A stretch of DNA of 64,000 nt from the NCBI RefSeq assembly GCF_024582815.1, contig NZ_CP102099.1, positions 2,728,001 to 2,792,000 of the forward strand, given 5' to 3'. The position numbers were made by a program, and so were the translations under genes. Source of the stretch: Acinetobacter colistiniresistens (GTDB lineage: Bacteria; Pseudomonadota; Gammaproteobacteria; Pseudomonadales; Moraxellaceae). Positions 1 through 64,000 of the stretch are shown here, piece after piece (the first letter of the stretch is position 1; each line of letters begins with the position of its first letter). The notes under the pieces are model-generated. The model was not told where the DNA came from. It ran no database searches and saw nothing but the letters and a program-made list of their open reading frames with translations.

Positions 1-40
1 CTGGATAGTGCAAAATAAAATGTTCATCATAAATGGAAAT
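1..40 (-). pseudogene. Fragment resembling the 3' end of a second vgrG
   Basis: Read on the minus strand, this edge encodes IYDEHFILHYP, nearly the same as NYDEHFILHYPDG near the C-terminus of the intact VgrG. At DNA level, bases 1-31 match 3220-3250 at 29 of 31 positions. A stop codon lies a short way upstream in the same frame, so this is either a vgrG tail fragment or the start of a gene continuing to the left. The window edge prevents a decision. Confidence 0.45.
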
Positions 41-106
41 AGTTTTTATCAATTCCAACCAAAAGATGATTCACATTGATTTTAGAAAAATAAATGCCAC
101 AAAATA

Positions 107-133
107 ATGTATCTGCCTTTTAGGCAGATACAT
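107..133 (-). terminator. Hairpin downstream of the T6SS effector operon
   Basis: An 11-bp perfect stem (ATGTATCTGCC with GGCAGATACAT) closes a 5-nt loop. It lies about 125 bp past the stop of the lipase effector on the minus strand. The T-run after it is weak, so factor-independent termination is likely but not certain. Confidence 0.5.
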
Positions 134-257
134 TGGCATAATTATTTCAATTTTCTAAAAATAGTTTATAGAAATATAGAGCTTACACAAAAATAATTTA
201 CAGGCTTCTTACATATTTAAAACCTGAAGCGAAGGTCATCTATACGCTTCCTTTAAT

Positions 258-1985
258 TTATCTAAACTTCGGCTGAATATTATTCTCTTTAATAATTTTC
301 ACGATCGAGTAGAGAACTGAACGCTTAACATGTATGTTGTTATAGCTACCTTGATGATCAAAGCCCGTCATTTTAAACACTTGTTTTACACCACTTTGAC
401 CTAACGGCGCACAACCAGATTGGTAAGGTACGGTACCATCCCCATCTGAATCTTTATCCGATATTTTAAAGGTCCCAAATTTTCCACTGGTTAACCGAAT
501 ATATCTTAGCCCATTATTATCTTTAATATTTGCTTTCATATAATACATTGCACCTTGTCCCATAGATATTGCATCCTTGGCTACACCTTGATTATAAGCT
601 TCCACCTCTTGCGCACTTACCCTTGGTAATCGTTGCATTTGCTCAGCGGTTAAACCTCGTAACGCTTGATCTAAGGTCCATGTCAGTGTCCCAAAACTTG
701 AATGTTTGGGGTCATGCCCATAATTGGCATAAGTACATGGATGATATTTATTAGTAATTTTTGAGTGAAAATCATTAACACTGTTAATTTTTTTCTTATA
801 AATATCTTTGACATTTTTATCTGGGTTATCCCGTTTGACCATATTAGCAGGATCAATCAACTCTTCTTTAACCATTTCCCACCAAACGCCATCAGCTTTA
901 TAAATTTCTTCATAAGGATCACTTCTAGGTAAAGAAACCACATTGGTTTGTAAGTCTTTCCCATTCATCAACCCTGAACCATTGAGAAATAGCCAAGGCT
1001 TACCACCATTATAGGCCTTACTCGGTAATAGCTCTAAGCCCCCAGGGGCATTAGCCAGTACTGCTGTGACATGCTCAGTATTTTTACCCAATACATAGGC
1101 TGGTAAAGCACCAACATCCGCAGAGCCTGTTACAATCCGACGATACGCAGCTGCTGCACCCTCAGCAGGCATTACCCCATGCACCACGCCCGCAATATCA
1201 GCACCTCGTAATTGTACCAATCGGCGTGTCAGCAATCCGCCCATTGAATGGGTGATAATAATGAATTTACGAAACCTTGCACCATACTCTTGTTTAATTT
1301 TATCGAGTTTTCCTGCAACGATAGCTGCTCCATTTTCACTAGACTGTAGCCAGTTATAACCCATCGCATACACTGGAAAATGAAATTTCTTTAGATGTTC
1401 AATTTCTTGTTGATTGGTTGCGACAAATGCTTGTGATGGCTGAGGAAACCATTGCTTTGTTTCATTTTTATCTAAAAGACTTTTCCATTCATAAATCGCT
1501 TCTTGCTGCTTCAATTGATAAGTTACAGCCGCACTACTGCCTATCCACCCACCCACAATCGGCTTTTCATTTACGTCCACATTATTGAGTACCAATTGTA
1601 AATACGTCAGTATTCCACCATAACTATCCCAATGTACTGTCCCCCAATACCGTTCTCTTAATATTTTTTTACTGAGTTTAAGTCGGTTATCGACTTGTAT
1701 TTCCCCACTTTCATCGACTCGGGTATGCAAATAATCTAACTCCGTTTGTAATGTGGCTGGACTTTTGCCCATTTGCTTGGTTAGCGTAGAGACTTGCCCC
1801 GATATTCCATTACCAATCATCCATACAGGTTTTTTGAGAGATGTATTAAAAATATTTGACCCCATAATTCCTGGAACAAAAATAATTGGAATCGTATCTG
1901 ACAATGGCACTTCGACATAAGTTCCAGATTTATTTGTCGTTGGGCTAGTCGCTGAGCTTGCTTGAGCAATTGCCTTGTTCGCCAT
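258..1985 (-). CDS. T6SS lipase effector (Tle-type alpha/beta hydrolase)
   Basis: A 575-aa serine hydrolase, probably an antibacterial phospholipase delivered by type VI secretion. Visible features are an LCAT/PGAP1-like oxyanion loop (VPGIMGSN, about residues 37-44), a nucleophile elbow THSMGG with Ser247, a likely acid in SDGDGTVP (about Asp516) and a likely His in GFDHQG (His544). There is no signal peptide, as expected for a VgrG-carried toxin. The start has a strong GAAGGAG ribosome site located inside the end of the immunity gene, which stops 1 bp upstream. That coupling, and the Tli4-type neighbour, support a toxin-immunity pair. The substrate and exact Tle subfamily are inferred, not shown. 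Confidence 0.8.
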   Translation of the reverse strand: MANKAIAQASSATSPTTNKSGTYVEVPLSDTIPIIFVPGIMGSNIFNTSLKKPVWMIGNGISGQVSTLTKQMGKSPATLQTELDYLHTRVDESGEIQVDNRLKLSKKILRERYWGTVHWDSYGGILTYLQLVLNNVDVNEKPIVGGWIGSSAAVTYQLKQQEAIYEWKSLLDKNETKQWFPQPSQAFVATNQQEIEHLKKFHFPVYAMGYNWLQSSENGAAIVAGKLDKIKQEYGARFRKFIIITHSMGGLLTRRLVQLRGADIAGVVHGVMPAEGAAAAYRRIVTGSADVGALPAYVLGKNTEHVTAVLANAPGGLELLPSKAYNGGKPWLFLNGSGLMNGKDLQTNVVSLPRSDPYEEIYKADGVWWEMVKEELIDPANMVKRDNPDKNVKDIYKKKINSVNDFHSKITNKYHPCTYANYGHDPKHSSFGTLTWTLDQALRGLTAEQMQRLPRVSAQEVEAYNQGVAKDAISMGQGAMYYMKANIKDNNGLRYIRLTSGKFGTFKISDKDSDGDGTVPYQSGCAPLGQSGVKQVFKMTGFDHQGSYNNIHVKRSVLYSIVKIIKENNIQPKFR

Positions 1986-1986
1986 C

Positions 1987-3045
1987 TTATTGCTCCTTCT
2001 TATTATTTGGAGAGACTTGAAGACTATTTAAAATAAAATCATTCAACCGAATCACTTCTTTCTGGCTCACCACAGCGTTTAAAGGTTCATCTGGATTGAC
2101 CATGTCAGCACTATCAAAACTAAATTGAATGTATGGATCATTATGATTATCCAGTGTGCCTAAATATTGCCATTCCCCCACTTCATAACCGCGTTCAAAG
2201 TGCCCTCTTCGTGACATATGATTCAATACTTCTTCACCAGCCAAACCATTGATAACTTTTTTCTGTTCTCTTAAGTTTTGGATATTAATCAGCGCCTTTG
2301 CGACAGCGGGCAGTTCATTCTGATTTTTTTGCATCAGCTCAATTAAAGGTTGATCTGATTCATAAGTAACTCGATGCTCAATATCAGCCCGAACTTGCGG
2401 ATAACTTGGGAATTTAAAATGTAGATAGCCACCACCAAAAGGATGGTTTTGACTCATATCATCAGCTATAAAAAAATCTTTCCAGCAGAGACCTGCCTGT
2501 TCTTCCCCCTTAGATGATCTTATTCTTATACTTTTTAAATTATGTTGTATCCGTTGAATAGAACGATCAAGATATTCATTACTTGCACCACTTTTTAGGA
2601 GGAGTAGTTTATTAGGACGAATATATAAATACCCATCAATATTGAATATTTCTTTATCATACTTATTTTCCCTATATACAATAATATGGCTAACTATACG
2701 CCCAGTTGGATCTACAGGGCCTTGCATTTCTTGTTTTAATAAAACCCCTTCAGTTTCATGAGGCTCATGCTTTAGGTAATTAATTTTATCATCAATCAAT
2801 TTTTGAAAAGCATCATAATTTTTTATATCTTCCGCAACTTCAATATTACTGCCGTTGTAGTTAAAGTTGCTATATTCCACTTCTGTTTCTTTCGGTACAG
2901 TCATTTCAATACGACCAAAACATACTTTCTTCGGATTACTATAATCAATCACTTGAATTCCTTCCTGCTGTTTCTCAACATTTGAACATGCACTAAAAGA
3001 GATTACTGTTAGGGTACAAAGTGCTAAGCACTTAAATAGTTTCAT
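1987..3045 (-). CDS. T6SS immunity lipoprotein, Tli4 family
   Basis: A lipoprotein of about 352 aa predicted to protect the periplasm from the adjacent lipase effector. The N-terminus MKLFKCLALCTLTVISFSAC is a lipoprotein signal peptide ending in a lipobox Cys. The rest resembles Tli4 (Tle-cognate immunity) proteins. The reading frame is open 48 bp further upstream, but the ATG at 3045 has a GAAGG ribosome site and gives the signal peptide, so I chose it; this leaves a 25-bp gap after vgrG. Gene order vgrG-immunity-effector suggests one transcript. Confidence 0.75.
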   Translation of the reverse strand: MKLFKCLALCTLTVISFSACSNVEKQQEGIQVIDYSNPKKVCFGRIEMTVPKETEVEYSNFNYNGSNIEVAEDIKNYDAFQKLIDDKINYLKHEPHETEGVLLKQEMQGPVDPTGRIVSHIIVYRENKYDKEIFNIDGYLYIRPNKLLLLKSGASNEYLDRSIQRIQHNLKSIRIRSSKGEEQAGLCWKDFFIADDMSQNHPFGGGYLHFKFPSYPQVRADIEHRVTYESDQPLIELMQKNQNELPAVAKALINIQNLREQKKVINGLAGEEVLNHMSRRGHFERGYEVGEWQYLGTLDNHNDPYIQFSFDSADMVNPDEPLNAVVSQKEVIRLNDFILNSLQVSPNNKKEQ

Positions 3046-3070
3046 TATTAACCTTCTGTGATGCTTTGCT

Positions 3071-5803
3071 TTATTCTGGAGAAAATACTTCAATATTTAG
3101 CGCAGTCATTACATCTTTAGAAAACACACTGGTTTTACCATCTTCACCAGATACGCCTTCAAAAACCTGTCCATCTTCTGCCGTGATTTTGTACTTCAGA
3201 TTTTTTGCAGGTTCCCCATCTGGATAATGCAGAATAAAATGTTCATCATAGTTAGATTTCAATTCAGGCATTGCTGGAAGCTGACTAGACAGTGACGCTC
3301 CACCACTAACCTTTACTTGACCAGCTTTAAGTTCCATTAAACCAGGACAGGCAATTTCAATATTTCCACCTTCGATTTTGATATATCCCCCACCACTAGT
3401 GATGAGAATACCTTTCCCACTTTCTACTCGTACAAGGTCATTGAGTGAATACACATGCATTTGTTGCTTTGAAGAAAGCGTCATTTTTCCTTTTTGTGCT
3501 GTGACATCCACATCACCTTCACCAGATTTAATCTTGATCCCTGCATGTTTTGCAAAAATACTGATTTTATCTAATGCCTTTGCAATCCAACTTTTACCTG
3601 TGAAAAACTGGAGATTTTTCGGCGTACTGACGTCAATATTCTGTTTTGCTTCGAGCAACATGTTCTCTTTACTGTTGAACACCATTGCCGACTCACTATG
3701 TAAAGCGACTAAAGCGTCTGAACCTTCATTCCACTGTTCAATCTTTTCTAAGAGAGAGTTTTGAGATTCTAGATCAGGTTCATCAACTTCATGGGCTGAA
3801 GCCAGCTCTTTAAAATATTGATTACTTTCATTATGAAACTTTAAATTTTCATTCATCTTGGATCTTGTTAACTGTTCACCTTGCGCTTGCTCTGATGACT
3901 CTGAAGATAAAAGAATTCCCTTTGACGCACGGATCGCCCCCCATGAATCAGTCCTTAACTCAAACCCCTCACCACGACCCTCACTTTCAGCTTTGTCTTT
4001 CGGATGGCTTAAATTACCGAGGTTTAATTGAGTTGAACCATGACTGCTATGTAATTGGGCACTGATTTGTCCTGTCGTATCATCAAAACGCAGTTGGTTA
4101 TAGCCTTCGCCACTGACTTCCTTTGAACGAATCCCACTGAGTTTTTTGGTATCAGGGAGCTGTCCTTTGATATCGAACTTGGTTGGATTCCGTTCTGCTT
4201 CATGGATACGTCCTGTCACAAATGGACGGTCAATATTGCCATCAAAGAAGTCAATCACAACTAATTCATCTTTACGAGGTAAAAAGCGTGCGCCATAGCC
4301 TTCACCGGCCCAAGGCGTCAGTACATCTACCCAAGCAGAGTCTGTATCATTATCATTTGAACCTGCACCCCCATCATGACTATGATCATCTGTACGAGTG
4401 AATAGGAATCGAACTTTAATACGTCCCCATTCATCCACATGGATTTCTTCACCATCTGTCGTAACTTTTGCTCGTTGTACATGTGCAACTGGGCGATGTT
4501 GTAATGGATCATATTCAGGAACAACTGCAATACTTCGACGTACAAGCATCAATTCATTGGCTTGGCGTTCTTGTTCGCTATCTTTACTTGTTTCCCAATG
4601 ACTGAGGCTAAGCAACTTTTCCAATTGATCTTTCAAATCTTTTGGAAGGTTATTCTGATTGTAATAGTGCTTATTCAGTAACAAAAACTCACGATCATCC
4701 GAACTATGATTTTTTTCAAGTTCGGGATGATCGACAAGTTGAAACCAATATCCAACTTGAGTATCTCGGACACTGCTGTGTGCGGTAAAGTATTTGGATT
4801 GTAAGGCTTGATATTGATTCAGTTGTTTGTTGAGTTTATCTAATTGGCTATTGCTTGATTTTGTGGCTTGATCTTCACCTTTAAGATCACTGATCCATGC
4901 AGGGGAAATACTCCATGCTTGTTCTAGGCTGAGACTTTCATTGTCCCGATTGGAACTGTGTTTATGCGAACTGAGTACTGATCCACTAGCATCTTCTTGA
5001 CTTAAGCTATCAGCTTGCCAGCGTTGTACATGGATCGCTGTAGGTTGTAAGCTACGTTGTGCGATAAAGCTAGTGATGCTGTCATGCTGCTCTGTTGCAT
5101 TCGACCTATGGTAGCGTATGCTTCGACGTTCAATGGCTTTGAATTGTGCATTCTCATCGACTAAACGTAGTTTTTGTGCTTCAATACTTTGGCTATTACT
5201 TGATACAATATAACTAGCCTCATCAATAAGCCAATTGATTGATTCTTCACGCATTAATCGGGTTAGGTATGCATAATCGCTTTCGTTTGACTGCATCGAG
5301 AATGGACGAATATCATAAGACTTAGTTAGACCACTCGTATCTAATTTTAGGCTTGAAGCAAATAGAGCACTTTTAGATTGCCATTCCTTGAAAATTACTT
5401 CAATAATTTCAACAACATTCTTATTCATAAACACACGGCTATTACGTCGTTTATGCCATAAGCTGGTCGGGTCTTGCATGGTCAAGCGGTATAGACTTAA
5501 AGCACCGTCAGATTGTCCTTGAGAAGCGCCTGTAATAATGCCAGTCGTTCTAAACAATCGACCTGAATCAGTCACTTGATCCACAGCCACTTGGGAACCA
5601 ATAAATTGTTTGAGTTCTATAAATGGATTCGTTGATAGGCAGATCAATTCCGCTGACATTCCTTCATTGATGCCATGAAAGCCATCAATACGTTGTAGCA
5701 TAATCTGTGAATTAAGTTGTGCATTTGAAAATTGAGCAGAGATGGCACGTTTTTGTGTTCCAAAGCCAAACCTATCTAAAATGCCAAAAATATTATCCAA
5801 CAT
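3071..5803 (-). CDS. vgrG: Type VI secretion spike protein VgrG
   Basis: A 910-aa VgrG that caps the Hcp tube and carries effectors out of the cell. The N-terminal half is gp27-like, followed by a gp5/OB region (PLQHRPVAHVQRAKVTTDG, then DEWGRIKVRF and WVDVLTPWAGEGYGARFLPR). Next comes a DUF2345 beta-helix (around residues 720-850, with GKGILITSGGGYIKI). The last 50 residues or so look like a transthyretin/Ig-like extension (LKYKITAEDGQVF), a usual docking site for cargo. The immunity and lipase genes follow directly, which suggests the lipase is its cargo. No other T6SS structural genes lie in the window, so this is an orphan vgrG island. Confidence 0.93.
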   Translation of the reverse strand: MLDNIFGILDRFGFGTQKRAISAQFSNAQLNSQIMLQRIDGFHGINEGMSAELICLSTNPFIELKQFIGSQVAVDQVTDSGRLFRTTGIITGASQGQSDGALSLYRLTMQDPTSLWHKRRNSRVFMNKNVVEIIEVIFKEWQSKSALFASSLKLDTSGLTKSYDIRPFSMQSNESDYAYLTRLMREESINWLIDEASYIVSSNSQSIEAQKLRLVDENAQFKAIERRSIRYHRSNATEQHDSITSFIAQRSLQPTAIHVQRWQADSLSQEDASGSVLSSHKHSSNRDNESLSLEQAWSISPAWISDLKGEDQATKSSNSQLDKLNKQLNQYQALQSKYFTAHSSVRDTQVGYWFQLVDHPELEKNHSSDDREFLLLNKHYYNQNNLPKDLKDQLEKLLSLSHWETSKDSEQERQANELMLVRRSIAVVPEYDPLQHRPVAHVQRAKVTTDGEEIHVDEWGRIKVRFLFTRTDDHSHDGGAGSNDNDTDSAWVDVLTPWAGEGYGARFLPRKDELVVIDFFDGNIDRPFVTGRIHEAERNPTKFDIKGQLPDTKKLSGIRSKEVSGEGYNQLRFDDTTGQISAQLHSSHGSTQLNLGNLSHPKDKAESEGRGEGFELRTDSWGAIRASKGILLSSESSEQAQGEQLTRSKMNENLKFHNESNQYFKELASAHEVDEPDLESQNSLLEKIEQWNEGSDALVALHSESAMVFNSKENMLLEAKQNIDVSTPKNLQFFTGKSWIAKALDKISIFAKHAGIKIKSGEGDVDVTAQKGKMTLSSKQQMHVYSLNDLVRVESGKGILITSGGGYIKIEGGNIEIACPGLMELKAGQVKVSGGASLSSQLPAMPELKSNYDEHFILHYPDGEPAKNLKYKITAEDGQVFEGVSGEDGKTSVFSKDVMTALNIEVFSPE

Positions 5804-5827
5804 TGTTATTTATTGCCTTATTCTTGA

Positions 5828-6805
5828 TCAAAGAAACCTATCAGAATGATTTGTCTGTTTCAATTCTGAATGAGTTTCGATTTGTTTCAATTCAGTTAGA
5901 AAGTTGCGGTAGCTTCTTATTACATGTCGACCAATTTGATATTTTTTTTGTAATTCGACAATTGTCATGGTTTCGAGATCAGATTGATGTTGTTTTACCC
6001 AATTTATTTTTTGTTGAGTATGTGAAATGTTAAGTATTTTCCTTAATTGGGCTCGACATCCACTTATAAAAAACTTGTTCGTATTAAATTTTTGAGCAAT
6101 TTGTTCCAATGGAATATCATTTCGTAATAACTCAATCTGATGATCCAGTATCCACTGCCTCTTGTCTTTTAACTGTTGTTGCCATTGTTCAGATTGAGTC
6201 GGTATATTTTTTTCTTGGCATGCTAAATCATGGATTATTTTTGAAATATAGTATGAGAAACCAAATTGCTTTTCTATCTCTTTAATATTGAGCCCAGACA
6301 ACTCTTCTTTATTTTCTTGAAACCATTGAATATGTTTTCTTTCGCAAGTTGATTCACGTTGTAGCTGTTTACGCACAATACCATGATGGAGTAAACGGTT
6401 TGTATACGAAACGATTTGGGGCTTTGTAAGGCCATATTTTTGAGATAGTACTTCATAACTGTCATAAAGAATTTCATCTTGGTGTTCAAGAATCCATTCA
6501 AAATTGTACGTTACGGGATGGGATAAGAAGAATCCAATCATTTTTCTAAACCGTCGAACAACAGGCTCAGAAAAACCTAGCGTATTAGTGATGTGGACAA
6601 TACTATGTTGTGTTATATATTCTGCAATTTCATTGGTTAAAATATAATAAAAATTAGCTTGCCCACCATTTTGAGGTGTTTCAGCATATGGCCATCCTTT
6701 ATAAACCATGATGCCTGCTTGAGTCTTGTATTCTTCGTATACATCCCAGTATTCACCTTCCCAGTCTTTTATAGTCATTATTTTGAAAATTTTATACTTT
6801 CCCAT
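5828..6805 (-). CDS. Unrecognised protein with tandem helix-turn-helix-like repeats
   Basis: I do not recognise this 325-aa protein. After a short N-terminal part (about 1-55) it has about five copies of a 40-aa unit at residues 60-91, 103-143, 160-196, 217-259 and 268-307. The pattern is W(I/F/V)xxHQxxL, then a short helix, a (K/Q)(Y/F)(G/N/Q) turn, and a second helix ending IxxYRxxL. This resembles homeodomain-like HTH units. There are no signal peptide or membrane segments. It ends 24 bp before vgrG on the same strand, so it may share a transcript. It could be a DNA-binding regulator, an adaptor, or an unrelated neighbour. Confidence 0.7.
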   Translation of the reverse strand: MGKYKIFKIMTIKDWEGEYWDVYEEYKTQAGIMVYKGWPYAETPQNGGQANFYYILTNEIAEYITQHSIVHITNTLGFSEPVVRRFRKMIGFFLSHPVTYNFEWILEHQDEILYDSYEVLSQKYGLTKPQIVSYTNRLLHHGIVRKQLQRESTCERKHIQWFQENKEELSGLNIKEIEKQFGFSYYISKIIHDLACQEKNIPTQSEQWQQQLKDKRQWILDHQIELLRNDIPLEQIAQKFNTNKFFISGCRAQLRKILNISHTQQKINWVKQHQSDLETMTIVELQKKYQIGRHVIRSYRNFLTELKQIETHSELKQTNHSDRFL

Positions 6806-7266
6806 TTGTTGCTTTATTTCACCTTCATTATTTTTTAACTTACTGGTTGAAGCCTTATTTAGTCAATAGAGTAAAGGAAATTTCATTTATGCAAATAATT
6901 TCATTAAAATTTTTTAAGAAGTCATCTCATTTTATTTCGGTTTGTCCCACTTAATCCCAGTATTCTTTAAATATTGCTAGTGGTACGTTTGGAATAAGAA
7001 TGACTGGTACGGTACGGACAAGAATGGGTGGTACATGAATACAAGAATATGCAATTAAAAATCTTTAGACAATGCATTGAATCAAGCAGAAATACTCGCA
7101 ACAGAATTAGCACTTTCTCAGCAACGAAACAGCGAGTTGCATGTTGAATATGAATAATCTCGCTATCTAAAATAAGTAGAAGATCAATGGATTAAGTTTA
7201 TGGACAGCATGATTCTTATCGGTCACTTTTTCCATTTTCTCTTTAAATTTTCTACTGATGAAAAAT
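6806..7266. other. Gene-free stretch with probable mobile-element debris
   Basis: No intact gene is seen. GGTAC motifs recur at 6982, 7006, 7011 and 7029 with GGAATAAGAATG-like and GGACAAGAATG-like text between them, reminiscent of the repeated ends of IS21-type elements. A broken coiled-coil-like reading frame (7068-7157, plus strand, reading AEILATELALSQQRNSELH) follows and stops without a start. Most likely a decayed insertion sequence; the family is a guess. Confidence 0.3.
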
Positions 7267-7962
7267 TCATGATTTAGCTTCTAATCCCTCAATAATCGCA
7301 TAGGCCGTGATACGGGCAGAAAATGGATTTTGACCTGTAATCAAGTTTTGATCTCGTACTACATTGGGTAGAAAAGGAATGAATTTTCTTTCATAGAGTG
7401 CGCCACGTTGTTTAGCAAGTTCTTCGGCGTTATAAGGAACTTTCTTTGCGACGCCAGCCAACACTTCTTCGCACCACGCAAAACCAGTCAGCTTTTTTCC
7501 AGTAATTAAATACTGTCCCGTAGAAAGTCGAACATTAAGCAATCCACAATAGCCATGACAGACACTGGCAACAATACCACCCTTTTCATAAATATTTTTG
7601 GTGATGTCCTGTAATTCTGCATTATTCAAAAAGTCCCACATCACACCATGTCCACCCGTGTAATAGATTGCATCATAATCTTGCCAATTAATCTCGGACG
7701 GCTTTTTGGTTGTCTCAAGCAGTTGCATAAATGCAGGATCATTTTTGCGTTTCAGGACAGATGAATCGGCAACAAAACGCTCTAATGATTTAGGTTCTAT
7801 TGGCGATAAGCCACCGTTTGGACTGACAATATCCTGAATATAATTTTGCTTTTCAAACTCATCATAGGCATGGGTAAGCTCACCTAACCACAGTCCAGTC
7901 GGTCGATTAATGCCTTCATACTCAGAGACATTGGTTACAACATGCAGGATACGTTTTGACAT
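7267..7962 (-). CDS. Cytoplasmic DJ-1/PfpI family protein (Hsp31/glyoxalase III-like)
   Basis: A 231-aa type 1 glutamine-amidotransferase-fold protein. The nucleophile elbow SVCHGYCG carries the conserved Cys, and YTGGHGVMWDF is a typical Hsp31/YhbO-like motif. Relatives act as glyoxalase III, deglycase or redox chaperone against reactive carbonyls; which applies here is inference. The ATG has a good AGGTG ribosome site. It is transcribed divergently from the MerR gene from a promoter with TTGACA-19 bp-TATAGT spacing, so it is very likely activated by that regulator. A secreted paralogue lies at 8576. Confidence 0.88.
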   Translation of the reverse strand: MSKRILHVVTNVSEYEGINRPTGLWLGELTHAYDEFEKQNYIQDIVSPNGGLSPIEPKSLERFVADSSVLKRKNDPAFMQLLETTKKPSEINWQDYDAIYYTGGHGVMWDFLNNAELQDITKNIYEKGGIVASVCHGYCGLLNVRLSTGQYLITGKKLTGFAWCEEVLAGVAKKVPYNAEELAKQRGALYERKFIPFLPNVVRDQNLITGQNPFSARITAYAIIEGLEAKS

Positions 7963-8008
7963 CTTTCACCTCGGTTTTTAACTTTATTGTTAGGCTTGCT
8001 TTTACATC

Positions 8009-8039
8009 ACTATAAGCTTAAAGTTTGCTTGAATGTCAA
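8009..8039 (-). promoter_or_regulatory. MerR-type promoter for the DJ-1 gene at 7962 (site A)
   Basis: On the minus strand: -35 TTGACA (8039-8034), a 19-bp spacer, -10 TATAGT (8014-8009). The spacer holds the imperfect dyad TTCAAG-N5-CTTTAA. A 19-bp spacer is the hallmark of promoters that MerR proteins activate by DNA distortion. The divergent MerR gene starts 16 bp beyond the -35. Confidence 0.8.
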
Positions 8040-8054
8040 GAGGAAAACAGCAAG

Positions 8055-8468
8055 ATGAATATCAGCGAATTATCAAAACAAAGTGGTTTAAGCACGCCAA
8101 CCATTCGTTATTACGAACAAATCAAGCTGTTACCTAAGGCAAAACGTAAATCAAATGGTTATCGTGAATACAATGAAAATGATCTGAAACAGTTATTCCT
8201 GATCCAGCAAGCACAGCAAGTCGGCTTTTCTTTGACAGAAATTAAATCCTTTCTCCCTTCCAATTTAACAACATGGAACCATGATATTTTAATTGGCCTG
8301 CTCGAAAGTAAAATCAAAGACATTGAAGAACTTGAACAAAAATTAGCAATCAGTAAACAAAATCTGCAATTGATGATTATGGCCATTAATAATAAACCGG
8401 ATGAAATTACCTGTGAGGAAAATGCACAGCGCTTACTTAATCTTTACTATGTTAAAGATAAAACCTAA
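8055..8468 (+). CDS. MerR family transcriptional regulator of the 8-14 kb enzyme cluster
   Basis: A 137-aa regulator with a winged-helix N-terminus (ISELSKQSGLSTPTIRYYEQ) and a coiled-coil dimerisation helix (about 83-112). The reading frame is open upstream, but the ATG at 8055 follows an AGAGG site and matches the family's usual start. It has a single Cys (Cys120) and no CueR/ZntR-type metal-binding Cys loop, so a metal signal is unlikely; an organic or electrophilic signal is more plausible. Five nearby promoters share its expected 19-bp-spacer architecture (8009, 8515, 10865, 11932, 12145). Target assignment is inferred from position and motif. Confidence 0.88.
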   Translation: MNISELSKQSGLSTPTIRYYEQIKLLPKAKRKSNGYREYNENDLKQLFLIQQAQQVGFSLTEIKSFLPSNLTTWNHDILIGLLESKIKDIEELEQKLAISKQNLQLMIMAINNKPDEITCEENAQRLLNLYYVKDKT

Positions 8469-8514
8469 GCATGGTATCCAATAAAAGCCATTTATCAGAG
8501 ATCGATAAAAGCAC

Positions 8515-8545
8515 TTGACCTTAAACCCAACTTTAAACATAGCAT
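8515..8545 (+). promoter_or_regulatory. MerR-type promoter for the exported DJ-1 gene (site B)
   Basis: -35 TTGACC (8515-8520), 19-bp spacer, -10 TAGCAT (8540-8545). The spacer begins TTAAAC and contains CTTTAA, matching the dyad at the other four sites with one weakened half. It lies 30 bp before the ATG at 8576. Confidence 0.7.
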
Positions 8546-8575
8546 TTATCTCAGCTAATCAATGAGGAGCCTGTC

Positions 8576-9376
8576 ATGTTTAAAGCGTGGAATTTTAACA
8601 ACTGGTTGATCCGTATTTTCATGCTGATGTTGGCGAGTAGTCCAGTCTATGCCGCTGACGCTGCGAAACAGCAAGCTAAAATCAAAGACAAGATTTTAGT
8701 GGTCATGACCAACCACTCTGCTTACCCCACTCGATCAGATCACACTGGCTTATGGCTAACCGAACTCACCCATTTTTATGATGTCGCACAAACTGCAGGT
8801 TATGACATGGATTTTGTCAGCCCCCAAGGTGGTGCAGTCCCCTTGGATGAGCGTAGCCTCAAGTCAATTTATATGGATCAATCCGCAAAAAAACATCTGG
8901 CTGATCCTCAATTTATGCAACGCTTAAACAATACTCTGACGCCCAAAGCTATTGATCCTTCCCACTACAAAGCAATTTACTATACGGGTGGTCATGGCAC
9001 CATGTGGGATTTTCCCAATAGCCAAGGCTTAAAGCAGATCAGTGAAAAGATTTATCAGCAAGGCGGTGTTGTATCTGCGGTATGTCACGGCGTAGGCGGA
9101 TTATTGCCGCTTCAAACCGCAACGGGTCAAGCACTCATTGCAGGTCGTACGGTTACAGGCTTTGCCAATATTGAAGAGACCTTTTCAGGGATTAAGTCCC
9201 AAGTTCCGTTCTCTTTGCAAGATGGATTGATACAAAGAGGAGCAACATATAAACGGGCTTTTCTTCCCTTTACTTCTTATGTAATCACTGATGATCGGAT
9301 TATCACTGGACAAAATCCACAATCCAGTAAAGAAATTGCAGTGGCGGTCGTTAAGCGCTTAAAAATATTAAATTAA
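8576..9376 (+). CDS. Exported DJ-1/PfpI family protein
   Basis: A 266-aa paralogue of the DJ-1 protein at 7267, with an added N-terminal signal peptide (hydrophobic IRIFMLMLASSPVYA, likely cleaved before ADAAKQ). It keeps the nucleophile motif SAVCHGVGG and YTGGHGTMWDF. Export puts this carbonyl-stress enzyme or chaperone in the periplasm, which is uncommon for the family. An AGGAG ribosome site precedes the ATG. It has its own MerR-type promoter upstream and a terminator at 9392. Confidence 0.87.
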   Translation: MFKAWNFNNWLIRIFMLMLASSPVYAADAAKQQAKIKDKILVVMTNHSAYPTRSDHTGLWLTELTHFYDVAQTAGYDMDFVSPQGGAVPLDERSLKSIYMDQSAKKHLADPQFMQRLNNTLTPKAIDPSHYKAIYYTGGHGTMWDFPNSQGLKQISEKIYQQGGVVSAVCHGVGGLLPLQTATGQALIAGRTVTGFANIEETFSGIKSQVPFSLQDGLIQRGATYKRAFLPFTSYVITDDRIITGQNPQSSKEIAVAVVKRLKILN

Positions 9377-9391
9377 ACATCAGGCCTAAAG

Positions 9392-9415
9392 CCAGCTCAA
9401 AAGAGTTGGTTTTTT
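9392..9415 (+). terminator. Terminator after the exported DJ-1 gene
   Basis: Stem CCAGCTC/GAGTTGG (one G-T pair), loop AAAA, then a T-run. It starts 16 bp after the stop codon. Confidence 0.75.
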
Positions 9416-9512
9416 ATCGGCTCGATGATAGTCAATGGCACAGTCTGTCTGAGGAATTAAATACCTTTGAATTTGGACAGAAGCTATTTCATAAAATCTC
9501 CAATTGGTTCAC

Positions 9513-9548
9513 AAAAACCAATGACAGATTTTTCTATCATTGGTTTTT
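9513..9548. terminator. Bidirectional hairpin between convergent genes
   Basis: A 12-bp perfect stem (AAAAACCAATGA with TCATTGGTTTTT) flanked by A- and T-runs. It sits between the plus-strand DJ-1 gene and the minus-strand flavoprotein gene, so it can serve both. Confidence 0.8.
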
Positions 9549-9598
9549 GCTCGATCAATCTATTCTATTGCCCTAGTATTGACAACTTCTTGCTCAGT

Positions 9599-10837
9599 TT
9601 AAGATGAAAATGAATAGGTGCGCATCCGTTTTTTATATTGGCGCGTACGGCAAGTCATTGCTGTTTGCTGTAACGCCAATGCCCAGAGTGGAGATACCTT
9701 TGGATTGGTGGTTTTACCCAGACTGAGTTTACGTAACTGGAACTTCACTGTTGCCATGTTGGCAAGCGATGCTAAAGTTTTATTTTCCCATCTAATCGGT
9801 TTGAGTTCAGGTGCGTTATTTTGCCCTTGTTTCCATTCATTGGGGAGGTTGGGATCAATCGCGAGTGCTGTGGCAATCCCCACCATGTCAACACCGCTTT
9901 CAATCACCTGTTCCGCCACTTGTTTACGACGAATACCACCCGTCACCATCACAGGCATTTTTGCAACTTTAGCAATCTCTTGGGCAAATTCTAAGAAATA
10001 AGCTTCACGTGCCAAAGTACGCCCATCGCGTGCCTGACCTTGCATGGCAGGTGCTTCATAACTCCCACCAGACAGTTCGACCAAATCAACAGCCTGTTCA
10101 TTCAACATCATAACCACTTGCTGCGCATCTTCAGCACTGAAACCACCACGTTGGAAGTCAGCAGAATTGAGTTTGACTGCAACTGTAAAAGTGTCTGAAA
10201 CCACAGCACGTACTGCTTTGACAATCTCGATCAAAATACGCGCACGGTTTTCTAAAGAACCACCCCATTGATCTTGACGTTGATTGCTCAAGGGCGAAAG
10301 AAACTGACTCAATAAATAACCATGTGCTGCATGAATCTCAACACCAGTAAAGCCAGCTTTTTCTCCCAATCGTGCAGTATTGGCAAAACGTTGGATCACT
10401 TCATCAATCATGTCTTGGGTCATTTCAATCGGTGTATTAAAACGATCTGACATTTTGCCTAAATCCAGGGCAACTTCTGAAGGTGCCCAAGTTTCTTGAC
10501 CTAAATTGGCTTGCATTTGACGACCAGGATGATTAATTTGCAACCAAACTTGCGCCCCTTTAGAACGGCCAATTTTCGCCCAGCGTTTGAATGTATCCAA
10601 ATACTTTTCATCTTCCAGAACCACGCCACCAGGCCCTGTCATGGCACGACGATCCACCATCACATTACCCGTGATAATCAAACCAACACCACCATCTGCC
10701 CAAGCTTGATATAAGCGCATCAGTTCTTCAGATGGCGCATGATTTAAATCCGCCATGTTTTCTTCCATTGCAGCTTTTGCAATACGATTTGGGATATACG
10801 AACCATTTGGGAAAACTAATTTTTCAAACACTTTCAT
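9599..10837 (-). CDS. Old Yellow Enzyme-type NADH:flavin oxidoreductase
   Basis: A protein of about 412 aa with the FMN-binding TIM barrel of OYE enzymes, which reduce activated C=C bonds of enones and other electrophiles. Visible motifs are WLQINHPGRQ, EIHAAHGYLLSQFLSPLSN (substrate/FMN His region and family signature) and the phosphate-binding end VMVTGGIRRK. The frame is open to a GTG 9 bp upstream, but the ATG at 10837 has the AGAGGTG ribosome site. Its promoter (10865-10895) carries the cluster's best MerR-type dyad, which fits a role in electrophile defence. The in vivo substrate is unknown. Confidence 0.88.
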   Translation of the reverse strand: MKVFEKLVFPNGSYIPNRIAKAAMEENMADLNHAPSEELMRLYQAWADGGVGLIITGNVMVDRRAMTGPGGVVLEDEKYLDTFKRWAKIGRSKGAQVWLQINHPGRQMQANLGQETWAPSEVALDLGKMSDRFNTPIEMTQDMIDEVIQRFANTARLGEKAGFTGVEIHAAHGYLLSQFLSPLSNQRQDQWGGSLENRARILIEIVKAVRAVVSDTFTVAVKLNSADFQRGGFSAEDAQQVVMMLNEQAVDLVELSGGSYEAPAMQGQARDGRTLAREAYFLEFAQEIAKVAKMPVMVTGGIRRKQVAEQVIESGVDMVGIATALAIDPNLPNEWKQGQNNAPELKPIRWENKTLASLANMATVKFQLRKLSLGKTTNPKVSPLWALALQQTAMTCRTRQYKKRMRTYSFSS

Positions 10838-10864
10838 TTTTGTCACCTCTTTGACGATGTCTTT

Positions 10865-10895
10865 ACTTTAAGATTAAAGTAAACTTTAATGTCAA
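10865..10895 (-). promoter_or_regulatory. MerR-type promoter for the OYE gene (site C)
   Basis: On the minus strand: -35 TTGACA (10895-10890), 19-bp spacer, -10 TAAAGT (10870-10865). The spacer contains a perfect dyad, TTAAAGT-TT-ACTTTAA. The -10 is only about 27 bp from the start codon, so the leader is very short. Confidence 0.8.
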
Positions 10896-10933
10896 GCGGT
10901 TTTATCTCCGTTCATATATGCGTTCTTAAAATA

Positions 10934-10963
10934 AAAAAGAGAGGCATCAATGCCTCTCTTTTT
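10934..10963. terminator. Terminator after the alpha/beta hydrolase gene
   Basis: A 14-bp stem with AAAAAGAGAGGCAT paired to its complement around a 2-nt loop, with T-runs on both strands. It separates the hydrolase gene from the promoter of the OYE gene. Confidence 0.88.
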
Positions 10964-10993
10964 CAGTTTAAACTTGAATATCATCAATCACCC

Positions 10994-11824
10994 TTATGCG
11001 CGGATAAATGCCAATAGATCTGGATTAATCACATCCGCATTGACCGTGAGCATCCCATGTGAGAAACCTTTATAGGTTTTTAAAGTCCCATTTTTTACCA
11101 ACTTTGCAGACAATACCCCAGAGTTTTCATAAGGTACAACCTGATCATCGTCACCATGCATTACCAGTACAGGGACTGAAATCTTTTTTAAATCCTCAGT
11201 AAAATCAGTCTGAGAAAAAGCCACAATCCCATCATAATGTGCTTTGGCACCGCCCATCATGCCTTGACGCCACCAATTCCAGATTACTGGCTCGGAAGGT
11301 TTCGCATTTGGACGGTTAAATCCATAGAAAGGACCTGCGGGTAAATCATAGTAAAATTGCGAACGGTTTTTAAATAACTGGTTTTGCAAGTCGTCGAAGA
11401 CTTCTTTCGGTAAACCATTTGGATTACTCGCTGTTTTCACCATAATGGGCGGAACTGCACTGACCAAAACTGCCTTAGAAACATTTGCTTCACCATGGCG
11501 TGCAATATAGTGAGCCACTTCACCGCCACCTGTTGAGTGACCAATATGCACCGCATTTTTTATACCGAGATGTTGTACCACCGCAGCGACATCGTCTGCA
11601 TAATGGTCCATATCATGACCATCCCAAACCTGACTTGAACGACCATGACCGCGACGATCATGTGCCACAACACGGAAACCTTCATTCAAAAAGAATAACA
11701 ATTGAGCATCCCAATCATCTGAGCTGAGCGGCCAACCATGATGAAAAAATAAGACCTGTGCATCGCGAGGTCCCCAATCTTTATAAAAAATATCTACACC
11801 ATCTTTTGTCGTAACGTAAGCCAT
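10994..11824 (-). CDS. Alpha/beta hydrolase (non-heme chloroperoxidase/arylesterase type)
   Basis: A 276-aa hydrolase of the cofactor-free haloperoxidase/esterase group. The nucleophile is Ser97 in GHSTGGG; HHGWPLSSDDW forms the oxyanion loop; HGDDDQVVP holds the acid and GFSHGM the catalytic His. There is no signal peptide, so it is cytoplasmic. An AGGAG-like site precedes the ATG. Its upstream promoter (11932-11962) is one of the five MerR-type sites, placing it in the same response as the DJ-1 and OYE genes. The natural ester substrate is unknown. Confidence 0.87.
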   Translation of the reverse strand: MAYVTTKDGVDIFYKDWGPRDAQVLFFHHGWPLSSDDWDAQLLFFLNEGFRVVAHDRRGHGRSSQVWDGHDMDHYADDVAAVVQHLGIKNAVHIGHSTGGGEVAHYIARHGEANVSKAVLVSAVPPIMVKTASNPNGLPKEVFDDLQNQLFKNRSQFYYDLPAGPFYGFNRPNAKPSEPVIWNWWRQGMMGGAKAHYDGIVAFSQTDFTEDLKKISVPVLVMHGDDDQVVPYENSGVLSAKLVKNGTLKTYKGFSHGMLTVNADVINPDLLAFIRA

Positions 11825-11931
11825 CTTTGTTTCTCCTGTGTAAGATTTACACTGTCGAGTTCTGATCTATGTTCTAATCAATGTTCGTGGAATCACATAT
11901 TTTTCAAACTATCCGCATGGATAGTGACTCT

Positions 11932-11962
11932 ATACTAAGATTAAAGTTAGCTTTAAGGTCAA
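11932..11962 (-). promoter_or_regulatory. MerR-type promoter for the alpha/beta hydrolase gene (site D)
   Basis: On the minus strand: -35 TTGACC (11962-11957), 19-bp spacer, -10 TAGTAT (11937-11932). The spacer has TTAAAG-N4-CTTTAA, then TCT immediately before the -10 as at sites C and E. It lies about 108 bp before the start codon. Confidence 0.78.
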
Positions 11963-12144
11963 CATAATTAGTCCCATTCTGATAACAAAAATGTAATTTA
12001 ATGCTTAATAACTCACAGTGATTGATCCTGCTTAATATTTGAAATCTAAATTTTTATTTCTATAGCACAGACTTTTTGTGCGAATTATCTTTACATTGTT
12101 ATAACGAATCCGTGATGTGTGTTTCAAGTCATCAATTTTCCTAC

Positions 12145-12175
12145 TTGACTTTAAAGTTGGCTTTAATCTTATAGT
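12145..12175 (+). promoter_or_regulatory. MerR-type promoter for the Adc-like/reductase pair (site E)
   Basis: -35 TTGACT (12145-12150), 19-bp spacer, -10 TATAGT (12170-12175). The spacer has TTAAAG-N4-CTTTAA. It reads toward the gene at 12247. Sites D and E lie in one 422-bp intergenic region and face opposite ways. Confidence 0.8.
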
Positions 12176-12246
12176 GACTCTCAAGCAATCAATGTGCAGG
12201 TCTTGGCATAAGACTGGATGGATTGGGTCAATATAGGTTAACCAAC

Positions 12247-13143
12247 ATGAATAGTCGTCAGCAATTTACTGAAGTTGAATTTGGAGAGCAAAAAGTCAAA
12301 GTACCGAAAGGTGGTTACTATGATCGCTTTAGCATGCATCCCGATTTAGACCAAGTCGCTCAAGATCCTGCAGCGGGGAATATTGATTTCTTCCGTAAGA
12401 TTCCTAAAAAACTGCTTGAATCCAGAGTCGGCCCTGTTTGGGCTCCCAATTTTTATTATCGTAGCGCTAATGTGCAGGTCCTGATGCTCGCACCGCTTAA
12501 ACAACTCAAGAAAAAACTGCCTGCTCCTTTAGAACCACTACAGGCTTTTCCGGGTTATGGACTGGCCGCACTCACCTTCTTTACTTATTCTGTTTGTGAT
12601 AACGACCCATATAACGAAGTCTCAGTCGCAATTGTAGTGCGCCAACCCGATGCACGTGGCCCACATGCACTGGAACTGATCAACTCGATTCGGCAACGAC
12701 ATTTCTATGCTCATGTTTTAGCTCTACCAGTTGATACAGAAATAGCACGGGTACGCGGCGTTTATGGCTATCAGTTGCCCAAGTGGCTGACTGAGATTAA
12801 TGTCGACATCAACCCGATCGAGGTGAATGCCAATTTGATGGATACGGAAGGAAAAATTGATTTAAGCCTCAGCGCAGCAACGCCACCTTTACAGCAAGTG
12901 CAGTCAGAGACACGAACCAGTGAAGCAACAATGCTACATTTGGTGGATCACAAATGGCATCAAACACACGTGCAATCGAATATCCTCTCTTTTGCACAAA
13001 CCTTGTTGCCGAGAAAAGTGAATTTGGTTCGTCATGGTGGGCCTTTAAGCCAGTTATTGGATGAACTTGGTGCATCGAAAATTCTTCGTTTAGATGTGAT
13101 TCAAGATGCCCAAGTTGCGCTACATTTACCGCAAGCACTTTAA
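12247..13143 (+). CDS. Acetoacetate decarboxylase family protein
   Basis: A protein of about 298 aa related to acetoacetate decarboxylase (ADC fold). The motif GYQLPKWLTEI aligns with the ADC active-site PKK: the Schiff-base Lys is present, but the second Lys that tunes it is replaced by Trp. It may therefore catalyse an aldolase, dehydratase or hydrolase-like reaction instead of decarboxylation. An upstream TTG is open in frame, but the ATG at 12247 has an AGG site and starts a more usual N-terminus. It is followed 37 bp later by the reductase gene, with which it likely shares the MerR-type promoter. Confidence 0.8.
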   Translation: MNSRQQFTEVEFGEQKVKVPKGGYYDRFSMHPDLDQVAQDPAAGNIDFFRKIPKKLLESRVGPVWAPNFYYRSANVQVLMLAPLKQLKKKLPAPLEPLQAFPGYGLAALTFFTYSVCDNDPYNEVSVAIVVRQPDARGPHALELINSIRQRHFYAHVLALPVDTEIARVRGVYGYQLPKWLTEINVDINPIEVNANLMDTEGKIDLSLSAATPPLQQVQSETRTSEATMLHLVDHKWHQTHVQSNILSFAQTLLPRKVNLVRHGGPLSQLLDELGASKILRLDVIQDAQVALHLPQAL

Positions 13144-13180
13144 AAATTCAAACGATCAAACAACTAAGGAAAAATAACAC

Positions 13181-14425
13181 ATGAACCAAACAAAATATGA
13201 TCTTGTGGTCTTCGGCGCCACCAGTTTTGTTGGCCAGATCCTCACCCGATATCTGGCAGAATACTTTGCTGACCACAAAGAACAGCTGAATTGGGCAATT
13301 GCAGGACGTTCACAGCAAAAACTACAACACGTAAAAGATGCTTTAGGCACAGCAGGACAAGCTATCCCGATCTTGGTTGCTGATGCCAACAATCAAACCG
13401 AACTCGATGCGCTTTGTGCACAAACCCGTGTAGTGGTCTCAACGGTTGGCCCATATGCTTTATACGGTGAACCTTTGGTTCAAGCTTGTGTAAACAATGG
13501 GACAGATTATTGCGATCTGACTGGAGAAACCCAGTGGATTAAACAAATGATCACTAAATATGAAGCGCAAGCCCAGCAATCAGGTGCGCGTATTGTGCAT
13601 TGCTGTGGTTTTGACTCAGTTCCATCCGACATGGGGGTCTATTATTTACAACAACAAGCACAGCAACAGTTTAATGCACCTGCGACCCAAGTCAGCATGC
13701 GAGTCAGAACCTTAAAAGGTGGTGCATCGGGTGGCACAGTGGCAAGTTTGATCAATGTCGTTCAAGAAGCCGCTGCCGACCCTGCTTTACGTAAAGATCT
13801 GCTCAATCCCTATATCCTTTGTCCTGCAGATCATGGCAATACCCAAAGACAAATTTATATCAAAACAGCCAAATTCGACCCCGATTTTAATGCATGGATT
13901 GCACCTTTTGTGATGGCTGCTGTCAATGAACGTGTGGTCCATCGCTCAAATGCCTTATCTGGCAATGCCTATGGCAACAACTTTAGCTATAACGAAGCCA
14001 TATTGACGGGTGAAGGGCTAAAAGGACGATTAAAAGCTTTAGGCGTGGTTTCTGGTCTAGCTGCTTTTATGCTCGCGGCAGTGAGTAAACCAATCAGCCA
14101 AGTCATGGAACGTTATTTATTGCCAAAACCAGGTGAAGGCCCAACTCCAGAACAACAGCTAACAGGCCGATTTGACCTACGTTTTGTGGGTAAAACAGAT
14201 GCAGGACAAAGCCTGAAAGTTAAAGTCACAGGTGACCGTGATCCTGGTTACGGTTCTACAGGAAAAATGTTGGGACAAGCTACATTGAGTCTTGCAATTG
14301 ACCATGCCAAAGACAGTGAAAAAGTTGGACGTAACGGTGGATTTTGGACACCTGCGACGATGTTTGATGATCGCTTCATTCAACGTTTAACTGATCATGC
14401 AGGGCTCAAATTTGAACAGATTTGA
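13181..14425 (+). CDS. Saccharopine dehydrogenase-like NAD(P)-binding reductase
   Basis: A 414-aa protein with an N-terminal Rossmann fold (VVFGATSFVGQILTRYLAEY) and AIAGRSQQKL, typical of the saccharopine dehydrogenase/trans-acting enoyl reductase family. TVGPYALYGEPLVQAC and GFDSVPSDMG are family motifs. Family members reduce enoyl or imine groups; no lysine-biosynthesis context is present, so a true saccharopine role is unlikely. It is second in a pair with the Adc-like gene, spaced 37 bp, and probably co-transcribed from site E. Confidence 0.83.
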   Translation: MNQTKYDLVVFGATSFVGQILTRYLAEYFADHKEQLNWAIAGRSQQKLQHVKDALGTAGQAIPILVADANNQTELDALCAQTRVVVSTVGPYALYGEPLVQACVNNGTDYCDLTGETQWIKQMITKYEAQAQQSGARIVHCCGFDSVPSDMGVYYLQQQAQQQFNAPATQVSMRVRTLKGGASGGTVASLINVVQEAAADPALRKDLLNPYILCPADHGNTQRQIYIKTAKFDPDFNAWIAPFVMAAVNERVVHRSNALSGNAYGNNFSYNEAILTGEGLKGRLKALGVVSGLAAFMLAAVSKPISQVMERYLLPKPGEGPTPEQQLTGRFDLRFVGKTDAGQSLKVKVTGDRDPGYGSTGKMLGQATLSLAIDHAKDSEKVGRNGGFWTPATMFDDRFIQRLTDHAGLKFEQI

Positions 14426-14682
14426 AACATTCTCTTATAACTGCTCTATCAAATTACTTAAGTTTAAATCGAAAAATATTCATGTGTCCCCTACATGATG
14501 AATATCAAGGAATCACATGACAACATTCTGTTTATTCCTGATGATCTCGGCTTAGGTGAAAGCGGTATTTTTTGGAAATCTTTATGATGGTTTAGTCGCA
14601 TTTATTGCCACAGGCCGAATTCCGTGACAACAAGGTAAGCATAGTGAGCGCTCATCATTTAAAAAACCCGCCTAATAAAATG
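14426..14682. other. Intergenic stretch, unresolved
   Basis: Between convergent genes. A short frame reading NILFIPDDLGLGESGIFW (plus strand, from about 14522) looks protein-like but has no start and stops quickly, so it may be debris of a lost gene. Nothing else is recognised. Confidence 0.3.
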
Positions 14683-14711
14683 TATCAGGCCTTAAAGATT
14701 AAGGCCTGATA
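14683..14711 (-). terminator. Terminator after the nitronate monooxygenase gene
   Basis: An 11-bp stem (TATCAGGCCTT with AAGGCCTGATA) and a 7-nt loop, 8 bp past the stop codon of the minus-strand gene. Confidence 0.75.
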
Positions 14712-14718
14712 TCGAAAC

Positions 14719-15693
14719 TTAAAGCTTGAGACGTGTTCTTGCTGCAAAATATTCTCTTTCAAGCCGACTCACTAGTTGCTCGACTGAAGTCGTGGCTTTA
14801 ATTGCATTTAACCCTTGTCCGCATCCCCAAATATCACGCCATGGTTTGACCTTGTGCTGTGTACCATCTTCATTCGGGGTACTGAAATCCATATCTTTCA
14901 GATTACCTTCAGGTAAATCAGCAGGATCAAGACCCGCCGCGCGAATACTTGGTGCAAGATAGTTACCATGCACACCAGTGAATAGATTGGAATAAACAAT
15001 TTCATCTGAATTGTGATCGACTATCGCCTGCTTATAAGCATCTTCAGCATTGGCTTCATGGGTGGCAATAAATGCTGAACCAATATAAGCAAAGTCTGCC
15101 CCCATTGCCTGTGCTGCAAGAACCGCATCACCTGTAGAGATCGCACCCGATAAAGCCAGCGGTCCATCGAACCATTCACGGATTTCCTGAATCAATGGAA
15201 ATGGACTCTTCACGCCGGCATGACCACCTGCACCTGCTGCAACCGCAATCAAACCGTCCGCCCCTTTTTCAATCGCTTTCTTGGCAAAGGTATTATTGAT
15301 GACGTCATGCAAGACCAAACCACCATAGCTATGGGTGGCATCATTAATCTCGGTTCGTGCGCCCAAAGACGTAATCACAATCGGTACTTTGTATTTGACG
15401 ATGAGTTCCATGTCATGTTCCAGACGATTATTACTTTTATGCACGATCAGGTTAATTGCAAAAGGTGCCGCAGGTCGCTCTGGATGTAAAGCATTATGTT
15501 CAGAGATTCCTTCGGTAATTTCTTTTAACCATTCTTCCAGTTTTTCGGCAGGTCGTGCATTCAATGCCGGCATCGAGCCAATTACACCTGCTTTACATTG
15601 AGCCAACACCAACTGCGGCGTACTAATAATAAACAAGGGCGACGCAATGACAGGGAGTTTCAGGTTTTTCATTAATTCTGGAATTTTTGACAT
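14719..15693 (-). CDS. Nitronate monooxygenase
   Basis: A protein of about 324 aa, an FMN TIM-barrel enzyme of the 2-nitropropane dioxygenase/NMO family that oxidises alkyl nitronates such as propionate 3-nitronate. Seen: PVIASPLFIISTPQLVLA at the N-terminus, VAAGAGGHAG (FMN/catalytic loop), LALSGAISTGDAVLAAQAMG and GADFAYIGSAFIAT (phosphate-binding end). The ATG at 15693 has an AGGAT ribosome site. No MerR-type promoter of the neighbouring cluster precedes it, so it seems outside that regulon. Single-gene unit. Confidence 0.9.
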   Translation of the reverse strand: MSKIPELMKNLKLPVIASPLFIISTPQLVLAQCKAGVIGSMPALNARPAEKLEEWLKEITEGISEHNALHPERPAAPFAINLIVHKSNNRLEHDMELIVKYKVPIVITSLGARTEINDATHSYGGLVLHDVINNTFAKKAIEKGADGLIAVAAGAGGHAGVKSPFPLIQEIREWFDGPLALSGAISTGDAVLAAQAMGADFAYIGSAFIATHEANAEDAYKQAIVDHNSDEIVYSNLFTGVHGNYLAPSIRAAGLDPADLPEGNLKDMDFSTPNEDGTQHKVKPWRDIWGCGQGLNAIKATTSVEQLVSRLEREYFAARTRLKL

Positions 15694-16126
15694 CACTTTT
15701 ATCCTTTAGATATTCATTATTTCAGATAGATAAAGCCAATTTTAGAAATAATAAGCATTTCGCTATTCTTTAAATTCACTCAATCATATCGGGATAAAAG
15801 TTTTTATGCAACAAGTTGCATAAATTCTATATTCACTCCACTTGCTTGATAAAAAATGATAAGCTCATCGAATAATAAACACCTATAAAAATTATAAATA
15901 TTAATAACTTAATATTTTTAAAATTATTTTTAATCTGTAAGACAATTATATATCGTCGTGAATTCTTGAAAAAATTTAGAAATTTCTGCTTTTAGAACAT
16001 GCTTTTATCCGCTTTTATAAAGGTTATTAAATAAGAATCGTTACCAACAATATCAATGCGATAGCGCTTAAAGATGATATGCTGCGTTAATTTTTGATTC
16101 TCTTATTCATCTCTCGGAGCTATGTT
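15694..16126. other. AT-rich intergenic region between divergent genes
   Basis: About 430 bp separating the nitronate monooxygenase and DUF3817 genes. It must hold both promoters, but I see no clear dyad or high-quality promoter and no reading frame worth calling. Confidence 0.5.
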
Positions 16127-16426
16127 ATGAGCACAATGACAGAAAAATTGCGGCAAATGCGGTTTACTTCTGTACTCGAAGCAGTAACCTTGTTGCTGTT
16201 ATTTGTTGTGGCAATTCCCTTAAAGTACGCATTTGATTTACCGATCGCGACAAAAATCATGGGACCTATTCATGGTCTGGCGTTTTTATTCTATCTTTGG
16301 AATTTGGTGCGCACCGCTTCGCTTTGGTCTGGTATCGAATTGTTCAGATTATTTGTGCTGGCCTTTATTCCGTTAGGTGGTTTCTTTAACGAAAAATACA
16401 TCGCACAACGTCAAACCAAGCTATAA
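16127..16426 (+). CDS. DUF3817 integral membrane protein
   Basis: A 99-aa membrane protein of the DUF3817 family. The family signature is visible as RFTSVLEAVTLLLL and GPIHGLAFLFYLW, followed by a third membrane helix (ELFRLFVLAFIPLGGFF). Its role is unknown. The frame is open 33 bp upstream, but the ATG at 16127 follows a CGGAG site and lacks the odd extra N-terminus. A hairpin terminator follows at 16445. Confidence 0.85.
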   Translation: MSTMTEKLRQMRFTSVLEAVTLLLLFVVAIPLKYAFDLPIATKIMGPIHGLAFLFYLWNLVRTASLWSGIELFRLFVLAFIPLGGFFNEKYIAQRQTKL

Positions 16427-16444
16427 GTTTTAGATGCTGATCAT

Positions 16445-16474
16445 AAAAAAGGAAGTTCGATGATTTCCTTTTTT
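16445..16474. terminator. Terminator after the DUF3817 gene
   Basis: Stem AAAAAAGGAA/TTCCTTTTTT with a 10-nt loop, about 18 bp after the stop and just before the convergent anti-sigma gene end. Confidence 0.75.
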
Positions 16475-16500
16475 GTTTTGAAGCACATGACAAAATCGAT

Positions 16501-16683
16501 CTACTCTTGATCAACTTGCCTAAACGCTTGTGCAAGTTGGCTTAAGTTTTTGATCTGTTTACCATAACGGCGACAGGAACGACAAGCCAACAAGTGTAGT
16601 TGTAGATGAGTCTGCTCACGAAGTAATAAAGGTCTATCCTGCTTTTCGGATAATAATTGGGTGGCTTGGCGGCATGTCAACAT
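16501..16683 (-). CDS. Zinc-finger (zf-HC2/ZAS) anti-sigma factor
   Basis: A small protein of about 60 aa with the anti-sigma motif HLLACRSC (HxxxCxxC) and an N-terminal Cys4, typical of zinc-binding anti-sigma domains. It has no membrane segment, so it is a soluble, possibly thiol- or metal-sensing, inhibitor. The ATG at 16683 overlaps the end of the sigma gene by 7 bp, which marks it as the sigma factor's partner. Given the operon, release by copper or gold is an attractive inference. Confidence 0.8.
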   Translation of the reverse strand: MLTCRQATQLLSEKQDRPLLLREQTHLQLHLLACRSCRRYGKQIKNLSQLAQAFRQVDQE

Positions 16684-17297
16684 GAACAATCCTCCTGCAA
16701 TAACCATTTATTTTCTAAACATTCACGTAACCGTGTTCGGCTGCGATACATCAGTACGTTAAAATGTGAAACCGTCAGTTCAAGCTTCTCGCAAATTTCA
16801 GTGCTACTCAGCTCAATCATTTCACGTAACATAAATACCTGCGCATATTTAGCAGGTAAATGATTGAGACAAGCATCAAAGATTATCCAGAAATCTTGTT
16901 GCTCCATCATCTCTTCAGGGCTTTGCCATGCTTGTGGCGCTTCATATTTATGCCAATGACCTGAGGCGTCAAATAACGCTTCGATACTCAGCTCACTCTC
17001 TTCATCCTTAAAGAGTTCACTCATACTGACTAAACGAGATTTCTGCCGAATCAAATCTATAATCTTATTTTTTAAAATTGCAAATACCCAAGTTTTAAAC
17101 GCCGCCCGTCCTGTAAATGAATCTAGATGCTGAAATGCGCTGGTCAATGCTTCCTGAACCACATCCTCTGCCTGCGGCAATGAAGCAAGCTGCAAGACAG
17201 CAAACTTAATCATTTGCTGTCTTAAATCCTGTAAAAAAGCAGGATTATGCAACTGATGGAATAGGTCATCATGTTTTGCTGCTGAAGCTGAATTCAT
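16677..17297 (-). CDS. ECF-type RNA polymerase sigma factor
   Basis: A 206-aa sigma-70 family (ECF) factor. Region 2 is visible (LPQAEDVVQEALTSAFQHL, then AAFKTWVFAILKNKIIDLIR) and region 4 (LPAKYAQVFMLREMIELSS, then HFNVLMYRSRTRLREC). It overlaps the upstream hvfC-like gene by 4 bp (ATGA) and the downstream anti-sigma gene by 7 bp. In related operons such sigma factors switch on their own metallophore operon in response to copper or gold; self-activation here is inferred. I could not assign its promoter motif. Confidence 0.88.
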   Translation of the reverse strand: MNSASAAKHDDLFHQLHNPAFLQDLRQQMIKFAVLQLASLPQAEDVVQEALTSAFQHLDSFTGRAAFKTWVFAILKNKIIDLIRQKSRLVSMSELFKDEESELSIEALFDASGHWHKYEAPQAWQSPEEMMEQQDFWIIFDACLNHLPAKYAQVFMLREMIELSSTEICEKLELTVSHFNVLMYRSRTRLRECLENKWLLQEDCSC

Positions 17298-18052
17298 CCC
17301 TGTATCTCATCATTATTATGCGGAACGTGAATTAATCTTAACCGAGTTAATAATGCTTTTAACCCATAAATTTGTAGTTGAATTTGCTCTTCATCAAAAT
17401 CAGGAAGTATTGATTGAATCAGTCGCTGTAGATCTTGTTCAATAACCCTATTCTGTTGGATGAGTTCGATCATCGCAGCATATAAAGGTGACACAACCTC
17501 AACGCGAACCTGATCGAGATCATCTCGCCATACCAAAATCACACTTGGCGCTTGTTGTACCTGTTCAAGCTTCATTGTCGTCGTCCAACGATAAACAGGA
17601 TATTGATAGACTAATATCCAAACTTGGGTGGTCAACTGCCAATCTTGATCTTCTATCAGAATAGGCGTTTCGATTTCAACCGTATCCAAATAGAGTTCTA
17701 ACCATTCATACTGTAATAATTCGTTTAACCAGGGATAGTCTTGTAATATCTGATGCTGCTGTTCAGTGAAATACTCTCGAAACTGTAAAGAAATATCGTT
17801 ATAGAACGGTGACTGACATTGCGACTTCTGGAAAAATTCTGCCAATAATTGTTGCCATTGTTGCTCAGCAAACATGCTACGTGCAACAGGAAATACCAAG
17901 TTGATAAAAGAGCAGACATTATTAAATAGCAAATCCCGATAGACTTGCATACGATTCACTGCAAAATTTTGAGGGGGCTCTAATTCAGGATCACGAATCC
18001 AGTCACAAAACTGTCGTTGCGTAGTGTGAAAGGATATTGGCTTTGCTTTCAT
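17294..18052 (-). CDS. hvfC: HvfC-type RiPP maturation partner (DUF2063)
   Basis: A protein of about 252 aa of the DUF2063 family, the partner that presents the precursor peptide to the DUF692 oxidase. The N-terminal recognition domain is seen as QRQFCDWIRDPELEPP and VNRMQVYRDLLFNNVCSFI. The ATG at 18052 has an AGGAG site; a GTG 3 bp upstream is also possible. It overlaps hvfB by about 50 bp and the sigma gene by 4 bp, so the proteins are probably made in fixed ratio. Confidence 0.85.
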   Translation of the reverse strand: MKAKPISFHTTQRQFCDWIRDPELEPPQNFAVNRMQVYRDLLFNNVCSFINLVFPVARSMFAEQQWQQLLAEFFQKSQCQSPFYNDISLQFREYFTEQQHQILQDYPWLNELLQYEWLELYLDTVEIETPILIEDQDWQLTTQVWILVYQYPVYRWTTTMKLEQVQQAPSVILVWRDDLDQVRVEVVSPLYAAMIELIQQNRVIEQDLQRLIQSILPDFDEEQIQLQIYGLKALLTRLRLIHVPHNNDEIQG

Positions 18053-18866
18053 CACGACTCTCCTGTTGTTGCATGATTTTGATTCTGTTCAACTCATCTT
18101 GTAGCTGCTGCCATGATGGAATATTAAAGTCACGTTCTAATAAGGTCGGTTTAACACCATAAATTTGATAAGTGTATTGTAAAAGCTGCCAAACAGGATC
18201 ATTGATTGCAGCTCCATGTGTATCAATCAATAGGTTTTTTTCAACTTGTTCATGACCTGCAATATGTAAGTAACGAATCCGCTCTTTGGGCATTGCATCA
18301 ATAAATGCATAAGCATCACTGCCATGATTCATGCTATTCACATAGACATTATTCACATCAAGTAGTAATTCACAGTCTGCTTTTAACAGTACTTCACGTA
18401 CAAATTCGGCTTCATGCATTTCTGCATTGGGCATTAAATACGTAGAGACATTTTCAATCACCAGTCGCTGCCCCAAAATATCCTGTACACGTAAAATTCG
18501 TTCCGCTACATAATCAACAGCAGCTTCTGTCATCGGGATCGGTAATAAATCATATAAATAACCACCATCGTGGGTATAACTTAAGTGTTCTGAGTAAATC
18601 GGTACTTGATAGCGTTGTAGAAAATTTTTAACTTGCTGGATAAATTCAAGATTGAGTGGATGAGGCCCACCAATGGATAAAGACAGTCCATGACAGATTA
18701 AAGGCGCTTTCTCCACACATTGCGAGAGTAGCTTGGCATGCCGACCGCCAAAACCCATCCAGTTTTCAGGAGCTACTTCGATAAAATCTGCAGCAGTCTC
18801 AGCATTTAAAAACTCATCAATGAACTCACGTCTTAAGCCCAGACCTACACCAACCAATTCAGCCAT
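18003..18866 (-). CDS. hvfB: HvfB-type multinuclear non-heme iron oxidase (MNIO, DUF692)
   Basis: A 287-aa TIM-barrel MNIO enzyme. Family members modify Cys in EGKCG-type motifs of the precursor into oxazolone plus thioamide groups that bind copper. Metal-ligand motifs are seen in HGLSLSIGG, YSEHLSYT, ENVSTYL, LLLDVNNVYVNS and YLHIAGHE. The frame is open 84 bp further, but the ATG at 18866 has the clear ATAGGAG ribosome site and gives the family's usual N-terminus (GVGLGLRREF). It lies 68 bp after the precursor gene. Confidence 0.9.
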   Translation of the reverse strand: MAELVGVGLGLRREFIDEFLNAETAADFIEVAPENWMGFGGRHAKLLSQCVEKAPLICHGLSLSIGGPHPLNLEFIQQVKNFLQRYQVPIYSEHLSYTHDGGYLYDLLPIPMTEAAVDYVAERILRVQDILGQRLVIENVSTYLMPNAEMHEAEFVREVLLKADCELLLDVNNVYVNSMNHGSDAYAFIDAMPKERIRYLHIAGHEQVEKNLLIDTHGAAINDPVWQLLQYTYQIYGVKPTLLERDFNIPSWQQLQDELNRIKIMQQQESRDESKANILSHYATTVL

Positions 18867-18934
18867 GTTTAGACTCCTATGATCGAATGATGTCGATCTA
18901 AAGCTTAGACCGACATCATTCATGATTGAATGGT

Positions 18935-19243
18935 TTATTTTGCGCCGCACTTGCCGTCTGCAACTTTTTTATCCGCACCGCATTTTGCATCCGCTGCTTT
19001 TTTAGTTGCTCCACACTTTGCATCCGCTGCTTTTTTGGCCGCACCGCATTTCGCTTCAGCAGATTTTTGCTGATGTTTTGCTTTATTGGCACCACATTTC
19101 GCTTCACCACACTTTCCATCCGCGGCTTTGCTGGCATGTGTTTCTGTGGTTGTTGGTGTTGCTGCAACAGCGACATGGGTTACGCCAGCAACTGAAAGTG
19201 CCAATAATGCTGCAACTGAGGTCATTGAATTAAGTTTGCTCAT
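18935..19243 (-). CDS. hvfA: HvfA-type RiPP metallophore precursor with six KCG motifs
   Basis: A 102-aa secreted precursor peptide. The signal peptide is about residues 1-27 (VAALLALSVAGVTHVAVA). The mature part has six KCG motifs with Cys at 45, 50, 66, 77, 88 and 99. The last four lie exactly 11 residues apart (KKAADAKCGA-type repeat). The outer motifs are DGKCG, near the EGKCG consensus that MNIO enzymes modify; the inner four read (E/D)AKCG, with Ala in place of Gly. The ATG at 19243 has a GGA site. Family role: periplasmic or secreted copper-binding modified peptide. Confidence 0.88.
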   Translation of the reverse strand: MSKLNSMTSVAALLALSVAGVTHVAVAATPTTTETHASKAADGKCGEAKCGANKAKHQQKSAEAKCGAAKKAADAKCGATKKAADAKCGADKKVADGKCGAK

Positions 19244-19406
19244 TGTTCTATTCCTTTTAAGGTTATTTCTCGGTTTGTACACAGGTACATAAAGTTAGAC
19301 GGTATAAATCCCAATTTATTACAGTGCAAATAAAAAAAAATTTATGTAAGAAACAGAATCCTCACCCGACTAATGATCATTCAATCCTATTCGGTGTGAA
19401 ATTATC

Positions 19407-20021
19407 ATGAAGAACTTTTTGTATGCTCTCGCTCAGTATTACCCAAAAATTTGCTCTGCATTCAAACATGCAGATGGCATCGCGGCACTTGCCTTACGTT
19501 TTTATTTAGTCCCAATCTTTTGGATGGCAGGTACAAATAAGCTAATGCACTTCCAAGATACAGCTGAATGGTTTGGCAATGCAGATTGGGGTTTAGGTTT
19601 ACCCTTTCCTTTTCTTATGGCGGCATTGGCAACATCGACCGAGATCGCAGGTGCTGTGCTATTAGCACTCGGTTTATTCACCCGTTTGATTAGCATTCCC
19701 TTGATCGTTACCATGCTGGTTGCCATTGTCACAGTGCATCTGCCGAATGGCTGGCAAGCGATAGCTGATCCCAACGCCTCCTTTGCCAATGCTCAAGTCT
19801 TGGCCTCGGCTGAGAAATTGGAAAAGGCACGAGAAATTTTAGAAAACTATGGCAATTATGACTGGCTGACATCGAGTGGTTCATTTGTTATTTTGAATAA
19901 TGGAATTGAGTTTGCCGTGACATATCTGATTATGCTGATAGCATTGATTGTTCTGGGCGGCGGTCGTTATTTCAGCTTAGATTTTTGGCTTAAACAAAAA
20001 AAGGCTAAGCACTTTTCCTAA
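19407..20021 (+). CDS. DoxX family membrane protein
   Basis: A 204-aa inner-membrane protein of the DoxX/DoxD family, with about four membrane helices (FYLVPIFWMAGTNKLMHF, FPFLMAALATSTEIAGAVLL, LISIPLIVTMLVAIVTVHL and a C-terminal helix ending VLGGGRYFSLDFWL). DoxX genes commonly accompany HvfABC/Buf-type metallophore operons. Here it is divergent from the precursor gene, with a 163-bp shared upstream region, so common induction by copper is likely. Its molecular function is not established. Confidence 0.85.
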   Translation: MKNFLYALAQYYPKICSAFKHADGIAALALRFYLVPIFWMAGTNKLMHFQDTAEWFGNADWGLGLPFPFLMAALATSTEIAGAVLLALGLFTRLISIPLIVTMLVAIVTVHLPNGWQAIADPNASFANAQVLASAEKLEKAREILENYGNYDWLTSSGSFVILNNGIEFAVTYLIMLIALIVLGGGRYFSLDFWLKQKKAKHFS

Positions 20022-20093
20022 CATCAAATTGGAGATGCATAATGCTGTTATTTTTGAGAATGTTATATCGTTAATGTCGAGAAGCTGACAGCA

Positions 20094-20113
20094 ATATTAC
20101 AATTTTGTTATTT
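20094..20113 (+). promoter_or_regulatory. CopR/CusR-like box upstream of copR
   Basis: AT-ATT-ACAATTTTGT-TATTT matches the perfect box at 23824 at 17 of 20 positions, including the whole ACAATTTTGT core. It lies about 62 bp before the response-regulator start, as expected for autoregulation. Confidence 0.65.
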
Positions 20114-20175
20114 ATAAAACTCATATTCTCTTTAACGCTAAAATGCAACCATAAAACTTTGAGCTTGATGAAAAC

Positions 20176-20859
20176 ATGCGAATACTTCTAGTTGAAGATG
20201 AACAAAAAACGGGGGACTATCTCCAAAAAGGCCTAACCGAAGCTGGTTATGTAACTGATTGGAGTCAGGACGGTATCTCAGGTTTACATCTGGCCGTGAC
20301 AGAACAATATGACCTGATCATTTTGGATGTGATGCTGCCGAAACTGGATGGCTGGAAGATTCTCACGGAGATTCGCAAAGTAAATACCTTCCTCCCCGTG
20401 CTGTTTCTGACGGCCAAAGACCAAATTGAAGATCGAGTCAAAGGCCTGGAACTCGGTGCAGATGATTTCCTGATTAAACCCTTTGCCTTTGCTGAATTGC
20501 TCGCACGGATTAAAACTCTGTTGAAACGCGGTCAGATTAAAGAAGAACAAACTTTTTACGCAGTTGCAGACTTACATCTTGATTTGATTAAACGGCGTGT
20601 GGTGCGTTCTGGACAACGGATTGACCTGACCGCCAAAGAGTTTTCTTTATTGGAACTCTTTATGCGCCGCCAAGGTGAAGTATTACCCAAGTCACTGATT
20701 GCTGCACTGGTTTGGGATATCAATTTTGATAGCGATACCAATGTGGTTGAAGTTGCGATTCGACGCTTGAGAAATAAGATTGATACCGATTTTAGCCCCA
20801 AGCTGATTAGAAACATACGTGGTATGGGTTATGTCCTAGAGATTGAAGATGAGAAATAA
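20176..20859 (+). CDS. copR: Heavy-metal (copper) response regulator, CopR/CusR type
   Basis: A 227-aa OmpR-family regulator. The receiver domain has phospho-acceptor Asp51 ([13 protein letters not shown]) and [11 protein letters not shown]; the C-terminal winged helix has [20 protein letters not shown] and RRLRNKID. Context and the two CopR-type boxes (20094, 23824) point to copper. It overlaps the sensor kinase gene by 11 bp, so the two are translationally coupled. The insertion element downstream does not touch it. Confidence 0.9.
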
Positions 20860-22231
20860 ATTATTTCGTTCCATCGCTTTTAGGATCAGCTTTATTTCAA
20901 CCTTATTCACGACGTTGATCCTGATTGTCATGGGGATATTCGTTAATCAACATGTCGTCAATTATTTTTATCAACAAAACCAAAAAGAAATTGAAGGTAA
21001 AATTCAACTGATTGAAAACTTGTTCCAACAAAAACCCAGCAATTTTAAAGACAGTTTAGATGAGGCGCTGATTGGGCATGATAATCTGCTGATCCAGATC
21101 AAACTTGCCAATGGCCAAATTCTTTATAACAAAAAAAATATGCACGCTGACCTCAATCAATTGATTCAACAAAAGAATGGGCGTTGGATCAATTGGAAAC
21201 ATAATAATCAGAGCTATCAAGGCATTGTTGTCAATAAAACCATTCGTTATGACCAAAGTAGTCAAAACATGCAAATTATTGCTGCGATTGAAGTTACCGA
21301 TAACTATTATTTCCTGCACTCGTTTAAACAGCAGTTGCTCATGGTTGGCCTACTCGGGGTGATTGGCCTGATGTTTTTAGGATGGTGGGCAACTTGGCAA
21401 GGGCTAGGCCCGATTCGAAAAATGGCAAAACTTTCAGAAAATATTTCTGCAAATAATCTTTCTAACCGCCTCGATCTGAGCAATGTGCCAATTGAACTAG
21501 CCCCACTGGCCACGGCATTTAATGACATGCTGAATCGTTTGGAAATCTCAGTTGACAAACTTTCTGCATTCTCAAGTGACTTGGCTCATGAAATTAGAAC
21601 CCCAATCAATAATCTGATGATGCAAACCCAAGTTTCATTAACCAAGCCAAGAACGCTAGAACAATATCAAGATGTACTATTCTCAAATCTGGAAGAATAT
21701 GAACATCTGGCCAAAATGATTTCAGATATGTTGTTTCTAGCAAAATCTGATCATAATCTGGCACTGAAAAACAAGAAAAATATCGATTTAGCGCAAGAAA
21801 TGGAAGTTCTGTTTGAATATTTCGAAGCTTTTGCCTCGGAAAAGCAGATTCAATTCAAACTAACAGGTCAGGCATCGATTCAAGCTGAACCAGCCATGAT
21901 TCGTAGAGCCTTCAATAATTTAATTTCCAATGCAATTAAATACGGTGAACCAGATTCAATCTTAGAAATCAAACTGAGCCAAGATGATCGACACTCGATG
22001 ATTCAGATTAAAAATAAAGTATCTGCTGAAATGCAAGTGCTTAGCCCTTTACAGCTTTCACGCTTTTTTGACCGATTTTATCGGCTAGACTCATCCCGAC
22101 ACAAAGCGGAAGATGGCACCGGCTTAGGACTGGCAATCACCAAATCGATTATTGAAATTCACCATGCAACAATTGATGTCTTTATTGAAGAAGAAAATAT
22201 TGTCTTTAGAATGGTTTTTAAAGTGGAATGA
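20849..22231 (+). CDS. copS: Heavy-metal sensor histidine kinase, CopS/CusS type
   Basis: A 460-aa inner-membrane kinase. There are two membrane helices (about 9-35 and 160-180) around a periplasmic sensor loop, then HAMP, HisKA ([18 protein letters not shown]) and an ATPase domain ([23 protein letters not shown]). A TTG lies 6 bp upstream, but the ATG at 20849 is the natural start. An IS3-family element sits 1 bp after the stop codon (the 3-bp target duplication includes the last two stop bases), leaving the protein intact while removing its original downstream sequence. Confidence 0.9.
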
Positions 22232-22271
22232 CTGAACCGTACCGGGTTTGTCGGAGACTTTTTTATTTAAG

Positions 22272-23174
22272 TTAGGCCACCTGACCTAACGGGTTAATCT
22301 TATCATAGTACATTGCTTCAAACTCAAAAGGCGATACATAACCCAGTGCACTGTGTACACGCTTTTTATTGAACCAATCTACCCAGTTTAGTGTCGCAAG
22401 TTGTACATCTGCTAAACCTTGCCAATCTGCTTTTAAATATTCAATCACCTCTGTTTTGTATAAGCCATTCACCGTTTCAGCCAGAGCATTATCGTATGAA
22501 TCACCTGTCGTACCGACTGATGCTCGTAAATTTGCAGCATCTAAACGATTGGTATAGCGAATAGAAAGATATTGAACACCTCTATCGGAATGATGAATCA
22601 CATTCTTTGGCATGCCTCGATCGTGCAATGCTTGCTCCAATGCATCGAGCACCATATCTGTATTCATCCGTGTAGATACTTTCCATCCAACAATTGCTCG
22701 TGAGAACACATCAATAATAAAGGCGGTATAGACCCAGCCTGAATGTGTTTGAATATACGTAAAGTCACTGACCCATAATTGGTCAGGTCGATCAGCACTA
22801 AAATTCCGTTTCACTAAATCATCTGCTCGTTTTTGATCATCTCGGCTACGGGTGGTTTGTTTATTCTTACCACGCCAAACACCTTGTATACCTAGCTTTT
22901 GCATCAATCGAGCAACTGTACAACGTGCAATAACATAACCCTCACGTTTCAATTTTTGCCAAACTTTACGTACACCATATCGACCTGAACTTTCTTTCCA
23001 AATACGTTTGATTTGCTCTGCATGATGTAAATCATGCAGAGCACGTTTCGCTCGATGTTCTGGGTTATCAACGAAATCTAAAGCCCGATAATAGGTCGAA
23101 GCTGCAATCGGTAAAATTCTACAAATCGCTTCAACACCATATAACGCCTTATTGTTATGGATAAAATCCACCAT
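22272..23174 (-). CDS. IS3-family transposase OrfB (DDE catalytic subunit), copy 1
   Basis: A 300-aa integrase-core transposase. The DDE residues fall in VSDFTYIQTHSGW, NVIHHSDRGVQYLS and SYDNALAETVNGLYKTEVI; the N-terminal HTH_21 region includes GRYGVRKVWQKLKREG. Its ATG overlaps the orfA stop as TAATG, so it may be made by re-initiation as well as any frameshift fusion. Intact. Confidence 0.93.
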   Translation of the reverse strand: MVDFIHNNKALYGVEAICRILPIAASTYYRALDFVDNPEHRAKRALHDLHHAEQIKRIWKESSGRYGVRKVWQKLKREGYVIARCTVARLMQKLGIQGVWRGKNKQTTRSRDDQKRADDLVKRNFSADRPDQLWVSDFTYIQTHSGWVYTAFIIDVFSRAIVGWKVSTRMNTDMVLDALEQALHDRGMPKNVIHHSDRGVQYLSIRYTNRLDAANLRASVGTTGDSYDNALAETVNGLYKTEVIEYLKADWQGLADVQLATLNWVDWFNKKRVHSALGYVSPFEFEAMYYDKINPLGQVA

Positions 23175-23491
23175 TATTTGTGTGGGCGGTCGAGCTCCGC
23201 CTGGGCGAAAAAAGCGGCTGCTTTACGTAGAATTTCATTGGCACGTTTTAATTCTTTAATTTCACGTTCCATTTGCTTCATTTTTTCTTGGTCAGATACC
23301 TGTTGTACTTTGGCGGGATTTTGTTGATCTAAGTATTTTTGATACCAAACACGAAGTGTTTCAGGAGTACAGCCAATTTTAGGAGCAATTGCGGAAACTG
23401 CTGCCCAATTCGATGGATAATCTTTTTCAGATTCAATTAGTAATTGAACCGCTCTTTCTCTAATTTCGGGGGTATAGTTTGGTTTTTTCAT
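23174..23491 (-). CDS. IS3-family transposase OrfA (HTH subunit), copy 1
   Basis: A 105-aa protein with an N-terminal helix-turn-helix (AVSAIAPKIGCTPETLRVW) and a C-terminal leucine-zipper-like helix (KMKQMEREIKELKRANEILR), which binds the IS ends and pairs with OrfB. Intact and the same as in copy 2. Confidence 0.93.
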   Translation of the reverse strand: MKKPNYTPEIRERAVQLLIESEKDYPSNWAAVSAIAPKIGCTPETLRVWYQKYLDQQNPAKVQQVSDQEKMKQMEREIKELKRANEILRKAAAFFAQAELDRPHK

Positions 23492-23555
23492 CGGAATAGT
23501 CTCTCAGAATATTGAGTCTCCGACAAACCCGGTACGGTTCAGACTGAAAGATATA

Positions 23556-23591
23556 AAGGATCATAAAACTTGGGGGAAGCTTATGATCCTT
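23556..23591. terminator. Hairpin between the copS region and the small secreted peptide gene
   Basis: An 11-bp stem (AAGGATCATAA with TTATGATCCTT) and a 14-nt loop. Before the IS arrived it would have sat about 25 bp after copS; it also lies 14 bp after the minus-strand peptide gene, so it may serve both. Confidence 0.6.
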
Positions 23592-23604
23592 ACAAAATCA
23601 AATC

Positions 23605-23754
23605 TTATCTTGCCTGGTTTTGACCATTGCTACCTTGTACAGTTGTATTGCGTTCTTGGTTTTTCTCCAGGAACATTAATCCACCATCTGCATAGCTTAA
23701 GCTTGCTGTTGTTGCAAATGATAGGATAAAGATGAGTTTAACCAATGCTTTCAT
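23605..23754 (-). CDS. Small secreted peptide (49 aa), probably copper-induced
   Basis: A short gene: signal peptide MKALVKLIFILSFATTASLS then YADGGLMFLEKNQERNTTVQ and a short polar tail ending NQAR. The mature part would be about 28 residues with no Cys or His. It is loosely reminiscent of PtrA-type copper-responsive periplasmic peptides, but this is uncertain. A perfect CopR/CusR box lies 70 bp upstream of its start (23824-23843) and copRS is its neighbour, so induction by copper through CopR is likely. Confidence 0.7.
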   Translation of the reverse strand: MKALVKLIFILSFATTASLSYADGGLMFLEKNQERNTTVQGSNGQNQAR

Positions 23755-23823
23755 TTCTATTCACCTATTCTCTCTTAACTTCTTATAAGATAGAACAGGC
23801 AGCCCAACAGCAGCATGACCTGA

Positions 23824-23843
23824 AAATGACAATTTTGTCATTT
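23824..23843. promoter_or_regulatory. Perfect CopR/CusR-type box
   Basis: A 20-bp perfect dyad, AAATGACAA-TT-TTGTCATTT, the same pattern as the known E. coli CusR box. It lies 70 bp upstream of the small secreted peptide (minus) and 275 bp upstream of the monooxygenase (plus). The spacing suits the peptide gene better. Confidence 0.85.
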
Positions 23844-24118
23844 CAATAGAAGCTTGACAGTACAGTTGATCTATCAAATATAAAGATCTCTCGATTCGAT
23901 CTTATGGTTGATCTAGAGCTGTTCATAAATGCGTGACAGCTTGACCTACATATCAAACCACGTTCCATCAGACTACTGCTTCATATATCCATAAATACTT
24001 CAATCAGATACGCTCAGTGGCCTCTAATCACAATATTTTGGCCTCATCCATCCTCTAAATCAATCTATGAAACGATTATTCTGCAAACAACACATGATAC
24101 TTTTAACTTGAGTGCATT

Positions 24119-25651
24119 ATGTCTAAACAACAATTCTCTTCAAATAACAATATTCGTATCGCCATTATCGGAACTGGATTTGGTGGCTTAGGTTTGGCGA
24201 TTCAGCTTAAACGTGCTGGTTTTGAACAGTTCACCCTATTTGAAAAAGCCAGTGATGTCGGTGGCGTGTGGCGGGACAATACCTATCCGGGAGCGGCTTG
24301 TGATGTACCCTCGCATCTCTATTCATTTTCATTTGAACAAGATCTGGGATGGAAAAACCGCTATGGCTCATCACAGGAAATCCATCAATATTTGAAGCAT
24401 TGCACAGAGAAATATCAGCTGTATCCGCATATCCAGTTTAATACTGAAATTGCCAGTGCTGACTTTGATGCAGCACAAGGTGTTTGGCAAATCCAGAGTG
24501 TAACGGGTGAAAAATTCGAGGCCGAATTTCTGATTGCAGCGGTCGGTCAACTCAATCGACCTGCCTACCCAAAGATTCCAGGACTAGACACCTTCCAAGG
24601 CAAGACTTTTCATTCAGCGCGTTGGGATCATGACTATGATTTAAATAATAAACGTGTGGCTGTGATTGGTACTGGTGCCAGTGCGATTCAGTTTGTGCCT
24701 GAGATCGCTAAACAAGTCGCCCACTTAGACATCTATCAGCGTTCTGCACCTTATGTCATTCCCAAGCCAGACCGTATTTATTCAGACTTGGAACGTAAGG
24801 CTTTTCAAAAGCTGCCTGTTTTACAAAGTCTGGATCGTATCTTTCAATACAGCTATAACGAGATTCGTCTGAAAAGCTTTACCGCAACGCTGAATGAAAT
24901 TCCTTTAGCAGAATATATTTTTCAGCGTCACATTCGTGAAGAAATTAAAGATCCCCATTTCCGCCACCGACTCATGCCCGACTACCCAATTGGCTGTAAA
25001 CGTATTCTGATTTCTAATCATTGGTATCGTAGCTTGGTTCGTCCCAATGTAGAGGTGATCAACAATGCAATTCAAGAAGTGACTGAAACGGCTATTATCG
25101 ATAAAGATGGGAAAGCACGTGAAGTCGATGCCATTATTTATGGAACAGGCTTTGCTGCAACCGACTTTATGGCACCGATGCAAATTACTGGACTCAATGG
25201 CAAGATACTTAGACAACAATGGGCCGATGGTGCAGAAGCGTATTTAGGCTTAACTGTGAGCGGTTTCCCTAATTTCTTCATGCTGTATGGCCCAAATACC
25301 AATTTGGGGCATAACTCAATCGTGTATATGATCGAAAGTCAGGTGAACTATATTTTGGATGCAATTCGAATCCATATCCAAAACAATTTATCCTTCACCA
25401 ACCTAAAAGCTGAAATCCAGACCCAGTTTAATCAGGAAATCCAAGAAAGAATGAAATCAACCATGTGGTCACAAGGTTGTAACAGTTGGTACCAAACCGC
25501 GACAGGAAAAAATACCAATAACTGGCCAGGATTTACTTTTGAATATCGTCAACGTACCCGTCATTTTGATCTGGAAAACTATATCCAAGTACCAAAATCA
25601 GTATTGGTAAAAGAACAGATGGAAAATCCAGTCAAACAAATAGCCGTCTAA
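24119..25651 (+). CDS. Flavin-containing (Baeyer-Villiger-type) monooxygenase
   Basis: A 510-aa FAD/NADPH monooxygenase. It has an N-terminal FAD Rossmann motif (IIGTGFGGLGLAIQLKRAG), the BVMO fingerprint FQGKTFHSARWD (FxGxxxHxxxW), a second nucleotide motif VAVIGTGASAIQFVPEIAK and the ATG-like IYGTGFAATDFMAP. Such enzymes insert oxygen next to ketones or oxidise hydrophobic substrates. The closest group and substrate cannot be told from sequence alone. It stands alone between the CopR box and copA; a copper link is only positional. Confidence 0.88.
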   Translation: MSKQQFSSNNNIRIAIIGTGFGGLGLAIQLKRAGFEQFTLFEKASDVGGVWRDNTYPGAACDVPSHLYSFSFEQDLGWKNRYGSSQEIHQYLKHCTEKYQLYPHIQFNTEIASADFDAAQGVWQIQSVTGEKFEAEFLIAAVGQLNRPAYPKIPGLDTFQGKTFHSARWDHDYDLNNKRVAVIGTGASAIQFVPEIAKQVAHLDIYQRSAPYVIPKPDRIYSDLERKAFQKLPVLQSLDRIFQYSYNEIRLKSFTATLNEIPLAEYIFQRHIREEIKDPHFRHRLMPDYPIGCKRILISNHWYRSLVRPNVEVINNAIQEVTETAIIDKDGKAREVDAIIYGTGFAATDFMAPMQITGLNGKILRQQWADGAEAYLGLTVSGFPNFFMLYGPNTNLGHNSIVYMIESQVNYILDAIRIHIQNNLSFTNLKAEIQTQFNQEIQERMKSTMWSQGCNSWYQTATGKNTNNWPGFTFEYRQRTRHFDLENYIQVPKSVLVKEQMENPVKQIAV

Positions 25652-25768
25652 GCCTCTTCATTCAGTTACACAAAATTTGGATAGTCCTTTGTTTGAATAC
25701 GATAAAGGACTATCCATACAGGGGCTTTAGCTCTGTTTGCATACAATCCTAAAAGTTGATTAATCCGC

Positions 25769-25799
25769 TTGACCTTCCCATAATGTCAAGGTCTATGCT
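25769..25799 (+). promoter_or_regulatory. CueR-type promoter of copA
   Basis: -35 TTGACC (25769-25774), 19-bp spacer, -10 TATGCT (25794-25799). The dyad GACCTT (25771-25776) and AAGGTC (25788-25793) is the usual CueR operator. The regulator gene lies just downstream of copA. Confidence 0.88.
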
Positions 25800-25833
25800 G
25801 AAAGCAATCGGATTATCTCTATAGGTCTATCTT

Positions 25834-28320
25834 ATGGAAATGCAAACAAATACAATCGCTCAAGACATGAAAGTCACCCTTCAAGTAGAAGGCATGACCT
25901 GTGCCAGTTGTGTCGGTCGAGTTGAAACAGCACTTAAAAAGGTCGATGGCGTTGCATCTGCTTCGGTGAATCTGGCAACTGAACGTGCCGATATTACTTT
26001 GGCAAAACCTGTTGATCGTCAGGAATTGATTAAAGCGATTGAGCAAACAGGTTATGACGTCCCTGCCAATAAGGTGGAATTGGCAATTGAAGGCATGACT
26101 TGTGCCTCATGTGTCAGTCGTGTCGAAAAAGCCCTAACTGCTGTTGCAGGCGTACAAAGTGCCAATGTTAATCTTGCAACTGAACGTGCAACCGTGAGCG
26201 GTAATGCCAGCATCGATAGTCTCATCGCAGCAATTGATAAAGCAGGTTACGATGCTAAAGAAATACAGGCCTCTATTCCAGATCAAACTGAACAACTCGA
26301 AAAAAAAGATCAAGAACGAGCTGAGCTTAAACGTGACTTGATTATTGCGACAGTTCTCGCCTTGCCTGTGTTTATCTTGGAAATGGGTTCTCATCTGATT
26401 CCCGGTGTTCATCAACTGATTGAACAAACCATTGGCATGCAAAATAGTTGGTATCTCCAATTCGTTTTAACCAGCTTGGTCCTGATTATTCCGGGGCGCC
26501 GTTTTTATCTCAAAGGTCTTCCCGCCTTATTCCGTTTAGCACCTGATATGAACTCTTTGGTTGCTGTCGGTACACTCGCTGCCTATTTATTTTCATTGGT
26601 TGCAACGTTTACACCGAAGCTACTCCCTGCTGGAACGGTCAATGTTTATTACGAAGCCGCCGCTGTGATTATTGCTTTAATCCTGCTTGGTCGTTTTCTT
26701 GAGGCCAAGGCCAAAGGACGGACATCTGAGGCGATTCAGCGCTTAGTTAGCTTACAGGCAAAAGTGGCCCATGTTTCACGTGATAACCATGTCATTGATA
26801 TCCCAATTGATCAAGTCGTCTCTGGTGATTTTGTTATTGTCAAACCTGGTGAACGAATCCCTGTTGATGGTGAGGTGATTGAAGGACAAAGTTTTGTCGA
26901 TGAATCGATGATTACCGGTGAACCAATCCCTGTTGAGAAAAATCTCGGCAGTCAGGTCGTTGGTGGCACCATTAACCAGAATGGTACTTTGAGTTTTAAA
27001 GCTGTCGCTGTCGGTGGTGACACCATGCTGGCGCAGATCATTCGTCTGGTCGAGCAAGCACAAGGCGCTAAAATGCCGATTCAAGCCGTAGTCGATAAAG
27101 TGACCTTATGGTTTGTACCTGCGGTGATGATTGCTGCGCTGCTCACCTTCCTTGTCTGGCTAATTTTCGGCCCTTCTCCTGCTTTAACCTTTGCACTAGT
27201 GAATGCGGTGGCCGTGCTGATTATTGCCTGTCCCTGTGCCATGGGCTTGGCAACACCAACCTCAATCATGGTCGGTACTGGACGGGCTGCAGAACTTGGC
27301 ATCCTGTTCCGTAAAGGTGAAGCATTACAGTTATTAAAAGATGCCCGAGTGGTTGCGGTGGATAAGACGGGTACCTTGACTGAAGGTCATCCAGTACTGA
27401 CTGATTTTGAAGTGACATCTACCTTTGATCGGAATAACGTCCTCAGTCTGGTTGCAGCAGTTGAAGTACTTTCTGAACATCCCATTGCCAAAGCCATTGT
27501 CGATGCGGCAAAAAATGAAGGTTTAGATTTGCCAAAGGTTGATCGCTTTGATTCAGTCACAGGTATGGGTGTCAATGCCACTGTGAATGAAAACCAGAAC
27601 ATTTACATTGGTGCAGACCGTTATATGACTGAACTTGGTCTGGATATCACGCCATTTTCCCATACAGCACAACGTTTGGGCGATGAAGGTAAATCTCCAC
27701 TGTATGTGGCGATTGATGGTGCTTTGGCAGGGATTATTGCAGTTGCAGATCCAATTAAAGACACCACCCCTGCTGCCATTCAAGCATTGCATCAACTGGG
27801 TCTAAAAGTAGCCATGATTACGGGGGACAATGCGCGTACCGCACATGCGATTGCCAAACAACTCGGGATTGATGAAGTAATTGCCGAAGTTCTACCTGAG
27901 GGTAAAGTCAATGCCGTGCAGGAATTGAAAGTAAAATATGGCAATATTGCCTTTGTCGGTGATGGTATTAATGATGCACCAGCATTGGCTCAGGCCGATG
28001 TCGGCCTTGCGATTGGAACAGGTACGGATGTTGCGATTGAATCTGCGGATGTCGTACTGATGTCTGGGAACTTGCAAGGCGTTGCCAATGCAATTGCACT
28101 GTCTAAAGCAACCATCGGCAATATTCATCAAAACTTGTTCTGGGCCTTCGCTTATAACACGTTATTGATCCCTGTGGCTGCGGGTGTACTGTACCCTGCT
28201 TATGGCATCCTGATGTCTCCGATTTTTGCCGCAGCTGCGATGGCGCTTTCAAGTGTATTTGTACTTGGAAATGCACTGCGTTTACGCCGTTTCCAACCAC
28301 CGTCTGTGCACAACGTGTAA
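25834..28320 (+). CDS. copA: Copper-exporting P1B-type ATPase CopA
   Basis: An 828-aa Cu(I) pump of the inner membrane. There are two N-terminal heavy-metal domains with GMTCASC (Cys23/26 and about Cys93/96), a TGEP actuator loop ([11 protein letters not shown]), the membrane ion site CPC ([13 protein letters not shown]), the phosphorylated Asp in [21 protein letters not shown] (nucleotide-binding HP motif) and [14 protein letters not shown]. It removes Cu(I) from the cytoplasm to the periplasm. It is followed by cueR with stop-start contact and is driven by the CueR-type promoter at 25769. Confidence 0.96.
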
Positions 28321-28331
28321 TGGAGGATATG

Positions 28332-28790
28332 ATGAATATTGGTAAAGTCTCTCAAGCTTCAGGCGTAACCAGCAAAATGATCCGCTATTATGAACAGATT
28401 GGTTTAATTCCAGCAGCGGGACGTAGCAATGCAGGCTATCGCTCTTATTCAGATAATGATGTGGAACGTTTGAAATTTATCAAACGCAGCCGTGAATTGG
28501 GCTTTTCGGTCACAGAAATTACCGATTTGCTTGACTTATGGAGTAACAGCAATCGCCATAGTGCTGATGTAAAACATTTGGCTCAATCACATATCCAAAA
28601 ACTGGAACAGCGTATCCAAGATTTACAGCAAATGGTGCAAACATTGCAAACTTTAGTGGATTGTTGTGCTGGCGACCATCGACCTGATTGTCCAATTCTT
28701 GAAGGGCTTAAAGAGCCTTTGAATGAAAGTAGAGATATTCACTCTCACAATGATCTGCTTTCAATTTCACCCTTGGCAGGGAAAAAATAG
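28332..28790 (+). CDS. cueR: Cu(I)-responsive MerR-family regulator CueR
   Basis: A 152-aa MerR regulator. The N-terminal HTH is GKVSQASGVTSKMIRYYEQ; the metal loop DCCAGDHRPDCPILEGL places Cys at 111, 112 and 120, matching the CueR Cu(I) ligands at 112 and 120. A GGAGG site directly after the copA stop favours the ATG at 28332 over in-frame ATGs slightly upstream. It should activate copA and copZ, both of which have CueR-type 19-bp-spacer promoters. Confidence 0.95.
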   Translation: MNIGKVSQASGVTSKMIRYYEQIGLIPAAGRSNAGYRSYSDNDVERLKFIKRSRELGFSVTEITDLLDLWSNSNRHSADVKHLAQSHIQKLEQRIQDLQQMVQTLQTLVDCCAGDHRPDCPILEGLKEPLNESRDIHSHNDLLSISPLAGKK

Positions 28791-28796
28791 AATCAG

Positions 28797-28825
28797 CAAA
28801 GGCTATAGCAATATAGCCTTTGTTT
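28797..28825 (+). terminator. Terminator after cueR
   Basis: Stem AAAGGCTATA/TATAGCCTTT around a short loop, followed by GTTTTT, 7 bp or so after the stop codon. Confidence 0.75.
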
Positions 28826-28842
28826 TTGAAATATTTCCAAAT

Positions 28843-28869
28843 AAAAAAGCGGCTGATCGCCGCTTTTTT
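28843..28869. terminator. Terminator after copZ (bidirectional)
   Basis: An 11-bp stem AAAAAAGCGGC/GCCGCTTTTTT with loop TGATC, 13 bp past the copZ stop on the minus strand. Confidence 0.85.
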
Positions 28870-28881
28870 AACACTATATGC

Positions 28882-29070
28882 TTAACGTGGTGGGAAACCC
28901 GCTTCTGATAATGCATCAGCAACTTGCTGCTGCGTTGCCGTGGTTTCGACTTTCACACTACGATTCGGGGGATCAGTAATCACTTTTGCATTTGCATCTA
29001 CGGCCTGAATAGCGCGCGTTACACCACGTGCACAACCACCACAAGTCATATTTTCAACATGAAATTCCAT
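28882..29070 (-). CDS. copZ: CopZ-like copper chaperone (heavy-metal-associated domain)
   Basis: A 62-aa single HMA-domain protein with the metal motif MTCGGC (residues 8-13) and GFPP at the end. Such chaperones carry Cu(I) to CopA in the cytoplasm. It is convergent with copA-cueR and has its own CueR-type promoter (29107-29137), so both are induced together. Confidence 0.92.
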   Translation of the reverse strand: MEFHVENMTCGGCARGVTRAIQAVDANAKVITDPPNRSVKVETTATQQQVADALSEAGFPPR

Positions 29071-29106
29071 CGCAAAACTCCATTCAGTTTTTAAGAAGAT
29101 GAATAG

Positions 29107-29137
29107 ACTATAAACCTTGCTATTATGGCAAGGTCAA
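29107..29137 (-). promoter_or_regulatory. CueR-type promoter of copZ
   Basis: On the minus strand: -35 TTGACC (29137-29132), 19-bp spacer, -10 TATAGT (29112-29107). Dyad ACCTTGC-N6-GCAAGGT in the spacer region, the classic CueR operator type. Confidence 0.85.
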
Positions 29138-29183
29138 GTGTTTAAAGTGGCACATGTATAAAAAAACTGAGTCTGCATTCAAT

Positions 29184-29211
29184 AAAAAAGTGCATGATCA
29201 ACATGCACTTT
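29184..29211 (-). terminator. Terminator after the OsmC-YcaO gene
   Basis: A 10-bp stem AAAGTGCATG/CATGCACTTT with a 5-nt loop and a T-run on the minus strand, 23 bp past the stop. Confidence 0.85.
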
Positions 29212-29233
29212 CTCAACGTGTTTTAACCCAGTT

Positions 29234-31438
29234 TTAAACAGCTAAACCAACAGCTTTGGCACGTGCTTGATGTAGCTTTTTATAACTATCGATCAGACGT
29301 AAATGACGATCCAATCCTTCCAGTTTCATACTGGTTGGGGTTAAGCCATAAAAACGAACTGTCCCCTCAACTGAACCGACCACCGCATCCATACGTTCAT
29401 TACCGAACATACGACGGAAATTAAACTCGTAATCTTCCAATTCCATTTCATCATCAAGCATAACTTCCAATACCACATTCATGCATTGATAGAACAAGCC
29501 ACGCTCAACTGTATTGGTGTTGTATTGCAAGAAGGTTTCTACCAATTCCTTGGCTTCTTCAAACTGCTGCAATGCCACATAAATCAGCAGCTTTAGCTCA
29601 AGCAAGGTTAACTGCCCCCAAACGGTATTATCATCAAACTCAATACCGATTAAGGTAGTGATTTCAGTATAATCATCCAGTTCGCATTCTTCCAAACGCT
29701 CGACTAATGCTTCCAGTTGCGCTTCATCTAAACGATGCAGATTGAGAATATCTTCGCGGAACAGCAAGGCTTTATTGGTATTGTCCCAAATCAAGTCTTC
29801 AACCAGATAAATTTCAGAATAATCTGGAACAAGAATACGGCAGGCAGTTGCACCTAAGTGCTCATACACAGCCATGTAAACTTCTTTACCCATTTCTTCA
29901 AGGATGCCAAATAACTCTGCTGCTTCTTCTGCATTTGAGTTTTCACCTTCATTGGTGAAATCCCATTCAACAAAGTCATAATCCGATTTGGCACTGAAGA
30001 AACGCCAAGACACTAAACCACTTGAATCGATAAAGTGTTCCACAAAGTTGTTTGGTTCAGTGACTGCATTGCTTTGGAAGGTCGGTTGTGGCAAATCGTT
30101 TAAACCTTCAAAACTGCGACCTTGCAGTAATTCAGTCAAACTCCGTTCTAATGCCACTTCAAGACTAGGATGTGCACCAAATGAGGCAAATACACCACCT
30201 GTACGTGGGTTCATTAAGGTCACACACATCACAGGGAATTGACCACCTAATGAAGCGTCTTTAACCAGCACAGGGAAACCCTGTTCCTCTAACCCTTGGA
30301 TACCTGCAACAATGCTTGGGTATTTTGCCAGTACCTCTTGTGGTACGTCTGGTAATGCAATTTCACCTTCTAAAATTTCACGCTTAACCGCACGTTCAAA
30401 AATTTCAGATAAACATTGAACCTGAGCTTCAGCCAAGGTATTGCCTGCACTCATCCCGTTACTGAGATAGAGGTTTTCAATTAGATTCGATGGGAAATAG
30501 ACGATTTCATCATCTGATTGGCGTACAAATGGCAATGAACAAATACCACGTTCCGTATTACCTGAGTTAGTATCGTATAAATGTGTACCCAGTAATTCAT
30601 CATCAGGGTTATAAATTTCTAGACAATATTCATCAAGAATTTCTTTGGGTAATTCGCCATTTGGACCCGGTTTAAACCACTTTTCATCTGGATAATGCAC
30701 AAACTCTGCATTGGCAATCTCCTCACCCCAAAATTGGTCGTTATAGAAGAAATTACAGTTTAAACGTTCAATGAATTCACCCAAAGCCGATGCTAAAGCA
30801 CTTTCTTTGGTTGAGCCTTTACCGTTGGTAAAACACATTGGCGATTGCGCATCGCGGATATGCAATGACCACACATTCGGTACGATATTGCGCCAAGATG
30901 CAATTTCAATCTTCATGCCTAAACCAGCCAAAATCTCGGACATATTGGCAATGGTTTGTTCTAGCGGTAGATCTTTACCCAGAATATAAGTGTTGTTTTC
31001 TGAAGTCAGACTCGGCATTAACAAGGCCTGAGCATCCGCATCAATACTTTCAACTTCTTCAATGACGAATTCAGGACCGGTTTGAATCACCTTCTTTACG
31101 GTACAGCGATCAATCGAACGTAAAATCCCTTGGCGGTCTTTTTCAGAAATGTCAGCAGGTAATTCAACCTGAATTTTAAAAATCTGTTTGTAGCGATTTT
31201 CAGGATCAACAATATTGTTCTGTGATAAACGAATGTTGTCGGTTGGAATATCACGCGCAGCACAATAGACTTTAACGAAGTAAGCTGCACATAACGCAGA
31301 TGAAGCAAGGAAATAATCAAATGGGCCGGGTGCAGAACCATCGCCTTTATAGCGAATCGGCTGATCGGCGATTACCGTAAAGTCATCAAACTTCGCTTCT
31401 TGTCGAAGATTGTCGAGATAATTAACCTTGATTTCCAT
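29234..31438 (-). CDS. OsmC-YcaO fusion protein
   Basis: A 734-aa two-part protein. Residues 1 to about 135 are OsmC-like (GPFDYFLASSALCAAYFVKV with the resolving-type Cys; DRCTVKKVI). Residues from about 170 are a YcaO domain (KGSTKESALASALGEFIERL, LAEAQVQCLSEIFERAVKRE). YcaO enzymes use ATP to activate amide backbones, and the E. coli relative has been linked to RimO-dependent methylthiolation of ribosomal protein S12. The substrate here is unknown. It is a single-gene unit with its own terminator. Confidence 0.9.
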   Translation of the reverse strand: MEIKVNYLDNLRQEAKFDDFTVIADQPIRYKGDGSAPGPFDYFLASSALCAAYFVKVYCAARDIPTDNIRLSQNNIVDPENRYKQIFKIQVELPADISEKDRQGILRSIDRCTVKKVIQTGPEFVIEEVESIDADAQALLMPSLTSENNTYILGKDLPLEQTIANMSEILAGLGMKIEIASWRNIVPNVWSLHIRDAQSPMCFTNGKGSTKESALASALGEFIERLNCNFFYNDQFWGEEIANAEFVHYPDEKWFKPGPNGELPKEILDEYCLEIYNPDDELLGTHLYDTNSGNTERGICSLPFVRQSDDEIVYFPSNLIENLYLSNGMSAGNTLAEAQVQCLSEIFERAVKREILEGEIALPDVPQEVLAKYPSIVAGIQGLEEQGFPVLVKDASLGGQFPVMCVTLMNPRTGGVFASFGAHPSLEVALERSLTELLQGRSFEGLNDLPQPTFQSNAVTEPNNFVEHFIDSSGLVSWRFFSAKSDYDFVEWDFTNEGENSNAEEAAELFGILEEMGKEVYMAVYEHLGATACRILVPDYSEIYLVEDLIWDNTNKALLFREDILNLHRLDEAQLEALVERLEECELDDYTEITTLIGIEFDDNTVWGQLTLLELKLLIYVALQQFEEAKELVETFLQYNTNTVERGLFYQCMNVVLEVMLDDEMELEDYEFNFRRMFGNERMDAVVGSVEGTVRFYGLTPTSMKLEGLDRHLRLIDSYKKLHQARAKAVGLAV

Positions 31439-31696
31439 GCGTGCACCTAAATATTCTTACGTGTTGCAAGCACATAAGATTGAAAATATTGAACTATAAG
31501 CCGAATCGTGGATAAGCAATAGACTTAGAAAAGTGTGGCTAAGGTCATCTCGTCACGGTATCTAAACACTGACCTTAGTAATGATGGAAGCTATTATAGA
31601 AGTATTTTAGGCAATTGATAACTTTTGTCTGTTTTTCTAGCTTTTTTATGAACAATTAAGACGATGAGTGTCTGAAAAACCAGACGGTAACCATGT

Positions 31697-32569
31697 TCAA
31701 AGCTGTTTTGCCATTTCAATGAATGCTTGTGCAATCGGGGTTATTTGCTTATGGTTTTTGACAGCCAAAGCGATCGATCTTTTGATATTCGGCATGAGTG
31801 GACGTTTTACCACATTTGGATACAGTTGAAGAATATTCTGGTCTAGCGCCATGTCGGCAACAATGGAAACGCCTGCATTTTCATTGACCATATTCAAAAT
31901 CGATAAAATTTGCGACAAGTTATATTTAATCTGTGGTGTCAGTTGCGCCGCCTTAAACAGTTCCATGACATGATTTTGACTTCCCGCCTGAGTCATCAAA
32001 AATGGATGCTCAACCAAATCCTCCAACCGTACTGAACTTTGCTGAGCTAGCGTTAGCTGAGCAGGAATTAAAGCTACAAAAATGTCTTCTAAAAGAGGAT
32101 AGGTATCTAGGTGTTCTTCAGGTAAAACCACGAAACCAATATCCACTTTTCGTTCCTCAATCCATTGCATGACCTCCCGATCTGTACCCTCCATAATCAG
32201 TACTTCGACCTCAGGATATTTTTGGCGAAATGCTTTCAGAATCAATGGAATCAGTACATTGGAAGGTGATGCACCAAAGGACCCAATCCTCAAAGTACCT
32301 GTTTTTAGACCTTTAAGATCCATCACCTCTTGATGAATAATATGAGAAACATTCAAGATTTCATTTACATAAGGCAGCAAGCGTTGCCCTGCGGCTGTCA
32401 GCTCCACTTCATTGTTATTTCGATAGAATAGTTGAGTATCCCACTTTTTTTCCAATGCTTTCAGTGCATGTGAAATTGCTGACTGCGAAATATTAAGTTG
32501 CTGGGCGCTCAGGGTAAAATTTTTGAATTCTGCCAGTTTCGAGAATATTTCTAATTGAGTCAGGGTCAT
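31697..32569 (-). CDS. LysR family transcriptional regulator
   Basis: A 290-aa regulator with a standard N-terminal HTH (FTLSAQQLNISQSAISHALKA) and a substrate-binding domain (GTLRIGSFGASPSNVLIPLI onwards). Length is normal and no break is seen. No divergent target gene exists here; upstream is a truncated AraC gene whose frame runs into this one, suggesting a past deletion that brought them together. Its regulon cannot be guessed from context. Confidence 0.88.
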   Translation of the reverse strand: MTLTQLEIFSKLAEFKNFTLSAQQLNISQSAISHALKALEKKWDTQLFYRNNNEVELTAAGQRLLPYVNEILNVSHIIHQEVMDLKGLKTGTLRIGSFGASPSNVLIPLILKAFRQKYPEVEVLIMEGTDREVMQWIEERKVDIGFVVLPEEHLDTYPLLEDIFVALIPAQLTLAQQSSVRLEDLVEHPFLMTQAGSQNHVMELFKAAQLTPQIKYNLSQILSILNMVNENAGVSIVADMALDQNILQLYPNVVKRPLMPNIKRSIALAVKNHKQITPIAQAFIEMAKQL

Positions 32570-32855
32570 GATCCATCATTCGTGTTTCTGGACTGGCTAC
32601 GGTGTCACAATCAAATGGCATAGAAACCGAAACAATTAAACATTCGCTTTGCTTGAATGAATAAGTTTCTGTACCAATATAGCCACGCTTTTGACCTTGC
32701 AAAACAAACACTAAGGTTGGTTCTTGTAATACTGCAATCGGTGGTGTGTTGTGATCGACACGCATCAAGGTTATGCCATCAATAGATGTGGCAAAAAAGC
32801 CTTCTTTATGTACCAGTTTTAGGAATAAATTGATCAGTGTCTGGTCATTCATCAT
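32493..32855 (-). pseudogene. Truncated AraC-family regulator (N-terminal part only)
   Basis: A frame of 120 codons. The first 90 or so match the N-terminal ligand domain of AraC-type regulators (AVLQEPTLVFVLQGQKRGYI, SECLIVSVSMPFDCDTVASP). After about residue 91 the family match ends, and the frame runs out of phase over the start of the LysR gene. The C-terminal AraC DNA-binding domain is absent. Interpreted as a remnant left by a deletion. Confidence 0.7.
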
Positions 32856-33002
32856 ATGTCATCTGATGATTGGAAATGTGATTTTTATTATTAAATAGCA
32901 AACAGATAAAAACTGTTAGTTTTATGCAGAATTAGGCATGGAAAAGAGAGTTTTAGCAAAGGTTTTATTACCTCTGTGAGTGCAAATCTAGATGATTCGA
33001 GC

Positions 33003-33707
33003 CTAATAAAACTGACTCGAATCCAGCATCTGTAAGGTAATTTTTTTCACTTCATCACGACTTTGCATAATATGCGCTTCAATTGCATTGATCGCGTGTT
33101 CAGTGTGTCGATCGAAAATAAAACCTAAGATTTTTTGATGTTCCTGATAAGTCGCCTCGACTCGATAATCTTTGGAGAAGTCCAAACGGCGGATAATACG
33201 AATGCGTTCACTCAAATCACGATGAATCCTCGCCATTTCATTATTGCCCGAAGCACGAACCAAGGCACAATGAAAGTCCTCATCTTGCTGAGACAACTGT
33301 TTGATATCTTTTAAATACTCAGACGGTTGCACCAACCATAATTCTTTTAAAACCGACAACTCAACCGAGTTATGATGATCGATTTGACAGAGTTTTCGAA
33401 TTGAATCTTTTTCCAGAACGATACGGACATCATAGAGTTCTTCGTAGTAACGAAAGTTAAGCGGTCGAATCTGCCAACCGCTCCGAAAGCTCACATCAAC
33501 ATAACCTTCTTGTTGCAAGCGATACAAGGCTTGTCGGATGGGAGTACGACTCACCTCATAGGCTTTGGCAACTTCTGACTCAGTAAAACGTTCACCTGGC
33601 ATCAATTTGAAATCAAAGATGTCATTCTTGATGCGTTGGTAAACCAGCTCAGACAAATTGTCTGAGCTTTTTGCTGTGTTTTTTATGTTGATGCTGGCTT
33701 CTTTCAT
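33003..33707 (-). CDS. GntR family (FCD-type) regulator of the urea carboxylase operon
   Basis: A 234-aa regulator with a winged helix (SELVYQRIKNDIFDFKLMPG, EVSRTPIRQALYRLQQEGY) and a C-terminal all-helical FCD ligand domain. It is the third gene of the allophanate hydrolase-urea carboxylase unit, 6 bp after urea carboxylase, so local regulation is likely. A candidate operator, the perfect palindrome CTTGTATACAAG (39179-39190), lies at the head of the operon. Confidence 0.87.
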   Translation of the reverse strand: MKEASINIKNTAKSSDNLSELVYQRIKNDIFDFKLMPGERFTESEVAKAYEVSRTPIRQALYRLQQEGYVDVSFRSGWQIRPLNFRYYEELYDVRIVLEKDSIRKLCQIDHHNSVELSVLKELWLVQPSEYLKDIKQLSQQDEDFHCALVRASGNNEMARIHRDLSERIRIIRRLDFSKDYRVEATYQEHQKILGFIFDRHTEHAINAIEAHIMQSRDEVKKITLQMLDSSQFY

Positions 33708-33713
33708 TCAAGC

Positions 33714-36700
33714 TTATTCCATATATACCAATGGCTCACCACTATGTACGGTTTGACCTGCTCGGCAAATAATGGCTTTGACGATACCATCTTCCTCTGC
33801 ATAAACTGGTAACTCCATTTTCATGGCTTCAATAATCGCAACAGTTTCCCCTTTCTTGATCTCTTGACCATGTTCCACAAAGATCTTCCAGATATTTCCT
33901 GTCATTGAGGCATTTAATGAAGAAAGATGACTGTAATCGACGTGATTGGCTTGCTCAACATGTTGTTCAGGTTGTGCAGCAAATTCCTCTTTCCAACGAC
34001 TGACTTCACTACTAAACGCCTGTTGTTGCTTCTGTTTAAATGCAGCAATACTTTCCGCTTCATTCTCCAAAAACTGTACATAGTCAGCATAGTCAAACTC
34101 GGTTTCTTCAATCTGAATTTGAGCACGGCCATTTTCAAAATCTGCACGCCATTCATTCAATTCAGCTTCAGTCACAGGGAAGTATTTAATCTGGTCAAAG
34201 AATTGCAAGAACCATTGCTTATCACCAAATTGCTTGTTCTTTTTAAACTTGTTCCAGATCGGTAGCGTCCGTCCAATCAACTGATAACCACCGGGTGAAT
34301 CCATGCCATAAATACACATGTACATCCCACCAATACCAACAGTACCTTCTGCAGTAAAGGTACGTGCAGGGTTGTATTTAGAACTGAGTAAACGATGACG
34401 TGGATCAATTGGTACCGCACATGGTGCCGTCAGATAAACATCGCCCAAACCAAGGACTAAATAGTTGGCATCAAAAATAATGTCTTTCACTTCATCACGA
34501 TGTGCTAGGCCATTAATCCGTTGGATAAAATCAACATTGTTCGGTAACCACGGCGCTTTGGCACAGACACTTTCCTGATAACGCTCTACTGCGCCTAAAG
34601 TGGCACTATCCTCAAAAGTCATTGGTAAATGCACAATACGTGATGGAATTTTCAGTTGGCTTAAATCACCCATTTGCTCTTCAAGTTTCAGCAATTGCTG
34701 AATCAGCTCAGTTTGAGGAATCACCAGACCATCATATTTAATTTGTAATGAGCGGACCCCTGGTGACAGTTCCAAAACGCCTGCCAGATTGGCATTACGA
34801 ATCATCTGAATCAGTTGGTGCACACGCAAACGTAGTGCTAAATCTAAAACGTTTTCACCATATTCTAATAAAATATAACTATCACCCGCTTGGCGATACA
34901 CGGTTTTTGGCGAGAGCTCTGTTGGTTCACGTTGGGCTAAAATGGTGGTAAAAATATCTTGAGCAGGCTCAATGGTTTCAACAACTTTGGCAGCATCTGC
35001 AAAGTTTTGGATATTATCAATTTGTTCCCGTTCTAACGCATTGGCTTGTTCTGCCGTGATTGGATAAAAACGGATTTTATCATCGGCTTTCAGTTGGCCT
35101 ACTTTCCACAGCTCAGCTTTCGCAATCGTGACTGGACAAACGAAACCGCCGAGACTTGGGCCATCTTTTGCCAAAATCACGGGGAAATCACCGGTAAAAT
35201 TGATCGCACCAATTGCATATTCACAGTCATGCACATTGGATGGGTGTAGGCCTGCTTCACCGCCATTTTCTCGTGCCCAACTCGGTGTCGGACCTGATAG
35301 TCTGACCCCTAAACGGTTTGAGTTAAAGTGAACCGTCCACTCAGAGGCAAAGAACTCTTCCACATATTCAGGTTTAAAGAAATCAGGTGCACCGTGCGGC
35401 CCATACAGCACTGCGATTTCCCATTCATTGCTATATTCAGGGATGAGATCTTTGGAAAGCGCTTGTGGTGTATCGGTTGCCAGCGGCAATTCGGCACTGG
35501 CCAGTTCTGTATCAACCATTTTGATCATGTCACCAACACGTAAAGTCCGTCCTGCATGACCACCAAAATTGCCCAATGCAAAGGTTGAGCGGCTACCCAA
35601 ATATAAGGGAACATCCAGCCCATCACGCACGGCCAAATAAGTCCGGCAGCCTGATGCCACTTGTCCAACTTTTAAGGTCTGACCGGCTTTGACTTTTATC
35701 GGCTGCCAAAACGCAATCCGTTGCTCATCTAACACTGCTGTACAGCTTGCGCCTGTAAGTGCAATCGTTGTATCGGCATGGAACTTTAAAGTTGGCCCGA
35801 CCAAGGTAAATTCAAAGCCCGCTGCTTTTGCATCATTACCGACAATACGATTGGCCAGCTGGAAGGCATAATCATCCATTGGCCCTGAAGGTGGTACACC
35901 GATATCCCAATAACCAGTACGTCCTGGATAATCTTGAATTGAACTCAATGTTCCTGCTTGTACCACCTCAATCACTTTTGGTGAATAGTTGAAATCATCG
36001 AGCATCCGTGTCCAGATTTGCATAGACTCAAAACGTTGGTCTGAAACAATGGCTCGAGCATAATCCAAGTTGGTGCTGATACCATTTAAACGGGTTTCAG
36101 CCAAAACTACTTTTAATTTTTCAATTGCAGCAGCCCGATCTTCGGCATGTACAATAATCTTGGCAATCATAGGATCAAAATATTGTGATATTTCGGTCCC
36201 TGTTTTGACCCAAGTATCGACGCGAATACCTTCTGGAAAAGAAACTTCGGTCAGAATCCCCGGACTTGGTTGGAAGTTTTTAACGGGGTCTTCAGCATAG
36301 ATACGGACTTCAATCGCAGCACCTTGCGGTTGGATATTGCTGAGATAGTCCCAATCCAAGGCATCGCCTGCCGCGACTTTGAGCATACACTCGATTAAGT
36401 CGAGACCTGTCACCATTTCCGTCACAGGATGCTCTACCTGTAAACGTGTATTCACTTCAAGGAAATAAAACTCATCGCGTTGCGCATCATAAATAAACTC
36501 AACCGTTCCTGCACTGCGATAATTGACAGAGCGCCCCAGTTCCACTGCGGCCTGATGTAACTTTTTACGGGTTGCTTCAGGTAAGTTCGCTGCAGGCGTT
36601 TCTTCAACCACTTTTTGGTTACGGCGTTGCAATGAACAATCCCGCTCACCCAATGCCACCACTTGACCTTGACCATCACCAAAAATCTGTACTTCGACAT

Positions 36701-37319
36701 GGCGTGCTTTATCAATAAAGCATTCAATAAACACACCAGCATCTTTAAAGAACTGCTCACCTAGGCGTTTCACACTTTCATAAGCATCCGTGAGTGCTTG
36801 TGGAGTATCACAACGGGTGAGACCAATACCACCGCCTCCAGCAGTGCTTTTTAGCATGATTGGATAACCAATACGCTCAGCTGCACTCAATGCTTCTTCT
36901 AAACTATCCAGTAAGCCTGTACCGGGTGTCATTGGAACATGAGCTGCTGCGGCAAGTTCACGTGCACGGTGTTTTAAACCAAATTCCAGAATCTGCTCTG
37001 CGGTTGGCCCCATAAAGGCAATATTGTTTTCTTCACAGGCACGAGAGAAATCTGCACTCTCAGACAGGAAACCATAGCCCGGAAAAATCGCTTCAGCCCC
37101 AGTTTGTTTAGCAGCTTGAATGAGTTTTTCGATACTCAAATACGTATCAGCAGGCTTTAATCCATCCAGTGCAATTGCAACATCTGCATCCTGCACATGT
37201 TGAGCATAACGGTCACTCTCCGAATAGACCGCGACACTAGTGATACCTAATTTTTTTAGTGTTCGAATTGCACGGACAGCAATTTCACCACGGTTTGCAA
37301 TAAGTACAGTCTTAAACAT
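33714..37319 (-). CDS. uca: Urea carboxylase (biotin-dependent)
   Basis: A protein of about 1201 aa that carboxylates urea to allophanate with ATP and bicarbonate. Order of parts: biotin carboxylase (about 1-450; LIANRGEIAVRAIRT, GGGGIGLTRC, EVNTRLQVEHPVTE), KipA-like AHS2 (about 470-770; PGRTGYWDIGVPPSGPMDD), KipI-like AHS1 (about 830-1040), and a biotinyl domain with the biotin Lys in IEAMKMELP near the C-terminus. An in-frame ATG lies 15 bp upstream, but the ATG at 37319 has a GGGG site. It follows allophanate hydrolase by 18 bp. Confidence 0.94.
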   Translation of the reverse strand: MFKTVLIANRGEIAVRAIRTLKKLGITSVAVYSESDRYAQHVQDADVAIALDGLKPADTYLSIEKLIQAAKQTGAEAIFPGYGFLSESADFSRACEENNIAFMGPTAEQILEFGLKHRARELAAAAHVPMTPGTGLLDSLEEALSAAERIGYPIMLKSTAGGGGIGLTRCDTPQALTDAYESVKRLGEQFFKDAGVFIECFIDKARHVEVQIFGDGQGQVVALGERDCSLQRRNQKVVEETPAANLPEATRKKLHQAAVELGRSVNYRSAGTVEFIYDAQRDEFYFLEVNTRLQVEHPVTEMVTGLDLIECMLKVAAGDALDWDYLSNIQPQGAAIEVRIYAEDPVKNFQPSPGILTEVSFPEGIRVDTWVKTGTEISQYFDPMIAKIIVHAEDRAAAIEKLKVVLAETRLNGISTNLDYARAIVSDQRFESMQIWTRMLDDFNYSPKVIEVVQAGTLSSIQDYPGRTGYWDIGVPPSGPMDDYAFQLANRIVGNDAKAAGFEFTLVGPTLKFHADTTIALTGASCTAVLDEQRIAFWQPIKVKAGQTLKVGQVASGCRTYLAVRDGLDVPLYLGSRSTFALGNFGGHAGRTLRVGDMIKMVDTELASAELPLATDTPQALSKDLIPEYSNEWEIAVLYGPHGAPDFFKPEYVEEFFASEWTVHFNSNRLGVRLSGPTPSWARENGGEAGLHPSNVHDCEYAIGAINFTGDFPVILAKDGPSLGGFVCPVTIAKAELWKVGQLKADDKIRFYPITAEQANALEREQIDNIQNFADAAKVVETIEPAQDIFTTILAQREPTELSPKTVYRQAGDSYILLEYGENVLDLALRLRVHQLIQMIRNANLAGVLELSPGVRSLQIKYDGLVIPQTELIQQLLKLEEQMGDLSQLKIPSRIVHLPMTFEDSATLGAVERYQESVCAKAPWLPNNVDFIQRINGLAHRDEVKDIIFDANYLVLGLGDVYLTAPCAVPIDPRHRLLSSKYNPARTFTAEGTVGIGGMYMCIYGMDSPGGYQLIGRTLPIWNKFKKNKQFGDKQWFLQFFDQIKYFPVTEAELNEWRADFENGRAQIQIEETEFDYADYVQFLENEAESIAAFKQKQQQAFSSEVSRWKEEFAAQPEQHVEQANHVDYSHLSSLNASMTGNIWKIFVEHGQEIKKGETVAIIEAMKMELPVYAEEDGIVKAIICRAGQTVHSGEPLVYME

Positions 37320-37337
37320 GATGATTCCCCTCAAAAA

Positions 37338-39164
37338 TTAGTTGGCTGCATTGGCTGATTGACTGTTGCGATGCTGGATATAAGCTCTCCAACCGCCAAA
37401 ATGGCTGATATTCTCTGCATCACCTAAGCCATACGGCTCACAAATAAAGCCTTTGACCCAGCGACCATCTTCCAGTTCAACATTACCCATGCCCAACGGC
37501 GTTGGGATTTCTGCCACAAACTCGCCAAAGCGCGCTGTAGGTACATCCCACAATTCGACAATGATGTTTTGCCCCTCTTGCTGACGCGCCAAGCCTGGTT
37601 TTGGGGGAACAGTGCCATTTAAGGCATATAGGGCATAATCCTGAGAGGTTTTAGTGGTTTCGACATGTACTGCACCACGTGTGGTGAGCTGAAAATTCAA
37701 TGGCATGCCGGTCAAATGTGCACCGACAACCGCGACTCGGATATGATGAGGTGATACCAAAGTTGGTGCACTGATCGATGATGTTTTATCTAAAGCACCG
37801 AGTTTCAGGGCCAAGTAGTTTTGCCAAGCTTTACCAAAATGTACCAAGGCTGCATCATGCCAAGCAGGTGCAATCAAAGTGATACCAAATGGTAAATTGT
37901 CTGCTCTAAAGCCAGCGGGTAATGCCAATGCGCTTAAATCGGCGAGATTGGTGAAATTGGTATACGTGCCGAAATGTGCGTTATATTCAATCGGATGCTG
38001 CTGTATTTGTTCAATGGTATAAATCGTTGGCGAAGTTGGCACAATCAACGCATCAAATTCAGCCAAACTGTCCTGAATCTTTCGAGCCAAATCCAATCTT
38101 AAATATTCAGCATTGTAGGCATCGACTGCAGAATATTTTTCACCCTGCCGTACAATTTCCAGTACCGTCGGATCAAAATCATCAGCATTGCTTGTGAGTA
38201 AATCTTTGACCGCAGCAGTACGTTCAGCGACCCAAGAGCCTTGATAAAGCTGTGCCGCCAATTGTTGAAAAGCTGAAAAATCAATTGGAGTAATTTCAGC
38301 ATTTAAACTTTCCAGTAATTGGATGGTCTGTAAAAAAGCTTTTTCTGCCTGTACATCACCAAAGAAGTTCAATTGATCTGGAATTGCAAACTTCAACTGA
38401 CTTGAAAAGCGTGCCGGTACATTCTTAGGATGCTGACGTGAATAACTATCTAAAGGATCATAGACTTCGGCTTGGGCGGCAACTAATTCAGCATCTGCAA
38501 CAGTTAAGGCAAAGATTGAAATACAATCGATACTTTTTACTGCGGGTAATAGGCCGCGATTGGAAAAACGACCTTTGGTCGGCTTTAAACCCACAATATT
38601 ATTGAAGGCTGCAGGTACACGGCCTGATCCTGCAGTATCTGTACCCAGTGAAAATGGAACTAAACCACGTGCGACCACACTGGCTGAGCCCGAGCTTGAC
38701 CCCCCACTGACATATTCAGGTTTGAAACTATTCGGTACTGCTCCAAAGGGTGAACGTGTTCCAACCAATCCTGTTGCAAATTGATCAAGGTTAGTTTTAC
38801 CAATGACTATCGCACCCGCTTGTTTGAGTAGACGTACTGTTTCGGCATCTTGGGTGGCAACTGTAGTGAGTGCCTTACAAGCTGCTGTGGTGACAAAACC
38901 AGCCACATCAATATTGTCTTTAACGGCAAATGGTATACCGTAAAGCGGAAATTGTTTTTGCAGGTTATCCGTATCTTGGGTTCGTTGCGTTAAGGATTGG
39001 ATTTGTTGTTGCAACAAATCGCTGCTTGCAACAGAAATCCAAGCAACATCATTAGGATCAATCGCTGCAACCAGTTCTTTTAAAATATCCAGCTGGATCT
39101 CTTGTTTTGAATACGCCGTTTGCCATTCAGAAATTGTCCAGCCTAAAGTTTTTAGTTCGCTCAC
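37338..39164 (-). CDS. atzF: Allophanate hydrolase
   Basis: A protein of about 608-619 aa that splits allophanate to ammonia and CO2, completing ATP-dependent urea use. The amidase-signature triad is visible: Lys in AVKDNIDVAG, the Ser motif GGSSSGSASVVARG and TDTAGSGRVPAAF. A C-terminal allophanate hydrolase domain follows. An ATG at 39197 is in frame but has no ribosome site and would put the palindrome CTTGTATACAAG inside the gene. A GTG at 39164 has AGGA eight bases upstream and leaves the palindrome in the leader, so I prefer it; the start is not settled. Confidence 0.85.
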   Translation of the reverse strand: MSELKTLGWTISEWQTAYSKQEIQLDILKELVAAIDPNDVAWISVASSDLLQQQIQSLTQRTQDTDNLQKQFPLYGIPFAVKDNIDVAGFVTTAACKALTTVATQDAETVRLLKQAGAIVIGKTNLDQFATGLVGTRSPFGAVPNSFKPEYVSGGSSSGSASVVARGLVPFSLGTDTAGSGRVPAAFNNIVGLKPTKGRFSNRGLLPAVKSIDCISIFALTVADAELVAAQAEVYDPLDSYSRQHPKNVPARFSSQLKFAIPDQLNFFGDVQAEKAFLQTIQLLESLNAEITPIDFSAFQQLAAQLYQGSWVAERTAAVKDLLTSNADDFDPTVLEIVRQGEKYSAVDAYNAEYLRLDLARKIQDSLAEFDALIVPTSPTIYTIEQIQQHPIEYNAHFGTYTNFTNLADLSALALPAGFRADNLPFGITLIAPAWHDAALVHFGKAWQNYLALKLGALDKTSSISAPTLVSPHHIRVAVVGAHLTGMPLNFQLTTRGAVHVETTKTSQDYALYALNGTVPPKPGLARQQEGQNIIVELWDVPTARFGEFVAEIPTPLGMGNVELEDGRWVKGFICEPYGLGDAENISHFGGWRAYIQHRNSQSANAAN

Positions 39165-39178
39165 TTTATGAATCCTAT

Positions 39179-39190
39179 CTTGTATACAAG
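39179..39190. promoter_or_regulatory. Candidate GntR operator before allophanate hydrolase
   Basis: A perfect 12-bp palindrome, CTTGTATACAAG, of the kind bound by FCD-type GntR regulators. It sits just ahead of the preferred start of the first gene in the operon that includes a GntR gene. Confidence 0.55.
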
Positions 39191-39412
39191 TTTGCATAGA
39201 TAGAAGCAGAAAGTGTGCCAGTTTTATTTTTTATAAAATAATCAGAGACTTAATCGTTTAATTGGATTATTGATAACTTACATGGCTCAACACGGGTGAC
39301 AAAACACGTACCACAATAATGCCTATGCCTTATAGGTCAGCACATTTTCCAGAAGTAAAATTGAGAGCAATAAATTGGGGGAGTTTCATTGAAGCTAATT
39401 ATTTTTATAAAA

Positions 39413-39769
39413 TTATTTATTTACTTTCAAATAATTAGATAATTCTTCGAACTCAGTCGCTACTGCCTGAATCGCTTGCTGTTCCATCGCTCTAAATTTT
39501 TTGAGCACGACTTGCCCCAATTCGGTCACCACTGCACCACCACCATGCGTTCCGCCTGTTTGGGTGTCGACTAGATTGGAATGAAAGCATTGATTCATGG
39601 TATCCACCAGTTGCCATGCACGGCGGTAACTCATATCCATGGATTTTGCGGCTTGAGAAATTGATCCTGTACGCTGAATTGCATCCAATAACTCTGCCTT
39701 ACCCGGGCCAAAGGCAATCTGTTCATCAGATAGAATACGAACATGCAGTTTTAAGCGTGGTTTTGACAT
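39413..39769 (-). CDS. ModE-like single-domain winged-helix regulator
   Basis: A protein of about 118 aa resembling the N-terminal DNA-binding domain of ModE (KAELLDAIQRTGSISQAAKS, MSYRRAWQLVDTMN, GGTHGGGAVVTELGQ). The molybdate-binding Mop domains are absent, as in many stand-alone family members, so it may sense something else or none. It follows frmA on the same strand by 55 bp and could be a third gene of that transcript. Confidence 0.8.
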   Translation of the reverse strand: MSKPRLKLHVRILSDEQIAFGPGKAELLDAIQRTGSISQAAKSMDMSYRRAWQLVDTMNQCFHSNLVDTQTGGTHGGGAVVTELGQVVLKKFRAMEQQAIQAVATEFEELSNYLKVNK

Positions 39770-39827
39770 CAAGATCTACTCAAGATTTGATGATGTATCG
39801 CACACCATCAAATCTTATCTTTAAAAT

Positions 39828-41263
<1,436 letters not shown>

Positions 41264-41290
41264 AATGTGACCAGATTGAATCCAAAAATA

Positions 41291-41310
41291 TACTATACAC
41301 CAGTATAGTA
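41291..41310. promoter_or_regulatory. Candidate FrmR operator
   Basis: TACTATAC-ACCA-GTATAGTA, a perfect 8-bp inverted repeat with a 4-bp centre, 28 bp upstream of frmR. It resembles operators of the RcnR/CsoR class and overlaps the expected promoter. Confidence 0.75.
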
Positions 41311-41511
41311 ATTTAGCTCAATATTTACTGATTTATATTCCATAAAGCTTAGTTTACAGAAAGCTATTTACGGAGAAAAAAATGAAGAGTGCGATAAGAG
41401 TTTGATTATAATCAGATTTACATTTAAACCTTGGAAATGAATAATATTTAGATATATAAGAAAATCAATTCGCTACAAATTACTGTTGGGCTCGCACGTT
41501 TGATCAATAAA

Positions 41512-43065
41512 ATGATAAACAAATCATACCATTTCAAGATCATCACACTTGCTATCATGTTCGGAATTAGTGGCTGTTCTTTGCCACCCAATCAGAAACA
41601 TGATCGGAGTAACTCCTTGCACACTAAAACAAAGTGGATGAATGATCCACAAGCCGATCTCAATATTGAAAAGGGTTTAACAGCTTACTTAGCTTTAGAT
41701 GATGCCTTTTTAAGTATTGCCTCTCGTATTCACTTAATTCGAAATGCCAAGCATACACTTGATTTACAATACTATATTTGGAATGACGATGCGATTGGCA
41801 ACCTGATGTTGCATGAGCTGTTAAAAGCGGCTGATCGTGGGGTGAAAGTCCGTTTATTGATTGATGATCAAAATGGCATAAAACTGGATAAAACCCTAAA
41901 AGCCCTCGCCCAGCATCCAAATTTTGAAATCCGTATTTTTAATCCTTATAAATTTAGACACTTACGCGTTATTGATTATGTATTTAGACTGAAACAAATC
42001 AATCATCGTATGCATAATAAACTCACCATCGCCGATTACTCGATTGCAGTGACAGGTGGTCGTAATATCAGTAGCGAATATTTTGAAGCCAGTGATCAGT
42101 TCCAGTTTAGTGACATGGATATCTTATTCTACGGAAAAGTCGTTGATCGAGCGGAACAGGTGTTTGATGAGTTCTGGACAAATCAGCTGAGTTATTCGAC
42201 TGAACAATTAATGGGCTCTGGTACACCTCAACAATTAGAGCATTTAAGAAATACTTATAAAGCTTTAGATCAAGTCGATACACCAACTGACGATAAACTC
42301 GAAGCCGCTCAAGATTATTTAAAACTACGTCTGCAAAACTATCCAATCCAATGGGCGAAAGCACATTTTGTGGCCGATCATCCCAATAAAGCCTTAGGGC
42401 AAGCAAAAGATCAGCAATTATTATATTCGCAAGTTCTCAACATTATGGGAAAACCAGAACAACATATGGAGTTGGTATCTGCTTATTTTGTTCCTACCAA
42501 ACGGGGTACAGCATATTTAAAGCAACTTTCTCAAGATGGTATCAAGGTTCGTGTTCTAACCAATAGCTTGGTGGCCAATGATGTCGCCGTAGTGCATTCT
42601 TTTTATAGCCAATATCGCAAACCACTTTTACAAAGTGGCGTGCAGCTCTTTGAGTTTAAGCCGAATATTGAACGTAAAAAACGGACTTGGTATGAAATTG
42701 CCACTGGTAGTGTGATTCCGGTTAAAGGCAAGAATCGCTCTAGTCTGCATGCTAAATTCTTTGATGTAGACGGAAAAGTTTTTATTGGTTCATTTAACTT
42801 CGACCCCCGCTCCGCCCATTTAAATACAGAAGTTGGTTTAGTGGTTGAATCTGACCATTTACAAGACCAAATTACCGCCATGCTTGATCAGCATTTATTA
42901 CAAGTGGCATATCAACTGAAACTTGATTCAAATGGCAACATTGTTTGGTATGAACATAAACAAAATGGTGAAGTGGTTGAGCATCATCATGACCCTGAAA
43001 GCACCAGATTCCAGCGTTTCACCATGCATGTTGTGTCTTATTTTCCAGTGGAATGGATGATGTAG
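41512..43065 (+). CDS. Phospholipase D family lipoprotein (cardiolipin synthase-like)
   Basis: A protein of about 517 aa with two HKD motifs, HNKLTIADYSIAVTGGRN and HAKFFDVDGKVFIGSFNFD, the catalytic pair of phospholipase D/cardiolipin synthases. The N-terminus ends in a lipobox (MFGISGC), so the enzyme should be membrane-anchored in the periplasm. A TTG 12 bp upstream is in frame; neither start has a strong ribosome site, and I chose the ATG. It probably remodels phospholipids; cardiolipin synthase and phospholipase roles cannot be separated here. Single gene. Confidence 0.85.
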   Translation: MINKSYHFKIITLAIMFGISGCSLPPNQKHDRSNSLHTKTKWMNDPQADLNIEKGLTAYLALDDAFLSIASRIHLIRNAKHTLDLQYYIWNDDAIGNLMLHELLKAADRGVKVRLLIDDQNGIKLDKTLKALAQHPNFEIRIFNPYKFRHLRVIDYVFRLKQINHRMHNKLTIADYSIAVTGGRNISSEYFEASDQFQFSDMDILFYGKVVDRAEQVFDEFWTNQLSYSTEQLMGSGTPQQLEHLRNTYKALDQVDTPTDDKLEAAQDYLKLRLQNYPIQWAKAHFVADHPNKALGQAKDQQLLYSQVLNIMGKPEQHMELVSAYFVPTKRGTAYLKQLSQDGIKVRVLTNSLVANDVAVVHSFYSQYRKPLLQSGVQLFEFKPNIERKKRTWYEIATGSVIPVKGKNRSSLHAKFFDVDGKVFIGSFNFDPRSAHLNTEVGLVVESDHLQDQITAMLDQHLLQVAYQLKLDSNGNIVWYEHKQNGEVVEHHHDPESTRFQRFTMHVVSYFPVEWMM

Positions 43066-43085
43066 CACATTATCCACTTATACAA

Positions 43086-43676
43086 CTACACTAAACCAAT
43101 TTGCTCAAAAAACTGTTGGTATGCTTCTGCTTTCTTATCAAGTGCTAAAGGATACGCCCGTGATGATGAAGGTAAGCGATATAGATTCAGCTCACGATCA
43201 GCAAAATTTACCTGTACAGATTGTCCAATCATAGGCTTATTTACTTGTTCTGGAAAATGCTGCATCAGCGTATCTGTTGCTTTATCCCCCGTTGTCATTA
43301 TGGTGTGACACAGTGGTATTTGCTCGAGTAATTTAGATAGATTTGTAGGTGTGACAATTTCTAAAAACTTATCTGAGGCATTACCTTGCAAGCGTTTCAC
43401 TTGGTAAGCGGTGTCAAAAATTCCAACGCCAATCTGGGTTAAGAACTCACGGATCAGTTGTTCTTTAAAGTTTCTATTGGGTAAATCTAAAAAGTGATCT
43501 TTATCTTTAAAAAAGATCAGACCAAAGATACGCCACATATCATTTTGATAGTTAGGATAGTAAAAATCCATCTTCCAGCGGCTTTGTGGCGGTGGAAAAC
43601 TGCCCAGCATCAATAACTTCGTACTTGAAGGTAAAAATGGTTGTAATGGGTGTGTTTCTATTTCGATATCAGTCAT
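43086..43676 (-). CDS. Uracil-DNA glycosylase superfamily protein (deoxyinosine/mismatch type)
   Basis: A 196-aa protein with the UDG fold: LLMLGSFPPPQSRWKMDFYY near the N-terminus is the nucleotide-binding loop and LPSSSRAYPLAL the C-terminal loop. It matches the DNA-deoxyinosine glycosylase-type branch. It probably removes deaminated bases. Convergent with the phospholipase gene, 20 bp apart. Confidence 0.8.
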   Translation of the reverse strand: MTDIEIETHPLQPFLPSSTKLLMLGSFPPPQSRWKMDFYYPNYQNDMWRIFGLIFFKDKDHFLDLPNRNFKEQLIREFLTQIGVGIFDTAYQVKRLQGNASDKFLEIVTPTNLSKLLEQIPLCHTIMTTGDKATDTLMQHFPEQVNKPMIGQSVQVNFADRELNLYRLPSSSRAYPLALDKKAEAYQQFFEQIGLV

Positions 43677-44041
43677 TTATATAAATAGCCAATTTTAAAA
43701 TTGAGTGAATCATGTTGTTTATTTTATAGAATTTTCCTGTTTTTTGCTTGGATCTTTTGTTGGTTAAAATTTCACCTTCACAAAATTTTCACAATATCAT
43801 TTTTTCTTTGAGATTTGAGTTTGCCGATCTGACAGAGCTAAATGATAAAAATACCTGCTCCAAAAACGTAAAAACCGTTTAAAGAAGCGGTTTAAGTCGA
43901 TCATCTCCCAAAAATTACTTTAATGATAAATCTCAACTTTATCGAGATAAAAAGCTAAATGTAAGTTCTTATGACAAAAGCTTAACTTATACTTTGACTG
44001 AGATCCATTTTGATCGGGACAATGGTTATCCTTGCACTATT
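43677..44041. other. AT-rich region left of the second IS copy
   Basis: No gene is seen. A weak hairpin (AACCG/CGGTT, about 43872-43890) is present. The last three bases, ATT, are the left target duplication of the IS. The sequence to the right of the IS does not clearly extend any reading frame from here. Confidence 0.5.
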
Positions 44042-44080
44042 TGAACCGTACCGGGTTTGTCGGAGACTTTTTTATTTAAG

Positions 44081-44983
44081 TTAGGCCACCTGACCTAACG
44101 GGTTAATCTTATCATAGTACATTGCTTCAAACTCAAAAGGCGATACATAACCCAGTGCACTGTGTACACGCTTTTTATTGAACCAATCTACCCAGTTTAG
44201 TGTCGCAAGTTGTACATCTGCTAAACCTTGCCAATCTGCTTTTAAATATTCAATCACCTCTGTTTTGTATAAGCCATTCACCGTTTCAGCCAGAGCATTA
44301 TCGTATGAATCACCTGTCGTACCGACTGATGCTCGTAAATTTGCAGCATCTAAACGATTGGTATAGCGAATAGAAAGATATTGAACACCTCTATCGGAAT
44401 GATGAATCACATTCTTTGGCATGCCTCGATCGTGCAATGCTTGCTCCAATGCATCGAGCACCATATCTGTATTCATCCGTGTAGATACTTTCCATCCAAC
44501 AATTGCTCGTGAGAACACATCAATAATAAAGGCGGTATAGACCCAGCCTGAATGTGTTTGAATATACGTAAAGTCACTGACCCATAATTGGTCAGGTCGA
44601 TCAGCACTAAAATTCCGTTTCACTAAATCATCTGCTCGTTTTTGATCATCTCGGCTACGGGTGGTTTGTTTATTCTTACCACGCCAAACACCTTGTATAC
44701 CTAGCTTTTGCATCAATCGAGCAACTGTACAACGTGCAATAACATAACCCTCACGTTTCAATTTTTGCCAAACTTTACGTACACCATATCGACCTGAACT
44801 TTCTTTCCAAATACGTTTGATTTGCTCTGCATGATGTAAATCATGCAGAGCACGTTTCGCTCGATGTTCTGGGTTATCAACGAAATCTAAAGCCCGATAA
44901 TAGGTCGAAGCTGCAATCGGTAAAATTCTACAAATCGCTTCAACACCATATAACGCCTTATTGTTATGGATAAAATCCACCAT
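44081..44983 (-). CDS. IS3-family transposase OrfB, copy 2
   Basis: A 300-aa DDE transposase identical in protein sequence to copy 1, complete, with the catalytic motifs VSDFTYIQ, HHSDRGVQ and DNALAETVNG. ATG overlaps the orfA stop (TAATG). Confidence 0.93.
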   Translation of the reverse strand: MVDFIHNNKALYGVEAICRILPIAASTYYRALDFVDNPEHRAKRALHDLHHAEQIKRIWKESSGRYGVRKVWQKLKREGYVIARCTVARLMQKLGIQGVWRGKNKQTTRSRDDQKRADDLVKRNFSADRPDQLWVSDFTYIQTHSGWVYTAFIIDVFSRAIVGWKVSTRMNTDMVLDALEQALHDRGMPKNVIHHSDRGVQYLSIRYTNRLDAANLRASVGTTGDSYDNALAETVNGLYKTEVIEYLKADWQGLADVQLATLNWVDWFNKKRVHSALGYVSPFEFEAMYYDKINPLGQVA

Positions 44984-45300
44984 TATTTGTGTGGGCGGTC
45001 GAGCTCCGCCTGGGCGAAAAAAGCGGCTGCTTTACGTAGAATTTCATTGGCACGTTTTAATTCTTTAATTTCACGTTCCATTTGCTTCATTTTTTCTTGG
45101 TCAGATACCTGTTGTACTTTGGCGGGATTTTGTTGATCTAAGTATTTTTGATACCAAACACGAAGTGTTTCAGGAGTACAGCCAATTTTAGGAGCAATTG
45201 CGGAAACTGCTGCCCAATTCGATGGATAATCTTTTTCAGATTCAATTAGTAATTGAACCGCTCTTTCTCTAATTTCGGGGGTATAGTTTGGTTTTTTCAT
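44983..45300 (-). CDS. IS3-family transposase OrfA, copy 2
   Basis: A 105-aa helix-turn-helix subunit identical in protein sequence to copy 1, with the C-terminal coiled coil; intact. Confidence 0.93.
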   Translation of the reverse strand: MKKPNYTPEIRERAVQLLIESEKDYPSNWAAVSAIAPKIGCTPETLRVWYQKYLDQQNPAKVQQVSDQEKMKQMEREIKELKRANEILRKAAAFFAQAELDRPHK

Positions 45301-45380
45301 CGGAATAGTCTCTCAGAATATTGAGTCTCCGACAAACCCGGTACGGTTCAATTCTTATAAATGGAGATGAGTTTACATCA

Positions 45381-45476
45381 ATGAACAAAGAGTCATTAGA
45401 AGATAATATCAAGATGTTACTAGCCTCATCAAGAACTGGTAATACCGTATATAATCTATTAAAGAAAGCACCTTAA
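45381..45476 (+). CDS. Possible short peptide (31 aa)
   Basis: A short frame starting MNKESLEDNIKMLLASSRTG and ending at a hairpin. It could be a real small gene or the tail of one cut by the IS 30 bp to its left. The amphipathic helix-like composition and the terminator at its end are the only support. No family recognised. Confidence 0.3.
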   Translation: MNKESLEDNIKMLLASSRTGNTVYNLLKKAP

Positions 45477-45484
45477 GGTGCTTT
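45464..45484. terminator. Bidirectional hairpin terminator
   Basis: Stem AAAGCACC/GGTGCTTT with loop TTAA and flanking A/T runs. It overlaps the last codons of the minus-strand membrane protein and the end of the short plus-strand frame. Confidence 0.7.
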
Positions 45485-45691
45485 TACTAATCTACGTACA
45501 TCAAAAACAACCATTACTCCATAAAAAGCAAAAAATGCTAAGAAAGTAACGATGGAAAACAATCCTCCAGATACATATAATGCAATGTATGAATCTAAAT
45601 GAAATATTGAAACTAATGCACTTATCACTTGTTCATAACGGTTCAAGAATAAGAGAACAAGGAAGAATAGAAACGCAGTACTTGCAATCAT
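45473..45691 (-). CDS. Small two-helix membrane protein, unrecognised
   Basis: 72 aa with two hydrophobic helices (about 2-17 and 35-63, VSGGLFSIVTFLAFFAFYGV) and a short basic end (DVRRLVKAP). It overlaps the preceding gene by 4 bp (ATGA), so the two are probably translated together. No family is recognised. The pair lies in a mobile patchwork and could be cargo of a lost element. Confidence 0.55.
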   Translation of the reverse strand: MIASTAFLFFLVLLFLNRYEQVISALVSIFHLDSYIALYVSGGLFSIVTFLAFFAFYGVMVVFDVRRLVKAP

Positions 45692-45942
45692 ATTTCTTTT
45701 TTCTTCGGCATATTTTTTTCGTTTATCTGTATTTTTTTAATTTTCCCCGTTTCATCTAATTCTTTTGTAATTGACTCATCCCAGTACGCAACGATAGGAG
45801 CAATTACTTCAAAATTACGATAGTTTTTATTCTTTTGGTAATACTCAACCAATTCATAATCAACAAGACCACTACCACAGACTATTTGAGCCAAACTGTT
45901 TCTTATAGCTCTCTTCTCCAACAAGGAAGCATCATTAAACAA
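45688..45942 (-). CDS. Hypothetical protein, possibly cut at its 5' end
   Basis: 84 aa, soluble, charged, with a Lys-rich end (MPKKKEI). Not recognised. The only start in frame is a TTG at 45942, and the first 100 bp or so overlap the opposite-strand MoeA-like frame, whose homology begins near 45906. The natural N-terminus may therefore have been lost at a rearrangement point near 45900. The ATGA overlap with the membrane protein gene supports expression. Confidence 0.5.
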   Translation of the reverse strand: MFNDASLLEKRAIRNSLAQIVCGSGLVDYELVEYYQKNKNYRNFEVIAPIVAYWDESITKELDETGKIKKIQINEKNMPKKKEI

Positions 45943-46863
45943 GGTGATCTGATCTTAGCTAAAAATGAGAAAATCTCACCAGAAAAGTTGATTGCTCTAA
46001 GACGGGCTGGAATTAAAGAACTAACAATTTATAGAGATCCACGAATTCTTGTTGTTAGCATGCATACTTTTGATGATGAGCATACACTTTGTGAAGAAAG
46101 CTTGTATGTTAAAGACTTATTAAAAACGTGGGGCTATAACCACGTTGAGATAAAACTGCTTAAACCACAGCGTTATGATTCAGCATTTAATAGCCTTAAG
46201 AAGCACGGAGATCCAACTTTAGATGATACATTAACTACTAATTGGGAGGATTATAATCAATTTTTTGAAGATCATATTCCTAATTTTGATGTGATGATTC
46301 TGTGTTCTCATAAGGACATTGGTGGTTCAGTATTTTCAATCGGTGGACTTGCTGCCTTTGATCCTAGCAGTATGACCTCAAATTTCCAAACACGTTCTAT
46401 CCCTGCGAATGAAATGAGCATCATTAGGAGTATGCCTAGAACACCTCCTGTGCGTGAAACGGTTCAACTGTACGATGATCAGGGAAACCATAAAGGCTCA
46501 AGAGTCATCACCACAGAAGATAAGGCGACGATCATCAATTTACCTGGTGATATGCAAGATATTGCCTTACTTATGCATCTCATGGTGAAGTATGTTTTAA
46601 ATAAGCATGATCCCGATTTTCTCAACAGAATATTTATTAAAGGTCGTACCAATCAAGAGATTGAAACTGATCAAAATAAAAGAAAATTGTTATGGGGTAA
46701 ATATCAGTTGCAAGATGATGGTCAATATTCATTAGAAATCATTGAACAGCAGCACGCATATCAGATCGAACCTTTTCTTACTGCAAATTGTATTGTGATC
46801 GTCCCCTTTGCAGAGCAGCCGATTCAAGTAAATGATGTTATTTATTTCATGAAGATTAATTAA
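45835..46863 (+). pseudogene. MoeA-like (molybdopterin molybdotransferase) protein, 5'-truncated
   Basis: The 342-codon frame resembles the C-terminal two thirds of MoeA. IIKQGDLILAKNEKISPEKL and IKELTIYRDPRILVVS match the linker into the MPT-binding domain; ATIINLPGDMQDIALLMHLM matches the PGNP region; ANCIVIVPFAEQPIQVNDVI matches the domain IV end. The MoeA N-terminal domains are absent, and codons before about 45900 look unrelated. It is probably a 5'-deleted remnant, though a shorter functional protein starting inside cannot be excluded. A terminator follows. Confidence 0.5.
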
Positions 46864-46897
46864 CTATAATTTTAGAAATCAACTCTATGAAATGCAT

Positions 46898-46921
46898 AAA
46901 AGCCCTCATCAGAGGGCTTTC
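46898..46921 (+). terminator. Terminator after the MoeA-like gene
   Basis: Stem AAAGCCCTC/GAGGGCTTT with a 4-nt loop, about 36 bp after the stop. Confidence 0.8.
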
Positions 46922-46988
46922 ACACATATGCCGACATGAATATTGTTATTGGTCATATGTGCTGTGCATCCAGATAAAAAGCACACAA

Positions 46989-47028
46989 TGCAGGCGCTTA
47001 AGAGTAGTGAAATCACTGAGCGCCTGCA
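46989..47028. repeat. Perfect 10-bp inverted repeat
   Basis: TGCAGGCGCT and AGCGCCTGCA separated by 20 bp. It lies just past the stop of the lysozyme remnant. It may be a phage terminator or a mobile-element end; no T-run supports a simple terminator. Confidence 0.55.
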
Positions 47029-47036
47029 GTGATAAA

Positions 47037-47166
47037 TTACTTTTTTATGAACAGCTCACATTCAGCTTCACAGCGGCGAACAAGCCCTTTCATAACTTTG
47101 CCGCCACCTTTGTTCCATTGTAGGAACTGATCAACAGCACCCACATAGTCTTTTGCATTCAGTTTT
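47037..47166 (-). pseudogene. 3' remnant of a phage lysozyme (endolysin) gene
   Basis: The minus strand encodes LNAKDYVGAVDQFLQWNKGG, then KVMKGLVRRCEAECELFIKK and a stop. This is the C-terminal signature of glycoside hydrolase 24 phage lysozymes (usually GLxxRRxAExxLF). A stop codon just upstream and the lack of a start show that only about 43 codons remain. No other phage gene is nearby. Confidence 0.75.
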
Positions 47167-47345
47167 TAAGCGAGGTAGATCCTTTAAATTAAGTGAATTA
47201 AATTACATTTATGCTTGTCACAGTAGATGATTTCAGAATCAAACTACGCTATAAATTATAACAATGGTTAATTCAACCATCTGTTCTTAATAAGTTATTT
47301 ATCATTTTTTGTTTTTATAATTTTTCCACTTGATAAGGTAATTTC

Positions 47346-48146
47346 ATGTCAAAAAATAAAGATCTCCTCGAAGCCATAAATGGATACACACGTGCTTGGA
47401 AAGAACTATTCAATAGTTCTAATCCAGCAGATCAGTATGAAGAAACTGGTATTGCAATGCGTTGGGAAGACTCAAAATTCCCTTTTTCAAATGCAGCATT
47501 TTTAACAAATGAGATTAGTGACTCAACAATCCTAAAACAGCGATTAGAAACAGTCGTAGCTCGTATGAAAAAGAAAGAAAACGGCGGATTGCTTAATATA
47601 TGTAATGATCTCATCACGGGTGAAGCAGCAACTTCCTTTGATCAAATACTTAAGGATGTTGGTCTAGCATATGTTATGCCGCTTAATGGGATGGCTGGAG
47701 ATATTCTGCCGCTTGAACCGAAACCAATTAAAGGGCTAGAAATTAAAAGAGTAACCACAACGTCAGAATTTAATGACTTTTCAGATATGAACTGTTTAGC
47801 TTATGGATTTGACATTGCATGGGGGCGTACGGGATTAGGCAATGTATGGATTGATAACGCTTACTCTTTTGTCGGCTATGTTGATAACCAGCCTGTATGT
47901 GCTGCATCAACCGCTCAAATCGATAACGTGCTCTACCTTGCTTTGGTTGCAACACTCCCTAACGCTCAACGTAAAGGATATAGTGAAGCAATTGTACGAC
48001 ACGCATTAATTGAAGGTCATAAAGCAACAGGGTTAAAGCGTACATTACTGCATGCCACTCCTGCCGGTGCACCTGTTTATGAACGTATTGGCTATTATAA
48101 GTCTGCCAATATAAGTGCCTATCAATTAAACAGCTCAGATGAATAA
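47346..48146 (+). CDS. GNAT family N-acetyltransferase
   Basis: A 266-aa protein whose C-terminal half is a GNAT domain: VGYVDNQPVCAASTAQID (beta strands), YLALVATLPNAQRKGYSEAI (acetyl-CoA pyrophosphate loop) and PVYERIGYYKS. The N-terminal 120 residues are an extra domain often seen in this subgroup. The substrate is unknown. An AAGGTAA site precedes the ATG. Followed by a strong terminator. It sits in a mobile patchwork beside a beta-lactamase gene, but resistance activity is not implied. Confidence 0.82.
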   Translation: MSKNKDLLEAINGYTRAWKELFNSSNPADQYEETGIAMRWEDSKFPFSNAAFLTNEISDSTILKQRLETVVARMKKKENGGLLNICNDLITGEAATSFDQILKDVGLAYVMPLNGMAGDILPLEPKPIKGLEIKRVTTTSEFNDFSDMNCLAYGFDIAWGRTGLGNVWIDNAYSFVGYVDNQPVCAASTAQIDNVLYLALVATLPNAQRKGYSEAIVRHALIEGHKATGLKRTLLHATPAGAPVYERIGYYKSANISAYQLNSSDE

Positions 48147-48147
48147 A

Positions 48148-48189
48148 GTTGAGCTGAAAAGCCCTCCCCAAAGGGCTTTTTAGCTCAAC
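48148..48189. terminator. Strong bidirectional terminator
   Basis: Core stem AAAAGCCCT/AGGGCTTTT with loop CCCCAA, extended by GTTGAGCT/AGCTCAAC outside. It lies between the convergent acetyltransferase and beta-lactamase genes. Confidence 0.88.
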
Positions 48190-48205
48190 AAACAAATGTT
48201 GTTCT

Positions 48206-49063
48206 TTATTTAAGCAAATGCTCTTTTACAATATGTTCACTTAATAGTTTAATCACCGCTGAACGCTCATCTAAAGAAGTTTCATTCTTTCTTACATAAA
48301 TACTAATAAAAACAGGTGCATGATTTTCTGACCAAACCATAGAAGTTATTCCCCGAATGCCATAGTCACTGGCACCAGTACGATCTGCGATTTTCCATCC
48401 TTTAGGTAAAGCTGCTCTCAACATATTGTCTGCAACTTTATTTCCTATCATCCATTCTTTTAATTGTTCTTTCGAGCTTTTAGATAATACATCACCCATT
48501 AATAACTTTTTCATACTATCATTCATAGCATTAGGACTCGTTGTATCTCGAATATCACCTTCTGGATTAATAACCAGATCTGGCTCATATCTATCGGATC
48601 TCGTAACCTCATCACCAATGGAACGCATAAATGAAGTGAGACCCGCAGGCCCCCCGCCAGCCTCAATAGCAAAGTTCGCTGCCGTATTATCACTATATGC
48701 CGTTGTAATTTCACACGCTTGTTTGATCGTCAATTTTTTATTTACATAATCTTTGACAACGGGTGAGTATGTAACAAGATCTTTTTGTCGGATCGTTTTT
48801 GAATGATCTAACGTAAGTTTTTTTGCATCAACCTGAGCCAATACATGAGCGCAAGCAAGAGCTTTTACAGTACTGTCTAGAGGAAACCGTTTGTCTCCAT
48901 TAATAGAAATCCTTTTATTCTCCATATCTAAAATAGATACACCAACCTGCCATCCCTTTTCTGATAGTGATTTAACCTGCTCTTCAAGAGTCGCAGCCAT
49001 AGTAACTGACAGCGAAGAACCAAACAAAACAACAGCTATGGCAGATTTCAATAAAGATCTCAT
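48206..49063 (-). CDS. bla: Class A beta-lactamase, CARB/RTG-like with altered omega loop
   Basis: A 285-aa periplasmic serine beta-lactamase with a signal peptide (about 1-23, AIAVVLFGSSLSVTMA). Seen: Ser70 in DSTVKALACAHV, SDN in AYSDNTAAN, Glu166 in DRYEPDL, and RTG (ADRTGASDYG) in place of KTG, as in the RTG branch of CARB enzymes. By alignment with CARB, position 170, normally Asn, is Val, with no length change in the omega loop. Asn170 helps hold the deacylating water, so activity may be altered. A GGAT ribosome site precedes the ATG. Lies in a region with IS and phage remnants, consistent with acquisition. Confidence 0.9.
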   Translation of the reverse strand: MRSLLKSAIAVVLFGSSLSVTMAATLEEQVKSLSEKGWQVGVSILDMENKRISINGDKRFPLDSTVKALACAHVLAQVDAKKLTLDHSKTIRQKDLVTYSPVVKDYVNKKLTIKQACEITTAYSDNTAANFAIEAGGGPAGLTSFMRSIGDEVTRSDRYEPDLVINPEGDIRDTTSPNAMNDSMKKLLMGDVLSKSSKEQLKEWMIGNKVADNMLRAALPKGWKIADRTGASDYGIRGITSMVWSENHAPVFISIYVRKNETSLDERSAVIKLLSEHIVKEHLLK

Positions 49064-49268
49064 CTTGTATCCGTATATTATAAAATGAAGTAAATACCGC
49101 CAAGTATACCTTTAATTGATTGTTTGGCTTGCTTATACTTTATGAGCCCAATTATCTTAAAATTCAAAAACAGAAATGCTCAAAATCACAGATGATAATG
49201 AGCATTTATAGTTAAAAACTTTAGTTATATTTGTATTTTCGAAAAATCCTTGCAATAAAATACCTTTT

Positions 49269-50381
49269 TTAGAAACGATAACCTACACCAACATAGGTGA
49301 TGAGCGGATCAATATCGATCTTAGTCGTTGCGTGAATTAACTTATTCCCTGTATTCTTGTTAACGACATTAATTGTTGCCTCGTTATTCAACTTGGCATA
49401 CGAGACAGAGCCAACACCATACCAAGAATTATTAAAGTCATAAGTAAAACCAACCGAAACAATTGGTGCAATTGTATCATCGGCATCAACTTTAACAGTC
49501 ATATCAGCACTGGATACTTTCCGGTCCAATGCAGCCCCTGCTTTTCCATCTAATACATTCTGAATCATATGTCCAGCCGAGATTAGATCAGATCGAATAC
49601 CGCCATTTAGCTTAATTTGATTAAAATGGGCGTACATTAAACCAGCGCCAATATATGGTCTAAACTTGTCTACCCCACTTTTACCAAATTGATATTGTGC
49701 TTCTATTGCTGGTGTCCATGCACGAGCCGTTGCAGCATTAGATTTATTCCCTAAGTTAGTAATAGGAATTGCTTGACCTAATTCAATGCCATCAGGAAAC
49801 AGGTATTTGACTAAATCTGCCGATGACATAGCTAGTCCACTTAATGGCGCAAATATTTCACCTTTGCCTTTAATATCAACCTTAGGAGGTACTCCACCGA
49901 TTAGCTGTAAGGACACATTGTCATTTATATAATAATTAAACATAAGACCCAATGTATCTACGTCATCAACTTCTAGGCCTGCATCTTTTTGCTGCCAGTT
50001 TTCTAATCCATTAATTCTTGCGGTGCCCGAAACTTCAGCTAAAACATTCCCATTGCCATCAGTTAGTTGGTTTTGGATATCAGGCTGTGCCAGAAACTCG
50101 GTAAGAGTCTCTTTTAAATTCCAGACCTCTCCTCCTAAATCCGTCATAGTTGCATTAGGGTCAACCGAGTTCAAGAAACTATTCGTTGAAATGCTTCCAA
50201 CTTTGGCTACAGTTCCATTTTTAACATTCGTATTAATATTAAAAGGATTTGCTTTACCCTGAGGCATAACATGCAACCAGCCTGCTGAAACAGAGAACCG
50301 CTTGAATTCCTGAGCATAAGTTAGGTGAGTTAAAGTCATTAAAGTCGTTGCTATTGCAATTTTTATTGCTGTTTTTTTCAT
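49269..50381 (-). CDS. OmpW family outer-membrane protein, long form
   Basis: A protein of about 370 aa with a signal peptide (KIAIATTLMTLTHLTYA) and OmpW features: SVSAGWLHVMPQGKANPFNI at the N-terminus, LGLMFNYYINDNVSLQLIGG, GAGLMYAHFNQI and a C-terminal beta-barrel strand ending VGVGYRF. Typical OmpW is about 200 aa; the additional length lies in loops around residues 40-130 and 190-270. OmpW/AlkL proteins let hydrophobic molecules through the outer membrane. The frame is open 69 bp upstream, but the ATG at 50381 begins the signal peptide. Confidence 0.85.
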   Translation of the reverse strand: MKKTAIKIAIATTLMTLTHLTYAQEFKRFSVSAGWLHVMPQGKANPFNINTNVKNGTVAKVGSISTNSFLNSVDPNATMTDLGGEVWNLKETLTEFLAQPDIQNQLTDGNGNVLAEVSGTARINGLENWQQKDAGLEVDDVDTLGLMFNYYINDNVSLQLIGGVPPKVDIKGKGEIFAPLSGLAMSSADLVKYLFPDGIELGQAIPITNLGNKSNAATARAWTPAIEAQYQFGKSGVDKFRPYIGAGLMYAHFNQIKLNGGIRSDLISAGHMIQNVLDGKAGAALDRKVSSADMTVKVDADDTIAPIVSVGFTYDFNNSWYGVGSVSYAKLNNEATINVVNKNTGNKLIHATTKIDIDPLITYVGVGYRF

Positions 50382-50450
50382 CCTGAAATTCCACATTACC
50401 TGATTTAGTAATATGTATTCTGAATATAACCATAAACATATTTTTATCAA

Positions 50451-51107
50451 ATATTAAATTTTACTTCCTGATAAAAGGTGATTAATCACTTAACTATGTG
50501 AACCAGTTAACAAATAAGCATATCATTGTTTATTGTTTTTAAAGCTACATATTAGATTATTTTAATTATCTGTATTACAATCAAAAATAATAAGAATCAT
50601 AAAATTCCAGAATAATGAATAAAAAATCAGTTCATCAATACCACCATATGAACCAAAACAAACAACACTCTATGCTAAAAATAGAAGATTTAAATAAAAT
50701 CCCATACTACATAAAATCTATAATTATTAATTTAAAATCAATTAATTTAAGAATAAAACAAAATAACCCACATATTACCAAGACATAAAATAAAGTAAAA
50801 AACAGGATAAAAATACAATAACGTCTTACATCATACCTCACCCCAAAATGCGCACAACAAGATAACACTTTATAATAAGTTTCACATTAACACCAAAGCA
50901 AAAATAATTTAACGTTAATAGCAACCCTAAAATTAATTCAAAAGTTAAAAATATAATACTTTTTAGTTAAAAATACTAAAAAGTATTTAATAAAATAACA
51001 TTAAACAAAGCAATAATTTTAAAAACCTAATTTTTTTAATTCAAAGTTTTTCAGTTAGATTAGTTTTTCTATACAAAAAAGACTATTTAAAATAAATAAT
51101 TTAACCT
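50451..51107. other. Very AT-rich gene-free stretch
   Basis: About 650 bp, by eye roughly 80% A+T, with many A and T runs and no convincing reading frame on either strand. It could hold a distant promoter for the OmpW gene, be bound by H-NS-like silencers, or be decayed foreign DNA. Nothing specific is seen. Confidence 0.6.
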
Positions 51108-51139
51108 AAAAAACGCCAATCACTAAAATTAGCGTTTTA
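51108..51139 (-). terminator. Hairpin downstream of the 86-aa gene
   Basis: Stem AAAACGC/GCGTTTT, extended by AAT/ATT after a bulge, about 45 bp past the stop on the minus strand. Confidence 0.6.
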
Positions 51140-51182
51140 TCAATCTAAACTTTTAAGAGTTAAATCAACCAGACCTTCATCT

Positions 51183-51443
51183 CTAAGTATTGAACTGTGC
51201 CTGTGTCATTTCTCCCAAATAGCTGATGGAGATTGCAAATAAATTCTCAGGCTGGCTCGTAGGATCATTCTTTTTGATCCACTCTGCTCCGATGACATTA
51301 AACTCATTTAATTTTGACTTCGAGACGGGTGGAAGGAATGTTTCCAAGGGTAATTGAATACTAAAATTCCGAGTACTGCCGTTATTGCTCTTATCACTAA
51401 AGGTATAACCAATTAAGTACCAATGATATTTCTGTTCAGACAT
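51183..51443 (-). CDS. Hypothetical protein (86 aa)
   Basis: Not recognised. A small soluble protein with no signal peptide or membrane segment; KYHWYLIGYTFSDKSNNG and LFAISISYLGEMTQAQFN suggest a compact beta-rich fold. A hairpin follows it. It stands alone beside an AT-rich stretch. Coding seems real from the regular composition and terminator. Confidence 0.6.
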   Translation of the reverse strand: MSEQKYHWYLIGYTFSDKSNNGSTRNFSIQLPLETFLPPVSKSKLNEFNVIGAEWIKKNDPTSQPENLFAISISYLGEMTQAQFNT

Positions 51444-51625
51444 TTGTTATTCTCAAGTTTAATTATTGAGGTTTTTTATAGCATAAAAACCAAGAAATCT
51501 ATACTAAAACGCATCTCTGTAATAAGTTTTTTCATATAAATAAAGGACTCACCACAAATTGTGACAATCTTTGGATGCTTAAAGACTGTCACGATATCAA
51601 ACAGCGATCGAGAATATAGCTTCAA

Positions 51626-52723
51626 CTATATATGAGCATTCAGCAAGCCTTTATCTTTCAAAATTGGCAAGACATGGTCTCTAAAATATGGAAACTCTTG
51701 AGTGTAATTAAGAAAAGATAAAGTACATCCTGAAAAACCTGTTTCCTGTAACTGTATTAACCCTGCTGCAACTTGTTCAGCAGTACCAACTAATGGAAAA
51801 CCGCCATGACCAACAGCAATGCGTTGACGCAGTTGTTCTCGTAAATCGGCGGGAAACGATTTACAAAAGGAGAATAAGGTATCTATTAAATTTTGTACTG
51901 CATCATGATCAGCATGATTCAGTTGTCGATCCCACTCGGCTTTGGCTTGTTCTTCCGTAGGGCGACAAATTACATGCGCAAAGGTCAGCACCTTGATGTT
52001 TCGGCCTAAATGCCCAGCTTCTTTTTTGAGTTCTTGAATCTCAGTCACTGAACGCGCCAAGTCAGATGCAGGTGTAAATAAAAAATCTGAGTTCTTTACC
52101 GCAAACTCACGGCCTTCTTTAGAACCTGCGGCATTAAAAATCGGTGGAAATATTTGTGGATTCGGTTTGCCATACGTACCTTGAGTTTGGAAAAATTTCC
52201 CATCCCAATTAAACGGCTCAGTGCTTTGCCATGTTTTTTTAATTAACTCGTACCACTCTTGTGCATAACCATATCGCGTTTCATGGTCATCTGGTAATTT
52301 TAAACCCATTGCATCATATTCAGGCTTGTTCCAACCCGCGACAATATTTAATCCAACTCGATTGTCACTGACTTGCGCCATAGTCGCGATTTGCTTTGCC
52401 ACTACAATTGGATGATTCAGCGCCGTATGTAGTGTTGCAAAAATTTGAATATTTTTAGTTTTGGCCAATAAAGCCGATGTCCAGGTCACCGTTTCTAATA
52501 CTGTTCCATGAAAATCCTTTTTACCACCATGACCAATAAAACGAGCAGTAGATAACATGAAATCAATTCCCGCCTCATCTGCCATTTCTGCCAATTTTAA
52601 ATTTTGGCTCCAGCTGGCATCCCAGCCATCATCTAAGGTTGAAGGAGTTAGCCCTCCAGAACAATTAGCAGCAAAGATACCGAGTTTAAAATGATCAGAT
52701 AAATTGAAGTTATGTTGAAGCAT
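51626..52723 (-). CDS. LLM class flavin-dependent monooxygenase (SfnG-like)
   Basis: A 365-aa bacterial-luciferase-like TIM-barrel enzyme using FMNH2. Seen: FAANCSGGLTPSTL near the start, MAQVSDNRVGLNIVAGWNKP, HETRYGYAQEWYELIKKTW and FNAAGSKEGREFAVKNSDF. It resembles dimethylsulfone monooxygenase and RutA-type enzymes; a role in sulfur scavenging or xenobiotic oxidation is inferred. A GGAA ribosome site precedes the ATG. No flavin reductase gene is adjacent. Confidence 0.85.
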   Translation of the reverse strand: MLQHNFNLSDHFKLGIFAANCSGGLTPSTLDDGWDASWSQNLKLAEMADEAGIDFMLSTARFIGHGGKKDFHGTVLETVTWTSALLAKTKNIQIFATLHTALNHPIVVAKQIATMAQVSDNRVGLNIVAGWNKPEYDAMGLKLPDDHETRYGYAQEWYELIKKTWQSTEPFNWDGKFFQTQGTYGKPNPQIFPPIFNAAGSKEGREFAVKNSDFLFTPASDLARSVTEIQELKKEAGHLGRNIKVLTFAHVICRPTEEQAKAEWDRQLNHADHDAVQNLIDTLFSFCKSFPADLREQLRQRIAVGHGGFPLVGTAEQVAAGLIQLQETGFSGCTLSFLNYTQEFPYFRDHVLPILKDKGLLNAHI

Positions 52724-52955
52724 GTTGTTTCCTTTTTCATATAAATAGTAAAGGGGTACAAAATTTATTTATCAAGTAAAGTTCGTCGTTATAGAAATCA
52801 TCACAACTTCCACGATCGTATTGCTTAACCAATTATGTGAAATGTGATTAAAAATTTAAGCAAATAAAGATAGTCTAGCAAATAATATAATGAGTGAATA
52901 ACTTTTTATATTGTTAACCTTTCTCATCAATACCAGATTTCGCATATTTTCTTGA

Positions 52956-52985
52956 TTGACACCTCTTTAAAATTTAACCTATAAA
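52956..52985 (+). promoter_or_regulatory. Sigma-70-type promoter for the DUF2867 gene
   Basis: TTGACA (52956-52961), 18-bp spacer, TATAAA (52980-52985), 41 bp before the start codon at 53027. The rest of the 303-bp gap between divergent genes shows nothing else. Confidence 0.65.
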
Positions 52986-53026
52986 TTAAAATCGTTTTCA
53001 TGTAATTATAAGATCTAGGGATAACA

Positions 53027-53512
53027 ATGCAAAATCAAAAAGACGTTGACTCTTTGGTTGCACCATTAGAAGCGCTAAATTTTCTGCATCAAGATTATCA
53101 ATACATCAATAAACAATTCAATGCTCTTCAAGCCTATCACTTTATGACGAGGAATCCACCATTTTGGCTACGCATCGCCTTTAGGATCAGAGATGTCTTA
53201 AGCTTAAAACTAGCAGGTGTACAACCTATTCAAGGTTTTGGCTCGCCCAAGGCACAAACTGTTAAAGTGAATGATCAGTTGGATTTTTTTGATGTAATCA
53301 AAATCACAGAGACAGAATTATTTTTACAGTCAGCAGATAAACACCTACGTGTATTAGTGGCTTTGCAAATTCATGAGCATGATGACATCAAGAATAAGCT
53401 GAGCGTTACAACCAGTGTGGTGACTTATAATTTTTTTGGAAAGGTCTATATGCTGCCTGTTTCTTTGGTTCACGGACTGATTGTCAGGAACTCATTCAGA
53501 AATTTAAATTAA
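53027..53512 (+). CDS. DUF2867 family protein
   Basis: A 161-aa protein of the DUF2867/SRPBCC-like group (NPPFWLRIAFRIRDVLSLKL, VVTYNFFGKVYMLPVSLVHG). The role is unknown; relatives are often found beside oxidoreductases, and here it is divergent from the LLM monooxygenase. It has its own good promoter and a strong terminator, so it is a single-gene unit. Confidence 0.78.
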   Translation: MQNQKDVDSLVAPLEALNFLHQDYQYINKQFNALQAYHFMTRNPPFWLRIAFRIRDVLSLKLAGVQPIQGFGSPKAQTVKVNDQLDFFDVIKITETELFLQSADKHLRVLVALQIHEHDDIKNKLSVTTSVVTYNFFGKVYMLPVSLVHGLIVRNSFRNLN

Positions 53513-53529
53513 GCAGTTGAATGGGCTAT

Positions 53530-53563
53530 CACTAAAAGCGAACCTTCAATATCGCTTTTAGTG
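53530..53563 (+). terminator. Terminator after the DUF2867 gene
   Basis: A 12-bp perfect stem CACTAAAAGCGA/TCGCTTTTAGTG with a 10-nt loop, between convergent genes. Confidence 0.8.
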
Positions 53564-53594
53564 AACCGACTCGAAGTTTGTAGCTCAGAAAGAA

Positions 53595-55925
53595 CTATAT
53601 TTTCATGTTAATCCCCAGTTGAAAACCTCGTCCAGGTAAGGGAGCAATATATTTCAACGGTGAATTATGCGGTCTCGCTTCTTCGTTGAGTAAATTTGAA
53701 CCGTTGAGGAACACATCAATATCTGAATTTTTTAATTTTAGATGCTTACTAATCTGCATATCGACCATATTAAATGCTGGCAATGGTACTTCTTCTGACA
53801 CATTCTTACCCAGATATTTAGGTTGATCATAATAAATACTCGACAAACGTGCTGCCCAATCTCGTCTGCTCCATTCTACGTTGGCACCATAACGATTAGT
53901 GGGCATGTTTGGTAGATAATTACCATCATTAAATAAACTGGTCCGACTTGGATTTAGATTCTTATTTTTCACCAAATCAGCAAATGCACCCACTGTAAAC
54001 ACACCCCATTGCTGAGTATTGATTTTTTGCTTGAGATCAACTTCAAAGCCTGTAATTTCAGTATCGGTTTGGGTCCAGTATTTGAGAGGGAGTCGATTGG
54101 CCGTCTGCATGCCAGAGTGCGTGAGATAGAAATAGTTCTCATATTTCATCTTATATACTGTCGCTTCCAGATTAAAATCTTTATAGCTAAATAAGCCCAT
54201 AAGCTCGGTATTTTTAGATTTTTCTGGTTCTAGTTTTTGATTGCCTTGCTCATTGATCATAATGGAATAATGATTACCGCTGGCATAAAGCTCATTAAGC
54301 TCAGGTGCACGCTCAGACACCGAATATCTGAGTTTCGCTCCAAAATAGTCATTGATTTTAAGATAGGAACCAAAACTATAACTTTCCAAATCAAAACGGG
54401 TGTCTTGTAGCTTGCTATTGGCTGAATTACGTGCAACCTTAAAATCACTATCTTTGATTGAATGATCAACACTTTCTTGGCGATAACCTGCATCAAAAGA
54501 GAGTCGTTCCAAATCAATCTTCTCTTGAATAAAGATGGCTTGGGTCTTGGTATTGACATTAGGAAGATAACGTAGCTTGCCCTGTCCTTCGACGCTTCGG
54601 TTGCTCTGACTCACACCTAGTAAACCATTCACATAGCGACTAGGTTGATGTCTCAATACAATCTCGGCTTGTTTGGTATCAAAGCGGTAATCATTTGCAA
54701 GCTGCGTACCGAGATATTCCCCCGAACGATTGATCACCTGATTCGCTTTCATATCGATACCCTTTAGAAATGGGATATCAAAATTAAACTGGCTATCTAG
54801 GCTATATTTTCTTTGATCGGTTTTGACGCCAGCGGGCAAACTATCCTCATAAGAAGATTGAAATGACTTATTTTCTAAAGAAAAACCAGGTACACCATAG
54901 GCATTTTTCTTCGAATCCGCGCTCAGGCCAATATAACCATTTTCCAAGAAATAGGTACTGCCAATCGCATAATGCTGATTTTCTAAATAACTGTTGCCTA
55001 ATTTTCGCTTGTAATTAGGGGTCACATCTTGATTAATCCTGTTTTCTTTAAATTTAGGTGTATCAGGCTTATATTCAGGATTGACTGGATTGGTATAAGT
55101 CTTACCACTCCAAACAGATGTCGGTTTATCGGTATAAAATGAAAACTGGCCATCCGCCCAATCTGGATTTTCAGTCATAAATTGATCGATATATTTTTGT
55201 GACGCGGTGTTATAGATCTGCTGTATACGAGCATCCTTTTGGCACGCATCTGCCAAGGCTGAACTTACCCCACCCGTTGCAGGAAAAATTCCACTATTAC
55301 ATTGTTCAGCTTTGCTATTCCCCGGAATTTTATACGACGAAATGTCCTGTTTAGAAAATAAGAAGTTGGTTGAAAAATTACTTTGGTTATTTAAATTCAG
55401 CTTAAAACCATGGGCATCTGTATTATTCCAACCTTTTCTCACTGCCAGTTCAAGATTGCTATTTTTGTCTGGCATATCTTTACTGATCAAACCGGTCTCG
55501 ACATTGACACTTCCTCCAATCGCATTGCCGCCGTATCGAACACTATCTGATGATTTATTAATGTGAATGGCTTGGCTGAACAATGGGTCAAATGGAATAC
55601 TGATATTGCCAGTCATGGCATTCATGCCATAAATCGACTGCCCGTCTTCAAGAATCTGTACACGATTCCCGCTTAAACTTCGAATAACAGGTGCGCCTGC
55701 GTTGGGGCCAAAAGCACTATTTTGTACGCCTGACACCTGCTTAAGTGTATCCCCTAAAGTTTGATATTGTGAATTGTGATTCTCTACAACGGTATTGTTC
55801 CCGATTGAAAGATCTGTTTCTGCTTTTAAACTAATCTTTGGCAAAATTACAGGACTATCCTGCTCATTTGCAGAGGCTTGATGATGAATAAATAAAATGG
55901 CGATTGCTAAGACTTTGTGACGCAC
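53595..55925 (-). CDS. TonB-dependent receptor, ZnuD-like (probable zinc uptake)
   Basis: A protein of about 776 aa, an outer-membrane barrel with plug. The signal peptide (VLAIAILFIHHQASA) is followed by the plug (TLGDTLKQVSGVQNSAFGPN, VIRSLSGNRVQILEDGQSIY) and a barrel ending in an aromatic-type C-terminal strand. A large loop has a Cys pair (AEQCNSG and ADACQKD), as in ZnuD. The best start is GTG at 55925, with GAGGAG six bases upstream. A 28-bp perfect palindrome typical of a Zur box covers the promoter, which supports zinc as the cargo. Confidence 0.88.
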   Translation of the reverse strand: MRHKVLAIAILFIHHQASANEQDSPVILPKISLKAETDLSIGNNTVVENHNSQYQTLGDTLKQVSGVQNSAFGPNAGAPVIRSLSGNRVQILEDGQSIYGMNAMTGNISIPFDPLFSQAIHINKSSDSVRYGGNAIGGSVNVETGLISKDMPDKNSNLELAVRKGWNNTDAHGFKLNLNNQSNFSTNFLFSKQDISSYKIPGNSKAEQCNSGIFPATGGVSSALADACQKDARIQQIYNTASQKYIDQFMTENPDWADGQFSFYTDKPTSVWSGKTYTNPVNPEYKPDTPKFKENRINQDVTPNYKRKLGNSYLENQHYAIGSTYFLENGYIGLSADSKKNAYGVPGFSLENKSFQSSYEDSLPAGVKTDQRKYSLDSQFNFDIPFLKGIDMKANQVINRSGEYLGTQLANDYRFDTKQAEIVLRHQPSRYVNGLLGVSQSNRSVEGQGKLRYLPNVNTKTQAIFIQEKIDLERLSFDAGYRQESVDHSIKDSDFKVARNSANSKLQDTRFDLESYSFGSYLKINDYFGAKLRYSVSERAPELNELYASGNHYSIMINEQGNQKLEPEKSKNTELMGLFSYKDFNLEATVYKMKYENYFYLTHSGMQTANRLPLKYWTQTDTEITGFEVDLKQKINTQQWGVFTVGAFADLVKNKNLNPSRTSLFNDGNYLPNMPTNRYGANVEWSRRDWAARLSSIYYDQPKYLGKNVSEEVPLPAFNMVDMQISKHLKLKNSDIDVFLNGSNLLNEEARPHNSPLKYIAPLPGRGFQLGINMKI

Positions 55926-55942
55926 GTTGAACTCCTCAATTC

Positions 55943-55970
55943 TAATTGTTATGTTATAACATAACAATTA
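55943..55970. promoter_or_regulatory. 28-bp perfect palindrome, probable Zur box
   Basis: TAATTGTTATGTTA followed by its exact complement. The core ATGTTATAACAT resembles Zur/Fur-family boxes. It lies 18 bp upstream of the receptor's GTG start, where a repressor would block transcription. Confidence 0.75.
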
Positions 55971-56040
55971 ATTGTTCAAACAAAACCTAAGCTCCATTTT
56001 TTCTGCTAAATATAGAATGTATGCAGAAATTTGATAGAGA

Positions 56041-56083
56041 AAAGCCCAGATGACTCAAAAAAATCTGAGCAATCTGGGCTTTT
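56041..56083 (-). terminator. Terminator after the MBL-fold hydrolase gene
   Basis: An 11-bp stem AAAGCCCAGAT/ATCTGGGCTTT with an inner short stem CTCA/TGAG, right after the stop codon on the minus strand. Confidence 0.8.
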
Positions 56084-56088
56084 CTCTC

Positions 56089-56961
56089 TTAGTGACTAAA
56101 GTAGTTTAACGGCAGTTTTAGATAGCGAATGCCATTCGATTCCGGTTCTGGGAAGCGCCCTGCATCCATGTTAATTTGAATTGCAGGCAGAATAAGCTTG
56201 GGCATCGACAATGTCGCATCACGGCTTTGACGCATCTGTACAAAGTCCTGTTTAAGGGTTTTCATATTGATATGAATATTATGCTGCTTTTGCGTGCTAA
56301 TACTGGTTTCATACACATATTCATCTCGACCTTCAGGCTTATAGTCATGACATAAAAAAACACGCGTTCGATCAGGAAGTTGATAAAGCTTTTGTACAGA
56401 ATCAAATAACTGATCAGCACTTCCTTTGGGAAAGTCACAGCGCGCCGTTCCATAATCTGGCATGAATAAAGTATCACCAACGAAAATAGCATCACCAATG
56501 ATATAACTTAAGCATGCAGGAGTATGTCCTGGTGTTGGTATGTTATATGCATCTAAGTTTCCGATACTGAAGTGCTCATTGTCCTTGAATAAATAATCAA
56601 ACACTTGATGCGTATTAAAATATTTAAGATCAAAATGATAAATTGCACTAAAGGTATCCTGAACAATCGCAATTTTCTCACTCATGGCAATCTTGCCACC
56701 GAGCTTTGATTTTAGATATTGGGATGCGGTTAAATGATCTGCATGAACATGCGTTTCCAGTATCCATTCAACTGTGAACGCTTGAGATTGAATGTAGGTA
56801 ATAATCTGATCTGCATGTTGTGTGGAAGTCGAAGCCGAGGCAGCATCATAATCCAAAACACTGTCAATAATTGCACAATACTTTGTTTCAGGATCATGCA
56901 CAACATAACTAAATGTATTGCTCTGTTCATCAAAAAAGGCTTTAACTGTTGGATGTTGCAT
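56089..56961 (-). CDS. MBL-fold hydrolase (persulfide dioxygenase/Blh-like)
   Basis: A 290-aa metallo-beta-lactamase-fold protein with HVHADH (metal ligands), PTPGHTPACLSYIIGD and FVGDTLFMPDYGTARCDF. This matches the Blh/ETHE1-like group that oxidises persulfides in sulfide detoxification. It overlaps the YeeE gene upstream by 20 bp. The three-gene unit equals the bigR-type sulfur operon minus its ArsR-type regulator, which is not in the window. Confidence 0.87.
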   Translation of the reverse strand: MQHPTVKAFFDEQSNTFSYVVHDPETKYCAIIDSVLDYDAASASTSTQHADQIITYIQSQAFTVEWILETHVHADHLTASQYLKSKLGGKIAMSEKIAIVQDTFSAIYHFDLKYFNTHQVFDYLFKDNEHFSIGNLDAYNIPTPGHTPACLSYIIGDAIFVGDTLFMPDYGTARCDFPKGSADQLFDSVQKLYQLPDRTRVFLCHDYKPEGRDEYVYETSISTQKQHNIHINMKTLKQDFVQMRQSRDATLSMPKLILPAIQINMDAGRFPEPESNGIRYLKLPLNYFSH

Positions 56962-57382
56962 CGCATTTCTCCTGTTGTTTCGACCATAAACGATGGATTA
57001 ACATCCCGATCAACATTGCGCTAATAAAATACCACACTTCAGAATATCCAAGTCCAATCAGAGTCATCGCGGGTGCTGGACAAATGCCTGAAATCCCCCA
57101 ACCGATCCCAAACAAGATAGCGCCAATAATCAATTTCTTATCAATTTGATGATTGCCAGGGAATGAAATGGTTTCACCAGATAATGTTTTGGGATTGCGT
57201 AAGGCTCTTTGAAATGGAATGAATGCAACTGCAATTGCACCAATCATCACAAACATCAAGCTAATATCCCATGCACCAAAAATATCTAGAAAACTTAATA
57301 CTTTCTCAGGATTTGACATGCCTGAAATCAATAGACCCAATGCAAATATACTGCCAAAAATAAATGCAAATAGATTTTTCAT
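56942..57382 (-). CDS. YeeE/YedE family sulfur transporter subunit (second half)
   Basis: A 146-aa membrane protein with four or so helices (FIFGSIFALGLLISGMSNP, IGAILFGIGWGISGICPAPA with a conserved Cys, LGYSEVWYFISAMLIGMLIH). With the next gene it forms a split YeeE/YedE transporter for thiosulfate-like or sulfide-derived sulfur. Its start touches the stop of the preceding gene and it overlaps the hydrolase gene by 20 bp. Confidence 0.85.
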   Translation of the reverse strand: MKNLFAFIFGSIFALGLLISGMSNPEKVLSFLDIFGAWDISLMFVMIGAIAVAFIPFQRALRNPKTLSGETISFPGNHQIDKKLIIGAILFGIGWGISGICPAPAMTLIGLGYSEVWYFISAMLIGMLIHRLWSKQQEKCDATSNS

Positions 57383-57801
57383 TATGCGGCCCCCAGAATA
57401 TGACGTACTAGATACACCGTAACAAATCCAGCAAACATAAATGTGATTGTGGCAACCATCGAACGTGGAGATAATCGGCTAATCCCACAAATGCCATGCC
57501 CACTGGTACAACCTGAGCCTAAGCGAGTCCCAAAACCCACCAACAGCCCAGCAATAATCAAAGCTAAGGGAGACGACTGCATAATAATTTCAGGTTGCAC
57601 AAACATTTGGTAAATAAATGGTGTAATGATTAAACCCAGTAAGAACCAAAACGCAGAACCTCTGAATAAAGTTGTAGGTTGTAAGAGCTGTGCTAGTAGG
57701 CCACTGATCCCAGCAATACGACCATTGACGTATAAATAGCCAACAGCAGCTAATCCAATCAACGCACCACCAATTAAAGCTAACAGAATACTTGTCATCA
57801 T
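57382..57801 (-). CDS. YeeE/YedE family sulfur transporter subunit (first half)
   Basis: A protein of about 139 aa with helices SILLALIGGALIGLAAVGYL, FWFLLGLIITPFIYQMFV and the conserved RLGSGCTSGHGICGISRLSP loop bearing Cys. First gene of the three-gene sulfur unit. The frame continues 15 bp upstream without a better start; two adjacent ATGs at 57801 and 57798 are both possible. The AT-rich dyads just upstream (about 57815-57840) could bind a BigR-like repressor. Confidence 0.84.
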   Translation of the reverse strand: MMTSILLALIGGALIGLAAVGYLYVNGRIAGISGLLAQLLQPTTLFRGSAFWFLLGLIITPFIYQMFVQPEIIMQSSPLALIIAGLLVGFGTRLGSGCTSGHGICGISRLSPRSMVATITFMFAGFVTVYLVRHILGAA

Positions 57802-58002
57802 CCACCCACCAATCAATATATATATTTATAATATATTATTTTAAATAATATTGAAATTAATCTATTCAATATCCGCGTTTGAATCGTAATTTTTGCAAAA
57901 ATGACACATATTGGTCAATATTTTCTAAAATCAAGTAATTTAATTTGAGTATTGGGCATAAAACATAATGCAAACAAGCACTGTATTTCTTGAAAAGATT
58001 GA

Positions 58003-58767
58003 CTATTCGAACTCAGAAAGTACTCTTTCTGCAAACCAAACAGGAAATACTGTCACGATAGGATTGATTTTTAGTCGATCAGCCTGTTCAATTTCTGCTA
58101 AAAAAGCTGCTTTTTCACCATTTGAAGAATTGTCAAATATAAAAGCTCTATCACTCGCTTCAATGGCTTGCATAAGTAAGTTCATGCTGCGGTAATAACG
58201 ATCACGAATTTTCGGTTCTGGTACAGCATGTCCACCGGTACTCACCCGATACTGTACCCGTGCAATATTGATTTCAGGATCAATCGTTGAAACATAATAC
58301 AGATAAGTTTTAAACCCTTGCTCCTGAGCCATTCTCAGAAATTCAACTTTACTGATATGCGACATAACAGTTTCAAAGGTAAAACTAATTTTTAACCTTA
58401 GAAATTCTAAACGAATAAAGTCGATAATTCGTGCAGCGAGATATGAATCAATATCCTGAATAGCAAAAACAATATGATGCTCACCTAGCAATTCAGGTTC
58501 TTGGCTTAATAAATCACAGATTTTTTGATTCAGTTTCTTCTTTTTGGTTTTTAAAAAAGCAATCAGCTTTAGTGCATCTAGAGACTCGTTATAAATCTTT
58601 AAGTCCAAGCTATGAGTCTGATTTAAGTTTTTTTCGAGTTCATCTGCATTTAGATATGCCCCAATATGGCGGGGCAATAAATATTCCTTAATCGTACTTT
58701 TACCAGAACCATTTGGGCCGGCAAACATGCGAATTCTAGGCGTAGACTGTTGCATTAACTTATACAA
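58003..58767 (-). CDS. Zeta-like toxin (P-loop kinase)
   Basis: A 254-aa protein with the Walker A motif MFAGPNGSGKSTIKEYL and the zeta-type follow-up YLNADELEKNL; ISFTFETVMSH and RVQYRVSTGGHAVPEPKIRD are typical of zeta-toxin-like kinases. Zeta toxins phosphorylate UDP-N-acetylglucosamine or other small molecules; the target here is unknown. It overlaps the small upstream gene by 8 bp, as toxin-antitoxin pairs do. Confidence 0.8.
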   Translation of the reverse strand: MYKLMQQSTPRIRMFAGPNGSGKSTIKEYLLPRHIGAYLNADELEKNLNQTHSLDLKIYNESLDALKLIAFLKTKKKKLNQKICDLLSQEPELLGEHHIVFAIQDIDSYLAARIIDFIRLEFLRLKISFTFETVMSHISKVEFLRMAQEQGFKTYLYYVSTIDPEINIARVQYRVSTGGHAVPEPKIRDRYYRSMNLLMQAIEASDRAFIFDNSSNGEKAAFLAEIEQADRLKINPIVTVFPVWFAERVLSEFE

Positions 58768-59014
58768 CAGCCTTCTTTTTTTTACGTTTCAACAGAGTAC
58801 GAGATGGATAAATAACGGTATAAGCGCCTGATATATCCTTGATCACTTCGGTTTCACCAGTTGAATGCTGCTTTAACAGTTGATGACCTTTGGCATAGAC
58901 CACAGTAGAAGATTCACTTGCCTCTTCAAACGCATTACGGAATGCTTCTACAGCAAGCTTAGGAAGAAGGTTTTCCTCTTGCCTACTCATTTTCATGATT
59001 GTAAAAGCTGTCAT
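58760..59014 (-). CDS. Small partner of the zeta-like toxin, probable antitoxin
   Basis: 84 aa with a good AGGAG site before the ATG. An N-terminal helix (QEENLLPKLAVEAFRNAFEE), then a beta-rich part (TVVYAKGHQLLKQ, GAYTVIYPSRTL) and a basic tail KRKKKKAVV. It does not look like the classical epsilon antitoxin. Role as antitoxin is inferred from size and from the 8-bp overlap with the toxin gene. Confidence 0.7.
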   Translation of the reverse strand: MTAFTIMKMSRQEENLLPKLAVEAFRNAFEEASESSTVVYAKGHQLLKQHSTGETEVIKDISGAYTVIYPSRTLLKRKKKKAVV

Positions 59015-59092
59015 TAAAGACTCCTCCGCCTGATTGCGCTTATACCTATACTAGCATAAATGTTAGTTTTGTCTATTTTTACAGCAACCAGT

Positions 59093-59569
59093 TTAACGAA
59101 CGAGATCTTCAATACCAATCAACTTTGGTAATTTCTCAATCACCTTGTTTAACTCAGCGTTTGCAGGTGAAATACAGCCCGTATAGTGGCTTAACTTAGT
59201 GACTGTACCATCTGGACGTTTCCAAGCAAAATAAGCACTTTGCTGATCACTGGCAGTTTCAGCACAGCCGGTCGTTTTTACATTTGCACCTGTTGCCGGG
59301 CGATAGGTTTTTAACTCTTGTTGCAGCTTGTTATAAACAGAAGGATCAACGGTTAAGTCCTGGGTACCTGTTACTTTGGTATATTGTTTGCCATCAAAAT
59401 GAACAGCCCCTTCAGGTGTAATTTCAACAGAATAAATTGGGCATGTACCGAAACAAGGACTAGTCGAATAACGAATGCTTTCTTGTACAGTATCCTGAGG
59501 TTGTTGAGGTGTCGTTGCGCAACCAACTAAAGAAAAAGTGAAAAGGCCCGCAAGTAATAATTTTTTCAT
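59093..59569 (-). CDS. DUF6438 domain lipoprotein
   Basis: 158 aa. A lipoprotein signal peptide (LLLAGLFTFSLVGC) precedes a DUF6438-like domain (YSTSPCFGTCPIYSVEITPE, with Cys in CFGTCP). Two further Cys occur (KTTGCAE, HYTGCIS), so disulfides are likely in the periplasm. Function unknown. Single gene. Confidence 0.8.
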   Translation of the reverse strand: MKKLLLAGLFTFSLVGCATTPQQPQDTVQESIRYSTSPCFGTCPIYSVEITPEGAVHFDGKQYTKVTGTQDLTVDPSVYNKLQQELKTYRPATGANVKTTGCAETASDQQSAYFAWKRPDGTVTKLSHYTGCISPANAELNKVIEKLPKLIGIEDLVR

Positions 59570-59717
59570 CGGTTGATCCGTTATAAAGTATGTTATTCAA
59601 ATTTAACAAATAGTAGAAATTTTGTCATTTAGATTGATGTAAAAAAATGGAAAAATCACTTAAATCTACTTAGGCTATTTTGAATTAAACAAAAAATAAG
59701 AGCCACTCTTAGGCTAA

Positions 59718-60422
59718 TTAAGCATGGTTTTGAGATTGAAGAATTAATCGTGCCAGCTCTAAATCATCAGCATAGGTAATTTTGATATTATCAGAACGAC
59801 CTTGTACCACCTGTACAGGTTCATCCACATGTTCTAAGGCACTCGCTTCATCTGTTATCGTAATATCATGGGTTAAAGCTTTTTCAATCGCATTTTTTAG
59901 TACACCGAGTCTCGCCATTTGTGGCGTTTGTGCTTGCCATAATAATTCACGGCTTACAGTTTTTTTGATCTGGTTTTCACTGACCACCTGCTTTAAGGTA
60001 TCGCGAACTGGAATAGCCAAAATTGCACTTTGATTTGAAGCTTCTGCTGTCTGAACCAACCGAGTAAGACATTCTTTCGTCACACATGGTCGCGCAGCGT
60101 CATGGACCAATACCCAATCCTCTTCATGGGCAATTTCAGATAAATAGATCAAGGCATTTAAAACAGAATGTACGCGCTCGGCACCACCTAAACAAAAATG
60201 CAGTTTATCTAGATGCTGAAAAGACAGGGTTTTTGCAAAATTATCTTGTACACCAATGGCAAGTACGCAACCTGCTAAATCTAGCGAATTCAGTCGATTG
60301 ACGGTGTGCTCAAGTACTGTATGATCTTGAATATACTGATATTGTTTCAATTCAGTTTGTGAAAAACGACTGCCCGAACCTGCTGCTGGTACAACCGCCC
60401 ACAGCCTAGTCTGGGTTTTCAT
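59718..60422 (-). CDS. ispD: 2-C-methyl-D-erythritol 4-phosphate cytidylyltransferase
   Basis: A protein of about 234 aa of the MEP isoprenoid pathway, joining CTP to methylerythritol phosphate. Motifs: AVVPAAGSGSRF (CTP-binding), VLVHDAARPCV and DEASALEHV. The ATG at 60422 begins MKTQTRLWAVVPAAG; an earlier in-frame ATG would enlarge the overlap with ftsB. With this start it overlaps ftsB by 17 bp, the same ftsB-ispD order as in E. coli. Confidence 0.95.
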   Translation of the reverse strand: MKTQTRLWAVVPAAGSGSRFSQTELKQYQYIQDHTVLEHTVNRLNSLDLAGCVLAIGVQDNFAKTLSFQHLDKLHFCLGGAERVHSVLNALIYLSEIAHEEDWVLVHDAARPCVTKECLTRLVQTAEASNQSAILAIPVRDTLKQVVSENQIKKTVSRELLWQAQTPQMARLGVLKNAIEKALTHDITITDEASALEHVDEPVQVVQGRSDNIKITYADDLELARLILQSQNHA

Positions 60423-60777
60423 TAGTTGCAGTGTCTTCTTTTGCGTTTGGATCAATATAAATTGGTTTGTAGTGGGTACTAATGGTACTCATTTGCACAA
60501 ACGTCTCATTAGGTTTGATTAAACCCAAATCTAAACGTGCATGTTCTTCAATGGCTTCGCTACCATTTTTTAAATCAAAAACTTCTGCGGCTAAAATACG
60601 ATTCCGCTCTTTTAGTTCAGTATTAATTTCTGCTTGTTGCTTAATTTGCTGAGTTAATGCTTGATGAGGGAAATACCCTCCCTCACCCAGCCAAAATTGA
60701 TACTGTAAGCTTGCCACCAAAGCGATGACAAGCACCAGAATCAACTTACTCGAGGTCGATCGAAACATCTCTATCAT
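60406..60777 (-). CDS. ftsB: Cell division protein FtsB
   Basis: A protein of about 123 aa, a bitopic inner-membrane division protein. It has one membrane helix (LILVLVIALVASLQYQFWL), then GEGGYF and a coiled coil (TQQIKQQAEINTELKERNRI) that pairs with FtsL and FtsQ. The ATG at 60777 has a GGAA site. The C-terminal tail is longer than in E. coli. Position between eno and ispD is conserved in gammaproteobacteria. Confidence 0.94.
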   Translation of the reverse strand: MIEMFRSTSSKLILVLVIALVASLQYQFWLGEGGYFPHQALTQQIKQQAEINTELKERNRILAAEVFDLKNGSEAIEEHARLDLGLIKPNETFVQMSTISTHYKPIYIDPNAKEDTATNENPD

Positions 60778-60902
60778 GAAAAATTCCTTACATCCTTCTA
60801 AGAGGAAGATCACTTGCAAATTCTATAGGATTATGAATTTGCAAAGTTTCTCTCTTTTGTAAAGAAAGATGATCAGACGTATTCAACATAGAGAAATTGA
60901 CC

Positions 60903-63095
<2,193 letters not shown>

Positions 63096-63128
63096 TTAAA
63101 CTTTCCCAGTTTATTTAAAACTCATTAC

Positions 63129-64000
63129 TTACTTTTGGTGCTGATTTTTAGCAGCCCCGATAAAACTAGCAAATAATGGGTGTCCATCGCGTGGTGAACT
63201 TGTAAATTCTGGGTGGAATTGTACAGCAATAAACCAAGGATGTTCAGGAATTTCTACAGTTTCAACTAAATGTTGTACTGACGAATAGCCTGAAATTTTC
63301 ATACCTGCTTGTTCAAGTGCTGGAATAAAACGATCATTCATTTCATAGCGATGACGATGACGCTCAGTAATTTCGGCTTTACCATAAACCTCACGCGTCT
63401 TCGTGCCTTCAACCAATTCAGATTTTTGTGCACCTAAACGCATGGTTCCGCCCAGATCGGACTCAAGGCTACGCTGTTGTAATTCACCACGCTCATCTAA
63501 CCATTCAGTGATTAAACCAATCAATGGATATTTGGTTGAGCGGTTAAATTCTGTTGAGCTTGCTTCAGGCATTGCTGCAACATTACGTGCATACTCAATC
63601 ACAGCGAGTTGCATACCTAAACAAATACCAAGGAATGGGATCTTGTTTTCACGGGCATATTGAATAGCTTTCATTTTGCCTTCAGTACCACGCTCACCAA
63701 ACCCGCCTGGAACCAAGATCGCATCAGCAGTACTTAAAATGCTAATGTCTTGCTGCTCAAGCTCTTCAGCATTGACATAATCAATCTGAACTTTGACACG
63801 GTTTTGAATACCAGCATGTAAAAGTGCTTCATTCACAGATTTATAAGCATCTGGAAGTTCAACATATTTACCCACCATCGCAACACGAACTGTGTATTCA
63901 GGGTTCAATAATGCTTCAACTACATTATCCCAATCTTCAAGATTTGCTTCTGGAAGATCATTAAAACCAAAACGTTCACAGATCAAGTCATCAACATTCT
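63129..64000 (-). CDS. pyrG: CTP synthase, C-terminal part (runs off the window)
   Basis: About 290 C-terminal codons are visible of a protein usually near 545 aa; the frame stays open to the window edge, so the 5' end lies beyond 64000. The glutamine amidotransferase domain is present: nucleophile Cys in [24 protein letters not shown], and the His/Glu pair in [16 protein letters not shown]. It aminates UTP to CTP. First of the visible pyrG-kdsA-eno-ftsB-ispD run. Confidence 0.96.

Follow-up and report, generated by a model that had tools for sequence, protein, structure and literature searches.

Do the promoters around a MerR-family gene of this Acinetobacter colistiniresistens locus answer to one regulator, and which signal would that regulator read? 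The original prediction, made on the window (the whole 64-kb stretch of DNA that was analysed), placed five promoters with one MerR-type operator in a probable undescribed electrophile/carbonyl-stress regulon. The locus comprises the following features, the operators being assigned from their sequence:

7267..7962, minus strand: DJ1a, a DJ-1/PfpI protein, Hsp31/glyoxalase III-like (PF01965, 51.4 bits)
8009..8039, minus strand: putative operator for DJ1a, TTGACATTCAAGCAAACTTTAAGCTTATAGT, 1 mismatch
8055..8468, plus strand: merR, a MerR-family regulator of 137 aa whose only Cys is C120 (PF13411, 64.9 bits)
8515..8545, plus strand: putative operator for DJ1b, TTGACCTTAAACCCAACTTTAAACATAGCAT, 1 mismatch
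8576..9376, plus strand: DJ1b, a DJ-1/PfpI protein with a signal-peptide-like N-terminus (PF01965, 41.3 bits)
9599..10846, minus strand: OYE, an OYE-family FMN oxidoreductase (PF00724, 191 bits)
10865..10895, minus strand: putative operator for OYE, TTGACATTAAAGTTTACTTTAATCTTAAAGT, 0 mismatches
10994..11824, minus strand: ABH, an alpha/beta hydrolase of the non-heme chloroperoxidase/esterase type (PF00561, 107 bits)
11932..11962, minus strand: putative operator for ABH, TTGACCTTAAAGCTAACTTTAATCTTAGTAT, 0 mismatches
12145..12175, plus strand: putative operator for the Adc-like/SDH-like pair, TTGACTTTAAAGTTGGCTTTAATCTTATAGT, 0 mismatches
12247..13143, plus strand: Adc-like, an acetoacetate-decarboxylase-like protein, a weak label (PF06314, 26.2 bits)
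13181..14425, plus strand: SDH-like, a saccharopine-dehydrogenase-like NAD(P)-binding protein (PF03435, 57.3 bits)

We defined a site as a TTAAAG-N4-CTTTAA dyad within a 19-bp spacer, 31 bp in total from -35 to -10. All five sites were recovered where they had been predicted, each with TTGAC plus one base, a spacer of exactly 19 bp, and TANNNT. The dyad is perfect at 10865, 11932 and 12145, in agreement with the claim of three perfect sites, while the left half carries one mismatch at 8009 (TTCAAG) and 8515 (TTAAAC). The combined pattern of dyad and promoter, with up to three mismatches, occurred five times in the window against a mean of 0.04 in shuffled sequences, the five sites being the only matches. 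Across the whole genome, the five matches with 0-1 mismatch all lie at this locus, no other has two or fewer, and four scattered ones have three. The loose promoter pattern TTGACN-N18-21-TANNNT on its own did not exceed chance expectation (16 matches versus 13.1). The dyad alone was rejected as a genome-wide marker, as it was found with at most one mismatch at 61 places per strand versus 45 for the reversed control. Passages of PMC9909328 describe the long-spacer and DNA-distortion biology of the MerR family and give a spacer range of 19-20 bp, into which all five dyad-bearing spacers fall. The operator at 8009..8039 ends 15 bp upstream of the merR ATG, and so it probably controls merR itself as well as DJ1a.

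The genes behind the sites belong to the classes originally described, although the label of Adc-like is weak, its score lying below the Pfam cut-off of 29.8 bits. The nearest solved structures to DJ1a are 4p5p (ThiJ/PfpI), yeast YDR533c (1qvv) and the glyoxalase III 4lru. DJ1b is apparently exported, judging by eye from its N-terminal sequence. OYE is nearest to 7fev, followed by NADPH dehydrogenase/YqjM-type enzymes, and its start is more likely the ATG at 10837, which follows AGAGGTG. ABH matched an esterase (1zoi, E 1e-151) and a non-heme chloroperoxidase (4dgq, E 3e-151). Neither Adc-like nor SDH-like had a sequence relative in the PDB at E<=0.001.

The product of merR has the N-terminal winged helix of its family, and its predicted model (pLDDT 83.5) places Cys120 at the start of the last helix. 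As had been proposed, it is encoded by the only non-CueR MerR gene in the window; the other MerR gene, at 28320-28790, is CueR-like. The CueR-like gene of the genome adjoins a copA-like gene.

We then asked whether the sites accompany the regulator across 149 genomes of the genus, 42 with a merR ortholog and 107 without, the scan that the original prediction had suggested. At least one site was present in 42/42 genomes with the ortholog versus 16/107 without it (Fisher p 4e-24, a value that overstates independence because genomes and loci are related), and at least three sites in 38/42 versus 0/107. With up to two mismatches, 60 of the 64 loci hold 165 sites between them. Behind 155 of these stands merR itself or a homolog of a window gene, behind four an SDR gene and behind one an aldehyde dehydrogenase gene; five have no assigned gene. 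The aldehyde dehydrogenase is from A. haemolyticus, and its best NCBIfam match, below cut-off, is a benzaldehyde dehydrogenase. In loci L064-L068, where the gene order is rearranged, the sites are still found with the same genes, and the SDH-like gene has an operator of its own in the rearranged loci L064, L065, L067, L068, L162 and L165.

Conservation of the dyad in genomes lacking merR had been named as grounds for abandoning the prediction, and it was mostly not seen. The 16 such genomes with one or two matches are fewer than the 23/107 matching the reversed control pattern. Six of the 16 were looked at individually. In two (G048 and G054) some target genes persist along with imperfect sites, and in G051 a truncated hydrolase gene lies beside a transposase-like gene. 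In G133 and G059 the match falls within a coding frame. At the level of loci, L158 has a truncated hydrolase frame adjoining a transposase-like gene (labelled by eye), the sites of L159 have two and three mismatches, and the matches of L160 and L161, within a coding frame, are taken as chance. In G065, however, a perfect site lies upstream of an SDR gene, and this intact orphan operator counts against strict co-occurrence.

The link between site and merR also extends to nine other families. Among 23 loci of distant orthologs (38-49% identity), all had a site with at most three mismatches (12/12 from the order, 11/11 from the phylum draw) and 20 had one with at most two, the remaining three being phylum-draw loci. 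An OYE gene lies beside merR in 17 of these loci and is not adjoining in six; it is the most frequent target outside Acinetobacter. In a second tier of 29 genomes, merR, OYE and a site occurred together in three of the four loci examined, the fourth (L244, CueR-like) having neither site nor OYE. A tree joining the Acinetobacter and other orthologs had weak support (83/37), too little to establish them as a subclass. Taken together, co-occurrence, rearranged loci and distant genera strongly support the claim that one regulator would control all five promoters.

Cys120 is kept in 29/29 Acinetobacter, 12/12 order and 11/11 phylum-draw loci proteins, and in 119/120 database hits, the exception stopping short of this position. 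Exactly one cysteine is present in 117/120 database hits and in 28/29 Acinetobacter loci proteins, L056 having a second at its last residue. A rule of exactly one cysteine in every ortholog was rejected, since L056, L182, L185, L235 and L239 have two. Among second-tier proteins, the cysteine count is one for L242 and L243, two for L245 and four for L244, which is CueR-like. Our first cysteine count in the phylum set covered 12 of the 14 proteins L231-L243 and L245, two second-tier proteins being dropped by bit score and L244 deliberately omitted, and a later count took all 15. Position 120 is cysteine in 15/15, L244 included, and therefore cannot by itself tell the subclass apart from CueR-like proteins. 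Cys120 lies where the dimerisation region ends towards the C-terminus, the place at which metal-sensing relatives bind metal. A sensor site combining Cys120 with the partner chain's Trp74 and His76 was dropped because these two residues are not always kept outside Acinetobacter (Trp74 in 5/12 and 10/12, His76 in 9/12 and 8/12 of two protein sets).

The AdhR (YraB) regulon of Bacillus subtilis likewise combines MerR-family control, one conserved cysteine and a DJ-1/PfpI target. Its operator is reported to read CTTAAAG-N4-CTTTAAG (attributed to Nguyen/Huyen et al. in 2009), and the core of our site consensus agrees with that reported sequence. AdhR mediates a carbonyl response, which at the present locus is proposed; its sensor is Cys52, whereas the candidate here is Cys120; and its targets are adhA-yraA and yraC, whereas here OYE, hydrolase and Adc-like/SDH-like genes stand besides DJ-1. 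Passages of PMC4776306, PMC11577753 and PMC3499171 provide precedent for a MerR regulator with a single conserved cysteine that switches on a DJ-1 gene in response to carbonyls. In Haemophilus and Neisseria, according to a passage of PMC4776306, NmlR has Cys54 and belongs with a formaldehyde-related adhC-estD operon; at our sites, the assigned first genes (160 of 165 sites) include no AdhA/AdhC-type dehydrogenase.

SoxR binds [2Fe-2S] through four cysteines, as a passage of PMC9909328 states. With its one cysteine, merR scored 33.3 versus 116.9 bits on the SoxR model TIGR01950. CueR gave the top-scoring NCBIfam model for merR, ranked among the top solved structures in the sequence comparison, and resembles merR in having cysteine within the C-terminal segment. 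CueR has two metal-binding cysteines in its C-terminal loop, unlike the single-cysteine Acinetobacter proteins, and merR reached 80.1 bits on TIGR02044, under its cut-off of 147.4 bits. In E. coli, NemR controls nemA (OYE) in electrophile sensing and glyoxal detoxification; the enzyme type is shared with our locus, but NemR is a TetR-family repressor, as opposed to a MerR activator.

MerR-family regulators activate transcription by distorting DNA. In the reading we favour, to which we give a probability of roughly 0.68, one MerR activator (8055-8468) governs a compact regulon of five promoters and responds to a thiol-reactive electrophile through Cys120. A merR dimer would sit on TTAAAG-N4-CTTTAA between the -35 and -10 boxes, whose 19-bp spacing is too long for sigma-70 polymerase; resting merR would keep the promoters almost off. 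Upon the signal, merR would kink the DNA and align the boxes, turning on all five transcripts together. The likeliest signal would be an alpha,beta-unsaturated carbonyl, quinone or dicarbonyl modifying Cys120, the putative sensor. OYE, the two DJ-1 proteins, the hydrolase and the Adc-like/SDH-like pair may remove such electrophiles or mend their damage.

The alternatives differ in regulator or in signal. Since the operator core is identical to the one reported for AdhR, and a DJ-1 gene is among the targets in both (a passage of PMC11577753), merR might be a true NmlR/AdhR-clade regulator and merely a new member. The Cys52/54 of this clade is described as absolutely conserved in a passage of PMC4776306, whereas positions 52 and 54 are Gln in 29/29 Acinetobacter loci proteins and Cys52 occurs in 3/24 others. 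On the NmlR model NF041849, merR scored 56.5 bits against a cut-off of 175, a weak test because the control genomes of B. subtilis and L. lactis also remained below it. At E<=1e-30 this model matched none of 274 class genomes, the source genome included, but it did match both controls, and we regard clade membership as very unlikely. The sites could instead serve another MerR protein (CueR-, SoxR- or ZntR-like), with the adjacent merR incidental: five of the six genomic matches to the MerR_1 model are other genes, and SoxR has a similar 7-4-7 dyad. All 149 genomes match merR at E<=0.001, yet multiple sites follow the ortholog only. The pairing of merR and site persists in other families, and 0/56 loci around other MerR genes had a site, although these are mostly alphaproteobacterial and a weak control for Acinetobacter SoxR or CueR. 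This explanation appears barely credible.

As for the signal, the enzyme classes do not fix it, and OYE and DJ-1 genes respond to oxidants or hypochlorite as well. The same regulon might read hypochlorite, peroxide or a nitrosothiol by oxidation or disulfide linkage of Cys120; a near-invariant cysteine fits either chemistry, and the hydrolase is akin to non-heme chloroperoxidases. OYE, the Hsp31/glyoxalase III-like protein, the SDR and the aldehyde dehydrogenase behind the same site point to carbonyls instead, which makes an oxidant an unlikely signal, though one that deserves weight. An inducer used as food, a plant or lignin aromatic, would agree with the aldehyde dehydrogenase behind a site in A. 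haemolyticus and with the Adc-like and hydrolase genes. Such a metabolic regulon seems quite improbable, as no transporter or ring-cleavage gene was among the first genes assigned to sites and the targets comprise DJ-1 proteins and enzymes that make single-step modifications. We consider an electrophile or carbonyl signal, suggested by the enzyme classes, somewhat likelier because of the aldehyde dehydrogenase and SDR members together with the near-invariant cysteine.

Whether the regulon is "undescribed", as originally stated, has a divided answer. Among the titles, abstract openings and passages available to us, we found neither this regulator nor any comparable MerR regulator acting on an OYE gene; but the operator core is the one reported for AdhR, which has a DJ-1 gene among its targets too, and the general type is therefore known. 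An AdhR-like operator combined with a sensing cysteine in a different domain would mean that the DNA code was kept and the sensor moved or invented anew. We give even odds to a broader proposal, namely a MerR subclass, widespread among Gammaproteobacteria as GTDB broadly defines them, that senses electrophiles by Cys120, has an OYE core expanded in Acinetobacter to five or six promoters, and retains the 7-4-7 operator of AdhR with a moved or reinvented sensor.

If this is true, one regulator would account for inducible OYE-type reductases and their partner enzymes not just in Acinetobacter but in no fewer than nine further families within its order and class. Cys120 would offer a single-residue hypothesis, defining a thiol-based MerR subclass that carries its sensor at the end of the protein where the metal site lies in relatives, and the defined promoter could act as an electrophile biosensor. 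The Adc-like/SDH-like pair would gain a functional context. With regulator, site and enzymes recurring together in related bacteria, the regulon points to a little-studied defence against reactive molecules.

All five promoters of the original prediction were confirmed at exactly their predicted coordinates in the window sequence. The operator is a 31-bp MerR-type promoter, in which TTGACN and TANNNT flank a 19-bp spacer holding a TTAAAG-N4-CTTTAA dyad, and the sites lie at plausible distances from the ribosome-binding sites and starts downstream. Written in one common orientation, they read:

Site 8009: TTGACATTCAAGCAAACTTTAAGCTTATAGT
Site 8515: TTGACCTTAAACCCAACTTTAAACATAGCAT
Site 10865: TTGACATTAAAGTTTACTTTAATCTTAAAGT
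Site 11932: TTGACCTTAAAGCTAACTTTAATCTTAGTAT
Site 12145: TTGACTTTAAAGTTGGCTTTAATCTTATAGT

The genes of the locus, identified with Pfam, are:

7267-7962, DJ-1/PfpI (DJ1a)
8055-8468 (+), MerR (merR)
8576-9376, DJ-1/PfpI (DJ1b)
9599-10846, OYE-family flavoprotein
10994-11824, alpha/beta hydrolase
12247-13143, Adc-like (sub-threshold match)
13181-14425, saccharopine-dehydrogenase NAD(P) domain (SDH-like)

Compared by sequence with solved structures, DJ1a matched ThiJ/PfpI 4p5p first and then a chain without a functional name, followed by yeast YDR533c/Hsp31 and glyoxalase III. The closest structures were 7fev, then NADPH dehydrogenase/YqjM-type enzymes, for OYE, and esterase 1zoi and non-heme chloroperoxidase 4dgq for the hydrolase; the Adc-like and SDH-like proteins had no solved relative at E<=0.001. 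DJ1b has a signal-peptide-like N-terminus, as judged by eye. Among named MerR proteins, the A. gyllenbergii one is closest (98% identical). The stretch 6860-7260, which separates DJ1a from a helix-turn-helix gene (5828-6805), holds no listed frame of at least 90 aa and is possibly the remains of a pseudogene.

The promoter skeleton without the dyad is not unusual in the window (16 matches, 13.1 expected), nor is the dyad without the promoter very unusual in the genome (61 places per strand at up to one mismatch versus 45 for the control). Combined, they occur five times in the window against 0.04 expected, a number reached in none of 100 shuffles. Across the 3.9-Mb genome, the five matches at 0-1 mismatch all fall in the present locus, four more at three mismatches are scattered, and the reversed pattern gave no forward and one reverse match.

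The window also contains a second, different 19-bp-spacer MerR dyad (25769-29137), with two CueR-type promoters, 25769-25799 (+) and 29107-29137 (-), at a CopA-like ATPase gene (25834-28320) and a CueR-like gene (28320-28790), both labeled by eye. Elsewhere, at 16677-19282, a putative cluster resembling the copper-binding 'bufferin' type comprises an ECF-sigma-like gene, two DUF2063-/DUF692-looking genes and, on the minus strand (18935-19282), a gene for a small, seemingly exported protein in which KCGA-type Cys motifs recur. An IS3-type transposase pair (22272-23491) adjoins a response regulator/sensor kinase pair (20176-22231), again labeled by eye.

Among 149 Acinetobacter genomes, 42 carry a merR ortholog (E <= 8e-50, 60-100% identity), while the best MerR match in the others reached E 3e-20. 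Sites at up to two mismatches were found in 42/42 genomes with the ortholog versus 16/107 without it (197 versus 18 matches), and the reversed control in 8/42 and 23/107. At least three sites were present in 38/42 versus 0/107. One genome, G065, counts against strict co-occurrence, as it has a perfect site and lacks the ortholog. This operator (7844-7874 in its locus, L156) precedes an SDR gene (6873-7820); similar SDR genes lie under the operator in three loci with merR (L180, L181, L231). Three further genomes without the ortholog (G048, G051, G054) keep target genes or fragments and sites with 1-3 mismatches, which may reflect decay after merR loss, although sites with one or two mismatches also occur in genomes with merR. 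Fisher values for the association go down to 2e-31 and overstate the case because the genomes share ancestry. Better evidence for a single regulator is that in five loci with a different gene order (L064-L068) the sites moved along with the same genes; the SDH-like gene has its own site in rearranged loci. Taken with the distant genera described below, these comparisons strongly support the predicted control of all five sites by one MerR regulator.

At up to two mismatches, 165 sites were found across 60 of 64 loci, some of which are near-copies of each other. Taking for each site the longest frame on its strand with a start no more than 300 bp away, the genes behind the sites were OYE (45 sites), Adc-like genes (34, of which 19 are at most 66% identical to that of the window), hydrolase (27), the two DJ-1 genes (20 and 19), SDH-like (6), merR itself (4), an SDR/epimerase gene (4; L156, L180, L181, L231) and an aldehyde dehydrogenase (1); five had no gene assigned. 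Family assignments were obtained for two of the four SDRs and for the aldehyde dehydrogenase (PF00171), which in A. haemolyticus (L053, 14479-16018) replaces the Adc/SDH-like pair behind the site. In several loci (e.g. L057), a second SDH-like gene lies shortly behind OYE.

A profile of the MerR orthologs was run on 293 genomes of the order and on class and phylum draws (369 and 398). The order yielded 12 further genomes at E<=1e-24, making 13 when that of the window is counted (6 of 118 genera), and the draws yielded more, with a clear score step from >=169 to <=111 bits. We fetched the loci of all 12 order genomes, 11 new first-tier genomes and 4 of 29 second-tier genomes; the 23 first-tier loci span nine families besides the window's own. 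Sites were present in 12/12 order and 8/11 phylum-draw loci at up to two mismatches, and in 12/12 and 11/11 at up to three. The reversed control matched none of the 23, and no site at up to three mismatches was present near other MerR genes (56 loci, mostly alphaproteobacterial). An OYE gene with a site adjoins merR in 17 of the 23 (10/12 order loci, L182-L191; 7/11 phylum-draw loci, L234-L240); therefore merR-OYE with its operator is probably the oldest visible unit, expanded in Acinetobacter. The second tier also has the pair in L242, L243 and L245, not in L244. A named relative outside the genus is from Alkanindiges illinoisensis (71% identical). In the tree, the subclass of Acinetobacter and other orthologs was not firmly united. 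In the MerR proteins of L182, L185 and L235, Cys120 is accompanied by a cysteine at the NmlR/AdhR position, Cys52.

Passages of PMC9909328 describe MerR-family activators as holding off promoters with 19-20-bp spacers and switching them on through DNA distortion, and the promoter anatomy in the window fits such activation through the predicted binding of MerR. AdhR, a MerR protein in which a single Cys is conserved, induces a DJ-1 gene in response to methylglyoxal or formaldehyde, and S-alkylation was proposed (PMC3499171, PMC4776306, PMC11577753). Given this precedent, the enzyme classes and the near-invariant Cys120, a carbonyl or electrophile signal is plausible but unproven.

The original observation is confirmed and is stronger than the sequence alone could reveal. 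As to the predicted 'undescribed' regulon, the kind of system is known, whereas the literature searched yielded no description of the present variant. The AdhR operator is reported to be CTTAAAG-N4-CTTTAAG, whose core the consensus here would share. If this AdhR operator is right, the predicted motif would represent an already known DNA code, here in a proteobacterial system that lacks a name.
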